The translations under genes were made by a program, and so were the position numbers. The notes below the pieces were generated by a model. The model ran no database searches and was not told the origin of the DNA. It saw only the letters and a list, made by a program, of their open reading frames with translations. A stretch of 64,000 nucleotides of DNA from Romanomermis culicivorax (taxonomy: Eukaryota > Nematoda > Enoplea > Mermithida > Mermithidae): assembly GCA_963922205.1 (NCBI GenBank), contig CAWUHX010000014.1, positions 1,300,001 through 1,364,000 on the forward strand, in the 5' to 3' direction. Below are positions 1-64,000 of this stretch, one piece after another (position 1 is the first letter of the stretch; each line of letters opens with the position of its first letter).

Positions 1-349
1 GGTATGCTTCTTTTGTGGAAAAAAACCATCGAATAAAAAACGGCTTGTCAGAAATCAGAAACGTGCATTTTAGAAGGTCAAAAGTTAAAGATTTTCTGGT
101 GCTGCGCCTCGGCAATGGTTATAATGATTAATGTTCGCTATAATCCAGTTCAGACGCGACCGTTGGCATGCCTGCTTCACTCACTATAGCTAACATATAG
201 TAGCTATCTGTCACCACCTATACAATGGCTCATCTCAGTCTCTCTCGAAAATGGGAATTTAACGTGTTAGGTCACGTTTTCAGATATATCTGTCGATTGA
301 TGTCCACTTGAAAAAAATAAATTATTTTTAATTCGTCTCAAAGTTTATA

Positions 350-387
350 TATTTCATTTTTTTAGGGTTCGAATCGCGTTATTCCGG
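350..387 (+). promoter_or_regulatory. 3' splice-site-like sequence just upstream of the fucosyltransferase ATG
   Basis: A T-rich tract ends in TTTTTTTAG at about 358-365, 22 bases before the ATG at 388. It closely resembles the two acceptors used inside the same gene. It could be a spliced-leader trans-splice site giving a short 5' UTR, or the acceptor of an upstream intron; the frame stays open from 366 to the ATG, so a few extra N-terminal residues are possible. Positions 1-349 show no coding signal and no recognisable element. Confidence 0.4.
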
Positions 388-890
388 ATGCACTTGCCAC
401 ATTTTATCTTCTCAAAACGTTTCCTATTTTTCTTATCATTTTTACTATGCATATTATTCTTCTCTTATTTTATACAATTTCGTGAAACGAAAACTCACGC
501 CGATGCTGATTTTTCGGCGGAAAATACGCTTTTTTTGAACAAAAATGCACTTTTTTCCGCGTCGAATCCGCATTTTTCTTCCACATCGAATCCTCCAAAT
601 AAGAAAATTATCCTCGATTGGACGGGATTTTTCGGCGAACCTCTGCGTAAAGAATACCAAATGTCCGTTTGTTTGTCCATGAATTGCGATATAACCAACG
701 ATAGACGTTTTTTACGCCAAAGTTCCGTATTAATTTTTCATATAGCCGATTTGAAATGGAACGATTTACCCGATTATCGACATCCAGATCAATTTTACGC
801 CTTATTATCACACGAATCGCCAGCCAATACAGGGCACTTGAATTTAAAATTGGCGCCTCAAGGATTTTTCAATTTAACGTTGACTTATAG
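388..890 (+). CDS. Fucosyltransferase exon 1
   Basis: Encodes residues 1-167 plus two bases of codon 168. It holds the signal anchor, the stem and the first half of the catalytic domain. The reading frame runs on to 927, but the family motif TYRRDSD is restored only if splicing occurs at the ATAG/GTTAGA donor after 890. Confidence 0.85.
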
Positions 891-3800
891 GTTAGAACAA
901 TATCTAATATTTCAAATCAACGGTTAAAATGTATTGTCTAAAGTTAAATATGATCGAAAATTCAAAAACGAATTTCGAAAATCAACATTTTTGATATTCT
1001 TGAGAATTAGAATTAAAAACCCGCGACGCTCGACGTTATGCTTGACTTATGCACAAGTTCAGCCATCTTTTGAGTATTTCTTGATATTTTAATAAAAGGA
1101 TTTTATGCATCTTTAAATCGACAAAATTATACGGATATTCTACAAATAAGATGAGGAAAAAATTTCTACATATGTGTGTGCTATTATTCAAAATTCGATT
1201 ATGAATCTTAATGCGCCGAAATTATGTGTAACATTTATAATGATTAAGTTTGGCACAAAAATATTACAGTTGAATTCTAGTTATCAACTTGCAATTTTCA
1301 AACTTCATTTTGAAAGTTTTTGAGTCTCAAAGACTTATAAATTCCTTGGGAATGACAAAACTCTATAATTAATTCATTATCTGAATTTTTTTGCAAAAAA
1401 AACTTTCAAAAATCAAAATTTTTGATTGGTGGGAATCCAAGTTTAAACCCTGCGACGCACGACGTCATGATCATACAACATGCACATAGGGGGCAAACCC
1501 ACTTGCCTGAGACCCTGGATACCCCCTGGCCATACCTGTAAGACCTCCGACCAGTTGGGGGGGGGTCGAAAAAAGTCGAAATTTTTCCCAAAAAAGGCCA
1601 AAAAACATACACTTTTTTGCAAATTTTTTCGAAACTGGGGGGGGGGGGGTTGATTGATGTTGGGTACAGGGTTGGCCAAGTTGGGGGGGGTCCCCCTAAC
1701 CCTCCAAGTACAGGTATGCCCCTGGCCCAAAAAAGTCGTCAAACACCCCCTGAACTTTCTCCAAGACAGCTTTTTTGATGATTTTTGTGCATATTTTGTA
1801 TGAAAAACAAGCTTACATAACTTTTTTGTTTTTTGCTCGTGAATAAAAGGAATAAAAAGTGAATAAAATTTTGAATTTGAATAAAAAGTCCAAAGGCCTT
1901 CCCTCCCTGGAAAATTCTTGCCCTGCGTTTCTGATGATGACCAGTGTAAAAATTCATCTTTCTTTTGACTAATTCTTGATGTTTACAAAATAATTTTTTT
2001 GGCTCAAATCGGCGTCGTGAAATTCAAAAAATTGGCACGAATAAGTTTATTAATTAAAGAGAAAAGTTCACTGCGCTGAAAAATATTATACAGTCGGAAT
2101 ACGATTTTTAGTTTTGTTGAAAATTTTATGTTTTGAATGCCGATAAAATGCTTTAGAATGGCTGTGAGCGAAAACTGTGTGAAAATGCTTTAGAATGACC
2201 AGAGCACCCCATGGGGGTATGGGGGTGTATTACCCCGGTCTTAGATTTGGAAATTCATTTACTACCCCCATAAAAACGGCTCACTATGGCAAAAAATTTT
2301 GGTAGACCTCATCCTCTCCTCAGTAGGTTATAGTAATTCGAGAAAAATTGCACAATGTGTGCTTGAGAGGAATTACTCACTGGTCTTTTTGACACATTTA
2401 CTGAGCAGATGATAATGGGAAAGTATGCAACTTCTGTGCCATATAGCGATTTTTAGGAAAGGATATCAGCACATTTATATATACTACTTGTAGGAAATCA
2501 TTATATATATAATTATCAAAAAATCGCCCCTTGGGAAGAAAAACATTATGTTCTTAAAATTCTTCCTCTTCATGCTCTCCGTTCCTTTTTCCCTCTTCTG
2601 CACTGTAAAATAGAAGCACTGTTTCAACCCTTATCAGTGATGGAATAAGTTCATACTCCTGAAGATGCTAGTTGAAATAATGTTTCCAAAACTATGTTGT
2701 GCCTGATTCTTGAAATGTGCAGGAATCAGTTGACACTACAATCTTCAAAGTTTGACTATTCTCTGCGTAAATAATGTTTGACTGTAGGGATGGGCCGGGT
2801 ATCCGGATTCGGATCCGCGGATATCCACCTAAATTTTAGGATCCAGATCCGCTAAACCAGATTTTTTTGGATCCGGATCCGCTGAACCGAATTTTTTAAG
2901 ATCCGGATCCGCTGTTGTCAATGATTAAGATCCGGTCATAATCGGATCTTTATTCATTATTATTCACATAAAATTTTACAGTATTAGAAAACACGAAAAA
3001 TTTTCCGGCGCTACGCGCCGGATTTTGTAATTCTTTCCAATACTATTTTTCTACAAAACGTGTTTTCTGGAGAAAAATTTCCAGTAAAGGAAAAAATGTT
3101 GGTGGTCCTCCTGTATGGAAAAGGCGAATTTTGGTCCATTTCAGAACGTCAAAATCTATTTTTCCAACGTTTTTTCAACTGTAATTTTAAACATGAAGCC
3201 GAGTTTGAATTGAGAAGCGTCATGGAACTAATTTTCATAAATTTTAGGTTCAACTCGAAGTTTTTCAGATTTATGAAAGTTATGAGTATATTTTCTTAAT
3301 TTGTAAGATGATTATGAAGGACGGGAACTCGAGTGCCAAATCATGGTTTTTTCAGTGTATAAAAAAATTTTCTTCATACAAAGACTTTTTGGCCGATGTT
3401 TGTACAGGTACAAACAGGCTTGTACAAAAAAACACTGCAATGGTAGCAAAATTTTACTTGGGAAACAGTAATTTTTCAACAGTATCACCCTCCAAACGAT
3501 TTTTGATAAGATCATAAATTTGACCAGCACACTGAATAGCTGTTCATAGGGGACACTTTTCGCTGGTGCTAATTTAAGTTTACTTTCTGCATGAAGCAAT
3601 TCCAGAGACGTTTGAGATTTAAGTTCATGCTCTAATTTGGTTTTTGAGTTGCTAGATTCATTTTTTTGGCTATCTTCAAAGAAAACACAAAAATTAATTC
3701 TTTAACATTTCTATACTAGTAGCAATTTGTTTCACAATTACTTCTATTTTCATTATCTTCTTTTTATTTAGCCGCAAACTCCTTATACTCGTATATTGCC

Positions 3801-6800
3801 ATATATTTCCTCTCCAAATATTTTCTCTGACATCCAGTAGCACAACCTTTTCTGGATAACTGTATTCTGCATTTATTGCCCTTTGCCTTTTCTTCATCAT
3901 CTATAGACACTGTGAAGTAGTCCCACACTCTGCTAGTTAAAGAAGAACTTGAATCCATAATTTCTGAAAAAACTTTCCATTTCTATTTATTTCCTGTCTG
4001 ATGAAACCAATATTAATCTAAGCATCAATACAATTTAATGAATAAAAATTACTAATTAGTAATTAGTACATGTTAACTATCTCAATAAACGAACACCTCA
4101 ATCATTAATAATCTATTAATCTATTGACACCAATGAATATAAATTCTTACAACCCAATTTCAGACAAATCTGACATAGTACATATACTTATTAAAAGATC
4201 CGGATCTGATCCGGATCCGCTCGGATCTGTTCCTCAAGATCTGGATCCGGATCCGCTGAACCAAATCTTTTTGGATCCGGATCCGCTGAACCAAATTTTT
4301 CAAGATCCGGATCCGCTGTCGCCAAAAAAGTCGATCTGGCCCATCCCTATTTGACTGTAGGATCCGGATCGGATCCGGATCCTAAAATTTATCATTTTTG
4401 TAAGTGGTTTTGTGGTGAGAGTAGTACACCACCCCCTCCCGCAAAAAAGTTGGGAGCAAAAAAAAGGCCACGGCATATTTCAAGTACTATCCTTACAATT
4501 TACGATTTTACCCCCACCTAAATTTTCGACCTTGGGGACCTCTGATCCAAACGAAGATTTTAGTTAAGGTTCTGGACACTGAAAACTCTTCCCTTGTATA
4601 TTTGTTCTGTCCCATTTTTTCAATTGTGCAGTAGTTACACAGGACTGCCCCATAGGAAGGGGTGTGAGCAGGGTATTACTCCTACCTAAAGTTCTCAAAA
4701 TTGATTACTAGCCAGGGTTCTTTTTCAAGGACGAGTCTCATTAGCACTGCCTCTAACTTTCCTTAATTCGTATACTTTTTCTTAGCACGCTAAAAGTTTC
4801 ATTAGCATAGGGTCAACTATGTTAGCACTGTGCTAAAAAAGAAAACCCTGTTACTAGCTGCCTAATTTTGAGACGAAATGGTGTGTTCAATAAACATTTA
4901 GCTGCACCACTCTCGCAAATTGGGAACCTCTGAGTTACACTAACCAAAAGGGATTTTAATTTTCTAGTTTTTTGCTCAGAATTTTGAATCCACTACCCTT
5001 ATCGATTCCGATTTTTGAATTGTAACAAACCTTTTCTGAACCAAGTCAGCCGTTTCATTGATGTATTTACTATTTCTATATTCAAGCTTCTGGACTAGCT
5101 TCTCCATATTTTAATTTTTAGTTTCTCTATTTTTCACCTTTTATGACACTTTTCGTTTTTTGCTGCTGGTTTTAACCATTTCTAAAACGTAAACAAATGT
5201 AATCTCAGAAATTTTCCTATTTTTTTCTCCATTTTGGTTAATTATTTCTGACCTTGAATGAAGTTAGGTGACGATGAAAAGTAAATTCCGAAATTTTATA
5301 TGCTATAATTCATTTTATAGTGCGCTATTGATATTACACCAATCTTTTTTTCGGTTTTCCTTACATATAAATTTGCATTGAATGTGGAAAATAATTGAAA
5401 ACTTTATTTGTGAAGCAAGAAAGATGTAAACCTGCAGAATTTCATCTGATATGAAAAAATCAGCTCATAACTTTACACTGTTGCGAAGTTGTGACGCTTC
5501 AAATTTTGCGGATATTCTGAAGAGTCTTATCAGTATTATGTCAGTTTTTGGAACGATCTATCAAACACGCGGTTAATCATTAAATATACTTCAGTATATT
5601 TGCTAAGATAAACAGTGTTTAACACGGTTATGTACATTTTAGTGTGAACAAAATCTGCGAAGAAAAATTGTTAGTGCAATATCATCCCGGTTGTTATTGG
5701 CTGTCGAGAAAGTGTAAATTTCTGAATTAAGATCTGTGAACCTTTCATAGTGATGTATTTGAAACATTCTATCATATTTCAGGATTTCAGTTTTTTTATC
5801 TTTGTCGTTGTTTTTATGCTCAACTGTTCTAGAATTTTCAGTTTTTTCTTTTTTTCCTCAAATTTTTCCTTAATTTTGTATTTTTTCTTTTTCTTTTTTT
5901 CTGAAATTTGATTTTTTCAGGCGCGATTCCGACGTTTTTTATCCTTACAACACTTTCGTGAAAGAAAAATCGTTCGGCGCTCCGCAAACTTTAAACTCTA
6001 TAAAATCTATTGTAAAAAATAAAACGAAATTGGTCGCCTGGTTCGTTTCGAATTGTCAAACGTCGTCGCGCCGCGAATTGTACGTTCGAGAATTGCAAAA
6101 ATATTTGGCCGTCGATATTTACGGTTCTTGCGGCGATTTAAAATGCCAAGATCGTTTAAAATGTCGCCAAATGTTACACGACGATTATAAATTTTATTTG
6201 GCGTTCGAAAATTCCAATTGTAAAGATTACGTGACGGAAAAGTTTACATTTTTGTTCGAACCGCGACTTTACATTTTGCCTATCGTCATGTGGAAGAAAA
6301 ATTACGAAAATTACGCGCCGCCTCGTTCGTTTATCAGTATTGAAGATTTCGAATCTCCGAAAGCTTTGGCCGAGTATCTTTTAGGTACGCTTTGTTGACA
6401 AAAATTGTAATGTTCAATTTTTTGTAGGTTAATTTTTGGGAAAAAGATAATTTTTTGGTAGAATTTTTCTCGTTCAAAATATCTTTTTGTAGAAAAAACT
6501 GTTCTTATACGTCGGAAAATTTAGATGTTGTACCTTTCTAGTTTCTAATACGTTTTGGGATGCTTTTTTATAGGAAAAATTATAAAAAACAGAATCTTTG
6601 TGAAAATTCAAATTTTTTTTGGCGAACGTGGTTCTTTCCGTAGAAAAGACGATTTTCATTCATTGCAAAATTTATTTTCTATCTTGGAAATCATGGTTTC
6701 TCAATATTTTGTATCTTCGATATACGTTTCGGGGGAAAAGTTTTAAAATATTCGTTTTTTGGTAGGAAAATTGAAAGAAGCAGAATTTTTATGATTCTTT

Positions 6801-8909
6801 GATAATGGCTTTCTTATGTAGAAAATATAATTCATTTTCATCGAAGTTTAGATTTTGCACGTTTTAGATTACATCATTTTCAAATACTCGGTTTTTTGTG
6901 CGAAAATCTTCAAAAACAAGATTTTTATGAGAATTCACTGTTTTTATGTTCGAAAATGGGTTTTTATAGAAAACATGATTCTCGTTTACAAAAAAATTAA
7001 TCATTCGTCAGAGAAATTGTTCTATTTGTCCATTAATTTTGGAAATTTTCTATCTTTTTTCTATGTTTTAAAAAAAAAGTTTTGAAATATTCGATTTTTG
7101 TTGGAAAATTTCCGACAATTTTTTTTTGTGAAAATTACTGTTTGCCTAGAAGACATGGATTCTCATTAGTCGAAAGATTTTGTAACTGTTTTGTTTTTTC
7201 TGGAATTGAAAACTTTGGAATATTCGATTTTTCGTAGGCTAATTTTAGGGAAAAAAATTATTTTTGCGAGAATTCGCCGTTTTTCTCTTTGAGAATGTTT
7301 TATATTCTTAAAAATATTTTTATTCATCGAAAAATTTAGATATTGTACTTTTCTAGTACATTTTGGGATGTTTTTTCGTAAGAAAAATTCTGGAAAAAAG
7401 CAACACTTTTTTGAAAATTCATACTTTTTCTTAGCGAAGGTGGTTCTTTTCTTACAAAAAACAGAATTTTTGTGAGAATTCAACATGTTTACTTTCGGAA
7501 ATGAATTTTTCCGTAAAACATATGATTTTAATTTATCGAAGAATTTAGACTTGTGGCTTTTTTGTACATTTCGGAATCGAACATTTTGTCAAAATCTTCA
7601 TTTTATTTTTGAATTTCTTGTTGCTTTTGTTTTTTTCTTTCTTAAATTCTTTCCTTTTTTTCTGAAAATGTTCTTTATCGTTCTGAAAATTGTGAGTTTT
7701 CGACGTATAACATGAAATTTTTGTTGGCAACATTTTGAAAAATATTAATGTTCTTCTATGATTCGGTTGAAAATTCGTGATAGAAGTACGTGTTTGACAT
7801 ATTTTCGCAGTAGACAAGTTTTCAAAGTTAGTGTAAAGTTTTGCCAGACTTGTCCAGAAATTTGTTCTAGATCGAAAAAATTTTAAAAAGATGTTTCCCG
7901 CTTTTTCTAAAATCGATGCAAATTTTTTTCCAAATCGGTCACTTTTTTTGTATTTCCATCAGGAATTTTGATTTTTTGAAAACTTCGTTTATTCTATTTA
8001 GCAAAGAAAATCATAGTTGCCTGGAAATTTTTCAGTGGAAAAGACTTGCAAAGTAGTATACAAATCCATAGAGTTTAAAGGAAAACAGAAAACGTTACAA
8101 TTCATTCATTCTGTTGTATATTCAAAACATACATGTGATGGGGGAAGTGCTATGGGAACCCCCCCCCCCAGAAATCGTCGACCATATGGCTAGCCATTGG
8201 GCGACCGCCCCCCCCCCAGGATTTTCCAATCCTATGGCTAGCCATATGGTAGCCCTAGGGACACCCATAGTTTTAGTCGGAAAAGTACTGAAAAATGTTA
8301 TTTCTTTCATGAAAAATGTAAATTTTTGAACAAAAAATGGTTAAAAACGTCAATTTTCTCGGCGCTTCGCGCCATAAGTACATATTTTATCATTTTTTAG
8401 ACAAAAATTACCATTTTTTCAAACTCTTTTTCGGACTTTTTTCGTGAAAAATCGATTTTTTTTCTTTAGAGACCCCTCCCCCCAAATTTTTGGGAAATAC
8501 TGACCCCCGGCCCAAAAAAAGTGGCCCAACCCTCCCCCCCCAGACCTCGGGGCTCCGTTACATGTATGATTCAAAAGTGTATAACTTAAAAATAAAAAAT
8601 TCAATTTGAAAAAAGTATCAAAATTTGAGTAGAATTTTAAACAAAGGAGAAAAAAGTTTTCAAAATGTTTTTTTTCTAGCTTTGGACAAAAATTTGGACG
8701 AGTACGCGAAATACTTCCTATACAAAAATGAATATAGAATCGATAGTTGCCGTTCGGGACAAAAATGCGGCATTTGTCGGCTATGCCAGATGGCTCTGGA
8801 ATGGAAATCGCCGCCCGATAAACGATACATCGTAGAAAATATCGATCAATGGTGGAACGCGCCGGACGTTTGCGATAACGGGTTGATTCGACGAATTTTG
8901 AAGTCGTGA
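388..8909 (+). CDS. Alpha-1,3-fucosyltransferase (GT10 family), three exons: 388-890, 5921-6384, 8680-8909
   Basis: The product is a Golgi type II membrane glycosyltransferase that transfers fucose from GDP-fucose in alpha-1,3 linkage, probably to the N-glycan core or an antenna. The three exons join cleanly with GT-AG introns (phases 2 and 1) to give 398 residues, normal for the family. Residues 11-31 form a signal anchor after a short cytoplasmic tail. A low-complexity stem follows, then the WTGFFG motif (78-83), TNDRRF (103-108), HESP (142-145), FNLTLTYRRDSD across the first junction (161-172), and the acceptor/donor motif FYLAFENSNCKDYVTEKF (259-276). The C-terminus has a cysteine cluster (C346, C352, C355, C358, C387), as in core-type enzymes. 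Family membership is clear; substrate preference is inferred. Both introns are full of repeats. A 3' fragment of a paralog lies at 61049-61171. Confidence 0.88.
1480..1955. repeat. Dispersed C-run repeat, diverged copy of 30635-30865
   Basis: The region contains runs of C or G up to about 10 bases and phrases such as TGCACATAGG, CCTGAGACCCT and AAAATTCTTGCC. The same phrases recur in the same order at 30635-30865, so this is a low-copy dispersed element of unknown class. Reading frames across it are artefacts of the homopolymers. Confidence 0.5.
2785..4349. mobile_element. hAT-type DNA transposon, decayed or non-autonomous
   Basis: The ends are a perfect 12-bp inverted repeat, TAGGGATGGGCC and GGCCCATCCCTA. 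They are flanked by a perfect 8-bp duplication, TTTGACTG, at 2777-2784 and 4350-4357; an 8-bp duplication is the hAT hallmark. Subterminal regions carry repeated GGATCCGGATCCGCTGAACC-type units in both ends, as hAT elements often have for transposase binding. At 1,565 bp it is too short for an intact hAT transposase; a BED-finger remnant survives on the minus strand. Intact ends and duplication with a decayed interior suggest a non-autonomous copy. Confidence 0.85.
3694..3958 (-). pseudogene. hAT transposase N-terminal remnant (BED zinc-finger-like)
   Basis: The minus-strand frame from 3958 begins MDSSSSLTSRVWDYF and has the S-x-VW-x-(F/Y)F start of a BED finger, then cysteines where metal ligands would be expected, before decaying. 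An overlapping frame (3694-3900) continues related sequence, implying a frameshift. No dimerisation domain is visible. A BED domain fits the hAT ends that enclose it. Confidence 0.45.
4358..4384. repeat. 27-bp near-perfect palindrome beside the hAT element
   Basis: Two 12-base arms, TAGGATCCGGAT and ATCCGGATCCTA, are perfect reverse complements around a 3-base centre. The sequence starts directly after the right-hand target duplication and uses the same GGATCCGG vocabulary as the hAT subterminal repeats. It may be a leftover of a related element. Confidence 0.6.
5921..6384 (+). CDS. Fucosyltransferase exon 2
   Basis: Begins after TTTTTTCAG and supplies the last base of codon 168. It encodes the conserved catalytic core, including VSNCQT, VDIYGSCG, and FYLAFENSNCKDYVTEKF (residues 259-276). 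It ends at the TTAG/GTACGC donor in phase 1. The open frame continues to 6398, but exon 3 restores the family C-terminus only with this donor. Confidence 0.87.
6385..8679 (+). other. Fucosyltransferase intron 2 (2.3 kb)
   Basis: A GT-AG intron ending in TTTTTCTAG. It is AT-rich, with many short loosely repeated TTTTTGTGAGAATTC-like phrases between 6440 and 7480. A C-run region with nested palindromes (ATGGCTAGCCAT occurs twice) lies at 8140-8262, and a second C-run patch at 8465-8560. No gene is seen in it. Confidence 0.7.
8140..8262. repeat. C-run patch with inverted CCATATGGCTAGCCAT motifs
   Basis: Two C-runs of nine and ten bases are separated by CCATATGGCTAGCCATTGG and followed by CCAATCCTATGGCTAGCCATATGG in inverse order, so the region can fold on itself. 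It looks like a small unclassified foldback or MITE end. Confidence 0.35.
8680..8909 (+). CDS. Fucosyltransferase exon 3 (terminal)
   Basis: Encodes the last 76 residues after a split alanine codon, including the CGICRLC cluster and the DQWW/VCDN tail, and stops at 8907-8909. The sequence after the stop (8910-9240) shows no AATAAA and no further coding; its first part is also present, diverged, at 61172-61330. Confidence 0.83.
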
Positions 8910-9270
8910 TTTATGCGAATTATTGATTTTTTGAAATTGTGATTTATACAAACTATAGATTATTTTGTGTTACAATTTTCGCCAATTTTGTATCGAAAGT
9001 TAGCTTTAGTATCGTGATGTCCTTGAATGATTACATTTTAAAGTTTTTTAGCATGTTAAAACTATTTTGTATGTTTTCCTCTGTGATTATTGTCAGAATA
9101 TGGGGTGGCTCACATTGGCATCTAGAGAAAAAATCGAGATGACATCTTGGAAAAATCTTGATCCATCGTAGCACAAATCAAGATCGAATCTTGAAAAATC
9201 AGCATTGCATCTCGGTAACAGCTTTTTCAAGCGCCTCCCGAGATAATTTTAAAAGGAATCAGGATGGGCT

Positions 9271-9340
9271 TGTCACGCGCTGCTCAATTCTACGTCAGGT
9301 GATTTTCATCATGCTGATACTTCAGTTTTTGCCATCACCT
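9271..9340 (+). repeat. Left piece of split solo LTR 'D'
   Basis: Starts TGTCACGC and matches the first 70 or so bases of the LTR copy at 24533. It is preceded by GGCT (9267-9270), and the other end of D at 22024 is followed by the same GGCT, giving a 4-bp target duplication. The rest of D resumes at 18868 after a 9.5-kb insertion. Confidence 0.65.
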
Positions 9341-10714
9341 TGTCACATCATCAGGAGCCATGTCACATTAAGTAGATTTGTGACAATCACATGAAACCCA
9401 TGCCATATTGGTAACAATTTGGCCCTGTCACTGTGGGTGACACGCTCTGACCCCGTTGGATGGCTCCTTTACATATCCATTTCGGGAACCTAACCCAGCT
9501 GGTACTGGCTATAGGAGAGCATATAGGGTACCTCGGTACTGTCCTTGGGTTCTGCTGTAGAATGATGGACAACACCGCCCGGTCAGGGGCGGCAATCCCT
9601 AGTCCCAATCAGTGACAATGAAGCACAAGGCCATTCGGGGAATGTAGGGGACCCGATTGTAAAGCTAAATCCCCTTTTGGCCCCAACCCAATGTAAACAA
9701 GGGCCCTTTTAATTGAGGGGAAGCTCTAGGGAAAACCGACTTGGGAAAGGGTTCCCCAAAGTACACCCTCAACAACAATAATCCCATGAGAAGACTTACC
9801 TAGTCCTTTTCTCAACTAGGACTCGGCACGGGGCGATGGGTTCACAGATCCTGGGACGACGGGAATGGGATGACGGTGGTCCGGTTCGGGTTTGGCATGG
9901 GGTGTACTGTAAAACGGGTCGGTGGGCAATGCAGGCAGTCCACAAATAGAGCGGCAGGTACTAGTTGAGAGGGGCGACGTATAACTCCTTTGCAGGAAAG
10001 TAGGCGGCGGATGCAGTGATGGACAATAAGTCCTATGCAAATTTATTAGCAAAGAAGGGCCGCGGACGCAATGTATGTAAAATAATATAACAATAGTTGA
10101 CGAATGCAAGATGCAGAACTGAACCCAAAAGAAAGCGATGTAGGCCCAAAAAATGAATACAAAACTAACAAAACAGGCCCTTTTAAGGACCTCGTAGACC
10201 TACAGTATGCCCTGAGCGGAACTAACAATGCCCAAGCTAACTTCTGCAGCGGAAGTCACTGCAGAAGATGCCTATGGTCACAGAGACATTTTCCAGTTCG
10301 AATACATTGAGCATTGGGGTCAGTTTCACTCTCACTGCTAAACATGAATGTCTCTTTCAGAGAGAATCTTCAAACCAGTTGTTTCTCGTTGTGAAACGTC
10401 CCTAGTTTTTATTGATAAGAGGTGCACATAATGCTCTAAAATTATGGCCATGAGCTCGTAGAGCTTATCTTGGCGGAAATTCTAACCAATGGGTTACATA
10501 CCATAGTCTACGTGCACAACGGAAAAATTACAAAATGCAACAGAAATGAAAACACAAAATGAAACAGAAACGAAACACAAAAATGCATGTAAAATATAAT
10601 GAATGAAACACAAAAATAAGAGTAAATGACTGTTAAACAAAAAGTGGCAAAAACATAAAGTATCAGCATTATCTGAAACACATGACCTTGTGCTAAATTG
10701 ATCGGCATGTGACA
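9341..10714 (-). repeat. 3' LTR of the minus-strand element
   Basis: 1,374 bp with TGTCACAT/ATGTGACA ends. It is collinear with 17579-18867 but has about 75-90 extra bases near 9465-9540. Short frames inside it are not genes. Many substitutions separate the two LTRs, so the insertion is old. Confidence 0.7.
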
Positions 10715-11481
10715 GGGCAGTCCTTCAAAAAAGGGCGTCCTCGTCCTTGTGGGGGTAGAGGTTTATGTCGCATGTCCATGGAGGTTGATCCTCCAATGGG
10801 TGCGATGGCAGGTGGTCAATGGTTCAGTGGATTCTCGGTGCATTCTGGCTCATGGAGTTATGTATTGACTGGAGAAGTCGGTAATGTGTGGAGTTGATGA
10901 TGTCAATTGATCCATGTGGTCCCTGATGTGTGGAGTTGCCATTGTCAAGTGATCTGTGAGACTTATAATGAGATAAAAAGAAAACCAGTAATCACATGGT
11001 TTGCTGCCAGACTGACACCTTCCAGAGAGACCTTGATGTCGATTTCTACCCCACATAAATTTATCAGCGGAGAAATTAAAATTCGTTATACTGTTGCTAC
11101 AGTAATAGTGAATTAAAAAATATTTCGGTTAATCACATATATTTCAGCAAAGAAACAACCAATTTCAGCCTACGATAGTGAATCTTGAATAATTATCAAT
11201 TGTCTTCAACATAGCATTGGGACCTTTTGATATCAATCGCGTTTTTTCATTTTGGTGTCACAGTTTACTGTAGCCAAAAATTTGAAATATTGCCTTGATA
11301 GTTACAAAGTTTTTCAGAGCGGATTGTCTCATTTGGCCAAAATCAGGTTACGTCTCACTGAACCCTATCGCCGGAAACATAGATTTTCTGATAGGAAAAA
11401 GAATGCTGATTCTGAATCTACTTTTGTTTTTTTTACAATGTGTAGTATATTTAGAGCTATATGTTCCAGAATACGAACTAT

Positions 11482-12099
11482 TCAATTATCCCGTGAATCG
11501 ACGTGACCCCTGCAAATGCCTGATAGAGAGTCTAGTTGCAGAGATAGACCAGAGGTAAAATTTACCAACCCATTTAGAACTGCTTCAATTTGCTCAGTCT
11601 TGTAAACATGCTGTTTAAAGGAAGCAAAACTTGAAGGGGTCATCGCCAACTGATCATGAAAGAGTGCAGGAGCATCAAAGTGAGTGACCTTGAAGTGCTG
11701 TTTCCAGAGGAGTCCAAGCGGTTTATGGCTCACATGGACCATGCCAGACTCAGTAAACCAGCCCCTGCAATTTTGGAAAATCCCTGTAAAGTGATGGTCA
11801 CACAGCACAATTAGGCTAACTTTAATGAGAACTGGGCTACTGAGGGTGGCCAAATAAATGGTACCCCCAACCTGTACAGGAAGATACTTGTAACAGATGT
11901 CTCCCACTTGGTAGGAGTGATAGACATACGTGGCATTGAACTTTTGACATGGCCACATGGTCAGTGCTTCACCAGTGAATTCTGCTGTCAGGTCATCCCT
12001 CTGGAGAAATGCCTGGACACTCAGGGTAGGGTCAAAGTGAAGTAACTGCCAAGTCAGATAGAGGTAGTGTTGAGCATGAGAGCAAAGCTCAAGCCACAT
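11482..12099 (-). pseudogene. Env-like glycoprotein, C-terminal fragment
   Basis: A 205-codon frame with cysteines and N-glycosylation sites, lying downstream of the larger env-like frame but in a different frame, so the gene is broken by at least one frameshift. It continues the same ectodomain-like composition. No clear C-terminal transmembrane anchor survives. The call rests on position before the 3' LTR and on cysteine/glycosylation pattern, not on a recognised family motif. Confidence 0.4.
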
Positions 12100-12353
12100 G
12101 AAAAAAAATTGTTAATTTCCAACTCCTTGATCTGCTGAGCCAAAAAGTACAGTTTGGCATTGACAGGGTCCGGACCTGAGTCCTTTGCTAATCAGAACAT
12201 TCTCTGGGTCAAATTGAATCTTCCCTGGATGGATAGAAGAAGGACCTAATCCGTGTGAATTGTGTTTGACCCAAGGTCGGGACACAACTGGAAGATGCGA
12301 GAGTTTCCCAAGATCTTGAGGGCAACCTGTAAATGATCAATGATGATATGGTT

Positions 12354-13250
12354 TCATGATACAGACACAGCGTAATTTCCCTGGGGGTGATAATGACACT
12401 GTGCTGTGAAATTTGTTGCAGGCGAGACAATGACCCCATCATGGGTAGTGCACTGACCTGCAGTGGGACTGCATCCACCTACATCTTCTAAGGTACTTAG
12501 AGCTGTACTGCCATCCCACAAAGTGATTTGTCCTTCCTTGATGAAGATGTTAGTCACTGTCTGGCAGAGGTCACTGCAGCACCATCTGTTCATCACCTCT
12601 AGTGTTTGGTTAGTGCTATAAAAGCCAGGGCAGATTTCCACAAGCTTTTGTAAACCAAACACCTCAGTATGATGTGCTAGTGTACAAGCTGCAGGCCCTA
12701 CGTGCTGAGTAGTAATGACCTCTGCAGTAATGCCCCTAGATCCAACAAAACCAGTGTTGGTGCAGGCTTTACAGTTACCCAATGTTCCTTTCCACACTAA
12801 TGTAGTGATTGGATCAGAACTGGGAACATACACTGTGACATTCATGCATCCTGGACTCCATGAAGATTTTGGTGGTTTGCACTCTACTTTTTGAGGTAGC
12901 TCAAGTGGATGACCGCTTCTTGAAAGACTACAAAATTGGTACTGAGCAGCATGTATTGCAGTACTCATTCCTAAGAACAGTAATGTGAGGAAGGCCCAAT
13001 TTATTATACGCAAACTATTTACAAATGGTATCTGTAAATGAACACCAATATTGACAGTGTGGGCCTGTCGGGCGGCCTCATTTGTTGTCTTCATGGGACG
13101 ATATCTGCTCCTTGCCCGAGAAGTTGATGACCAGGCCCCCCCACACAAGTGGACTTCGCGAAGAACGCCAATCTTCAGGGACCCCAGCGCGGTAGCCATT
13201 GGAAAAGGCGACACCTCGATGATGCTGATGTCCTCATTGAGGGTGTGCAA
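12354..13250 (-). pseudogene. Env-like glycoprotein, N-terminal fragment
   Basis: A 298-codon frame. A basic N-terminal stretch leads into a hydrophobic segment (about residues 83-103) that looks like a signal peptide. An ectodomain follows, rich in cysteine (more than 15) with N-glycosylation sites NVT, NQT and NFT. This pattern between gag and the 3' LTR fits an acquired envelope-type glycoprotein, such as those reported in some nematode LTR elements. The frame stops at 12354 and related sequence continues in other frames, so the copy is inactive. Which viral glycoprotein family it derives from cannot be told by eye. Confidence 0.5.
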
Positions 13251-13256
13251 TGTTTC

Positions 13257-13676
13257 TCAGAAAGGGTTTACCACCTCAGTTGGTGAGTTGGTGCCGACGG
13301 CCAAAAGTTGTTGCTGGGCAATTGCTGACAGTGTCTGGGCAGTTATCACCCTCATTGGCGGTATCGCCACAATGGCTGGTGTGGGCTGCATGTTGCGACT
13401 CCCCTTTTCCACAGTCTGGCTGATGGCATCCACTGCCAGCGAAGAAGGTTCGTCCTCCAACAAATTCTTATCGAGGGGTGTTGCCCAGATAGTTTTATTG
13501 GCAATGAACTTGAGGGCTCCTCTAGCGACCACAGGTCCCAATATCTGCAAGGCCACTGGTGCCGAAAGCACCACATCGGCGGCTGTAAGCGCCTCGACCT
13601 CAAACAGCTCATTAAGCAACACCCAGGGCAGATGCGAATATTTCTTGGCCAAATCTGTTGACCAAATGTCCCGCAT
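13257..13676 (-). pseudogene. Unassigned retroelement frame between gag and env
   Basis: A 139-codon frame, alanine- and leucine-rich, ending just before the env-like frame. A weaker open frame lies at 13982-14212. None shows protease, RT, RNase H or integrase motifs. They could be the end of gag or an accessory protein. Confidence 0.3.
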
Positions 13677-14321
13677 TGCGTCAGTGATGGATGATGAATT
13701 TGTGAATGAGAAATCATAAATGTCGGGGACTTACAAAGATTTCTGATTCACAGACCTGAAATGTCAGAAAAATATGGTAGTATACCTATCAGATTCATCA
13801 ATTCCATTTGACCAATGACCTCCAGCACAGAGTCCATTGGAAAACCAGGCTGCAGCCTCTGGGCAGCAGAAGGGGCTGGAGGTGCTTGTGCCACTGCCTC
13901 CTTCCGTCCATATAAGGCAACTACACTGACGTTGCCAGTCCTTTTTGGCGTCATTGACGGGTGTAATGTGACCAGCGTTGCCTATCTCGGTGGCTGCGGC
14001 GGTAGGGCAGGTGTTGGTGCCAATGCCGAAATCACTGCAGCGGCTGAAAACCCAATACTGATTACACAGACAGGATAACACTGTTGTGAAGGATCTGCCA
14101 TGTGTTCAGATAGTACTTCATCATCCAGATCAAACCGATCTGGGTGAGGAAGACCCTCGATAGCCCCAATGACATTATTGCACCATGGGGGTGGCAGATA
14201 TTGGTTCCCCATCGGGTTAGGAGGTGAATTAGCATATCCCCAAAAATACCCACTTGTCCCCTGAGGAGAGTAACTGGAGTTAACTTAGTCATTCTCACCA
14301 GGCATTGTCCGATTCTGATTT

Positions 14322-14432
14322 GGGCAGGCTGTAGCCCTATGCAATCCTATTTGACCGCAATGTGGACAGGGTGTGTCACATCAATCAGTGGGGTGCACCC
14401 TCATTTGACAAAAACAGCAATAGCCAATATGG
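14322..14432 (-). pseudogene. Zinc-finger remnant of gag
   Basis: On the minus strand a frame reads CHIGYCCFC, then an in-frame stop, then CPHCGQIGLHRATACP. The second is a C-x2-C-x5-H-x4-C array, close to a retroviral zinc knuckle (C-x2-C-x4-H-x4-C). Its position just after the gag-like frame supports a nucleocapsid origin. Confidence 0.45.
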
Positions 14433-14716
14433 CAGTTAGTGCATTGCTGGGCCCAGCACTGTTGGGACATTGAGCCCGGTGACTGGCATCATTGTGGGTG
14501 CAACACAGGAGCACATCTGTATATGTGCCCCCCACCGGCAATCACCAGCGTTTTGGACGTGCACTGATGGCTGTGTAGGTGGTGTCAGAGAGCTGTAAGC
14601 CACACAATATGGGCAGTGAGCCTGGCCATCTCCGACTGTAATCGCCAAATCTCATCAGAGGGCATTGACGACAGACATTGAGCATTGCTCCTCTGATTTG
14701 ACATGACCTGTTGGGA

Positions 14717-15460
14717 TCAGGCGGTCTCTTGTTCTGAAGAGAAAACAGCAATAGATAAGGCAGTATACCAAATCTCATTCTGAAAAATCTGTGATTCCAC
14801 GTAACAGGCTGCCTTAAGAGTCTCTTCAAGAGTTGTAAACTCCCTGAACTTAATACTATCTGGGATGACTGGTCTCAGCCCCCTCAGAAAGATGGGTTTT
14901 ATAATCAAATTTCTGATGTCAGTCACGAGATCTGGATAAGCCACCCTGGATAGTCTTTTAAAGTGGTCAAGATAAACTATCCCAAACTCAGTCAGCTTCT
15001 GCAGGTGATTTTGGATCAGATGCTGATGCAGATTTGAGTCATGCCATACCGGAAAGTCTTTCCTTAGAAAAGTTGTAAACTCTTTGTAGCGGGTTGGCTG
15101 TGGAGTACCACTGCCAAAGTACGGGTAGGATGCAAGGGCAGGACCTGTAAGGCAAGACTCCAAGAAGACGATTTTATATGCATGATCCATTTGGCTTACA
15201 CCTTGAAGTGTAAAGAAAAGGGTCAAGTGAGATATAAAATCGGTTATAGACTCACCAAAAGCGCCTGAAAAGGCAGGAGGGGCCATGAAGCTGGACATGG
15301 GAGGGTGCCTCCAGCCACTCATAGCCTTCAACTTTTGTTTGAGAGGTCCAAGGGCATTCTCAAATGCAGCTTGGACCTTGTTCTCAATCTGTGATGGGAG
15401 GTAAACTTCGGACTTCATATCTGAGAACTCATCTTCCCGTGAGGTATCTAAGACTGACAA
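14717..15460 (-). pseudogene. Gag-like capsid region
   Basis: A 247-codon frame with the usual retrotransposon gag layout: an N-terminal linker, then FSGAFGESITDFISHLTLFF, and a helical capsid-like stretch with LTGPALASYPYF and LQKLTEFGIVYLDHFKRL. It lies downstream of the 5' LTR leader and upstream of a zinc-knuckle remnant. The frame ends without pol, and later parts shift frame. Confidence 0.55.
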
Positions 15461-16599
15461 TCCTGCTTGTGAAGCTATCTGATCAAACTGAATAGAGAGA
15501 GGCTCACTGGTCGATTTAAACTTAGTACCAAGATGGTAGGAACGTCTGGGTGTCTCTATTTTGTGAGAAAAGGTAAGTGTTACTCTTTAAAGCTTGTGGC
15601 AAAGAAGCATGTGAGGTTCTTGACCATTTTCACAATGGTGTTTTTGAGGCTTTAACGGCTTTTTCTTTACAACAACTAGCAAGCACTCAGTAATGGGGCT
15701 AGAGAAGAACAAGGTTTGTAGTACTCAGAACGGCCTATGTAAATTAGGTTGACACAAAAGGGAATTTATCTGTTCACCCCCCTACTTAGATGTGTAACTC
15801 ACTATGAGGAAAGGGAACTGATTATGTCCCAATTAAATAAAGAAATTGGGCCTGGACCCAATGATTTGAATGAAAAATAAGAAAAAATTTGAATGAAACG
15901 GCAGTTTCCCAGCTGAAGAAAAACAAGGAGACTTGTGTGAATGGACAAACCCACTCAAAAGGGATCTTATTTGGAGGTTATGGCCATAGGTACTAGTTTA
16001 CAAAACCTTGGATTTGGGGGAACTTGTAACAGACAAAGTCCTACTCACCAGGAGCAGCACGTGAAGTGGCTTAGAAAGATAAATAAAGGTGGGCAACTTA
16101 AAGTAAACTTAATGGGCACAAATAGATGGGGACAAAATTAGTTTACACACCTGATTATGCAAAAGGGCTCTGCTATATTTACAAGAAAGTTGCCAACTCT
16201 TACAGACCTCAGACACAGACAGTATTGACTGCAAATGCCTAACATTTGCATGAGTTAAGCAACCAACCCAGCTATGGTGGAGTGTAACCTGTTCAAACGT
16301 GCACTTAAAGCTTGAAGGCAGTCATGTGCTGACCAGTGGTGCTGCTACCCGGGTGGATAACCTGGTGAGTAACGGACTGAAGGCATCTCAGGTTGAGCTA
16401 GCATGTTGACTGATGTTTCCCAGGCATCAGTGACATGCAAACATCAACCCTTTAACAAGAGCCGTGGGTGATTGGGTCATATTCTAACAATCACCTAGAA
16501 CTTAGGTGGCAACTTTAGGAACCAATAGTAACCCCGTGCTGATGTCAAGGGTATGATATAAACCACCACATGACCTTGATGCTGATCACAGGTGACTGG

Positions 16600-17085
16600 G
16601 ATGTAAGTGCCGTAGTCTCATATTGCACTACGAACATCAGAGGCAAGGGCCTGCAGCCACCAAGCTCTACAGTAACATGGAGTATTGCCATTGCAGATGT
16701 CAGAATCAGATTTTAAAACCTCAATTCCAATACTGGAACATGAAACATTATCATTGTGGACATCCGAGGATAGGGCTCTGAGGCCAACAACCTCGCTACC
16801 CTAACATGGGGTGTCACCATTGCTGACGTCAAAAGGACATAGCTGAGTATCAACTACCCTACAGCAATGAAATGAGATGCAGTTGTTGCAGAAGTCAGAT
16901 ATGGGGTTTGTAAGGCCCACACATCTCCGAGCAACAACATATGGTGTTGCTGTTGTGGACGTCAGAGGGATGGTGCTGTAAGATCACTGACCCACAATAA
17001 TAACATATTATGTTGCCACTGCTAACACCTTATGTTGTTGTTGCTGATGTCAACAGTTATGACTTGTGAAATCATCACGGCTTTG
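16600..17085. repeat. Degenerate ~80-bp tandem repeats in the retroelement leader
   Basis: The phrase ACATGG-GT-(A/T)CCATTGCTGACGTCA recurs with drift roughly every 75-90 bases (for example near 16675, 16755, 16805, 16880, 16940 and 17020). It lies in the untranslated leader between the 5' LTR and gag. Confidence 0.5.
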
Positions 17086-17374
17086 CAACAACCCATATAA
17101 AGAGAAGAAGGGACCGTACAGTAGGTTTAAGAATCAATAAGAATGACTTACTGATGGGTTGCCAAACTATAATGCATGTGTGACCAATAACAATAGAAAA
17201 TTTTTTTTCTGAATAAAGAATGATTGATTTAGTAGAAAGGGGAAGGAGAAAAATGTATTTTATTTATTTAGAAATAAAAGTAGGTTATCAGTTTTTTTTC
17301 GTTTGATTTTGAGATAAGAAAATTAATTGGGTGAAGAAGCTATTTTAATTGGAGTCTCACTAGAGGCCATCCTA

Positions 17375-17525
17375 AAAGGTAGATTTCCAAATTAGGAGAC
17401 GATTCACCTGACCTGAGAGAAGTTTCTCCACTCAAGTAGCGATTTTCCTGATTTCAGAGAGGTTACTCCACTCAAAGTGTAATTTACCTAATTTGAGAGA
17501 CATTTCTCCACTCAAAGGGTAAAGG
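17375..17525. repeat. About three ~41-bp tandem units
   Basis: Units built on TTTCTCCACTCAAAG followed by (G)ATTT(T)CCTGATTT-AGAGAG recur around 17425, 17466 and 17506, close to the 5' LTR of the minus-strand element. Confidence 0.5.
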
Positions 17526-17559
17526 TTCCTACTTAAGAGCTGTAAGCCAGACTTAAGGT

Positions 17560-17578
17560 CGATTTTCTAGCCTTGCCA
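17560..17578 (-). other. Putative primer-binding site of the minus-strand element
   Basis: Read on the minus strand, TGGCAAGGCTAG follows the LTR end directly. A PBS starting TGG right after the LTR is the usual arrangement and fixes the element's direction. The matching tRNA cannot be named from the sequence. Confidence 0.4.
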
Positions 17579-18867
17579 TGTCACATTAAATGAATTAGGA
17601 GCCATGTCACACTAAGTAGATTTGTGACAATCACATTGATGGGAAGAAACCCATGCCATATTGGTAAAAATATGGCCCTGTCACTGTGGGTGACACGCTC
17701 TGACCCCCTTGGGTGGCTCCTTTTCCTTGGGTTCTGCTGTAGAATAATGGACAAGGCCGCCAGGTCAGGGGTGGCAATCCCTTGTCCCATTCAGTGAGAA
17801 TGAAGGACAAGGCCATTCTGGGAATGGCCTACTGTAGGGGACCTGATTGTAAACCTAAATCCCCTTTTGGCTCTAACCCAATTGAAACAAGGGCCCTTTT
17901 AACTGAGGGTCCTTTTCGCAGCCCTTTACTTAGTCCTTTTCGCAGCCAGGACTTGGCACCATGCGACGGGTTCACAGGTTCACAGATCCTGGGACAACAG
18001 AAATGGGATGATGGTAGACTGGCTCGGGTTTGGTGTGCGGTGTACTGTAAAACTTGTCTGGGGGGGACACAGGTGGTCCACAAATGGAGCGATGGGCAGG
18101 TACTAGTCGAGAACAGGGACTTATAACTCCTATGCCAGAATGCAGGCAGCAGACACAGTGATGGACAAGAAGTCCTATGCTAATTTATTAGCAAAGAAGG
18201 GCCACGGATGCAATATATGTAAAATAGTATAACAATAGTTGATGGACGCAAGCTGGAGAGCTGAACGCAAAAGAAAGGGATGTAGGCCCAAAAAATGAGT
18301 ACAAAACTAATAAAACAGGCCCTCTTAAGGACCTTGTAGACCTACAGTATGCCCTGGGCGGAGCTAACAATGCCCAAGCTAACCTCTGCAGTGGAAATCA
18401 CTGCAGAAGATGTCTATGGTCACATAGACATTTTCCAGTTCCAATAGGTTATGCATTGGGGCAAGTTTCACTCTCCATGCTAAACATATGAATGTCTTTT
18501 AGAGAGAATCTCCATACTAGTAGTTTCTCATTGCGAAACGTGTTTAGTTTTTACTGATACGAGGTGCACGTAATGTTCCAATTATGGCCATTAGCTTGTA
18601 GAGCTTATCTTGGTGGAAATTCTAACTAACAGGTTACATACCATAGTCTACGTGTGCAATGGAAAAATAAAAAAATGCAATTTGAATGAAAACACAAAAT
18701 GAAACAGAAACAAAACACAAAAATGCACACAAAAATGCATGTAAAATATAATGAATGAAACACAAAAATAAGAGTAAGTGACTGTTAAACAAAAAGTGGT
18801 GAAAAACATAAAGTATCGGCATGATGGGAATCATGTGATGTTGGGCAAAATTGATCGGCATGTGACA
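17579..18867 (-). repeat. 5' LTR of the minus-strand element
   Basis: 1,289 bp, ends TGTCACAT/ATGTGACA, collinear with 9341-10714. At 18867 it abuts the right piece of LTR D head to head, so two LTRs of one family face away from each other here. Confidence 0.7.
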
Positions 18868-19045
18868 ACTTTTTATTTTCACAATCATTTATATTATGCT
18901 TGTTTCATTTATTGTTTTGCACATGCATTTTTATGTTCCATTTGTAATTTTATTTCTTTTTAAGCACGTCAGCTACAGTACACCCTTTAACTAAAACTTC
19001 CGCCAAAATGTGCTTCATGGGCACATGGCTATTTTAGGTGCATTC

Positions 19046-19778
19046 CATGTGTCTTGATGCGCACATGCTGCCATCATGCGTTTTCCTCTGAATCCATAGA
19101 CTTGATGTTTCATGCACAAGTCACAGTCCCAAACCTGCATATTTGTGATGGGCACTCCTGCACCTGCTCAGGCGATGCAGGACTGTGCAGTTAGTAGTAG
19201 CTCACTGCTACTACCCGGTTGTTGTAGTGTGTTTCCGCTGATTTTGTTATTACTTGTCAATCTGTGCATGAGGCCCGCAAGTACCAAGTGGAGTGAGCAA
19301 CGCCTACCATCAACAGTCGTCTTACTGTAGCGCACATCTGTATGCGTGCTCTGGCTCTCTCCATGTGCATTATCCTAGTGTGTTTTTTATAATGTATGTT
19401 TTCCCATTAGTTATATGCCTTACTCGTCGCCTCTCCACATGCTTGTCTTTATTTGCCTTTTTCCCAGTGCATGGGAGTGAATTGTTTGTTATTCTCCCCC
19501 TGTCGCATTTGTAAGTAAGTGTTTTTCCTTGTGTAAGATAAAATTAGAAAGGTCTTTCCCTTCCGGGTTTTTATTTAATTTGGGAGACAATTATGGAAGC
19601 ATCTTTTCCTTAATTGATAGGGTTATTAGTGTCGGGTTTAAGTACTATTAGTTAAGTTAATCAGGTAAGCATGGGCGAGGGAAATACATACATTAAGGAT
19701 GAATCCTGGGATCCCAATCCTACCTGATACACAAAGCATTGACTCATTTTAAAACACAACAGGGTGACTAATGTTACA
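19046..19778. mobile_element. Unclassified 0.73-kb insertion in LTR D
   Basis: Sequence foreign to the other LTR copies, bounded by a direct CATTC (19041-19045 and 19779-19783) that fits a 5-bp target duplication. No inverted ends or gene are evident; it could be a solo LTR of another family. Confidence 0.4.
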
Positions 19779-20593
19779 CATTCACCTCTTATCACCTAAA
19801 TTAGTGTAATTTTTGTTACGCAAAAAGGACTAGCTAAGAAGTTTAGCTGAAGACATTCCTATGCTTAGCATGGGCACTGCGAGCCAGCCTCAGTGCTGAA
19901 TGCATGTGAAGGAAAAATGTCTATGTGCTCATAGGCATCTTCTACATCACATCCAGCTGCAGACGTTAGTTTTGGTGTCGAAAACTCCACCCAGGCCAGT
20001 GCTGTAGCCAACAAAATCCTTAAAAGGACATGTTTCTTTAGTTGTTTGCTCATTTTTGGGTTCACCCACTTTCGTCCAGTTGTCTTAGTTTCATGTCAGA
20101 TTTACATAATTTCATTATATTGTATTGTGTCCGCCGCCCTAAATTACATTTGTTCTGCCCATCCCTTTGTGTCAGCTCACCGCCTGTATGTTATTCAATA
20201 AAGAGAGTTGCCACCCGCCACCATCATTCGCTGAAACCTAGTTGGTACATTCCCCCCCACCCGTTTGTCAACCGAATCACCAACCAGGGACCCTGTAGCC
20301 CTTCGTCGAATTGTTGAGAAGCAGGACTAGGTGAATCTTCTCAGGGGATTGTTTTTGCGGGTATATTTTGGGAAACCCTATCTAAGTCGGTTTTCCCCAA
20401 ATAAGTAGGGCTCTTTCCTTTCCGGTTTGGGCTAAAAAGGGACTGTCTGGTTTATAATCCTGTCCCAGAGTTTGGGTCATTTTAGGGATGACTTTGTCCC
20501 TGTTCATTCTGATTAGGACTTTGGGATTGTCACCCCTAACCTGGCGGCATTGTCCATTACTCTACAGCAGCACCCCAGGACAGCACCAGAGTG

Positions 20594-21833
20594 CAGTCCA
20601 GCGCACAAACAACACCACATTTGCTTTTGAGATTCCAACACTTTTCAAACAATTGGACGAATTTTGCTCAAACAATTCTCAAACAGCACAAACAGTGCTT
20701 GAAGCAATTTTGTTTGTCCTGCATTTGAAAAATGTTCCAAAGAGGTTTGTGACCCTTCTTCGAAGTGTTTGTGGATTGTTTGTGGATGCAGTAATAAAGG
20801 AAGAACAGCTGGTGGCCCATGTCAGCAGTTGACAAGGTTAGCGAACCTGTGAACCTGTTATGCCAAATGTTATGCAACTTTGTGCATGTGTTCCTTTATT
20901 GAAAAATATCTACATACTGGAAAATTATTGTTATATACGCAAGTCGATATACCCAATTGTGGGTTACTGTAGCTTTATGTGAAGGTTGTCTATCTGTCAA
21001 ACGTGTGTACCTGCAGAAAAACGCCCGGGATATCTGACGATTTGGAATGAAAAATTTGCAAGAAAGTTTCACAGTGTAATTAACAATTTTGCAGATCAAC
21101 AATTTATAGAAAAATTTACTTGACTGAATGCTTGAATTATGCCCGATTTATTTTGAAATTAGCGATGCAGCAGGGTCTCAGCCAAACTACCATCCAGAAT
21201 TATGGAATGCTCGTTGGCTCTATTTGATAAATTTTTTCTTCATTGTACTGACCCCTTGATAATAACTCTTTCTAATCATTCCAAGATCTTTAAAGTTGAT
21301 TCCCTAATTTCTAGTAAAGTTGCATTTGTTAAAATTCTGAGCACTGCATAGATCATTTTGAAATGAATGGAGCATAGTGCAAGTAAACTTTTCTGCAGTA
21401 TCAACGAACGTTATGCCTGAAATCAACTTGTGCCAGTAAATTTTATCAAAAAGTTTGCATTCATACTGTACTTCTTTTATCTTATCAACCAGACAAATTA
21501 CTTTTCGTCTGGTTGATAAGATAAAAGAAGTACAGCATGAACTATACTTCGTTTAGTGGAAAACTGGTAAATATAAGCTGTTCCCATGATTTATGACACA
21601 CAGATGACATTTATATGTTTTTCGGCTAGACTATAAAGGACAAACAGTGTTTGAGAAATGTTTGTGAATTGTTTGAGCCATGCCTGTTGAGTGTTAGAGA
21701 AATGTTTGTGCTCTGTTTGTGGAGTGTTTGAGAGTTCATCTTCAAACTTTTCTCAAACAAAGCTCAAACAATCCACAAACTGTTTGTGTTTGAAGTGTTT
21801 GAAGTTTGTAGGCGTTGTTTGTGCATTGGACTG
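20594..21833. mobile_element. Tc1/mariner-type MITE, 1.24 kb
   Basis: Starts CAGTCCA-GCACAAACAAC and ends in its inverse (GTTGTTTGTGC-TTGGACTG), an imperfect terminal inverted repeat beginning CAGT. The uninterrupted LTR copy at 25620 reads GAGTACC where this copy has GAGTG...TACC, so the target was TA, as in Tc1/mariner. Subterminal regions repeat CTCAAACA-like units in opposite orientations. No transposase frame is present. Confidence 0.65.
21466..21535. repeat. Perfect 29-bp inverted repeat (12-base loop)
   Basis: The arm 21466-21494 is the exact reverse complement of 21507-21535, with spacer AAATTACTTTTC. It lies near the middle-right of the MITE and is far better preserved than the element's own terminal repeats. 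RNA from either strand would fold into a long perfect hairpin. Confidence 0.85.
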
Positions 21834-22024
21834 TACCTATGGGAATCTCCTTTAGCCAGTACTAGCCGGGTTAGGTTCCCAAACAAGGGAAAAACCCTCC
21901 TGTTAGGAGTCACAGCCTATCACTCACTGTGATAGGGTCAAACTGACATGGTTTACCATCAATATGACTGGAAAATGGCGTTTTCTACCTAACAGGACAC
22001 CCCGTTTCTCCACTTGATGTGACA

Positions 22025-24532
22025 GGCTACACTGTTTCACCCCTACTCAACAAGATTCAAATGGACAAAATATCAGAATAGATTCTCAAAATCACGAATT
22101 TTCAAAAAAATTATTGAAAAATATTGGTTGGGCTAAGTAAATGCTTAGGCGCATGGCCTATTTGGTTTCCATTTCGATCTGATGGATGCTGGTTGTCTCA
22201 AATTCTGGCAGGAATTGCCTCATTTCTCATTTTATGGCTATAGCATGTGTTATCATGACATTACAGCTTTTTGCTCTGGTTTGTTTATTATTAACATAAT
22301 CTACATGCATGTTTTTTCCTTCATTTACTTATTCCTCATTATATTGTTCTTATTTTGAGCCACTTTTCATTTAATTTTTACAGGTTGTGTACTCTTGTTT
22401 TTTTATTTACTTTTTATTACATTATTTTACTTTCCGTTTTTTATTATTTGTTTTTTGTTCTGCCTTTAATGCTTAATTGTTTTATTCATTTCAATTTGTT
22501 TGCTTTATTTTCTTAATTAAATTTTTTTTGCAATTAAGCTCCATGGGTCTTCTTTCTTGAACAATTGCTCTTGTATCTGGTCCATCACATTCATTGGCAA
22601 AACTACATAATTTTGATGTTAATTTATTCTTATGACGTGTGTAAAATCATGTATTTATTTGCGTACTTGCTTTGATCTAAAACTGCATAAATATATGGGT
22701 AATTTTGGCAAAAAATAAAATTATGGGTGCAACCCCATAGGCAATTAACTATGTGTTGAAACTTTCTAAATTGCTTTGTTATAGCATATTTCAACATAAA
22801 AATCATATGGTAGTATTATTTGCATACATTATATGTACTTTTGAACTTGTATATAGTTTGTACAGGACCCAGACCCTGACCCCGGTGGGTCTGAGATTTT
22901 GGACCCGGATCCCCAAATTGGAAAATTTCAGACCCGGACCGGAAAAACTGATTTTTCTGGACCCGTGACAGGCCTAACCTTTATAGTGAATCAAAAAATC
23001 ATTATTGACTTTAAAAATGGTCAAAGGTATGATTTCTGATATTTTTGGGATAGTGTGGCGAAATAGGAAAAAACCAAACTCTGACTCTGGATCTGGATTT
23101 TATACCTAAAATCCTGATCCAACTCCAGAATCCGAATTTTAGATGTTAGTTCGGGATATAGATCCGACTTTGGATCTGGGCTGTACATAAAATATCTGGT
23201 TCTGGATCCATATTTTACAGATTAATCCAGATGCAAAATCCGGCTCTGGATTTTACAAAGCCCCAGTTTTATATGTAAAAAGGTCAAATGAAATTCTCTT
23301 CTTTATAGATTTATACCTTTTTTAATTAAAAAATCGAAATTTCAATTGTACATAACAAATTTAGAAAAACGGTGCTTGATTCCATATTTTTCAAGTCAAT
23401 CTTAAAGCACGATTACAAGCCCCACAAAAAATTTTCTGAAGATGACAAAAATAAGGTGATGTATTTCACGAAAGTATTTTTGCATTTATATAAATTTATT
23501 TACAGCGATAATTTAATAACATAGATTTTATTTTTTAGGTTAAACAATTGTATGAGGATCTAGTTAAAAGACAAAATGACCAAATTTCCACAAAGAAACG
23601 TCAAAAATTTGCCAAATTAATAATGTTATTTTACTATCTAGCAAAACCTTAAAAATCTTGTTAGACATTTTGTATCTTCATTTTGTAGGCGATCTGGAAT
23701 CTCATAAGATCGGCCCATTTAAATGTTGAGGGGTCTCAAATTGGTTGTTACTTGTCTGAAAGTGAATAAGGCTTTTTTAATTAATTTAGGTTATTCTAAA
23801 ATTTTATTGTTATATTGCTGAAAAACTATTGCCTTTTTTGAAATTAGATCTTTTTTTGTTTAAATATTTGCAACCGTTGATGATAAAGTTCTATAAACGA
23901 TCATTCTTAGTTCTAGCTCATGTTTAAATTTGTGAACTTGTGTATAATTATGTTTTTGGCTCTAATATGTTTTACCGTGTTGCAATATTGTTATATTTGA
24001 CCACATACAATTTTCGTTTAAAATAGTAAAATTTTAGGACATTAAATAAATTTCAAAAAAATACATTGTGGACATAAAATTAAAAAAATATATAGTGGGC
24101 ATAAAAGTAAAACTGAAATGGTGGAAATAATCTGGACGTGGATAAAGTGGATACAACATTGGATGTTATTTGGACAGAAATTAGATGGGTTATCGTTGTA
24201 TTTTTTATCTACTGTTACTTCAAGGCTATATCACATGGTATTTCCGCCAATTTTGATGGGGAATCCTTGCGATAATTTTTTGTTTTTTTTCAAACGTTTC
24301 GCAAAAATGTTTTTCTGAAAGATATTTTTTCGTGTTTTTGGAATTTTCCGTTCATGCATACCTATCACAAATGCAGCACAAAGTAGGTGAAAGTCAGATG
24401 GCCAAACGCAACTTAAAATAGACTATCTCAAACCTAACTTGCATATTTATTATAAAAATGATGTGGGCGTTTTACATAATGCATAGATTTTTTTACTATG
24501 CACTGTATTGAGAATCACTGTTTTGAGACTTC
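22025..24532. other. Gene-free AT-rich stretch
   Basis: No coding signal of note. The patch 22865-22980 (GACCCGGATCC-, GACCCGGACCGG-) and 23080-23265 (GGATCTGGATTT-, GATCCAACTCC-) resemble the GGATCC-rich subterminal repeats of the hAT element at 2785-4349, so a decayed relative is likely. The bases 24505-24532 begin a short tandem repeat that resumes near 25840. Confidence 0.5.
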
Positions 24533-25775
24533 TGTCAGGTCCTGACCAATTTTGCCAAACGTCACCTGATTTCCATCATGCTGACATTTTGTTTTTTGCC
24601 ACTTTTTATTTCACAATTACTTACTTTTATTTCGTTTCATTCATTATGTTTTACATGCATTTTTGGTGTTTCGTTTTTGTAGTATTTTGTTGATTTCCTT
24701 TCGCACGTAGGCTGCAGTGTGACCCTTTAATCAAAACTTCTGCCAAACGAGCTCTACGAGCTTGTGGCCATAATTGGTGCATTACATGCACCTCTTATCA
24801 GTAAAACTATCAACATTTTTGCGACGCAAAACAGCTAGTCAAGAAGTTTTCATTAAAGATGTTATGTTTAACATGGGCATGAAACTCATTCGCAATGCTA
24901 AATGTATTCAAACTGGAAAATGTCTATGTGACCATAGGCATCTTCTGCAGAAGTTAGCTTGGGCGTCGTAAGCTCCGCCCAGACCAGCAGGCCCACGAGG
25001 TCCTTAAAGAGACCTGTTTCATTAGTTTTTCACTCATTCTCTGGGTTCAGTGCTAACGTCTGGTTTTGTCTTTAGCTCACATCCGCCGCCTTACTTTATT
25101 TTAATAAATTTGAATATTTGTATTCCCCCTTGCGTTTGCCCGCCTAATTTGCATAAGCAATCTGTCGCCTACCTTGTGCCAGGTCTCCATCCATACCCAC
25201 ACGTTGAATAGGAAGAGAGTCGCCCCACCTCCAGCACCTACTAGCCGAAGAACGGAGTGGACAACCCCTCCCATTCATCAACAGAAATCCGAAACCAGGG
25301 ACCGGTCGCCCTTCTTCAAATCGTATTTTGAGAAGCAGGACTAGGTGAGTCTTCTCAGGGGATTATTGTTGTTGAGGGTGTATTTTGGGGAACCCTTGCT
25401 TAAGTCAATTTCCCTTGAGTTTCCCCTCAGTTAACAGGGCTCTTGTTCCCCTCCGGTTAGGGCTAAAAAGGGGATCTTTTGGTTAACAATCCAGTCCCCA
25501 AGTCGGGTCATTTTTTGGATGACCTTGTCCATCTTTCATACTGAATGGGACCAGGAAATTGTCGCCCCTAACCTGGCGGCGTTGTCCATTACTCTACAGC
25601 AGCACCCCAGGACAGCACCAGAGTACCCTATAGGCCTTCCTATAGCCAGTACTAGCCGGGTTAGGTTTCCGAAGTAAAAAGCAGCGAGCCACCCAATGGT
25701 GTCACAGCATGTCACTCCCAGTGACATGACCGTATTTTTCAATCAATATGGCATGGATTTTCCATCAATGTGACA
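24533..25775 (+). repeat. Solo LTR 'C' of the same family
   Basis: Starts TGTCAGG and ends ATGTGACA; 1,243 bp. It is collinear with the reverse complement of 9341-10714 and 17579-18867 and with LTR D. It has AATAAA near 25105. No target duplication is obvious (CTTC versus GATC), so the right end is less certain than the left. It lies in a simple repeat. Confidence 0.6.
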
Positions 25776-25839
25776 GATCATGTTGTCATGTAATCTGACT
25801 TGCCTCAACTTTTCACTTAGCATGACACCTCGCTCTTTT

Positions 25840-25975
25840 GAGAATCGCCATATTGAGATTTCGCTGTAATGAGGATCACTGTATTGCGACTTCCCTGTAA
25901 TGAGAATCAATGTTTTGAGACTTCGCTGTTTTGTGAAACACTGTTTTGAGTCTCACTATTTTGAGTTTCGCTGTT
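25840..25975. repeat. ~31-bp minisatellite-like repeats
   Basis: Imperfect units of the type ATCACTGTTTTGAGACTTCGCTGTAATGAG. A single unit also precedes LTR C at 24505-24532, so the array was probably split by that LTR. Confidence 0.5.
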
Positions 25976-25984
25976 GTCGGTTTT

Positions 25985-26560
25985 GCTATTGGGGCACGCC
26001 GGGTACATATCAAAGGATGAAAGTTTCTGAAACTATAGACAATCGAAGTCGTTGCTATGTTTATGTACACCGGATCCCTTCAAAGTATATTTCGGAGTTC
26101 TGGGCTTACAGCATTGGGCGCCATTGGTTCGTTCAGGTTCGGAAGGACCTATATTGTTTTTCATAAAATTATTATTTTTCAGAAAAACGTCAATGCTTGT
26201 TTTTCACCCAAAGCGCAGTAATATGGGAAAATAATCAGATTTTCGTTTTTCGGGTTCCTGAGTTGGAAGAGAATGGTAATAGCACAGATGATGAAATTCA
26301 AAATTTCGATTATTCAACGAAATTACCTCATTTTGGGTGAAAACAAGTATGTTTGACGGTTTTCTGGAAAATGTCGAAGAATATTTTTTTTGCAAAACCC
26401 AATATGTCCATCGGATTGCCTGTGCAAAATGGGCTCTCTCTGTGTAAAAACCAAGGGCGCCTTGTGCCAGCAAGCCGTGACTTTAGAAAGTCACTTTATG
26501 GAGCTATGCCTTTGTTTGGCTAGAAATTTTCACACTCTGGTGTGCCGAGTATCTTGATAT
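25985..26560. repeat. Dispersed repeat shared with 62050-62640
   Basis: Phrases such as ATCAAAGGATGAAA, TTTTCACCCAAA-TGCAGT, TGTCCATC-GATT-CC-GTGCAAA and TTTGCCAGC-AGCC occur in the same order in both places. No coding region is visible. The remainder, 26560-27821, shows nothing identifiable. Confidence 0.5.
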
Positions 26561-27821
26561 TTTTCAAGCATTAAAATCAACCTGATTGGTCGAAATTCTA
26601 TCAATTTTTCGACAGAAGTAAAAATGTTTATTTTTTCATGAAAAAAGTAGGAGTTTTGCGCCATGCCTTAGCCTAAGCCCGAGAAAAAAAATCAATGATG
26701 AAATATCGGCCAATCAAATCGATGCTAGTGCCCTTTGGGCAATCCACTGAATAAGAGTGAGGCACCTCTAAAACGAGAGTCGAACATCGAAAAACTCCCT
26801 TCTCGGTATTCCGTAGTTTACCCTCAAGTTCATGAGGTTGGGACACGTTTTATCAATGCTCCACAAATTATTGATACTTAAAAACTGGAGTTTCTTTCTG
26901 AAAATCTTCGAATTCATAAAATGATATGGATACATGAATTGTATAACATTAAATTTTTTTACATGAATCAAAAAAATGTTTTTTTTAACTCATGCGCTAA
27001 AATTCTTTGTCTGATTAATATAACTGGGTACTGGAAAAGGTTTCGAGAAATCGCGTTTTTGAAGCAACTAATTGCAGTTTAAGTCTGAAATTCTCCGTAA
27101 CTCTAAGTATAGATCAAACGCTATTTCTTCTGAAAAGGATTGAAACCAAGTGCTACATATATTGCATGTACCCGGTTTCTTGATTGAAATTCTTTTCCTT
27201 TTTTTCTTATTTTGAAATTGCAGTCTGGCAGTCTAGCTGATGCCCACTATTCAGATCACCATTGGCTGTTATAATTCATTTACCTTTAAATTGCAGATGC
27301 AACTGAAACTAAAGAAGCAGGTTCAACGTGATACACAATTTCTACAGAATGAACGACTATATACTGTAGAAAAACTCTGAATTTCCCACTTGCAGTGGGA
27401 ACTCCAAAATCGTAGAAAAACCACAATGTTTATCCACTATTGACTCAGATAGAAGGGTGTTTGACACTCGAGTGCTACTTGGAAAATGTTTACCATTTGA
27501 TGAGATTGAAAATTTTCATCTATTTTGTTCACTACTCATCCACGAGAGATTTTCTTCAGATTTAACAGTAATAAGCATTACCGGCTTTGAGTGCAAGACT
27601 TCACTGCACTAAGCATCTAAAGGTCAATGGAGTATGCATAATCAATTATTTCGAACGTGAAGCAACAGAATATAGATTAGGCGCTGGATTACTGATAAGT
27701 GAGAAAATAATCATCGTATGGACGAAAAGCATCATTTTTTTTGTCAGAAGGGTACTGAAAAGTCTGATCATTCAAATTTTGAAATTCTTATTTTCCCGTA
27801 TTTTCCAATTAGTGATTTACT

Positions 27822-28713
27822 TGTAACGGCCACTTTGAGAAGTACTTTACTTTATCCTAAAACGGACGGGGGTTAAAACGGCGCGGGAAACGGGGGCGAG
27901 GGCGATACAAAATGACAATCGACAGTGGCTTGGTCGTCGACAACGAATAAGGGGGCAACGCGTGTTCGGCTTGCAAATAATAAAAACGGACTGGGTTTAA
28001 CTGCTTTTGTATAAAAAGACGCAGCGCTTGCAAATAAAACGGATTCGAAAAACTAAATTCGACACGAACATGAACTAACTAAATCATGCTTTGTTTCTCT
28101 TTAAATACGCTGTTTTTGGCCACTCCCTGGGCGTCGTGGGAGGTCTTGCTTCTGTCCATCTTCATCCGCCAATCGCTGCTTCCTGCTTCGTTATTCTTGC
28201 TAATTTGGTCACACCCTCCAATGCTTCCCTAGTACTGTATGCTTTTTGTGTCTTCCCTATACTTGCTTCCAATGGTGGGCTTAGCCACACCTCTGTGTTT
28301 CTGTGCATGCTTTCTGTATCTATTTCTCTGTGTACACATGTTTTGTGGGACCATCGCTACCGTCCTACTTGAGACTACTGTCTGGCGGGGATTTTACTTT
28401 TTACTGTGTGCAGGTGTTGTTTACGATTTTTATGAGGAATTACGGTAGCCGTGGAATGTGTATTTTAGTGTAGGTTCTAGGGGACCAGCTGCTGTTGTGC
28501 AAATTAATTGGGGCGTCTTAATTGGGTCAATAGCGGCTACCGGGGTGTGGATGGATCAAAATAAAGTACTTCACATATTTTTCCAGGAATGTTTGGGTGT
28601 GAATCCCAGACACCCTTGAGACGATAAATCACGACATGAAATAATATTTAATAAATGAATATCACATAATGTATTCTACATATTTACAGTACTGGGTTAG
28701 CAGGTACGTTACA
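27822..28713 (+). repeat. Candidate solo LTR of another family
   Basis: Begins TGTAACG and ends CGTTACA, a perfect 7-bp terminal inverted repeat with TG...CA ends. The flanks TACT and TACC suggest a 4-bp duplication with one change. A TATAAAAAG is at about 28010 and AATAAA-like signals follow. The hydrophobic open frame at 28091-28372 lies within it and is probably not a gene. Confidence 0.45.
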
Positions 28714-29036
28714 TACCCAATTTCAATGAAAATTAGAATCCATAAAACTAAGGGCATGGAAGCTTCTTAAACTATTGGAAGAATGACACATTTTCACTAC
28801 TGAAATTCTTGACAAAAACTTTTACATTATGTTCATTTTATCTAGCACGGCAATATGACTCCCGTTCCGAGGAAGTGTTGGAAGAGTATTCACTAAATAC
28901 ACTTAAGTTTCACTTGGTGTTCCACCTAAGTATCACTGACTTAGTTTTCGTGCCATTCAGTCAATACTGATCAATAAATGATGAAGCTTCACAGGCATCA
29001 TCCCTAGGCATTAGAATTCATTCCTACCATTTTTCA

Positions 29037-30060
29037 TCACTTTATATGAACTTGGTAAATAATTATAAACTTCACATGATCACCATCATTTTCAATCATT
29101 TTGTGCAGACATTGACGATATTCTAAAAGCACTTTTTCTCGCATTTCTACTGTAACTTCTTCGAATGTTTGAATTATTCGATTCTTCAACTCAAGGTGGA
29201 AAAGGTCACATGGTGTCAAATCAGGTGATTGTGGTGGCCAAGACATGTTACGCAATCCACCACCCATCAACCTGTTTGGAAACTGTTGAGGCTGATGAGG
29301 CCGAGCACCATCCTGCATAAAAGTGACGCTGTTTTCGAGATTTTTTATCCAATAAAACTGGGAAGAATTGGTTCAGTAGCATATTTTAGTAACAAGCACT
29401 GTTTATTGATTCATCAATGAAAAACAGGCCAAAAACTCCATGGTGACCAATAGCAGTCCAGACAGTCATCCTTGGACAACGAAGTGCTCCTTCAGCAATC
29501 CATAGTATATGGATTATCAGGTGACCAATAACGATGATTATGTCGATTAAGCCCACCATCCAAATCGAAGTGAACTTTATCTGAGAAAAGAAGATGATTG
29601 CGATCATTTTCCATTCTTTCCTCTTTATTATCTGCGAATTCAAGGCGATTTTGTTTATCTTCGGCAGTAATTTTTTGAAGAATCTGTATCTTATACGAAT
29701 TCCATTTAAGACCCTTTAAGATTCCATGAATTGTACCCAAACTAATCAAGAGGGCATTTGATGCTCCGACAAATTGAAAAGTGGGGATTTTTGATGCAAC
29801 GCTGCTGAACCCGCTCAACATTCCCTTCAGAATGCAATACCTCCATTTTCTTTTTGCATCTGTAACTGATCCCATTTCCATAAGATTTCTATGCCACCTG
29901 CGATTGCTGCTTTTGTCTGAGGGATCGCGGCCAAACTCAGTACGAAATTTTCCCTGTACCATAACATCACTTTGGGCTCAAACCATGCGGCTAGTTTTGC
30001 ACGTTCAGATAAAAAATAGGACATAGCTAATTTATCATAAAATATAAAATAAATGAGCAA
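29037..30060 (-). pseudogene. Mariner-like transposase, frameshifted
   Basis: Pieces in several minus-strand frames follow the order of a mariner/IS630-type transposase. An N-terminal helix-turn-helix region with FGRDPSDKSSNRRWHRN comes first (about 29940). Then LLFSDKVHFDL with the first catalytic Asp and RHNHRYWSPDNP (about 29510-29590), TVWTAIGHHGVFG-FF (about 29440), and QDGARPH with the second Asp (about 29310). Last is SPDLTPCDLF with the third Asp. The last two Asp are 34 residues apart, the DD34D spacing of mariner. Several frameshifts inactivate it. Inverted ends were not located. Confidence 0.75.
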
Positions 30061-30634
30061 TAGGTACGAAACTTTTAAAAGAAAATCTTGAATGTGTACA
30101 CTATGTTTCAGTAAAGTTTCATTCAGACTGCTTTAAAACTGCCAAGTTCATGAAAAAACTAAACTGGTGATACTTATTTACGTCATCTATATGGATAAGT
30201 ATAAAAATTGGTATATTTGTCCATTGTTAACACAGGTGAAGACTAATTGATGAAGCAAATAAAAATCTACATTTCTTAATGTTTCAAGTGATAATGTTGT
30301 TTCTCGAGTCATCATAACATGATGAAATAGATCCATCATGAGGCTGAGCATAATTTTTTAGGGCCACAACCTACAAATTCAGTGATAAAGGAACTAATGC
30401 CATAATCATATAAATCATCACTCATTTCACCAAGGCACTATCCTACAGGTACCTGGTATGGATATTTTCCATCCATTACCAAATATGATACTGGAATACT
30501 TTTCCCTGGATTTTCAATACATGAGTAAAATCTAAGACATGATCGAACTGTAAGAGGATAAAAAATCTTAGTGTAGACTTTAGGTGTCTATTAGAGTTAT
30601 CATTTACCAATGATAGCACTCATTATAGTTAAAC

Positions 30635-30865
30635 CATACATGCACATAGGAGGTAGGTGGGTAAACCTTCCCACCTGAGACCCTATTCACTCCTGCCTGG
30701 TAGAAAAAATGCTGAAACACCCCTGGAATTTTTGAAAAAAAAAAATTTTTGAGGTAATTTTCATGCTTACTATGTATGATGAACATGCTTGTGATGCTCA
30801 CTCACTCTCACCCCCTGGATAAAAATTCCGAGTCACCTCTAGCATGTAAAATTCTTGCCGTACAA
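30635..30865. repeat. Dispersed repeat, diverged copy of 1480-1955
   Basis: Shares TGCACATAGG, CCTGAGACCCT, ACACCCC-TG-A and AAAATTCTTGCC with the intron 1 copy, in the same order. Flanking 30061-30634 shows nothing identifiable. Confidence 0.45.
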
Positions 30866-30979
30866 GTCAGCTTTAAACGAGTTCAAAATAATGCCTAGGA
30901 TTATTTGGAATCATTATTTTAGCCATATAGTCACTAACGTAGTATACTCAAACTAGTTCGGCTGGGACATCAAAAAAAT

Positions 30980-31050
30980 AATGCTTAAGAGGCTCGAACC
31001 CAGGATCTTCCACCTACAAACAGACACACTAACAACGGTGTTAAACGAAC
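30980..31050 (-). ncRNA. tRNA-like Pol III unit (tRNA-derived SINE or decayed tRNA)
   Basis: On the minus strand, TAACACCGTTG sits where the A box belongs and GGTTCGAGCC (31000-30991) is a clean B box. A D arm with perfect ACAC/GTGT pairing is present. A seven-base T run follows at 30978-30972, as a Pol III terminator would. The anticodon and T stems do not pair well, so this is not a standard functional tRNA. It lies 6-10 bases from the insertion site of G1. Confidence 0.45.
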
Positions 31051-31060
31051 CACGTAGATG

Positions 31061-31659
31061 TGTCAGGGATGGACATAGTCTATCTCCAAGTTGTGAAGAA
31101 ATAGCCGAAGTCGACGCGTTTTGCGTCGACGCCGATTTGCATAGACACCGTGCATAAATATGCCGGTCGTCTATGTTTTTGGTCATTCAGTGATTATTGT
31201 TTTTGTTTTATTAAGAAGAAAATCGGCGGCCCGTTCGAGCATTATATTATATTATTTGTTATAATATTTTTGTGGTGGAGCATTTCCGCCTGGAATACAA
31301 CGACCCTCGGCCGATCGCCTTTGGATTACTCGCAGCGGAGGGAACGCAGGTTAGACCCCGGATCTCTGGAGAGCCACCCAGCGTGCAAGTCTACATTTAC
31401 AACTCAGTTCTCGGCCTGACTTCTGATTTTGCCCCTGGTTTGAAGTTACTTGAGCTCAGGGTGTTATCATTTCTTCTGCAGTTCTTCGGGACGAAAGCAG
31501 GAGATTTTTGTTGAACTTGAGACTGACCGAACTGTTGCACGCTTATTCTACCTAAGGTTTCGGCCTGATTAGGTGAATTGGTAAGCGACTGATTAGGTCT
31601 ATTTTTGGTATCAAATCCTTTATTTATATTTCTCAACTTCCACCAAGTCTCATTTCAAC
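31061..31659 (+). repeat. G1 5' LTR
   Basis: Begins TGTCAGGGATGG and ends TTTCAAC (or CAACA if a 4-bp duplication is assumed). A TATA-like GCATAAATATG lies near 31150. A GTCGACGC/GCGTCGAC stem with a five-base loop is at 31110-31130. The primer-binding site TGGTGGCTTCTGAC starts 3 bases after the LTR. Confidence 0.92.
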
Positions 31660-31758
31660 AAGTGGTGGCTTCTGACTCTCAAAGTAACGGAAAAACAGAG
31701 GCAAACTCGAGGAGTCAAAAAACCTATTGGTTTTTATAGAGAACTGGGAGGTTACAAA

Positions 31759-34700
31759 ATGAATAAAGACAACCTAGGTGGCCTCAAGAGTTCTGGTTTG
31801 CCCCGAACACCACCGGGAAAAAAGGCCCGTGATGCAGAAAAGTTAATTGTCCTAACTTCAGCTGAAACCTCGGCTGAAGAGGACAATTGCTCAGATCACA
31901 GGCCTTTATCGGTGGAAAATGAAGGCAATCGACCTACGACCTCGACAGCTGTCGAGAGGGAGGATGACGACGCGATATTATCGGCCAACGAAGATCAAAT
32001 TTTCAAAATTCCGTCGTCGACCAACCTCCCCAAGAGAGGCGAATATTTACATCCGCCTATTATGGGACCGGCGCGTCCATTACCGAAGATGAACATTCCG
32101 GTTTTGGATCAACAGCAGCGCCGGCCAATTAATAAACCCGCCCAATTATTCGATACTTACCATCGATTATATTGGGATAACGAGCGGGAGGAACATCGAG
32201 AAAATCCTCGAAAGAGCTCATTAGAAGACAAATTGGACCAGATCATGAACAGGTTAGATGTTTATGATAGCATATTCGCCAACATTGCTAATACAGGTTC
32301 ACAGAAAGCCACTAAGGCAAATGAACCGAGGCAAAGCAATGCTGGCTGTTTGGAACAAGGTGGTGCATTGAAGTTTGAGCAGGGCCAGGAAGAGTTGGCG
32401 TGGCAAAATGATGGCATCACTCTTCAGCAAGACTGTAGACGGAAAGACCAAAAGTCAAGTCTCGGTCCTAAAGAGCAGTATATGTCTCATTTGCCCACTA
32501 CCTCAAAAGTGGAGCAGAGAGTGAGTAGTTGTGGTTTTGACGAAGGCCTAAAAAACCCAAGTCTGATAAATCCAACTATCTCACAACAGAGCAGTTGTAT
32601 TAGGGGAGAGACCCCAAGTGTCAGGCAGCAGGTCATGCCTACAATGATTCCGATTGATCCAGCTTTATGGGTCAATCCGGCTCAAGTAGGCCCAACTGTC
32701 TATGACATCCAAAGGGCGATCAAACCGAAATTACTGCAATCTGATATGCCAAGTAAACAGGTTCTTGCTTTTCTAGTGGAGCTAGAAGGTGAGTTTCGTA
32801 AGAATACTCCCGATGAGGTGAAACTAGAAGCATTAACCCGTTTGTCAAGGGACTTGCCGAGAGAATTGGCCGAAGAGTCAACGACATATACTGAGGCCCG
32901 AGACAAGATTTTGAATTATTGTGCTCCAGATTGTAACCTGGACATGCTCAAACGGGATTTATTAGATATTAAGCAGGAACCCGATGAAGCAGCAACCAAA
33001 TTCTTAAAAAGGGTTCGAGCACATGTGAATCTCGTTTATCAGAGTGAAACAAAAGAGTTTAAAAATAAAATAATCATTGAAACCTTTTTCTATAGGAGTT
33101 CTTTGACTTATCAATTAGAACTGCAGAAAGACATAGCAAAATTCAAAAATTGGTATGATCTTTCGCAGGCAGTCTATGAGATAGAGTTAAAGTACCGGAA
33201 TGCGATTAGAACATTTGGGCCAAGAGAGCAGCCCATGATGATAAATACGGCACAAATGGAAATTGCTGAGGAGCAGCAAGCCGATGTGAATGTAATCCAA
33301 AGACCTTATGAAAGCGCCCAAAAACGCAATAGGGACTTTAGAAGACCAAACACAGAAAGGCAAACTCCAATGCAATCTTCGCAAAATCAATTAGTAGATA
33401 TAGCAGATGATGAAGTACTTGAAGTACCTCCGCAACAGGCCATAATGCCTCGGCAACAGCCTGTTGAGGAGCCAAAAAAGGACTCCCTCATGGTGGCTTT
33501 ATCTAAGGAGTTTATCAAAATGGCACAATGTTATGAGGAGATTAGGAACTCGACCAAAGCTCAAGAGGAAGCCATAACTGCTTTAACTCAGAAAGTTGAT
33601 AAAGCCAAAGCGAAAAGTCAACAAGAGGTTCAGCAGCGAAAATGGTGTACTTACCACGAAAACAACACCCACAACACGGTTGATTGTAGGACCTTGAATT
33701 TTTATAAAGGTCTGCAAAATCGTGGAAGGGGTGGAAATAGTGGAAGAGGCTTTGGAAGAGGAAGTCCTAGAGGAAGTTTTGGGAATTTCCGAGGTAGAGG
33801 AAATTTCAGAGGTAATTTCAGAGGAAATTACGGAGGAAGTAGAGGAGGTTTTGGTAACGAAGGCGAAAGGGGAGCTTATCAAGTTTCGTTTCCTGATGAC
33901 GAGGCGGAAAATTTGCAAGAATATGCCGAGTTTCAGGAATACGTAAAGTTGGAGAAGCTCAGGGAGCAGATGAGGTTGTTACAGGCGACCACCCAGCTGA
34001 TGTTACCAGGACCAAATCTAATGGACCAACAACCAGTAATCGCAAATCAGAGTTCAAATACCCTGTTGGTTCCGCAAAAGGTAGTTAGTCCGTCGCAAGC
34101 CTCCGGGCAGACAGACCAACCGCCAAGTAGTGGTATCAATAGTGTACAGCAAGAACCAATGATGGAGATGAAGTTGTGTGGTTTACATAATTGTGCCATG
34201 GAGAAAGAGGAGAATGTGCCAGAAATGGAATGCAGTGCTGAGTATGGTAGAAAGGCGACTGCAGAGGAACTGGATATGTTAGCAAAGTACCCTAGAACAC
34301 AGCCATTTCACATTAAAGTAACTGTGTGTTCTACTACTGCAAAGGCACTGATTGACACGGGAGCTCAGTGTTCGGTGATGTCGGGTGATTTCTTGAAAAA
34401 ATCACCTGGACTGGAGTATACAGCGTACCCTAAGATCCTAAAAGTCACTGTCGCCAATGGTAAAGTAGTTAGTGCACATGGTTACGTTCAATTTCAAATG
34501 CAATGTGATTATGGCCGTTTTCCAGTTAAAGCTATCATAATACCAGGGTCCGCAGAAGATTTGATATTGGGAACAGACTTCCTGGCGCATCCGGAAGTCA
34601 ATACAGTAATAGATTTTGGAAAAGGTTCAATGACTATGATGGGTGTAAAGAAAAGTATTGATTTGTTAACATCTGATAAGAAAGCAATTCCAATAGTTGG

Positions 34701-35376
34701 AATGCATAATCCGATGATAGCAGAATCAGTACAGGAAAATTCTATTGAAGAAGATCAATGTTCGACAATTGAGCAGCTGGAAGATCTAGTTCCAATAGTG
34801 GCTTGTAATAGAATTTACATTCCACATGGAACAGATCAGCTAGTGAAAGCTAAATTGTGGAATAAATCCTCGGCAAATAGAATAAATGGAATCATCATCG
34901 AAGGAGATGATTCAGAAACGAGATTCAGAGTAGATGATACTATAGTTGATGGTTCAAAGGAGGACTTTGTATTGATGATCTCCAATAATACAGGTTCCCG
35001 TTGCCTGATAGAACCTAATCAAGTTCTTGGCTACTGTAACTCCGTATTTCGGGGAGAGTCAAGTGTATCAATTTTACAGGCAGGAAATAGTGGAGAAAGT
35101 AGCCTAGAGGGCATTTTCGATGCCAAGGAATCAAAATTCGATGGAGTTGTGTTTCTGGAAGCATTGTATAAAATGACCTCTAAAGCTACAGTGTCAGAGG
35201 AGCAGAAAGAGATGGCGATACGGCAACTCGTGAAATACCGGGATGTATTTAGCTTACCTCATGATCCTCTGACAACTACTCCCCATCTTACTTGTAAAAT
35301 TAATACAGGTGATGCTAGCCCTGTAGCGAAACATTACTACAGAGCTGCCATTGAACGTCGACCATATATCAGATAA
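31759..35376 (+). CDS. G1 Gag-protease
   Basis: A 1,205-residue frame. An acidic N-terminal region is followed by a helical capsid-like domain (about 310-500), collinear with G2 gag (for example LKRDLLDIKQEPDEAATKFL against [20 protein letters not shown]). Then comes a zinc-knuckle variant C-x2-H-x4-H-x4-C (630-643) in place of CCHC, and an RGG-type basic patch (655-700) likely to bind RNA. An aspartic protease follows with DTGA (catalytic D866) and the LILGTDF flap-proximal motif (about 935). The frame ends at TAA, after which the same frame continues directly into RT. Unlike G2, gag and protease are fused without a stop. Confidence 0.9.
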   Translation: MNKDNLGGLKSSGLPRTPPGKKARDAEKLIVLTSAETSAEEDNCSDHRPLSVENEGNRPTTSTAVEREDDDAILSANEDQIFKIPSSTNLPKRGEYLHPPIMGPARPLPKMNIPVLDQQQRRPINKPAQLFDTYHRLYWDNEREEHRENPRKSSLEDKLDQIMNRLDVYDSIFANIANTGSQKATKANEPRQSNAGCLEQGGALKFEQGQEELAWQNDGITLQQDCRRKDQKSSLGPKEQYMSHLPTTSKVEQRVSSCGFDEGLKNPSLINPTISQQSSCIRGETPSVRQQVMPTMIPIDPALWVNPAQVGPTVYDIQRAIKPKLLQSDMPSKQVLAFLVELEGEFRKNTPDEVKLEALTRLSRDLPRELAEESTTYTEARDKILNYCAPDCNLDMLKRDLLDIKQEPDEAATKFLKRVRAHVNLVYQSETKEFKNKIIIETFFYRSSLTYQLELQKDIAKFKNWYDLSQAVYEIELKYRNAIRTFGPREQPMMINTAQMEIAEEQQADVNVIQRPYESAQKRNRDFRRPNTERQTPMQSSQNQLVDIADDEVLEVPPQQAIMPRQQPVEEPKKDSLMVALSKEFIKMAQCYEEIRNSTKAQEEAITALTQKVDKAKAKSQQEVQQRKWCTYHENNTHNTVDCRTLNFYKGLQNRGRGGNSGRGFGRGSPRGSFGNFRGRGNFRGNFRGNYGGSRGGFGNEGERGAYQVSFPDDEAENLQEYAEFQEYVKLEKLREQMRLLQATTQLMLPGPNLMDQQPVIANQSSNTLLVPQKVVSPSQASGQTDQPPSSGINSVQQEPMMEMKLCGLHNCAMEKEENVPEMECSAEYGRKATAEELDMLAKYPRTQPFHIKVTVCSTTAKALIDTGAQCSVMSGDFLKKSPGLEYTAYPKILKVTVANGKVVSAHGYVQFQMQCDYGRFPVKAIIIPGSAEDLILGTDFLAHPEVNTVIDFGKGSMTMMGVKKSIDLLTSDKKAIPIVGMHNPMIAESVQENSIEEDQCSTIEQLEDLVPIVACNRIYIPHGTDQLVKAKLWNKSSANRINGIIIEGDDSETRFRVDDTIVDGSKEDFVLMISNNTGSRCLIEPNQVLGYCNSVFRGESSVSILQAGNSGESSLEGIFDAKESKFDGVVFLEALYKMTSKATVSEEQKEMAIRQLVKYRDVFSLPHDPLTTTPHLTCKINTGDASPVAKHYYRAAIERRPYIR
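35374..35376 (+). promoter_or_regulatory. In-frame TAA between protease and RT (possible readthrough site)
   Basis: The codons run ATC AGA TAA CAT GTG CAG GAA ATG, with RT continuing in the same frame. G2 has TGA at the homologous codon, also followed by CAT. The stop lies inside the conserved N-terminal RT leader, 12 codons before VIEPS. Confidence 0.6.
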
Positions 35377-38310
35377 CATGTGCAGGAAATGCTAGACAAA
35401 GGAGTCATAGAGCCATCAAGATCGCCCTGGGCGGCGCCATTATTCCTAGTAGGGAAGAAAGATGGGTCGCTCAGGCCGGTTGTTGATTTCAGAGGCTTGA
35501 ACGAGGTTACGAAGGATGATCGATATCCAATACCAAGAATGGATGATTATCTGGACTGCCTCGGGAGAGCAAAATTTTATACGACTCTTGACCTTAAGTC
35601 TGGCTATTGGCAAGTGCCAATGGAAGAAGGCAGTAAAGAAAAGACTGCTTTCCTGTGTCAAGAAGGGTTGTTTCAGTTCAAAGTAATGCCCTTTGGACTG
35701 AAAAATGCACCAGCCGAGTTCCAGAGGATGATGGAGAGAATCCTTCATCCTCATGTGTGGAAGATATGTCTAGTTTACATAGACGATATCATAGTGTTCT
35801 CGAATACGTTCGAGGAGCACATAGAAAATTTAAAATTGGTCCTAGATGCTCTGAGACGAGCCCAGCTTACACTTAAACCGGAAAAATGCGAATTCCTACC
35901 AAAGAAGGTTCATTTTCTTGGTCACATTTTGGATTCTAATGGAATTTCGCCGGATCCGAAAAAAGTGCAAGCTATTAAGGAGTTTGAATTCCCGGACTCG
36001 GTCAAGCGTATGCAAAGGTTTCTCGGAATGCTCCAGTGGTGTAAAAAATTTATACCACATCTGGCAAAGCACGCAGAACCTTTGTATAAGCTGACGGCCA
36101 AGAAAAGGAATAAATGGCTCGTCACAGAGGATCACTACAAAGCATTTAATGCTTTGAAAGAAGCACTGGTATCGGTTCCATTTCTTAGGTACCCAGTAAT
36201 GGATGGCTCAGCCCAATTCATTCTACAAACCGATGCCAGTGGAACAGCACTAGGGGCTGTTCTGTATCAAGAGTCTGGAGACGATAAGTGGGTCATAGCA
36301 TACAATAGCCGTGTGCTAAAAGAGGACGAGAAAAAGTGGTGCGCAACCGAAAGGGAGTGCCTTGCGATTATCTACGGCCTCAAAATCTATCGGCACTATT
36401 TATTGGGGCAGAAAGTATTGATTAAGACAGATCACAGACCACTGTTATCAATGAAAGTCAACACTACAACAAATGACAAATTGAAACGGTGGTATGCGAT
36501 CATAAATCAATACAACCACAAGTTAGAATATGTGCCAGGTAGACAAAATGCTATGGCTGACTTTCTCTCTAGAAAGGATGAGCCAGAGGATGTGGTGAAA
36601 TCACCACCGAAGTGGGAAAGTATGTTCAAGTGGGATGTTGTTTCCTCCGATGTCAAAGGAATAATAAAAGAACAACAAGAACAACAACAAATTTCCTTGG
36701 AGGCCAAGAGGAACAACATTTCCGAGGAGAATAAATCCCACCAGGATAAAAAGGAAGGAGAGGGTGCTGGAAATAGTCCTGAGGACGAAAGAGAGCATCC
36801 TAAAGGAGTAGAAGCGGTAGTAACCCGAAGCAAAGCTCGTGTTTCTGGAAAGGTGCAGAAAGAAAATCAGGAAACTGATAGATCTGCGATACCTAAGGAA
36901 CAAGACAATGTGCAGTGGTTACACCCTAGAAAAGAAGAGGAGTTTGATAAACCAGGAACATCAGGAGGAGAAGAGATATCTATTGGCCTGATCCCAGATG
37001 ACTTGATGAGCAAACTGCAAAAAGCAGACGAAAGCTTAAAGCCAATCTGGGATAGATTAGGTGCAAATAGCACCACGAAGTATCACACTGGGTTCTACAA
37101 AGAAAATGGTGTATTGTATAGGGAAACTGAGGCAGAAAGCGAAGACCAATTGGTCGTACCCGCAAACCTCAGGGACTCTGTACTGCATCAGCATCATGGT
37201 GCTGTAATAATGACACACCAGGGTTTCAAAAGAACTCTGAGTGTCATGAAATTGCACTATTGGTGGCCTGGCATGGAAAAAGATGTCAGGGAATGGATAA
37301 AATACTGCGTTGTCTGTCAAATGGCAACTGCAGGAAAGCCATCCATTCCTCCGTTGATACCCATTGTGCCACAAGGTCCATTCGACATTGTATCTGTGGA
37401 TATAGTAGGAATTTCGCCTTTGGGAGAAAGAATGCCTTATGTTATAGTTTTTCAGGACTATTTCACAAAATGGGTTGAAGCTGAAATGATCCCAGATCAA
37501 TCAGCAAATTCAGTTGTGAATGCGTTCTTAGAAGCTATAATATTTAGGCATGGAACACCAACGAAACTCCTAAGTGACAATGGATCCTGTTTTACTTCGG
37601 ATTTAATGAAATCAGTTTGTCATTTATTAGAGTGTAAGAAGATCTTCACTACTGCTTACCACCCTCAGGGTAATGGTATGGTAGAGAGGTTCAACCAAAC
37701 TCTAATAAAGCAACTGAGAAAAGTAGCTATCGGTGAACCCGATAGCTGGCCAAGATATCTCAAATCAGTCGTCTTTGCCTACAATGCTACCCCACACGCA
37801 GTGACGAAGGCCTCGCCATTTGCGTTGTTACGGGGCCATGAGGCAAAATTTGGGATGAATTTATCAAAAGCTCTTAAAATAGTAATGCCCATGAATTATG
37901 AGGCATACAAATTCATCCTAACAGACCACTTAACCAGGCTTTATGGTATTATTGCCGAAAATATCCAGAAAGCAGCGGAAGCTAGCAAAAGATATTTCGA
38001 CAAGAAAATTAAAACCTCGGTTTTTAAAGAAAATGATTGGGTACTTCTTAAAGTTGATAAGCAAAAGAAACTAGGCTTAACTTGGGAAGGACCCTTCATT
38101 ATAACTGATGTTTCCAGGTTAGAGGATAATGTCATAACAATTGCACGTTATGATAATCTTTTGCTACGGCAAAAGGTTTCAGCAAGTAGGCTGAAAATTT
38201 TTCGCTACGAGACTACACGATGGCAGAACTACGTAAAAAATCGATCAAATCGTCTTACTGTACCTTCGCAATTAGCGGAGAGTAGTGCGACGCCCGGTGT
38301 AGTTTCGTAG
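35377..38310 (+). CDS. G1 Pol: reverse transcriptase, RNase H, integrase
   Basis: About 977 codons after the stop. Numbered from 35380, RT has VVDFRGLNEVT, TTLDLKSGYWQ (D71) and YIDDI (D135, D136). RNase H has TDASG (D285), then TERECLA and KTDHRPL. An acidic linker (about 400-560) separates it from integrase, which has an H-H-C-C finger (HHGAVIMTHQG to CVVC) and the D674-D733-E769 triad with D-x35-E spacing. All catalytic residues are intact, so apart from the upstream stop the polyprotein looks functional. Expression probably depends on readthrough of TAA or another recoding event, since no good ATG precedes RT. Confidence 0.93.
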   Translation, partial: HVQEMLDKGVIEPSRSPWAAPLFLVGKKDGSLRPVVDFRGLNEVTKDDRYPIPRMDDYLDCLGRAKFYTTLDLKSGYWQVPMEEGSKEKTAFLCQEGLFQFKVMPFGLKNAPAEFQRMMERILHPHVWKICLVYIDDIIVFSNTFEEHIENLKLVLDALRRAQLTLKPEKCEFLPKKVHFLGHILDSNGISPDPKKVQAIKEFEFPDSVKRMQRFLGMLQWCKKFIPHLAKHAEPLYKLTAKKRNKWLVTEDHYKAFNALKEALVSVPFLRYPVMDGSAQFILQTDASGTALGAVLYQESGDDKWVIAYNSRVLKEDEKKWCATERECLAIIYGLKIYRHYLLGQKVLIKTDHRPLLSMKVNTTTNDKLKRWYAIINQYNHKLEYVPGRQNAMADFLSRKDEPEDVVKSPPKWESMFKWDVVSSDVKGIIKEQQEQQQISLEAKRNNISEENKSHQDKKEGEGAGNSPEDEREHPKGVEAVVTRSKARVSGKVQKENQETDRSAIPKEQDNVQWLHPRKEEEFDKPGTSGGEEISIGLIPDDLMSKLQKADESLKPIWDRLGANSTTKYHTGFYKENGVLYRETEAESEDQLVVPANLRDSVLHQHHGAVIMTHQGFKRTLSVMKLHYWWPGMEKDVREWIKYCVVCQMATAGKPSIPPLIPIVPQGPFDIVSVDIVGISPLGERMPYVIVFQDYFTKWVEAEMIPDQSANSVVNAFLEAIIFRHGTPTKLLSDNGSCFTSDLMKSVCHLLECKKIFTTAYHPQGNGMVERFNQTLIKQLRKVAIGEPDSWPRYLKSVVFAYNATPHAVTKASPFALLRGHEAKFGMNLSKALKIVMPMNYEAYKFILTDHLTRLYGIIAENIQKAAEASKRYFDKKIKTSVFKENDWVLLKVDKQKKLGLTWEGPFIITDVSRLEDNVITIARYDNLLLRQKVSASRLKIFRYETTRWQNYVKNRSNRLTVPSQLAESSATPGVVS

Positions 38311-38741
38311 TGGCAAAATCTGCCGATTTGCGTGTGTTTATTGTGTATATTTAATAAATATTTATTTTAATTGTGTTTTGTAACGGTTGAAATCCGTTTT
38401 CATATTTTTTGAAATGTAGGATTGTGTTTTAACGAAGCGGGGGAAAAGCTTTTAAAGCGAAAGACCCGTTTTCGTACATTTTTTCATTTTACACTTTCTT
38501 GGTTAACAACTCCAAATCATTCAAAAGTTTCAAAAGTCGTGTCCCACGTCTGCTCTTCATTTTCAAAATATTTTTCGAAAAATTGTGAACGGAAGAACCC
38601 TCCCGTGAGGTAATTTGCAGCCGCAAGGGAATAGACTGTAAATGTTTTATACATCTGTCTACTTTTCACAGCTGCAAATCCGGTTTTAAAAATTTTAAAA
38701 ATTATTTCGGTGCAAAGAATCGGGCCCACAAAAATTTTCGA

Positions 38742-38847
38742 ATGGGTACGCCGAACGATTGTACTCGGACGTACAACGCGACGGACGATGAAGTCCAATT
38801 TGGGGAGCCGCACCCGCGGCAGAACAATCGCTATTTTTTGGTCGACG
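38742..38847 (+). CDS. G1 ORF3 leader exon
   Basis: An ATG frame of 35 codons plus one base, ending VDG at a GTAAGC donor. It matches the G2 leader exon at 52408-52519 in its last part (RQNN-YFLVD), in phase (1) and in donor sequence. A matching acceptor was not settled; the next open frame (39451-39846) has no phase-compatible acceptor with a good pyrimidine tract. Confidence 0.55.
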
Positions 38848-39450
38848 GTAAGCAACCATTTTATATTTGTAAATAGTTAGGTAAGAAAATGAGCGGAGGT
38901 TACGCTCGTCAGGGGTGTTTTGTAAGACTGTTTCTGTGCCCTTTCTCGGACGAGCTACCAACTGGGAGTTGAGAATTTAACACAAAAAGTTAGGTAGAAG
39001 GGGGTGGCAAGGGCCGAACCTAGGTGATCCGAAAAAGACTTCGGTCGAATTAGGTGATCCGATTAGGGGAGGTTTTTGTCATTCCCGCTCCCTCTGGTTT
39101 CCGCAAAGCGGCGAAGAAGGGGATTAGCAGGAGTTAGTCGCGGAGATCAAGATTGTGATCGATTGAGCTCATCGAGTAGCAAGAGTGTGTTGGGTTTAGA
39201 GTGAAAAACACCTAATTTCACATACTTTTGCCTATCAATTTTGGCTTCTATAAAGGGACACCCAACGGCCAGAAAGGCTAAAAATCAAGTTCCCGCTCCA
39301 AAATTTCAAAAGTTCAAAAGTTAAAACGGTGTTCTGCACAAAGGTGCTAGAGTTTCCCCAAAGAGTTAAAGGAGTAATAGTGGGTAAAATTACCCAAAGA
39401 GTTCAAAAGGGTCTCGAAAATGCACATAAAAGAGTTCGGCCTTTCGATCT
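38848..39450 (+). other. G1 region where the ORF3 exonuclease would lie
   Basis: About 600 bases without a usable reading frame and with no FDTE, GYN-x3-D or Y-x3-D motif. In G2 the equivalent position holds the intron and then more than 4 kb of coding sequence. The exonuclease part is therefore absent from G1. Confidence 0.6.
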
Positions 39451-39846
39451 GTGATGCTTAGTAGCAATCACCAGGTCGGAGTGATGGGAGCCAAAAGAAG
39501 TGCCAGTTCAGACTTGCAAAGCTCTGTTAAGTTCAGTAAAGCTCAAGACGGAAAAACTGGTGCTACTTTGAAGGTTCCCGGACCTCAAGGTCAGGGTCAA
39601 GGCCAAGGAAGCCAGGAAATAGCTCCGAGTACGCAAGGAAAGGTGCAAAAGACTGGTAACCGAGGCCGAGGCCAGTTTCAGTTCCACAACCCCAACCGGG
39701 GTGGTCGTGGAGCGGTGCGTGGCAGAGGTGCCGCGCCTCAGGTGCAAGGAAGAGGAGGCCAACAGGGCCAATGGGTATGGAGGCCTTACAGAGGTCGTGG
39801 AGGAGCCCAGAGAGGGGCGCAAGGAAGCGGCGGGCCGCAACAGTAA
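39451..39846 (+). CDS. G1 RGG-rich protein, C-terminal remnant of ORF3
   Basis: 131 codons, beginning near ATG 39454. Dominated by GQGQGQG, RGRG and RGGQ repeats, like the last ~90 residues of G2 ORF3, and ending GGPQQ where G2 has GGGQQ. The downstream GCCGCAT-A-TTTTGG is shared. Likely an RNA-binding RGG tail. Whether it is expressed alone or spliced to the leader exon is unknown. Confidence 0.5.
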
Positions 39847-39894
39847 ATTAGCCGCATAATTTTTGGCCAAAAAATATCGTTTTCGCATTTATTT

Positions 39895-39985
39895 TTCACA
39901 AAAACACAAAATACAAAAAAAAATACAAAACCACAAAAATACAAAAAAAAATATAAAATACAAAATACAAAAAAAAAATTTTCTT
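39895..39985 (+). repeat. A-rich AATACAAAA repeats after ORF3
   Basis: Imperfect repeats of AAAATACAAAA; an equivalent tract follows G2 ORF3 at 57605-57655. Its position is conserved in both elements. Confidence 0.6.
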
Positions 39986-40107
39986 ATTTGTTGCGTGCTT
40001 TAAATTTTTTATTCGTTTTCGTACCTCGCATCGCCAAAACGGGCATGTACAAAAAATTTATTTTTTCACTTAATCTCATTTAAATCTCACCTTATTTTTC
40101 TTTTTTT

Positions 40108-40554
40108 TTGCTCAAATCGATACGCCCGGGAGATTTTGATTTTTTTTTTGTGATATGCGTACTAATGTATATATTTTGTAAATTATTTAGATATTTTAGA
40201 AAATGTTTTTTGGCGAGGGCAACGTTGGAAAAAAAGGCGGAGGCTTCACGGCGAAACACACAACCGGAAAGAGATAGACAGACAAATGTTCTCTCCCTGG
40301 CGTCCAGCGTAAAGCACGAAACGAAAGGTCACGGGATGGACGGCAACCGAAGACCCTCGGCCCTGGTGCAGGTCAAATTGGATTTCGGCGGTACGCCAAC
40401 AAAGTCAAGCCGACGCGGAGTCGTCGATCCGTCTGCATCCAGACCAAGAGGTAGCGCACCCGGACGGCCTTGTGGACATTCCGGTATGCCTGGTAAAAGA
40501 CTTGACGTAAGAGGGTGGTCATTCAGAAAGCTTTCCGCAAGGGGGCATGAATGA
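40108..40554 (+). CDS. G1 possible small 3' ORF
   Basis: 148 codons with a hydrophobic stretch near the N-terminus (about residues 10-28) and a basic, Arg/Ser-rich remainder, ending before the 3' LTR. G2 has an open frame in the same place (57898-58128), but the proteins do not align convincingly by eye. May be non-coding 3' leader to the polypurine tract (GGCTCGAGGGA at 40664-40674). Confidence 0.25.
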   Translation: MLKSIRPGDFDFFFVICVLMYIFCKLFRYFRKCFLARATLEKKAEASRRNTQPERDRQTNVLSLASSVKHETKGHGMDGNRRPSALVQVKLDFGGTPTKSSRRGVVDPSASRPRGSAPGRPCGHSGMPGKRLDVRGWSFRKLSARGHE

Positions 40555-40674
40555 CCAAAAAGGCTCAGAAAACTGCTTTGACTGTATTAGGGCCTGAAAA
40601 GGTTCCAAAATTGTCATTGCGGCGTAATATGAATCTTTTTAACCTCCCGTTGGTCAGTTTCGAGGCTCGAGGGA

Positions 40675-41273
40675 TGTCAGGGATGGACATAGTCTATCTC
40701 CAAGTTGTGAAGAAATAGCCGAAGTCGACGCGTTTTGCGTCGACGCCGATTTGCATAGACACCGTGCATAAATATGCCGGTCGTCTATGTTTTTGGTCAT
40801 TCAGTGATTATTGTTTTTGTTTTATTAAGAAGAAAATCGGCGGCCCGTTCGGGCATTATATTATATTATTTGTTATAATATTTTTGTGGTGGAGCATTTC
40901 CGCCTGGAATACAACGACCCTCGGCCGATCGCCTTTGGATTACTCGCAGCGGAGGGAACGCAGGTTAGACCCCGGATCTCTGGAGAGCCACCCAGCGTGC
41001 AAGTCTACATTTACAACTCAGTTCTCGGCCTGACTTCTGATTTTGCCCCTGGTTTGAAGTTACTTGAGCTCAGGGTGTTATCATTTCTTCTGCAGTTCTT
41101 CGGGACGAAAGCAGGAGATTTTTGTTGAACTTGAGACTGACCGAACTGTTGCACGCTTATTCTACCTAAGGTTTCGGCCTGATTAGGTGAATTGGTAAGC
41201 GACTGATTAGGTCTATTTTTGGTATCAAATCCTTTATTTATATTTCTCAACTTCCACCAAGTCTCATTTCAAC
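40675..41273 (+). repeat. G1 3' LTR
   Basis: Identical to 31061-31659 except G at 40852. Preceded by a purine-rich GGCTCGAGGGA, the likely polypurine tract, which G2 shares as GGCTGAGGGA. Followed by AGATG. Confidence 0.92.
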
Positions 41274-41278
41274 AGATG

Positions 41279-42430
41279 GTTCAGGAAACGTTGTGGGGCT
41301 GATCTGCATGAGGCAGGCTGTATAATGAAAAATCTAATACACCTTTATAGAACACAAATGCTGATTCAAAATGTGGGTAACGCATCATCCTACCTGAATT
41401 ACTCTGACGTGGCTTTAATATTTTATACACAGATTCTTCAACAGTAGTTGCATTCAGAAGAATGTAGAATATGGCTTCTAATTGTAAAATCATACATTGG
41501 TACTCATTATGTTGTTCTAATAGAATAGACATAATGAAAATGTTTTGAAAAATGCCACCAATATGTTTCAAATATAATTATTTTTGGCTGCCGTCGGATT
41601 GATCCCAGTCGTTTCAGAATCCGGGAAAAATCAGAAATCACAAGCAGCATTATTCTAGATAATTGATTTCAATTATTTCAAAAATATTTGCTCAGTGTGA
41701 TACTAGAAAAAGAAGTGATTCAATTTCTTTTTTATGTCGTGTTAAAATTACAAAATGTGGATCAAACTGGTATGGTCGCCTGTATGTCATGCACTATTGC
41801 TTAGGCTATGTGAGTGAGAAAACTTGTGCAGCATGAAACATAATTTTTAACTACTCCATATAAGAACAATAGTCTATTTCTTATAAGATCCTTCCCTCAC
41901 ACAAAGCTTTTGCTGTAGGACTTTCTACTAGTAGTAACACTAGACCAATCCGGGAATATTCTTAGGTATGTGTGCATGCTAGAGTATAGGAAACGGCAGA
42001 TTATATTTTTTGTCACCATTTTCAGTATCACATAAAGCAGGTGTTGTTCATAATTATTTTATATTTGGCACATTCGAAAGACCTCCTCGATCATGCTTTT
42101 TATCACACAATAAGCAAAAAGTTGTTTTCATGATGGTAATCACTATACTGTCCATTTTTCTGAATGAGTGTTGGAAAGAAAAAATATGCATATGCCAATA
42201 ATGAACAACCTGGGTACGTGCCCGATTCCTTTCTCTAAGTGAAAAAAATGTTGTCTCATGATGCATGGTCGTCACCTGCTCACTTACTTCTTTCAGCATT
42301 TTCGTTCATTGAGGCTCATTCGATAATGAACACAGCATAAACTATTAATTTCTTGATCATTTTTATTAATTTCTTGATCTTGATCTTAACACTTAGAAGT
42401 CCATTAGTTAAATGTTGCTCCTGTGGAAGT
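41279..42430 (+). other. Upstream region of the receptor, duplicated at 63240-63867
   Basis: From about 41755 the sequence is a diverged copy of 63240-63867: TGG-ATGGTC-CC, CTTATAAGATCCTTCC, GGCACATTC-AA-ACCTCC and AAGCAAAAAGTTGTTTTCATG occur in the same order. It probably holds the shared promoter. 41279-41750 shows nothing identifiable. Confidence 0.6.
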
Positions 42431-43267
42431 ATGAATAATACTAGCCATACAGTTTTGGAACAGGGTATCTTATTTTCATTATTAGGCGTAATCAATATTG
42501 CTGGTGTATTATTTTACATCATCGTTATCTTTGGAATAGTGAAACATTCTACTAATTTCGGTACTGCGTACATGCCCTTTGTTATAAGTGTCGCTTTTCA
42601 AGATTTAGTGGTCCTTTTAACAGCCATTCCATTCAACTTTTTCATACCGGATATTTTATCTACAAGCTTAGGTACACATATTTCGACATTTTTCTACTTT
42701 TGTATCCTTTCCGAACTAATCACACATGCCGTTGTTGCATGTAATCGTTTCGTCGCCATCGTTTATTATCAATACTACAAGTCCATATTCACCAGAAAAT
42801 TTATTCTTAGATTGATTGGACTCTCTTTCTTGATGGCAATTCTATTTGCAGTGTGCAGTGAGTTTATCGATGATTACTACGAATACATTTTGACCATGGT
42901 TTTGTATATGACATGTTGGCTAACCACGATTATTTTGTATGCAGTGGCTGGTGCGGTATCAGTTTTTCGAGTCTGCAAATCTCTCATTCATGACAATATG
43001 GAATTCCACCGAGAAATAAAGCTCATGGTGCAGGCTGCTTTCGTGGCATTCATAATGTCATTGTTGTTGATTTCACAATTTATAAACAACTGTTATAGTT
43101 ACATTTGCGATATATCGGGATACTTTATGGCGCTTGCATATGGCGTTTCAACACCATTGTCGTACATAGTGTTGGATTCACAGTTGAGGAAATATGTAAC
43201 CAGTTTTGCGATATGTCGGCGAATTCGCTGCAAGACTGTTGTTGTCACTCCAGCAAATGATGCTTAA
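42431..43267 (+). CDS. Seven-transmembrane chemoreceptor, srx-like
   Basis: A single-exon 278-residue receptor. TM1 is about 13-37, TM2 46-70, TM3 85-110 ending ACNRFVAIV (NRF in place of DRY), TM4 124-142, TM5 150-178, TM6 195-217, and TM7 226-246 with TPLSYIVLDSQLRKY in place of NPxxY. The TM3/loop pattern NRF...(Y)xSIF and the NPLSY-like TM7 end fit nematode srx chemoreceptors. I chose ATG 42431 because the paralog at 63868 keeps it but has an in-frame TGA 12 codons upstream; the longer frame starts at 42353 and would add a signal-like segment. The N-terminus has an NNTS glycosylation site. AATAAA overlaps the stop. Ligand unknown; sensory neuron expression is inferred. Confidence 0.75.
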   Translation: MNNTSHTVLEQGILFSLLGVINIAGVLFYIIVIFGIVKHSTNFGTAYMPFVISVAFQDLVVLLTAIPFNFFIPDILSTSLGTHISTFFYFCILSELITHAVVACNRFVAIVYYQYYKSIFTRKFILRLIGLSFLMAILFAVCSEFIDDYYEYILTMVLYMTCWLTTIILYAVAGAVSVFRVCKSLIHDNMEFHREIKLMVQAAFVAFIMSLLLISQFINNCYSYICDISGYFMALAYGVSTPLSYIVLDSQLRKYVTSFAICRRIRCKTVVVTPANDA

Positions 43268-43272
43268 ATAAA
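43267..43272 (+). terminator. AATAAA overlapping the receptor stop codon
   Basis: The hexamer begins with the last base of the TAA stop. If used, the 3' UTR is only some 20 bases long. Confidence 0.4.
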
Positions 43273-44261
43273 ATTAATGTATACTTTTACATCACTCTCA
43301 CTTTTCAAAATGGTGAGAATGGTTCAGAATGGTTTTCAAAAAATTTTCGAAATTTTTCAAAAAAGCGCGTCTGTAGTTGACATTATAAAAGTGGGAGAAG
43401 TGAACAGCATCGAGTGTCCCCAATGAAAAGTGAATATTTATCATATTCAGTGAAATTAGTTTTACCTAAAATCTTTTGACCAACTTTTCACATTTCGTTC
43501 ATCGTCATTTTCACCTTATTGCCTTTCAGTCAATCGTGGTTCAATCTATTGTCATCCACTCAATTGTGAGGGGCAAGTAACAAAATTGAAAATCAAAGTT
43601 TCGAATTTTTATTAATCACATCATCTATATACAAATTAATTCTTTGGGAGTGCATCAATCGAAGTGTCATAATATATTTTGTATAATAGAACATGAGTAA
43701 ACGTGAAAACAAAAAATAGTAACAAAATATAAAAATTATTGTGGAATATTTGTAAAATACCCTATTAAAGGACAAGGTGTAACTGAAATAAGCTTGAGGC
43801 TACCGTACACAACATTTTAATATTAAAAAATTGATATCAGTAGAAAATTGGTTATGTTAGGTTATATGGATGCCATACTATGGCAGTTGAAGATGTGATA
43901 GAATTAATTAGGTTTGGTATAAATTCACGTAAAAACTTTACATGACATATTTCCATAAGCTAGTTTGGCTCCTTATAACATTTGCTGCGCTAAATAATAA
44001 GCATATGCATATAGGTCAAATGGCAATAGCTAAAACTAATGAATCAACCACGTTCACTTAATGTAGGATTTTTATGTTAATTGCATGAATGCAAGTTTGT
44101 CAGAATTGAAAACGTTCAGGAAAAGTAATGTACGAAGCAGTGATACGACTTCAGATAATATCTAGATATGAACAATAAAAAATTCATCTCAATGAAGCCG
44201 TGATAAACTCTGTAAAAATAAGCCGTCCTCACACAATCCTTTCCTGATTACTCGCATGGTT
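43273..44261. other. Gene-free AT-rich stretch
   Basis: No coding or repeat structure recognised between the receptor and the MITE at 44262. Confidence 0.5.
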
Positions 44262-44420
44262 TGTAGCCATGTGCACCAATGTCAATTGCGCTTTCCCATT
44301 TGCGCCCTAGCCAATTGCGCCGATTTTCAAGTGCGCCATTTTTATATGCGCCCTATGCATTTGCGCCATGTGTATAATGCGCCAACTGCAATTGCGCTTT
44401 TTGCAAATGCCCTTTGGTGT
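44262..44420. repeat. Left end of a MITE split by G2
   Basis: Starts TGTAGCCA and has repeated units of the kind ATTTGCGCC/CAATTGCGC. The inverse array is at 59130-59243, ending TGGCTACA. G2 lies between the two halves, so it inserted into this element. 44421-44688 is MITE interior. Confidence 0.55.
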
Positions 44421-44688
44421 TTTCATTCATCATAGGAAGGGCAATGAATAAACCAGTAATAAAAAAAGTGACAAAGATGACTATTGTCTCCAGAAATTGT
44501 TTACGAAGCATTTTTTTGTACAGAATTTTTCCAATCCGAAACTTTTGCAGTATGTTTATTTTTCTCAGACTTATGTAGTTAATCTATATCAGAGTTTATC
44601 TAATGTAAATGATTCTATGATCTGATCATGATTCTATGATCACATACTCCTGTGACCAGCACCTTCATACTTCGAATTTGTTCAGAAG

Positions 44689-45165
44689 TGTTGAGGTGGT
44701 CTCAGGTGCACGTGTTCAGCTTCCGGCATCAGTGCGCAGGTGGTTGGACGCGGCGAAAAGTGGCGAGAAAGAAAGATAAATTTGCATAGGTTATTTCTGC
44801 CACTGTTTTGCGTTTTTGCTGTCTTTTTATTAGTGTTAAAAAAGATACGTTTTATGGAGCGATGCCGCCATCGCCCTTTATACAATATTTTGTTTATTAT
44901 TGTTTATTTGGCGTCGCCACTAGCTACCCAATACAACTTGAACCCGTAAGTGTATTGTTCTGTGAGCGTAGGGGAAGGAGTCTATAAGAATAGGATTGGA
45001 GACTTGGGTAGGAACTCCCGAGGTAGGTGCCAAGGTGTTCTGCCTGAGGTTTGGTGAAAGTTCCGGTGAGTATCTGGTGAAACGTCTGGGAGAGTTTTGT
45101 TGTTGGTGTTGTTGTTAGCCTGTGGTCAGAACTGTTGCATAGTATTGACCCCACAGTTGCCTAAC
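44689..45165 (+). repeat. G2 5' LTR
   Basis: Begins TGTTGAGGTGG and ends CCTAAC. As in G1, the sequence AAGTGGTGG follows, giving a PBS starting TGGTGGACTC. The small frames inside are not genes. Confidence 0.9.
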
Positions 45166-45265
45166 AAGTGGTGGACTCTTAACGCCTCTCACGACGGATA
45201 ACCGGAGAACCACCAGAAAAATAACTAAACCTCCTGGGTTTTATTTACAGGCACATACCGGAAAA

Positions 45266-47743
45266 GTGAAAAAGATGAGTATTCCGGTAGGAAAAATGTT
45301 GAGGACTCCTCCTAGGTCACATGAACCTAGTGTTTCGAATCTGGACTCTGCTGAAGAACACGCAGCGGTAGAAAAGGTTCAAGCACAGGCGCCTGAGACT
45401 GAAGGAAGGAGAGAGAGTAGAAATGCCGAAGTGGCAAAAATGGAAGAGGAATTGAGGAAGAGTAGTTTTGAGATGGCTAGGTTAGCCGAGATTGAAACTA
45501 CGGTAAGTGGTAGTGTCAGAGGTCAGCAGACCTTTGAGAAGGAGAGACCGACGTCGCCCTCGAAGTTGGTCCATCCGATGGCCGAGACGCTGGAGGAGAT
45601 TAGACGGAAATCGAAACCGGTGTGGAGGTCGAACATGATGGACATGAATTACGACGAGTATTACGAGAACGCGCCGGCCGATTTATACGACGACAAATAT
45701 TCGAGGCGATACGAGCCCGAAATTACGAATCGGAGTCGACGAGAGGATCCAAGGGATCGAGTCGATCCCAAGGATTTACGATTTAATGCGCTGGAGAAAA
45801 AGGTCGAATTATTGATCAAAGTTATCGAAAGCGCGCAAGTCAAGGATAGGGAAACGGAGGACGATCAACGGAGGAAGATAGGTGAGTCTTCTTACCTTGA
45901 GAATAGAGTTGAGAGAGTAAGTGAACCTAAGAGAGAGGTTCATTCAGAAGTTTATGTCAGGTCTCACCAGGATAGAGACAAATATTGGGCTAGAGATAGA
46001 GGTTGGACTGAGGAGCCGCAGAGTTCGAGGAATGCTGAACAAGCACAATCGAATGCCTACGGTTACTCAGAGAATAGGAGGTCTAGGGAAAGGAAGGTGA
46101 CTATTTGCGACGAATCGTCCCAGGGAGAGGATAGGTTTTCTCGTCCTACTCCTTGGAGAGATACCGCAAATAGAGCTGACCTTAGCCCTGAGAGGAGAAG
46201 AAAGAAGAGAAAGTCGAAGAGTCGAAAGAGATCTCACAGATCTAGAGCTAGAAGTAGACATTACTCAGATAGTGATAATAGCAGTTCATCTACTTCGAAC
46301 TCTAGCTCAAGTGTTGAAGTTGATGTGAGAGATGTGGTAAAGGCCTTGAAACATAGACCTTTGCATGATAGTATAAAGCCGACGGAGGCTTTGAAATTTT
46401 TTACTGATCTGGAAAGTGAGTTTCTGGAGAATACGGCTGATAAAGTGAAGAAGGAGTGTTTGAGAAGGTTGTCTCAGAACACGGCGAGGAGGATAGCGAG
46501 AACATCCTCAAGTTATAGAGAAGCGCAGAGAAATATTTTAAAGTATCTCGCGCCGACTTATGATTTGAGGATGCTCAAAAGAGAGTTGTTTAATATGAAA
46601 CAGGGAGAAGGCGAGTCAGCCTTAGAGTTTTTAAAAAGGTTGAGTAATCATGTGGATCTGGTCTATGCAGATCAGAGTGATCAAGTAAGGCAAGAGAATA
46701 TTATTAATGCCTTCATTTATAAGAGTAGTCCGTTGTATCAGACGGAGTTGCAGGACGTATTGCCATCGATGAAAACTTGGCAAGACCTTGCATATGCTGT
46801 AACTCAAATTGATAAGAAATATAAGAATGTGTTTACTACTTTTGGAGCCAAGGATAAACCCATTGTAGTGAATCAAGTTGTAGCTACGGAGGAGATATGC
46901 CCGGAAATTGCTTTTGTCGGGAATGCTCCGTATGGAAGTACTAAAAAGTATAACCAGACGAAGTCAAGACCACAAAATCAGTTGCAAAAGGCAGTGGAAG
47001 AGGAGAGAAGTGAGGAGAATGCGGAAGAGATGCTACCTGGTCTGTCGCCTCGTGATGTCAAAAAGTCTAATGAGGAGCAGGCCAAGGAGTCTTTTCTAGC
47101 TATTCTCTCAAAGGAGTGGCTACAATTGGTTCAGAAAGTAGATAAATTACAAGTTACTCAGAGTGAAGCCTTAAAAGAGTTGACTACTGTGAAGGCTGCG
47201 TCTGCTGAAAAGCAGAAGCAGTTGAAGCAGCAGAGACCCTATTGCATTTATCATAAGAATAATACGCATGCTACTGAGGAGTGTAAGACATTAGCATACC
47301 GGCGTCAGCAACAGCAGCGCGGTGGATTTAACCGTGGCATGTCTAATCAATATTATGGTGGTGATAGGAATGCTTCATATAGAGGAAGTTTTAGAGGTAG
47401 AGGTGGACCTCAGTTTGGATTTAGAGGAAGAGGAAGAGGTGCCTATTATGTAGGATTCCCCGAAGAAGATCAAATGTACGGGTATGACCCAGAATTTGAG
47501 AGATACAGGGAATTCTGCAGACTTAGGGAGCAAGGCATCCAGTTGCAGAGGCAGCCTCAGTTGATGTTACCTGCACCAACTAGTCAACCTGCTATTCAGG
47601 GTAGTACCGTCCAGGATCAGTCTGAATCATTTGTTTCGAACCAGTCGCAACCTAGTTCGCATAACGTAATGGTGACAAGCCGTACGGATGTGGATGATGA
47701 AAGCGAAAAGAGTAGAAACAAATCTTCTAGTTTGGTTCTCTGA
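45266..47743 (+). CDS. G2 Gag
   Basis: 825 residues. A charged N-terminal half carries a very Arg/Ser-rich stretch ([21 protein letters not shown] region, about 310-345), reminiscent of SR proteins. A capsid-like helical domain (about 352-540) is collinear with G1 gag. A C-x2-H-x4-H-x4-C zinc knuckle starts at C660, and an RG/RGG patch lies near 690-730. The frame ends at TGA 47741-47743, and the same frame continues into protease. In G1 the two are fused. Confidence 0.9.
47741..47743 (+). promoter_or_regulatory. In-frame TGA between Gag and protease
   Basis: The codons read CTC TGA AGT ATT, and the frame stays open on both sides. A stop at the gag/protease boundary is where classic retroviral readthrough occurs. 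G1 has no stop here. Confidence 0.45.
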
Positions 47744-48967
47744 AGTATTATTCACCTGGATAAGGTGACACCTCTAGAGAAAGTGAAAGAAAGAGATTTG
47801 GCTCATGTGAAATATGGAAGGAAAGCAATGGACATAGAGAGAAGGTTGTTGGAAAATTATCCGAAAACAGTTCCGTTCTATATAAATGTGGTTATTAAAG
47901 AAACGGCTACCAGAGCTTTAATTGATACAGGAGCTCAGTGTACGGTCATGTCTTCTAAGCTCCTGAAAAGGGCATTAGACGTTGATTATACAGTGTACCC
48001 TCCTATTCTTAAAGTGACTGTAGCTGATGGAAAAATTGTGCATGCCTATGGGTATGTACCAGTTTGTATGAAGACTGAATTCGGAAGTTTTCCAGTCAAT
48101 GCTATAGTGTTGCCAGATGCAGGTGAGGACCTGATCTTGGGCACAGATTTTTTAGCACACCCAGACTTAGGTGTGGTGATTGATTTCAAAAGGAATGCCA
48201 TGACAATACAGGGCATTGAGAGAAAGATTGACGTAGTTCAAGTTCCTTCTGTAACTACTGTGCAAACGGTAATGGAAGAAGTAACTAAAGTCAGTGTGGC
48301 GTCGACTGATTGCCTAAATCAAATTGTTTATCCAAAAGTTTGTCTGCTAAAGACAACTGTTGCAATTGTTGCATGTAGTAAAACCTACATTCCATATGGA
48401 ACAGATGTTTTGATGAAGGCAAAACTTTGGGATCAACATGGAGATGCCACATTGAACGGAATTATCGTCAAATCAAAGGATTCTGAAAGGAAGTTCAGAA
48501 TGGAGAAAGCAGTTGTAGACGGATCACAAGAGGAGTTTGTAGTACTAATCTCCAATACCACAGGTTCTGGTTGTCGGTTTGAGAGAGATCAAATCATTGG
48601 CTATACAGAATCTATGCTTATTGAAGATGATGATACGTACAAGAAAGTGAAAGAAATGAAAAAGATAAAGGAGGAGAAGGAATATCAGACCTGCATGGTA
48701 AAGGAAGGAATGCCTGCATTATCAAAAGCTGATTCTGTAGAGTTCTATACTTCACTATGCAAAATGATATCGAAGGCGAAAATTTCGGAAGAGAATAAAA
48801 CGGAAGCTATAGAGTCTTTGTTGAAGTACAGAGATGTCTTTAGCTTGCCTGGTGATCCGGCTACTACAACCCCAGCTCTGAGGTGTAAGATAGATACAGG
48901 AGATGTGAGACCTGTAGCAAAAAGATATTACAGAGCTTCAATTAATAGTCGGCCAGGAGTAAGGTGA
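47744..48967 (+). CDS. G2 protease
   Basis: The frame follows the TGA directly; the first good start-like codon is GTG 47765. Counting from there, the aspartic protease motif ALIDTGAQC has its catalytic Asp at residue 54, and LILGTDFLAHP lies near 123. About 250 further residues, collinear with G1, lead to RT. No ATG precedes the protease core in this frame segment, so translation probably comes from upstream. It ends at TGA 48965-48967. Confidence 0.88.
   Translation, partial: SIIHLDKVTPLEKVKERDLAHVKYGRKAMDIERRLLENYPKTVPFYINVVIKETATRALIDTGAQCTVMSSKLLKRALDVDYTVYPPILKVTVADGKIVHAYGYVPVCMKTEFGSFPVNAIVLPDAGEDLILGTDFLAHPDLGVVIDFKRNAMTIQGIERKIDVVQVPSVTTVQTVMEEVTKVSVASTDCLNQIVYPKVCLLKTTVAIVACSKTYIPYGTDVLMKAKLWDQHGDATLNGIIVKSKDSERKFRMEKAVVDGSQEEFVVLISNTTGSGCRFERDQIIGYTESMLIEDDDTYKKVKEMKKIKEEKEYQTCMVKEGMPALSKADSVEFYTSLCKMISKAKISEENKTEAIESLLKYRDVFSLPGDPATTTPALRCKIDTGDVRPVAKRYYRASINSRPGVR
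48965..48967 (+). promoter_or_regulatory. In-frame TGA between protease and RT, same codon as G1 TAA
   Basis: The codons read GTA AGG TGA CAT ATA AAG GAG ATG. In G1 they are ATC AGA TAA CAT GTG CAG GAA ATG. The residues on both sides (R before, H after) match, so the stop is positionally conserved although its identity changed. Confidence 0.65.
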
Positions 48968-51931
48968 CATATAAAGGAGATGTTGGATCAAGGAGTGATC
49001 GAGCCCTCGAAGTCACCGTGGGCTGCACCCTTGTTCCTGGTTGGAAAGAAAGATGGAACTACGAGACCCGTAGTGGATTTTAGAGGTATAAACGAAGTGA
49101 CCAAGGATGATAAATATCCCATCCCGAGAATGGATGACTATTTAGATTGCCTTGGAAGAGCGAAGTTTTATACGACTCTAGATTTGAAGTCGGGATATTG
49201 GCAGGTCCCGATGGAGGAGGAGAGCAAGGAGAAAACGGCTTTTATATGCCAAGAGGGCTTGTTTCAGTTCAAAGTGATGCCGTTTGGGTTGAAGAATGCA
49301 CCTGCTGAATTCCAAAGGATGATGGAGAGAATCCTTGGGGATTTGGTATGGAAAATTTGCCTAGTGTATATAGATGATATTATCATCTTCTCGAATACGT
49401 TCGAGGAACACTTAGAGAATTTGAACTTGGTGCTAGAAGCGTTGAGGAAGGCGAAGTTGACTCTTAAGCCAGAGAAATGTGAATTTCTTCCCGAGAAGGT
49501 GCACTTTTTAGGACACATCTTGGATGCGAATGGAATTTCTCCGGATCCTAAGAAGGTCAAGGCGATAACGGAATTTCCATTCCCGGATTCTGTTAAGAAA
49601 ATGCAAAGATTCCTAGGTATGCTACAATGGTGTAAGAAATTTATACCAGACCTAGCAGCACTAGCTGAACCCTTGTACAAATTAACAGGCAAGAAGGGAA
49701 CATGGAATGTGACAGAGTTACATTACACAACTTTTGAGAAGCTCAAAGTAGCATTGACCTCAGTACCTTTCTTAAGACATCCAATTTTAGATGGATCTGC
49801 GCGATTCATTCTTCAAACGGATGCCAGTGGAATTGCATTGGGAGCAGTGTTATGTCAAGAGACTGACTCGGAACGTTGGGTAGTTGCCTACAATAGTCGG
49901 ATATTGCGGGCAGAAGAAAGGAAATGGTGCGCCACCGAAAGAGAATGCTTAGCTGTGGTTTACGGCCTTAAAATTTATAAACATTATCTTTTGGGCCAAA
50001 AGGTCAGGATTCAAACTGACCATAAACCATTATTATCAATGAGGGTGAATACACAGACTAACGACAAACTCAAGAGGTGGTACGCATTCATTTGCCAGTT
50101 TAATCACAAGTTGGAGTATGTGCCTGGCAGACAGAATGCCATGGCAGATTTCCTCTCCAGGAAAGAGGAACCGGATGAGCAGAAAGAGAAGTTGCCACCA
50201 AAATGGGAGCTTATCTTTCAGAAAGAAGAAGTGAAATCTCTTACTGAAGACGAAGTCCTTAACCAAAACCACAAAGTTTTAGTGAAACAACTTCGGGAAC
50301 TCAGAGGAGATGAAGTGGATGAGGCTGTAGGAGTCTTCACTCCGGTGAAGATGGCCACAGCTTCAGTGGCTTCAAAGTATAGTGTTAGTGATGAAACTCA
50401 ACTTAATATTTCTCCAGAATTTGATAATTATCGAACGCCTGAGAAATATGAAATTGAGGCGGTAGTCACTAGACAAATGGCAAAAAACTTGCAGCAGGAG
50501 GAAAAAGGACATCCTCCTGGGCAAGCAAAACCTAAAGAAGAGGTGAAGAGAATTTTTGAACCGAAGGAGAAGGAGTTTGAAGAAGCCCCAGAGATTGAAG
50601 ATGGTAGACCGAAAGGGCTTATCTCAAACGCCTTGATGTCAAAGTTGCAAGGAAAGGATAAAGATCTAAAAGTGATCTTCGAGAAACTAGGTGCTAGTAG
50701 TAGCACTAAGTCTCAAAGTAACTTTTATATTGATCAAGGGATACTATATAGAGAGACTTTTGGCGAGGCAGAGGATCAAGTTGTTGTCCCCTCTGTTCTC
50801 AAAAAAGTTGTCCTGCATCAGTATCATGGAGCAGTGATGATGATGCATCAAGGGTTTAAGAGAACCCTTGCTATTATTAAAAAGCGGTTCTGGTGGCCGA
50901 GCATCGAGAAGGATGTTCGGAGCTGGATCAGCTTTTGTCCGATATGTCAAATTGCGACTCCAGGAAAGGCTACAATTCCGCCATTGAATCCAATTATTCC
51001 TAGAGGACCATTTGACATAGTCTCTGTAGATATTGTGGGAATATCTCCCATGAGCGAGAAAAGACCGTATGTGATAGTATTTCAAGATTACTTTACAAAA
51101 TGGGTGGAAGCAGAAATGATTCTGGATCAATCTGCTGTAACCATTGTGGACAGTTTTCTTCGAAATATTGTGTTCAGGCATGGAACCCCGGTGAAATTGT
51201 TGAGTGATAACGGTTCATGCTTTACAGCTGATTTGATGACGTCAGTCTGTAAATTATTGGAGTGTCAGAAGATTTTCACAACTGCCTACCATCCACAAGG
51301 AAATGGAATGGTTGAAAGGTTTAACCAAACCTTGATCAAGCAGTTGCGAAAGGTTGCTATAGAGGATTCAGATAAGTGGGACAGATATTTGCAATCTGTC
51401 GTTTTTGCGTATAATGCCACACCTCATACCTCAACGAGATGTTCTCCATTTGCCTTATTGAGAGGTCATGAGGCTAATTTTGGCATTAGTATTGGTGTTG
51501 CTAGAAATATAGTTCTGCCAATGAACTATGAGGCTTGTAAGCATATACTAACCGAAAGTTTAGTAGAAACTTATGAAGTCATTTCAGAGAATATCAGGAA
51601 GGCTGCGGAGAGCAGTAAAAAGTTTTTTGACCCTAAAGCAAAAGCTCATGATTATTCCGTCAATGATTGGGTTTTGCTGAAAGTCGACAAACAGAAAAAA
51701 CTGGGTCTGCCGTGGCAAGGACCATATGTTGTTACTGATAATAGAAGATTATCAGAGAATGTGCTTGAAATCGCTCACTGGAGAGAGCCGCTGAAAAAGC
51801 AGGTGGTATCTGTGAGCAGGTTAAAGCACTTTCGCTACGAGACCGGCAGATGGCTGCAGTCTAACGACGTGTCATCTAAGGACACGCAGTTTACTGTAGA
51901 TTCAAAAATTGATAATTATAAACTGCCGTAG
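48968..51931 (+). CDS. G2 Pol: reverse transcriptase, RNase H, integrase
   Basis: Numbered from ATG 48980: RT with TTLDLKSGYWQ (D68) and YIDDI (D132, D133), RNase H with TDASG and QTDHKPL, a linker, and integrase with an H-H-C-C finger and D684-D743-E779 (D-x35-E). All catalytic residues are present. Overall identity to G1 Pol is high across RT and integrase and low in the linker. The C-terminus extends past the GPY/F-like PWQGPYVVTD segment. Confidence 0.93.
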   Translation, partial: HIKEMLDQGVIEPSKSPWAAPLFLVGKKDGTTRPVVDFRGINEVTKDDKYPIPRMDDYLDCLGRAKFYTTLDLKSGYWQVPMEEESKEKTAFICQEGLFQFKVMPFGLKNAPAEFQRMMERILGDLVWKICLVYIDDIIIFSNTFEEHLENLNLVLEALRKAKLTLKPEKCEFLPEKVHFLGHILDANGISPDPKKVKAITEFPFPDSVKKMQRFLGMLQWCKKFIPDLAALAEPLYKLTGKKGTWNVTELHYTTFEKLKVALTSVPFLRHPILDGSARFILQTDASGIALGAVLCQETDSERWVVAYNSRILRAEERKWCATERECLAVVYGLKIYKHYLLGQKVRIQTDHKPLLSMRVNTQTNDKLKRWYAFICQFNHKLEYVPGRQNAMADFLSRKEEPDEQKEKLPPKWELIFQKEEVKSLTEDEVLNQNHKVLVKQLRELRGDEVDEAVGVFTPVKMATASVASKYSVSDETQLNISPEFDNYRTPEKYEIEAVVTRQMAKNLQQEEKGHPPGQAKPKEEVKRIFEPKEKEFEEAPEIEDGRPKGLISNALMSKLQGKDKDLKVIFEKLGASSSTKSQSNFYIDQGILYRETFGEAEDQVVVPSVLKKVVLHQYHGAVMMMHQGFKRTLAIIKKRFWWPSIEKDVRSWISFCPICQIATPGKATIPPLNPIIPRGPFDIVSVDIVGISPMSEKRPYVIVFQDYFTKWVEAEMILDQSAVTIVDSFLRNIVFRHGTPVKLLSDNGSCFTADLMTSVCKLLECQKIFTTAYHPQGNGMVERFNQTLIKQLRKVAIEDSDKWDRYLQSVVFAYNATPHTSTRCSPFALLRGHEANFGISIGVARNIVLPMNYEACKHILTESLVETYEVISENIRKAAESSKKFFDPKAKAHDYSVNDWVLLKVDKQKKLGLPWQGPYVVTDNRRLSENVLEIAHWREPLKKQVVSVSRLKHFRYETGRWLQSNDVSSKDTQFTVDSKIDNYKLP

Positions 51932-52407
51932 CGCGTAGCGCTGTTTATCGCGTGTGTGTGTGTGTGCGTATGAATACCCCCCCCCATATTTTTTCGTCCC
52001 CAATTCTGTATTTAAGTACAAATTGTATTTAATTGTAATTATTTATGTATTTATCGCGTATTTATCGTGTATTTTTAAATTTTTCTCGCGTAAATCTTAA
52101 AATTTCTCAAAATTCTTGGTAAAAAACCACTCATCGCAAAAATTTAAAAATTTTAACTTTTTTCGCGGCCTAAATTTTAAATTTCCCCGAGTCCGAGTAA
52201 TTTTTTCGGAGGAAATAGTTAGTTGTTGCCCCCCAATTCTGTGAATATTGGAAGAATTGGGAAAACTGCTGAGTTTTAGAGTGAAAATAGACAAAAAGTA
52301 GCGAAAGCGGAAACTTTGTCGATTTTTCAGCTCTTATAAAAAATTATCAAAAATTTTCGAAAATTGATAGCGCAGAATTCGAAGAATTTGAGAAAGAAGC
52401 GGTCGAG

Positions 52408-52519
52408 ATGTCCAGGCCCCCCAATGGACGCCGGACAAAGCAATACCTGGTCACGGACCCCCACGTGACCTACGGTCAGCCGCAGGTGCGGCAGAATAAT
52501 CAGTATTTCCTAGTCGATG
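52408..52519 (+). CDS. G2 ORF3 leader exon
   Basis: ATG frame of 37 codons plus one base, ending RQNNQYFLVD at GAT G/GTAAGC. The G1 counterpart (38742-38847) shares the end of the peptide, the phase and the donor. This conservation across diverged elements argues for real use of the splice site. The downstream frame from 52520 to 52683 is intron read-through. Confidence 0.7.
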
Positions 52520-53225
52520 GTAAGCGACCTAAGTTTTTAAACTTAGTGAATCTTAAAATTTATTGGGCAAAGCAGGATGTTATAGCCCACGGGTGTCTAG
52601 ATGAAGGCCTAGACAATTGTAAAAGTTTAGTGGGAACAAATTTGTTCTGTCAACTTGAAAAAGTGTGGCAAAGCTGCCCGTAGCGCAAAATTTGGACTTT
52701 TTGCGAAACTACATTATTCCTCTACACACATAGCGAGTTGAATAAATTCGTCTATGTGATGGGGAAGAAGTGGAGTGTAGCAACTAGTCGACTAGGGGTA
52801 GATAATTTCAAAATTTATTTAAATTTCTAAATTCCATCTTAATTCACTTTTCTACGAATTTCCACATTTTGGGTAAATTAGTAAATATATTTTCAAATTT
52901 CTTCTTGGAAATTCTTAATTTATTAGTTGGATAGGCCGTTTTGGGCGTTGGATTGAGACGGCTAGCAGTCGATTGATGGAAGACGCAGGTGGTCTGTGCG
53001 TGTACTCCCGTATAAGGTAGAAGTCGGGGCCGCACTTGTGTTTAACTATCTGCCAACACTAACCCAATATATGTTTGGTACCTTATTGTCCCCTGCTTGC
53101 AATTTCTTTTTTCCTTTTTCCTAATTGTGCTTACTATCTGTGGTGAAGGTAGAGTCTAACCGATGTGTGTCCGCTTCGAAAAATTTCCATTAAAAAGTTG
53201 TAAACATTTCGCCTGAATTTTTTAG
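52520..53225 (+). other. Intron within G2 ORF3
   Basis: 706 bases from GTAAGC to TTTTTTAG, typical sites. Joining 52519 to 53226 keeps the frame (phase 1) and leads straight into the long ORF3 frame, which is open from the acceptor. Splicing would produce a subgenomic mRNA, as for env in other elements. Confidence 0.65.
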
Positions 53226-56200
53226 ACTACAATGTTAAACGCATTGTCAGAGTCGGCGAATTGGAACGGTGGTTCGCCACGAATTTCGGGAGATTTCCGT
53301 TGGAATTGACGGAACCGAAATTGGTCGAAATAGGTAAGGTGGCTGAGATGATCGAAATCCTGAAGGTGAGCAGGTTTCGAGGACAGCCAATTATGGGGTT
53401 TGATACAGAGAAAGTTACTCAAGAGTATGTGAGTAAGGTTTTCGCGACTTCTGGGGTTGAGAACCCAAAAGGGAAGGAGTTCGCGAGAGTCATTAGCTTC
53501 TCGACGGTAACTGGAGACACCTTTGTTGTAGATACTACGACAATCATGCCGAAGGAATGGACGCTCATTCATGAGCTCTTAGATTCGGACATGCTTCTCG
53601 TTGGATACAACTTGGTTACAGATCTGGTCGCCATCTGGAATGTTAATGGCGCAGGTAGAAAGCACCAGGATGTTGATCTGACACCAGAGATCAAGCATAG
53701 AGTAACGTCTTCGTATGGCCGTTATTACGACGTAGCCAAGGTAGGAGACCAGTTGAACGGAAGATTTTTGGCATTGTCCAGGAAGTTGGGACTTTGCCCG
53801 GAGACTTTCAAGCTGAAAGGGTTGTTCACGGAGCTGTATCTGGCGGACGTTGGTTATTTCCAAATCGATTTCCGTCAGAGAGCGCAACGTGAACGATTCT
53901 GTAGGCACACATTGACACAGTTTGAAATACGGTATTCAGCACTGGACGCCTACTACTCATTGTTGGTTTTCCTAGCGTTTTTCCACTATGAGTTAGCTAT
54001 GGAAGTCGAGGTCGCATTCCAGTATTTTCCGCATGATTTGATGAAAGCGGATCAAATTCAGATAATGGCTTTTAGGTTGTATAGGTTTTTTAACATGATA
54101 CATGGTGAAAATTTTCTGCAGACTTTTTGTGGAAGTCCGGAAGTAGAGGAGCGGCAGTCATCGGCTATGTATCACGTGATGAGACAGGAAGTGTATGCCC
54201 GTATGGCTGCCCAAATGGATACCTCATTTGGAGGCTATACGGAGTACAGCTTCCCTCATTACGAGTCAAATCCGAAGAGAGGGAGAGACGTAAGTATACC
54301 TAAAGGTATTCATCCTGATTATACCGTTAAAGAAAAAAGTAAGAATGTAGACGGTAACGATACGGTAAGTGAGGATGAAGAGTTCGAAGAAGCTTTGTCG
54401 GAAAAGCAGATTAGAACTCGAATTACAAAGAAGGTGGTAGATATGGTGAATCAAGGGAAGAGTTTCAGTAGACTTGATGAACCAGTATCTATGGTTTTAT
54501 ACGAGAATTTCCTAAGGTATAGGAAAGAAATGAAACAGTTGTTGGAGATAACATCTCTGGAAGTTGATTACCACGAGTATGAACCAGTCAGAGTTTCGAA
54601 TGGTAAAGACTCGTATGTAAGGCAACACTGGAGTATGGATATCGGTCCTTATTCTGAAATATTGATCGAGGACAATTTTAAGAATTTGGAGTCAGTGTGT
54701 AATAAAGTTCCGCTCACGTTTCATTTGTTTTGGCCAGCTTGTAGAGAGGAAGCGGAGGAGTACCTTACCTCTCTCCTTGACCACAACTATTTGAGATCCT
54801 TTAGCCCTGAGGGAAAGGAACAACTCTTGAAGATGTTGTGGAGGGGAGATAGGTATGGTCAGTACTTATCATTTTTGAATAGTCTTCCAGTAACGGAGGT
54901 GCATACGCCAACAAAGGGCGATGCGATTACATGTTGGGGAAATCGTTTCGGATTTTTGCCGATCCGATTTTGGCCCAAGACAAAGTCATGGGAGCAAAGA
55001 CCGGAAGATAAAAGGAAGCATTTGGCGGAGTGTCCGCAGTACAAAGATAATCCGTACTGCTATCAGAGGTTTTACTTCCGCCAGATAGCTGTCCGAGTTC
55101 CAGGTTTGCGATACCCAATAGATATGAGTGAGGATGCAACGAAGGAGAATCAGAAAAAGAGCGTGTTAGCGTATCAACCGGAATACGTTCCAGGTTACGA
55201 GCCGCCATTTTTCGAGCCGATATTGCCGTCTGATGCTCCAGGTTTTACGATTACGCATATTGGCGATAAGGTTGTAGTGACGCTGACAGGTAAGCAGCCA
55301 GCAGTGCCGGTTACAGGCACTGAGGTAAGCACAACGGTGAGTCAACAATCTGGAGTTGATATGAGTAGTTTGGATCAGGTGCAGGGAATGCAGGCTGAGC
55401 CTGTTGCGGCGAAAGCACAGCAACAAGCGATACCTGCAGACCTCAACACCCCCATAGACTTGAATCAGGTAGGAGAGGATTTAGAAGTGGACAAGGAGGT
55501 CACTGTTGAATCGTTGATACAGCCTGATCAAGAAACACAGGTAACTTCTTTACTAGATCAGACAGAGAGTTTACTTTCTGGAATGGATGTTAGGGCAGAC
55601 CAGATGTTGGATGAAAGCAATCTCATAACGATTGCTGCAAGTCCAACAATAGAGGAGATTGAAGCAAGGCTCAGAGAGCGAGCTGAAAAGGAAATTGAAA
55701 GGCAGAAAGAGATTTTCGCTAAACAGCTTGCGGAGCAAAAAGCGAGATTAGATCAGCAGCAGAAGCAGCTGGAGCAGGTATTGGCTGGTTTTACCGCGCA
55801 GCCGATGCCTCTGGCAGCGCCTACAGTCGTGCAAGCTCCGGCCAAGCCGCCTACTGCTTATCATATCCCCAAATTGCCGGTGCAGCCTGCTAGTACGCAG
55901 GTCATCCAGCCTGCGGTCAGCAAGGTTACGCCGACAGTTCAAGTAGCGCCCAGAGATCCAAGTATGGACGGTGGTATACCAGGTATGTATACTGCCGAAG
56001 AGGTTAGAAAGTTCATAGCGGAAGGTCGTACGGACGATCAGATTAAAAGACTAGGAAGGAGAAAGTTAGCCCGAAGGGCCAATAGGGCTAAAAAGAGAGA
56101 TGAAGAGGATTTCATTGAAATTAGCGATGGTGAAGGAGAACAGACAGGGAGTTCTACGTCTGTGGACTTGAAGTTTGCAGGATCTACAACTTTATTGACG

Positions 56201-57610
56201 GATTCAACCAAGTCCAAGACTGGAACTACGCCGACGAGCCTGATGCCTGGAACCAAAAGTTCTACGAGTCAGGTGCAGTCGACGGTTGCTTCGGCTAAAG
56301 TACCTAGTAAATCGTCTGCATCTCAGGTAAGTGCAACGACGAAAAGTACTTTGGCTAAGCCCGTGTCTAAGGTGGATAAGACTTCTCAGCAGGACCAGAG
56401 CAGCGCTTCAGGGAAAAAAGTTGTTTCTAAACCCTCTACGTCAGAACCGACAAAATCGGTCAAGAGAAGTAGAGATAAGGAAGTAACTTTGGAGTACCTG
56501 AGTTCTGTTTTGAGAGACTACTGGGATGTCCATAAGAAGTTTCCCTTGGTGAAGGGAAGGATAGATTTTTCGACACCGGAGGTGATCGAATTCTTTGCTC
56601 AGGATATGCCAGATGATAATAGGAACCAAATCATCTGGGCATTGGTGAACAATGGAGTAGAGGAGCTTTACGAGAACTACGGGGATCACTTTGATGTTCA
56701 AGGTGGTTTCCTGTATGATCATGTAAATGTTCCTGAGCCCATTTGGGAGTATATTTGGCTCAAGTTCATGCCAAATTGGTTTCATCATTTTGATGCAGAA
56801 ATAGTAATGGCAGCCGTGAGATACTTATGTACCATTGTGTTGCTAAAGTTAGAACAACAGCAGTTAGGCCCGAGACATATTGGTGCAATTGATGCACGGG
56901 CCAAATCATTTGTCACAGAAAGGTATTATTCTATCTACCTGCGGGGAGAAGGTAGTACTGCATTCAGGGAAGCGTATGCCAACCGAATGCAGGAACACCA
57001 ACAAACTGCAGTAGATATGGCAGCAAAGAGAAGGTTGTCGGACATGGTTCAGAAATTTTCTGGTAAATTCCAGAAGGCCGAGGATGAGGAGGGGCAACCC
57101 TTCAAGATTCCCATTTTAACAGAGAGACAACCTAGAGATACATCCAGGTCCAGGAGCCAGCACTCGCGACAATCGTCTCACTCGCAGGGTCGGCACCGGC
57201 CTGGGGTATTCAAATTACCGTATGCTAATCAACAGAGTCAAGGTAGGTCCAGTACCTCAGCTTCTGGAGTATCTTCCGTAAGTTCCACTCAGGGCACGTA
57301 CCAGAGGGGAACTGGAGGGGGATATGGCCGAGGCTGGGGTCAGGGACAGGGTCAAGGTAGACCCTTTAAGATGGTTAATACGCAACCGTATAGAGAACAG
57401 GCGATGGGCGGACCCCCTCGTGTGGCCCAACCTCGAGGAGTTTTTGGGGGATTCCTCAGGGGTCGTGGAGCTCGGGGTGGTCCCTACCCTCGCCGTGGTA
57501 GCTTCCAATACGGCGGTTATGGTGGCGGCGGGCAACAATATTTTCATATAGCCGCATCACTTTTGGACCAAAATTCGTTATTTCGTACAAATTTTATTTC
57601 AAAAATATAA
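53226..57610 (+). CDS. G2 ORF3: DEDDy 3'-5' exonuclease with RGG tail
   Basis: About 1,461 codons, 1,498 residues when spliced. Numbered from the codon at 53261: the exonuclease domain (about 40-245) has ExoI FDTE (D48, E50), ExoII GYNLVTD (D121) and ExoIII YSALD (Y225, D229) with Q220 just before, as in RNase D/WRN-type enzymes, which remove 3' nucleotides with two metal ions. An uncharacterised region with a Cys/His cluster (HLAECPQ, YCYQRF, about 586-605) follows. Then come a coiled coil (about 796-845), a basic patch (RRKLARRANRAKKR), a Ser/Thr-rich linker, a helical domain (about 1074-1265) and RGG/GQGQ repeats (about 1347-1427). It occupies the env position but has no signal peptide, transmembrane span or glycoprotein features. 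The exonuclease assignment is strong by motif; its role in the element is inferred. Confidence 0.8.
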
Positions 57611-57655
57611 AAATACAAAAACACAAATAAAATACAAAATACAAAAAAATATATT
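57605..57655 (+). repeat. A-rich AATACAAAA repeats after G2 ORF3
   Basis: Same kind of tract as 39895-39985 in G1, again just after the shared GCCGCAT-A-TTTTGG sequence. Confidence 0.6.
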
Positions 57656-57897
57656 ATCTCGTTTTATTGTTGCTTTAAATTTTAAAATTTTTTCTCGTTT
57701 ACCGGTGCCCAAAAGTTGCCCGGCGAAATTCGTCTTTCCGTCCATCTTATTTCGGGCGTGTATAGCCCTCGTATTTTTTCTCGTTTAATTTCAGGGCCTG
57801 AAAAAGATGAAGACGTGAAAATTTTAATTGCATTTATAAAATTTTCGTAATTAGATATTTGAAATATTTTATAGAAAATATTTTTTACTGAGTAGAT

Positions 57898-58128
57898 TTG
57901 TATTGGACGGAGCGACGTGGCGAGCGGCCGACCGTGGAGGAAGCGCACCTGGGGCACCTCATCACCGAAGCTGTAAAAACCAGTACATGGGAGAAGAGGA
58001 ACGGCGACGCCCCGGATCTAGGCACAGATCGACGTCAAAGTCCAGGCCGAACTACGTTCGTGATCGTTTCCGGTAGCCTGAAAAGGAGTGCCCTGCCGAA
58101 TGGATTGGTCAAGGTCGCCGTCACCTGA
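57898..58128 (+). CDS. G2 possible small 3' ORF
   Basis: 76 codons, basic and without a recognised domain, between ORF3 and the 3' LTR. G1 has an open frame at the same place, but the proteins are not clearly alike. Could be untranslated. Confidence 0.2.
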   Translation: MYWTERRGERPTVEEAHLGHLITEAVKTSTWEKRNGDAPDLGTDRRQSPGRTTFVIVSGSLKRSALPNGLVKVAVT

Positions 58129-58282
58129 ACGACCTGGTAGGGGCTGGATCACATTTTGGAGGGGGTAGCCCCAAAAATTTGTTTTCCGAGGGGAAAACTG
58201 TTATGGAGTCGGGGCCTCAGTATGAGACTCAGGCTGCAGAAAGGTTTTCACCTCCCGTTGGTCGGTTTTGAAGGCTGAGGGA

Positions 58283-58755
58283 TGTTGAGGTGGTCTCAGG
58301 TGCACGTGTTCAGCTTCTGGCGTCGGTGCGCAGGTGGTTGGACGCGGCGAAAAGTGGCGAGAAAGAAAGATAAATTTGCATAGGTTATTTCTGCCACTGT
58401 TTCGCGTTTTTGCTGTCTTTTTATTAGTGTTAAAAAAGATACGTTTTATGGAGCGACGCCGCCATCGCCCTTTATACAATATTTTGTTTATTATTGTTTA
58501 TTTGGCGTCGCCACTAGCTACCCAATACAACTTGAACCCGTAAGTGTATTGTTCTGTGAGCGTAGGGGAAGGAGTCTATAAGAATAGGATTGGAGACTTG
58601 GGTAGGAACTCCTGAGGTACGTGCCAAGGTTGCCTGAGGTTTGGTGAAAGTTCTGGCGAGTATCTGGTGAAACGTCTGGGAGAGTTTTGTTGTTGGTGTT
58701 GTTGTTAGCCTGTGGTCAGAACTGTTGCATAGTATTGACCCCACAGCTGCCTAAC
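58283..58755 (+). repeat. G2 3' LTR
   Basis: Collinear with 44689-45165. Preceded by GGCTGAGGGA, the likely polypurine tract, and followed by AGAAG. Confidence 0.9.
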
Positions 58756-59129
58756 AGAAGCAGCAAAAGTAAACATTTGCTCCAGATCTTACCACTTGAG
58801 TTCGAAAGTAAAAATAGCAAGACATATATGTATAGTTACAGTCTTCAATACGCCAAAGGATCAGCCAAATTATGAGCTATGCCGGTCATAAAATCAATAG
58901 CACTAATTTCACCCTGATCAAACTATAGCTTGAGTGTAAAAAATTCTGAAGTTCCAAATGCAACATAATTTCTTTCTGATAATTTACAACTCTGTGTCTA
59001 TGTGACTTGCTGTGTGGTACTGTATGATTGTACGATAATTTACAATGCTGTTTTTGCTTAGTTTGGATGGTCTTCAATAATGATTACATTTCTCATTTGA
59101 TACTATCTTTTCAGTGTCCAATTAGAATT

Positions 59130-59243
59130 ATGGCGCCGGCGCATTTGCTAAAAGGGCATATGACAATGGCGCATAAGACATATGGCACATTTGGATCCGG
59201 GCAATTGGCAAATGCACATTTGAAAAAAGCGCAATTGGCTACA
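59130..59243. repeat. Right end of the MITE split by G2
   Basis: Carries ATGGCGC/GCGCATTTG/CAATTGGC units, the inverse of 44262-44420, and ends TGGCTACA. 58761-59129 is MITE interior with no gene. 59244-59640 shows nothing identifiable. Confidence 0.5.
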
Positions 59244-59643
59244 CCCCACTCGCTCTGTTATCCTAAATAGCTTCCTAATCCAGTACCAGGCATTGCAAGA
59301 TATCCTGTTATCCCAAATCTAGTCTGCAGAGCATATGTTGCAGCAATAGTGTTCAGGATTTGGAGCCTGCTGAGTATATTGCACAATGGTGAGAGAGATT
59401 AGATGGGCAAACCAGACGATAAAAGCAACCTACTATTAAACACGAAAAAGCCAGAAAATCTGAAGTTCGCGTCCTGTGCTTCATTGCTGATGTCACTGTA
59501 CTAAATAGTGCACAAAACATTTATTGGTCCATGAAATAAAGTCACAATAATATAATAGAAAAATATGTATGGCAAGTGGCACTGATCGACCCTAAGGACA
59601 ATCGAGCCGTCCACGTGGCTAAAAAGAACTAGCTCAGAAGGTC

Positions 59644-60870
59644 TATTCCCAATTAAGCGAATTCCCAACTGAGCGATTCCCAAGTGAGCGAATTCCCAAA
59701 TGAGCGAATTCCTAATTGAGCGATTCCCAATTGAGCGAATTCTCAAATCAGCGAGTTCTCAATTGGACGATTCCAAACGGGTGATAGAGAATGTAATATT
59801 ACTTTTTTTAAATTTTCCTTCTTTACCATATATTTTTCTTTGTATATATATTTTTTTCTTTCGTTTTGTGTGTTGTTTATATTTTCGTTTATGTGTTTTT
59901 TTGTATTTTCATCTTTTGTCTCTGCGTTCTTTCATTCTCTTTTTTCTTGTCATCTACTTTTTTCGCTTTTGCTTATGAAACAATACATTACAAGTTGCCA
60001 TTTTAAATATGCATTGTCTCCCATATAATTCGTATACAATTCTGCTTGCTCTATTTCCTATTTAAATTTATTCTTTCTGATTTCTTCTTCATTCTTATTT
60101 ACTTTCGTCTTAGTTTTTTGCTTTTACTACTTCATCTTTCTCTATTTCTATTCATCTGATTCTTTTTTTATTCTTTTTTTAACATTATATTTTCTTCTTT
60201 CGTCGATGCTTTCTCTATCTTGCTTCTTCTTTATTGTCACTTTCTTCATGTTTTTTTCTTTTTCTAATGCTTTTTCACCTATTTTTACTTATTCTTTACG
60301 TATTTATTTTCGTCGATGTTTAATTTCTCTTGTTTTTTTGTTTCTTCCAGCATTTTTTTGTTTATATTTTCAATGAAGATTTTCACACCTACAACTACGA
60401 AAGACCCAAGCATGCCGAACTGTACAAGAATTATACGGAATACTACGCTTATTTAAAATGACAACTTGTAATGTATTGAATCATGAACAAAGAGAAAAAA
60501 TTAGATAAGAAGAAGGAAGAAAATGAAAGAAAGCACAGACAAAAAAATGAAAACGTAAAAACATACTGTCGAAAGAAAAAAGAGATACATACCAAGAAAA
60601 ATATGACGTAAAGAACGAAAATATGAAGGAAGTGTTATTACACTCCCGATCGCTCGTTTGGAATCGGTCAATTGGGAAGTCGCTCATTTGGGAATCGCTC
60701 GATTGGGAATTCTCTCGATTGGGAATTCACTCAATGGCGACCCACATTAAAATCGCTCGATTGAGAATTCGCTCAATGGGGAATCGCTCAGACGGGAATC
60801 ACTCAATTGAGAATTCTCTCATTTGGAAATCGTCCACTTGGGAATTACTCATTTGAGAATCGCTCGCATG
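59644..60870. mobile_element. Foldback element with long inverted arms
   Basis: The left arm (about 59644-60035) begins with tandem TTCCCAATTGAGCGA-like units and continues as a T/C-rich tract. The right arm (about 60405-60870) is its diverged reverse complement, purine-rich and ending in the inverse units TCGCTCATTTGGGAA. CAATACATTACAAGTTG and its complement mark the inner arms. The T-rich open frames at 59700-60028 are artefacts. Confidence 0.65.
60351..60461 (+). pseudogene. Exon-like segment inside the foldback element
   Basis: TTTCTTCCAG is followed by 36 sense codons and TGA with gene-like codon choice, ending HAELYKNYTEYYAYLK. The tail loosely resembles the fucosyltransferase stretch around LDKNLDEYAKYF. 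The inverted left arm can also be read as AELYTNY....AYLKW. It may be a captured, decayed exon of a fucosyltransferase paralog, or chance. Confidence 0.25.
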
Positions 60871-61048
60871 AGGATACCCTGCACAAAAGACGCCTTTTGG
60901 AAAAATAATGCAACGATCTCCAAATGTCAAACAATAATGGACATACAGAAGGAAAGAAAGAAGGAATAATAATAATGAATGAACACACTTGTAAATTATT
61001 TTTAAACAAAACTGTACCAAGGATAACTTTGGTCATGAAGAAACTTAC

Positions 61049-61171
61049 ATGGAAAAATCGGCTTCCGGATCGAAATTGTCGCCCGATAAACGATACGTCG
61101 TAGAAAATATCGATCAATGGTGGTACGGGCCAGATGTTTGTGATAATGAGTTGATTCAACAAATTTTATAA
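61049..61171 (+). pseudogene. Duplicated fucosyltransferase C-terminal fragment
   Basis: 41 codons including the stop. From residue 12 on it matches exon 3 of the gene at 8680-8909: PDKRYVVENIDQWWYGPDVC against PDKRYIVENIDQWWNAPDVC. Similarity continues past the stop (61172-61330 against 8910-9190), so a genomic segment was duplicated. The cysteine cluster and everything upstream are missing, so this is not a functional gene by itself. Confidence 0.7.
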
Positions 61172-61342
61172 TTGTAATTTATACAAATTATTGACTACTT
61201 TGTGTCACAGTTTTCGTCTATTTTGTATCGAAAGTTATTGATTATTTATATTGTTCACAGAACAGAATACGAGTAGATCCACATTAGCAACTTGAAAAAA
61301 ATCAAGATGCCATCTTGAAAAAATTTTTATCTCGTCGTCGCT

Positions 61343-61850
61343 CAAATTAAGATTGTTGGGGATATACTTGCGATAGCAGCCATCCCACATCTGTGCACAA
61401 TTGGTGAATTGAGTGAAGCCACAATTCGATTATGACTTTTTATGGGGCTAGTGTAAGTCGCGTCCGGTCGACTTTTTATAAATTGTTCTGCTCCACCTAA
61501 TAAACGGACTGCTGACAGCACTAGGCTCATTTACATAAATACATCATTATAATATTCGTTGCTATTTATTATTACGTCTCATGCAGGAAGAGGGTGCCGA
61601 ATTACCAGGACCAGTACCAAGGTAGGATCCCAGCCTACCTGGATATCATCATAGTGCGTTTCTAGTATCCATGTGTTAGCCCACAAGAAGCATCTGGGGC
61701 AATCCTGATTGCTTTTCGATTGTATGCGGTTGTCATTCCAGTTACTACTTAGTGACTGAAGGTTGTGTTTAGATCCGCTAGAGAACTATTGAACTGTGTT
61801 TAGCTGATTACTTATGGGAAGCTCCTTTGAGTGAACTACCGTAATTGGTT
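61343..61850. other. Unclassified insertion-like segment
   Basis: Interrupts sequence that otherwise resembles 9100-9240. It begins TGTTGGGGATATAC, has TTTATAAA and AATAAACGG, and could be a copia- or BEL-type LTR with some leader, but no second LTR or gene is seen. Confidence 0.25.
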
Positions 61851-62049
61851 GGGTACAAGCCAATAGACTTTCCTAGTTATATTGCTGACGTCTTTGACCT
61901 ATGCAGAGACCTAAACATCACAATACCAAATCTTTACAAAAAATTAGCATTGCATTTGGACGAAAAATCTAGGTGTTTTGGTTTTTCGATGTATGACTTT
62001 TCCAAGTGCATCTCAATTTTTCCAAGATGCTCATGAAAAAAAAATCAAG

Positions 62050-62640
62050 ATAGCTTCCACATCAAAGGATGAAAATTTTCGAAACTAGTCAATCATAGGC
62101 GTTGCTCATCTTCCTATGTTTATGTCTTATATTCGAGCCATTTAAAGTTTATTTCTGATATAGAAAATTGCTGGCGTAGTTCGCCCTTGTCACAATAGGA
62201 TGGTATATATGAAGGGAGTTAATTTTGCAGATTCATGAAAATTTGTATGTTTCAAGACTTTTCAAGTAAAAAAATGTTGATTTTTCACCCAAAATGCAGT
62301 GACATCGGAGAAGAGACCATATTCTCTCTTCTTTTCTGGCTTCCTGAATAGTTGGATAATGGCAATAGAGCAGCCGATAAAACCAAACATTTTAATTATG
62401 CAATTTTTCTGAGAAAGAGCATTCTTGACATTTTTTTGAAAACTATCGGAAAACGAAAATTTTTCTGAAAAATCAATGAATATGTCCATCCGATTCCCCG
62501 TGCAAAAAACCCTCCCTTTAAAAAAATCAAGAGCGCCCTTTGCCAGCGAGCCCTGGCCTCAGAAAGCCACTTCGAAGGGTGCGGGTATAAACATAGGAGG
62601 CGGAGCAATATCCTTGATTGGGTAGAAACTTTCATCCTCT
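62050..62640. repeat. Dispersed repeat shared with 25985-26560
   Basis: Diverged copy in the same orientation; see the shared phrases listed there. 62640-63240 has no recognisable gene. Confidence 0.5.
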
Positions 62641-63239
62641 GATGTGCCGCCCATCTTGATTTTTTTCATGATCGATTCATGATTTCTTTCCTATGCCGTC
62701 CAGATTCTTTTTATGATCTTGAATTTTTTCTTATATCTCGAAATAATACTGAAAATTGCGCAAAGATCACTAGAATCAATTTCTCTGGTGAAAATTTTAT
62801 TGATTTTTTTATTAAAGTAAAGTTTTTTCTTTTTGATGTAGAAGTGAACGCCTTAGCCCTAAGCATGGAGCAAAAATAATGATAAAATTTCGACCAATCA
62901 AATTTCTTTGGACAAAGACTTCTAGAAAAAAATTCGATGCACCTGAAAAAATTGTGATGCACTATGAAAAATGTCAGGCATCGAAAAACTCTTAACATTG
63001 ATTTTTTTGTGATGGATCTTGAACAAATGTTGTGCATAATTTTCAAATGTAGTGTTTTCTGAAGTGGCTCTTCTCATACTCAATAGTTTAACCCTAAAAT
63101 GCACGAGTTTGGGACCAACAAACAAGTTCTGTCAATGCTTAATGAATTAGATTTCTCTAAAAACATTGGCTCGGAGGTGTGATATAGAAGAAGAAGTTAA
63201 TCACTCTCAAATTGTCACATAATGCTAGCATTGAAAATT

Positions 63240-63867
63240 CTGAATAAACTGGTATGGTCACCAATATGTTTTTGCATTCTTGCTAAAGCTATGAACGAGA
63301 AAACCTGTGCACAATGAATTATTCCCTTCAACTAATTCATATTAGGACTATAATATATTTCTTATAAGATGCTTCCCCCAAAGTTGTTCACACAAAACTT
63401 TTGTTGTAGGACATTTTACTTGTAGTAACATTGGACCATTCTAGGTTGGTGAATTATGGGAAAGGGTGGATTCAATTTTGTATCACTAATGTCACTATGA
63501 TAAAGCAGGTGTTGTTCACAATCATTCTATATTTGGCACATTCTAAACACCTCCTGGATCATGCTTTTTATCCGCAATAAGCAAAAAGTTGTTTTCATGT
63601 GAATAACTATTGTCCATTTTTTCTAAATGAGTCTCTGTAAGAAAAAAATGCATATGACAATGATTAACAACCTGCATACCTCGTTTCTCAAACTGAAAAA
63701 AGAAAGTGTTAGCTTATGATGCATGGTCATCACCTGCCTACATATTTGTTTGAGCATTTTTCTACATTGAGGCTCGTTCGATAATCAACAGAGCATAAAT
63801 TATTAATTTCTTGATCTCGATCTTGATGTTCTGAAGTTTATTAGTTAAATGTTGTTCCTATAGAAGT
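63240..63867 (+). repeat. Duplicated receptor upstream region
   Basis: Diverged copy of 41755-42430, running straight into the second receptor gene, so promoter and gene were duplicated together. Confidence 0.65.
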
Positions 63868-64000
63868 ATGAATAATACAAGCCCTACAGTCTTGGAACAG
63901 GGTATCTTATTTTCATTATTAGGTGTCATCAATATTGCTGGTGTAATATTTTACATAATTGTTATCATTGGAATAGTGAAACATTCTACTAATTTTGGCA
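63868..64000 (+). CDS. Second srx-like receptor, 5' part, cut by window end
   Basis: Starts MNNTSPTVLEQGILFSLLG and covers TM1 and the first loop; nearly the same as residues 1-44 of the receptor at 42431. An in-frame TGA at 63832-63834 rules out the longer upstream start. Whether the rest is intact cannot be seen. Confidence 0.7.
   Translation, partial: MNNTSPTVLEQGILFSLLGVINIAGVIFYIIVIIGIVKHSTNFG

Follow-up and report, generated by a model that had tools for sequence, protein, structure and literature searches.

DEDDy-Type Exonuclease Genes in LTR Retrotransposons

The closest described systems are the LTR retrotransposons Juno and Vesta from bdelloid rotifers, whose ORF3s are of the DEDDy type and were acquired at least twice, with Athena elements also carrying DEDDy ORF3s, as stated in the excerpted text of Rodriguez et al. 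2017 (PMC5408684). The window analyzed here, a stretch of 64,000 nucleotides from the mosquito-parasitic nematode Romanomermis culicivorax, contains a Ty3/gypsy-type element with a comparable gene. By description in that excerpt, the rotifer and nematode elements share (i) an extra RNase D-like DEDDy gene located 3' of pol and (ii) the occurrence of such a gene in at least two lineages within a single genome. On the other hand, they differ in that (i) the hosts belong to different phyla; (ii) the motif II acid is Asp in Romanomermis, whereas the excerpted rotifer paper reports DEDD changed to DEED (PMC5408684); (iii) a dUTPase stands between protease and reverse transcriptase (RT) in the rotifer elements as there described, and none was found in the protease (PR) or pol frames of family A, the family of the window element (Pfam scan, E up to 1); and (iv) the Romanomermis gene is predicted to contain a conserved intron, and in one Romanomermis family RT was not detected. 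The sequence-only reading of this DNA knew of no LTR element described with such a gene; Juno and Vesta, according to the same excerpt, already are, and the Romanomermis elements represent a new, better-supported case of a known arrangement and not the first. Among the matches listed, the open-access literature yielded no nematode LTR element with a DEDDy gene.

EXD2 and MUT-7-type proteins (PF01612) have three motifs in common with the Romanomermis domain and are the best solved-structure matches of a profile built from families A, B, and C, but are cellular enzymes. Ty3/gypsy elements with an env-like third gene resemble the window element in the position of that gene and its probable expression from a spliced mRNA, whereas here an enzyme-like domain takes the place of the envelope.

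Architecture of the Host Element

The window contains a family A and a family B gypsy element, with the following features:

44689-58756, + strand: Ty3/gypsy-type element, family A, with the third gene downstream of pol
44689..45166, + strand: 5' LTR, family A, 478 bases, TGTTGAGG...CCTAACA
45149..47743, + strand: gag frame, 864 codons, stop to stop
47744..48967, + strand: aspartic protease frame
48968..51931, + strand: reverse transcriptase - RNase H - integrase (pol), by Pfam scan
58283..58756, + strand: 3' LTR, family A, 474 bases
31061..41274, + strand: second gypsy element, family B, LTRs 31061-31660 and 40675-41274

Judged from sequence features, namely its LTRs, a short target-site duplication, and the order protease - RT - RNase H - integrase, the family A element is of the Ty3/gypsy type. 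The duplication GAAG precedes the 5' LTR at 44685-44688 and follows the 3' LTR at 58757-58760, and the LTR pair shows 10 differences over 474 aligned bases, with 4 gap columns in addition. The gag frame is assigned by position and by a weak PF03732 match (E 0.067, under the cut-off in the Pfam scan). The protease frame (PF13975, 3e-10) shares its reading frame with gag and RT and is delimited by stops in the window copy, while pol matches RVT_1 (1.1e-39), RT_RNaseH (3e-30), Integrase_H2C2 (6e-18), and rve (7.5e-12). A programmed stop at the PR/RT boundary was considered and rejected, the stop at 48965 being present in just 2 of 12 aligned copies, the window among the two; the 12 include the window, and one of 12 loci fetched aligned nowhere and was left out.

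The Third Gene and Its Predicted Splicing

The third gene and its flanking signals are organized as follows:

52325..52330, + strand: candidate splice acceptor TTTCAG, 5' of the third gene, kept in 19 of 20 copies
52408..52519, + strand: predicted exon 1, 37 codons plus one base, ending GTCGATG/GTAAGC
52520..53225, + strand: predicted intron, 706 bases
53226..57610, + strand: exon 2, exonuclease domain and long C-terminal region
56951..57538, + strand: Gly/Arg/Gln-rich basic tail, residues 1250-1445, by composition
38742..38847, + strand: third-gene exon 1 with donor in the window's family B element

The frame of over 1,400 codons between this element's pol and 3' LTR that had been read from the letters is confirmed as a stop-to-stop frame of 1468 codons (53204-57610), separated from the 3' LTR by 672 bases. 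The gene extent given in that reading, 53226..57610, captured the exonuclease frame but missed the predicted upstream exon and the 706-base intron. The intron acceptor TTTTTTAG is kept in all 20 family A copies and the GT donor in 18 of them; family B places its predicted third-gene intron at the same position and phase, and its exon 1 is 54% identical to that of family A over 37 residues (E 1e-8). No GT(A/G)AG donor was found in 45167-45400, directly after the 5' LTR, a point against splicing. As predicted from sequence, the third gene is probably made from its own spliced mRNA and not within a gag-pol polyprotein.

The exonuclease accounts for about one-sixth of the roughly 1,475 residues. 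The rest of the protein is recognizable in family B at 28-33% identity, and at E 1 its C-terminal region matched nothing in Pfam, either in family B or in residues 333-649 of family A. The basic tail looks nucleic-acid-binding; among the 20 protein-ranked copies, 19 have a stop directly after residue 1445, whereas the window copy is without that stop and continues for 23 residues. An envelope gene was dismissed, exon 2 showing no clear or convincing membrane segment (highest 19-residue hydropathy, 1.72), and ubiquitin matches (E 0.16 and up) were regarded as noise.

The DEDDy Domain

The domain occupies the first part of exon 2:

53321..53998, + strand: DEDDy 3'-5' exonuclease domain, residues 40-265 of the frame

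The D-x-E, D, and Y-x3-D signatures are present in order, within GFDTEK from 53396, GYNLVTD from 53603, and YSALD from 53933, in agreement with the motifs first noticed (FDTE, GYNLVTD, and YSALD, with the Tyr and four acidic residues); the acidic codons lie at 53402, 53408, 53621, and 53945 and the Tyr codon at 53933. Every one of the 20 family A copies ranked by protein score retains the five catalytic residues, as do 15 of 18 copies that were selected through their intron DNA and still cover the domain. Among these 18, three have lost a catalytic residue and four carry a stop, as expected of ageing copies.

The top Pfam match of the third-gene frame is PF01612 (E 0.052; 13.8 bits against a curated cut-off of 23.6), a sub-threshold score, so that a single-sequence search is no proof of an exonuclease. 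Two family B sequences also fall under the cut-off (E 0.0015 and 0.0047; 17.2-18.8 bits), and only family C exceeds it (41.7-51.2 bits, E down to 1.7e-13); the DEDDy membership of A and B consequently rests on their homology to C and on the motifs. In hhalign, the A+B profile aligns with the C profile at a score of 32.7, reached by none of 200 column-shuffled controls (best 23.6; best of an earlier set of 30 shuffles, 24.5), while against E. coli RNase D five of 200 shuffles scored as well as the A+B profile. Searched against the PDB, the mixed A+B+C profile retrieves EXD2 (1.4e-6) and a mut-7 homologue (0.0019), with weak matches from 0.06 on that include hemoglobins; the A+B profile also places EXD2 on top, but at E 0.25, near unrelated proteins. 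A protein search with frame residues 1-600 gave no match, and profile searches returned R. culicivorax proteins only (14 and 7 matches), none from other organisms. For the putative DnaQ-like fold, AlphaFold mean pLDDT is 37.9 in family A and 35.4 in family C. The sub-threshold Pfam score and the low pLDDT of family A could be taken to mean that the motifs are coincidental and the domain is no DEDD nuclease; given the homology of A and B to the Pfam-passing family C and the conservation of all five residues, we consider this very improbable.

Copies, Sister Families, and Selection

Family A numbers at least 32 copies, the scored matches comprising the window and 31 others at 96-98% (4,708 first-look candidates), and its intron is found in 40 scored copies, window included (372 candidates). 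Absent from the protein-ranked list are 21 of the 40 intron matches, of which 20 were fetched and 18 used, the internally deleted L067 and L072 being left out. A host gene or a one-off capture, the latter raised in the sequence-only reading, is ruled out by these many copies and by the presence of the exonuclease in several families. Many loci, two sister families, and the conserved place of the intron likewise rule out an assembly artefact.

Family B exonucleases are 40-41% identical to those of family A and keep all five residues in three aligned sequences. The family B element of the window, with one mismatch in 600 LTR bases, has lost the exonuclease from its third gene by an internal deletion at about 39430, and matches run unbroken across the resulting junction at 17 places, one of them in the window. 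Because this derivative multiplied, the exonuclease gene is not needed in cis. Two family A copies have one deletion in common, which also speaks for action in trans. In family C, both acids of motif I are present in 19 of 20 loci, the remaining locus having a stop there, and the residues of motifs II and III in all 20 (one of 21 rows, L031, duplicated L051 and was dropped). Copy L051 displays LTRs of 628 identical bases and gave no RVT_1 match; its pre-RNase H segment has 40 scored copies, and 35 of these are followed, 2.8-3.7 kb downstream, by a PF01612 match (compared by eye).

The exonuclease is under purifying selection in families A, B, and C, with pN/pS about 0.1: (i) 0.09 in family A, over residues 9-330 and for variants shared by at least two of the 18 intron-picked copies, whose two other frames gave 1.3 and 3.4; (ii) 0.11 in family B, all variants; and (iii) 0.13 in family C, shared variants. 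The 20 protein-ranked family A copies, minus L009, gave lower shared values (0.07 across the gene and 0.04 within the exonuclease), which were set aside because ranking biases them; in those copies the non-exonuclease part of the third gene is under selection too. The proposal that the element itself carries a DEDDy-type domain is upheld; the domain recurs in many copies and several families and is under selection.

With the exonuclease only about one-sixth of the protein and the remainder recognizable in B and selected in A, the product might be mainly an RNA-binding or particle protein that uses the exonuclease fold for binding, like Maelstrom and EXD1, inactive RNA-binding DEDD relatives being on record in the excerpted rotifer paper (PMC5408684). 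Unlike those inactive relatives, however, A, B, and nearly all C loci keep the five catalytic residues, and we regard this explanation as quite unlikely.

Proposed Function

We tentatively favor, with somewhat less than even confidence, a functional DEDDy exonuclease of the RNase D/EXD2/MUT-7 kind, produced from its own spliced mRNA and acting in trans on RNA 3' ends in favor of the element. Here we infer splicing, catalysis, RNA as the substrate, and counter-silencing. The third gene would encode a DEDDy-type 3'-5' exonuclease to which a long element-specific region and a basic Gly/Arg-rich tail are attached, from an mRNA predicted to join exon 52408-52519 to the exon from 53226 by removal of intron 52520-53225. 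The enzyme would act in trans, most likely on RNA 3' ends and to the element's advantage, and may shorten either small interfering RNAs with unprotected ends or the untemplated tails that element RNA carries, by which the host would silence and methylate the element. Against this proposal, the spread of exonuclease-less derivatives implies that the gene may be dispensable.

An action on cDNA at reverse transcription or integration, by which the enzyme trims untemplated 3' bases, removes primer remnants, or proofreads, is possible but on the unlikely side. Retrotransposons of several families carry the exonuclease, and the 3' ends of single-stranded DNA may be a substrate of DEDD enzymes, according to the excerpted rotifer report (PMC5408684). 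Nevertheless, expression of the exonuclease is predicted to be separate from that of RT, and the exonuclease-less B derivative transposed recently, as its LTR mismatch count indicates. In family C, moreover, the exonuclease is retained under selection in elements with no detected RT, although RT could be supplied in trans; this also weakens proofreading by the element's own RT.

The basic Gly/Arg-rich tail would also suit maturation of the 3' ends of the element's own RNA, for packaging or stability and with no anti-silencing role, which we judge unlikely. To our knowledge, LTR elements elsewhere do without such an enzyme, which counts against it. RNase D/Rrp6-type enzymes do process RNA 3' ends, and such a role was suggested for the rotifer genes in the excerpted text (PMC5408684).

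The silencing context of the host speaks for the favored trans-acting exonuclease. Clade I nematodes use Dicer- and RdRP-made siRNAs and DNA methylation, as shown in Trichinella; HENN-1 is missing outside clade V, and the methylation machinery is present in R. culicivorax, according to the excerpted source (PMC4323106). The copies show CpG-specific decay. Because silencing in the host clade is believed to rely on siRNAs and DNA methylation and to lack piRNAs, the obvious candidates for the substrate are already known. That the enzyme serves specifically to suppress small-RNA silencing in a piRNA-less nematode, retained by several LTR families, one of them having lost RT, and destroying unprotected siRNAs or stripping the RNA tails that feed their amplification, is an unlikely, more specific version of this reading.

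The rotifer report, in its excerpted text, left any benefit of the exonucleases to the element undecided (PMC5408684). Selection in three families, retention in a family with no detected RT, and the spread of gene-less derivatives make the question testable and together point to a trans-acting function. If silencing suppression were true, an animal LTR retrotransposon would encode its own suppressor of RNA silencing.

Architecture of the element and its third gene

The Ty3/gypsy-type element of family A carries, inside a pair of LTRs with 10 mismatches in 474 aligned bases and a further 4 gap columns, the complement of frames listed below, in which pol is followed by a third gene.

Features of the family A element
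44689-45166: 5' LTR, with GAAG on the outer side of both LTRs
between the LTRs: gag, protease and RT-RNase H-integrase frames, and the third gene
52408: ATG of predicted exon 1 (37 codons), closed by a GTAAGC donor
53225: 3' end of the predicted intron, in TTTTTTAG, after which the reading frame resumes
58283-58756: 3' LTR

The long frame described by the sequence-only reading is borne out, at 1468 codons; the gene appears to begin further upstream, in predicted exon 1. Among 20 family A copies ranked by protein similarity, the GT donor is present in 18 and the acceptor in all 20, the exon 1 ATG in 17 and the upstream TTTTCAG in 19. Family B, a sister gypsy family, has a counterpart of exon 1 (54% along 37 residues, E 1e-8); the intron agrees in place and phase between the two families. 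Splicing of the third gene is, on these sequence features, a prediction.

An in-frame stop lies at the protease/RT boundary in both elements, at 48965-48967 (family A) and 35374-35376 (the second, family B element of the window); in family A it occurs in 2 of 12 aligned copies, so that the copy in the window looks partly broken. At another family A locus, L009 (G000:C26), gag-like sequence occupies the expected exon 1 region while the intron end and third gene are retained, an internal deletion having apparently removed pol. Elsewhere in the window, repeats about 8.14-8.18 kb apart (9542-18805; 83-90% identical in the best register) enclose a frame on the minus strand that matches the Ty3 capsid (1.2e-8); this is probably a gypsy element of greater age. 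A 308-codon frame between the two elements (42341-43267) shows a weak 7-transmembrane receptor match (PF00001, 7e-4), under the cut-off.

Identity and conservation of the exonuclease

Family A alone scores under the cut-off of the Pfam exonuclease model PF01612, as do two family B sequences, and AlphaFold gave no usable model of the exonuclease. The DEDDy assignment relies on (i) retention of the catalytic residues, (ii) the match of a joint A+B alignment profile to family C, an LTR element family, and (iii) the clear PF01612 membership of the latter (E up to 1.7e-13). All five residues occur in the correct motifs in 20 of 20 protein-ranked family A copies, in 15 of 18 copies of a second, intron-picked sample, and in three family B sequences (40-41% identity). 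The A+B profile matches family C with an hhalign E of 0.0009 (0.88 for the control against pol), equalled by none of 200 shuffled controls; its resemblance to E. coli RNase D, equalled by 5 of 200 shuffles, is by itself only suggestive.

Purifying selection acts on the exonuclease in three families. In 18 family A copies picked by similarity of the intron, that is, of non-coding DNA, variants found in at least two copies comprise 77 synonymous and 26 non-synonymous changes over residues 9-330 (pN/pS 0.09) and 45 and 17 in the exonuclease (0.11), compared with 1.28 and 3.38 for shared variants in the remaining two frames; for the same two stretches, in frame, private variants give 0.30 and 0.24. 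In five family B copies found via the Pfam model, pN/pS for all variants is 0.11 across 433 codons and 0.14 within the exonuclease (off-frame, 1.9-2.5). For shared variants at 20 family C loci it is 0.13 within the exonuclease and 0.22 outside it (off-frame, 1.1-1.8). The family B and C estimates are somewhat biased, because Pfam-found copies must keep a recognizable domain.

Distribution in the genome and family C

Searches covered the assembly of R. culicivorax, a mermithid nematode of clade I (PMC10879605, available text), comprising 359,112,060 bases in 595 contigs. The PF01612 scan returned 119 matches up to E 10, the best 20 of which all align to family C (72-100% identity); ten further matches were fetched, and five with long frames belong to family B; the pol adjoining one of these five shares 96.6% identity with the pol of the window's second element. 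The protein relatives found in two profile searches (14 and 7 hits) are all from R. culicivorax. At G000:C158, three equal-scoring PF01612 fragments near 182213, 187991 and 193769 are spaced by exactly 5,778 bases, suggesting a tandem array.

The family C copy read whole, the LTR element L051, spans about 7.6 kb and has two identical LTRs of 628 bases each and a GAGC duplication. One frame encodes a zinc knuckle, RNase H and an integrase zinc domain, and another (608 codons) the exonuclease; no RT or protease was matched within these two frames. Directly before RNase H, at the place expected for RT, the 1156-codon frame has a strongly hydrophobic stretch around residue 430, with a mean hydropathy of 2.02 across 19 residues. 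Of 112 candidate copies of this pre-RNase H stretch, 40 were scored and compared by eye with the PF01612 matches: 35 are followed, 2.8-3.7 kb downstream, by a match on the same strand, and five are not. At the C-type locus L047 (586-2001, minus strand), an RT domain (5e-21) shares a single open frame, at least 472 codons long, with a PF01612 exonuclease (4e-7); a deletion has apparently fused the two.

Loss of the exonuclease and probable action in trans

The second element, whose LTRs differ at 1 position in 600, has lost about 3.7 kb of the third gene, exonuclease included. Sequence running intact across its deletion junction occurs at 17 places, counting the window (40 scored among 439 candidates), which indicates that this exonuclease-less derivative has multiplied. 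A separate third-gene deletion, with ends agreeing within a base, is common to 2 of 20 family A copies, and such derivatives imply that the product is dispensable in cis. Family C presents the opposite case, retaining the exonuclease where RT was not found. Together these observations favour a trans-acting role, and make one tied to the RT of the same molecule less likely.

Implications for element and host

The sequence-only reading knew of no LTR element with such a gene; the available text of PMC5408684 already describes LTR elements with DEDDy third genes in bdelloid rotifers. New within the literature searched are (i) the nematode host, (ii) the predicted intron within the exonuclease gene, (iii) an exonuclease under purifying selection in three families, (iv) a family keeping the exonuclease without a detected RT, and (v) a spreading exonuclease-less derivative.

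According to the available text of PMC4323106, clade I nematodes are without piRNAs, 22G-RNAs were found in neither Trichinella nor R. culicivorax, HENN-1 is absent outside clade V, and Trichinella transposons are targeted by CpG methylation and Dicer-made siRNAs without 2'-O-methyl ends; methylation machinery is present in R. culicivorax. Across 19 family A copies aligned over 51704-59107, private C-to-T or G-to-A changes affect 210 of 682 CpG positions versus 144 of 2,515 other C/G positions, a mark of methylation decay that points to methylated cytosines in these elements; over the aligned stretch the CpG observed/expected ratio is still 1.0. In a host of this kind, an element may benefit from a 3'-5' exonuclease that attacks small RNAs or the tails of RNAs.
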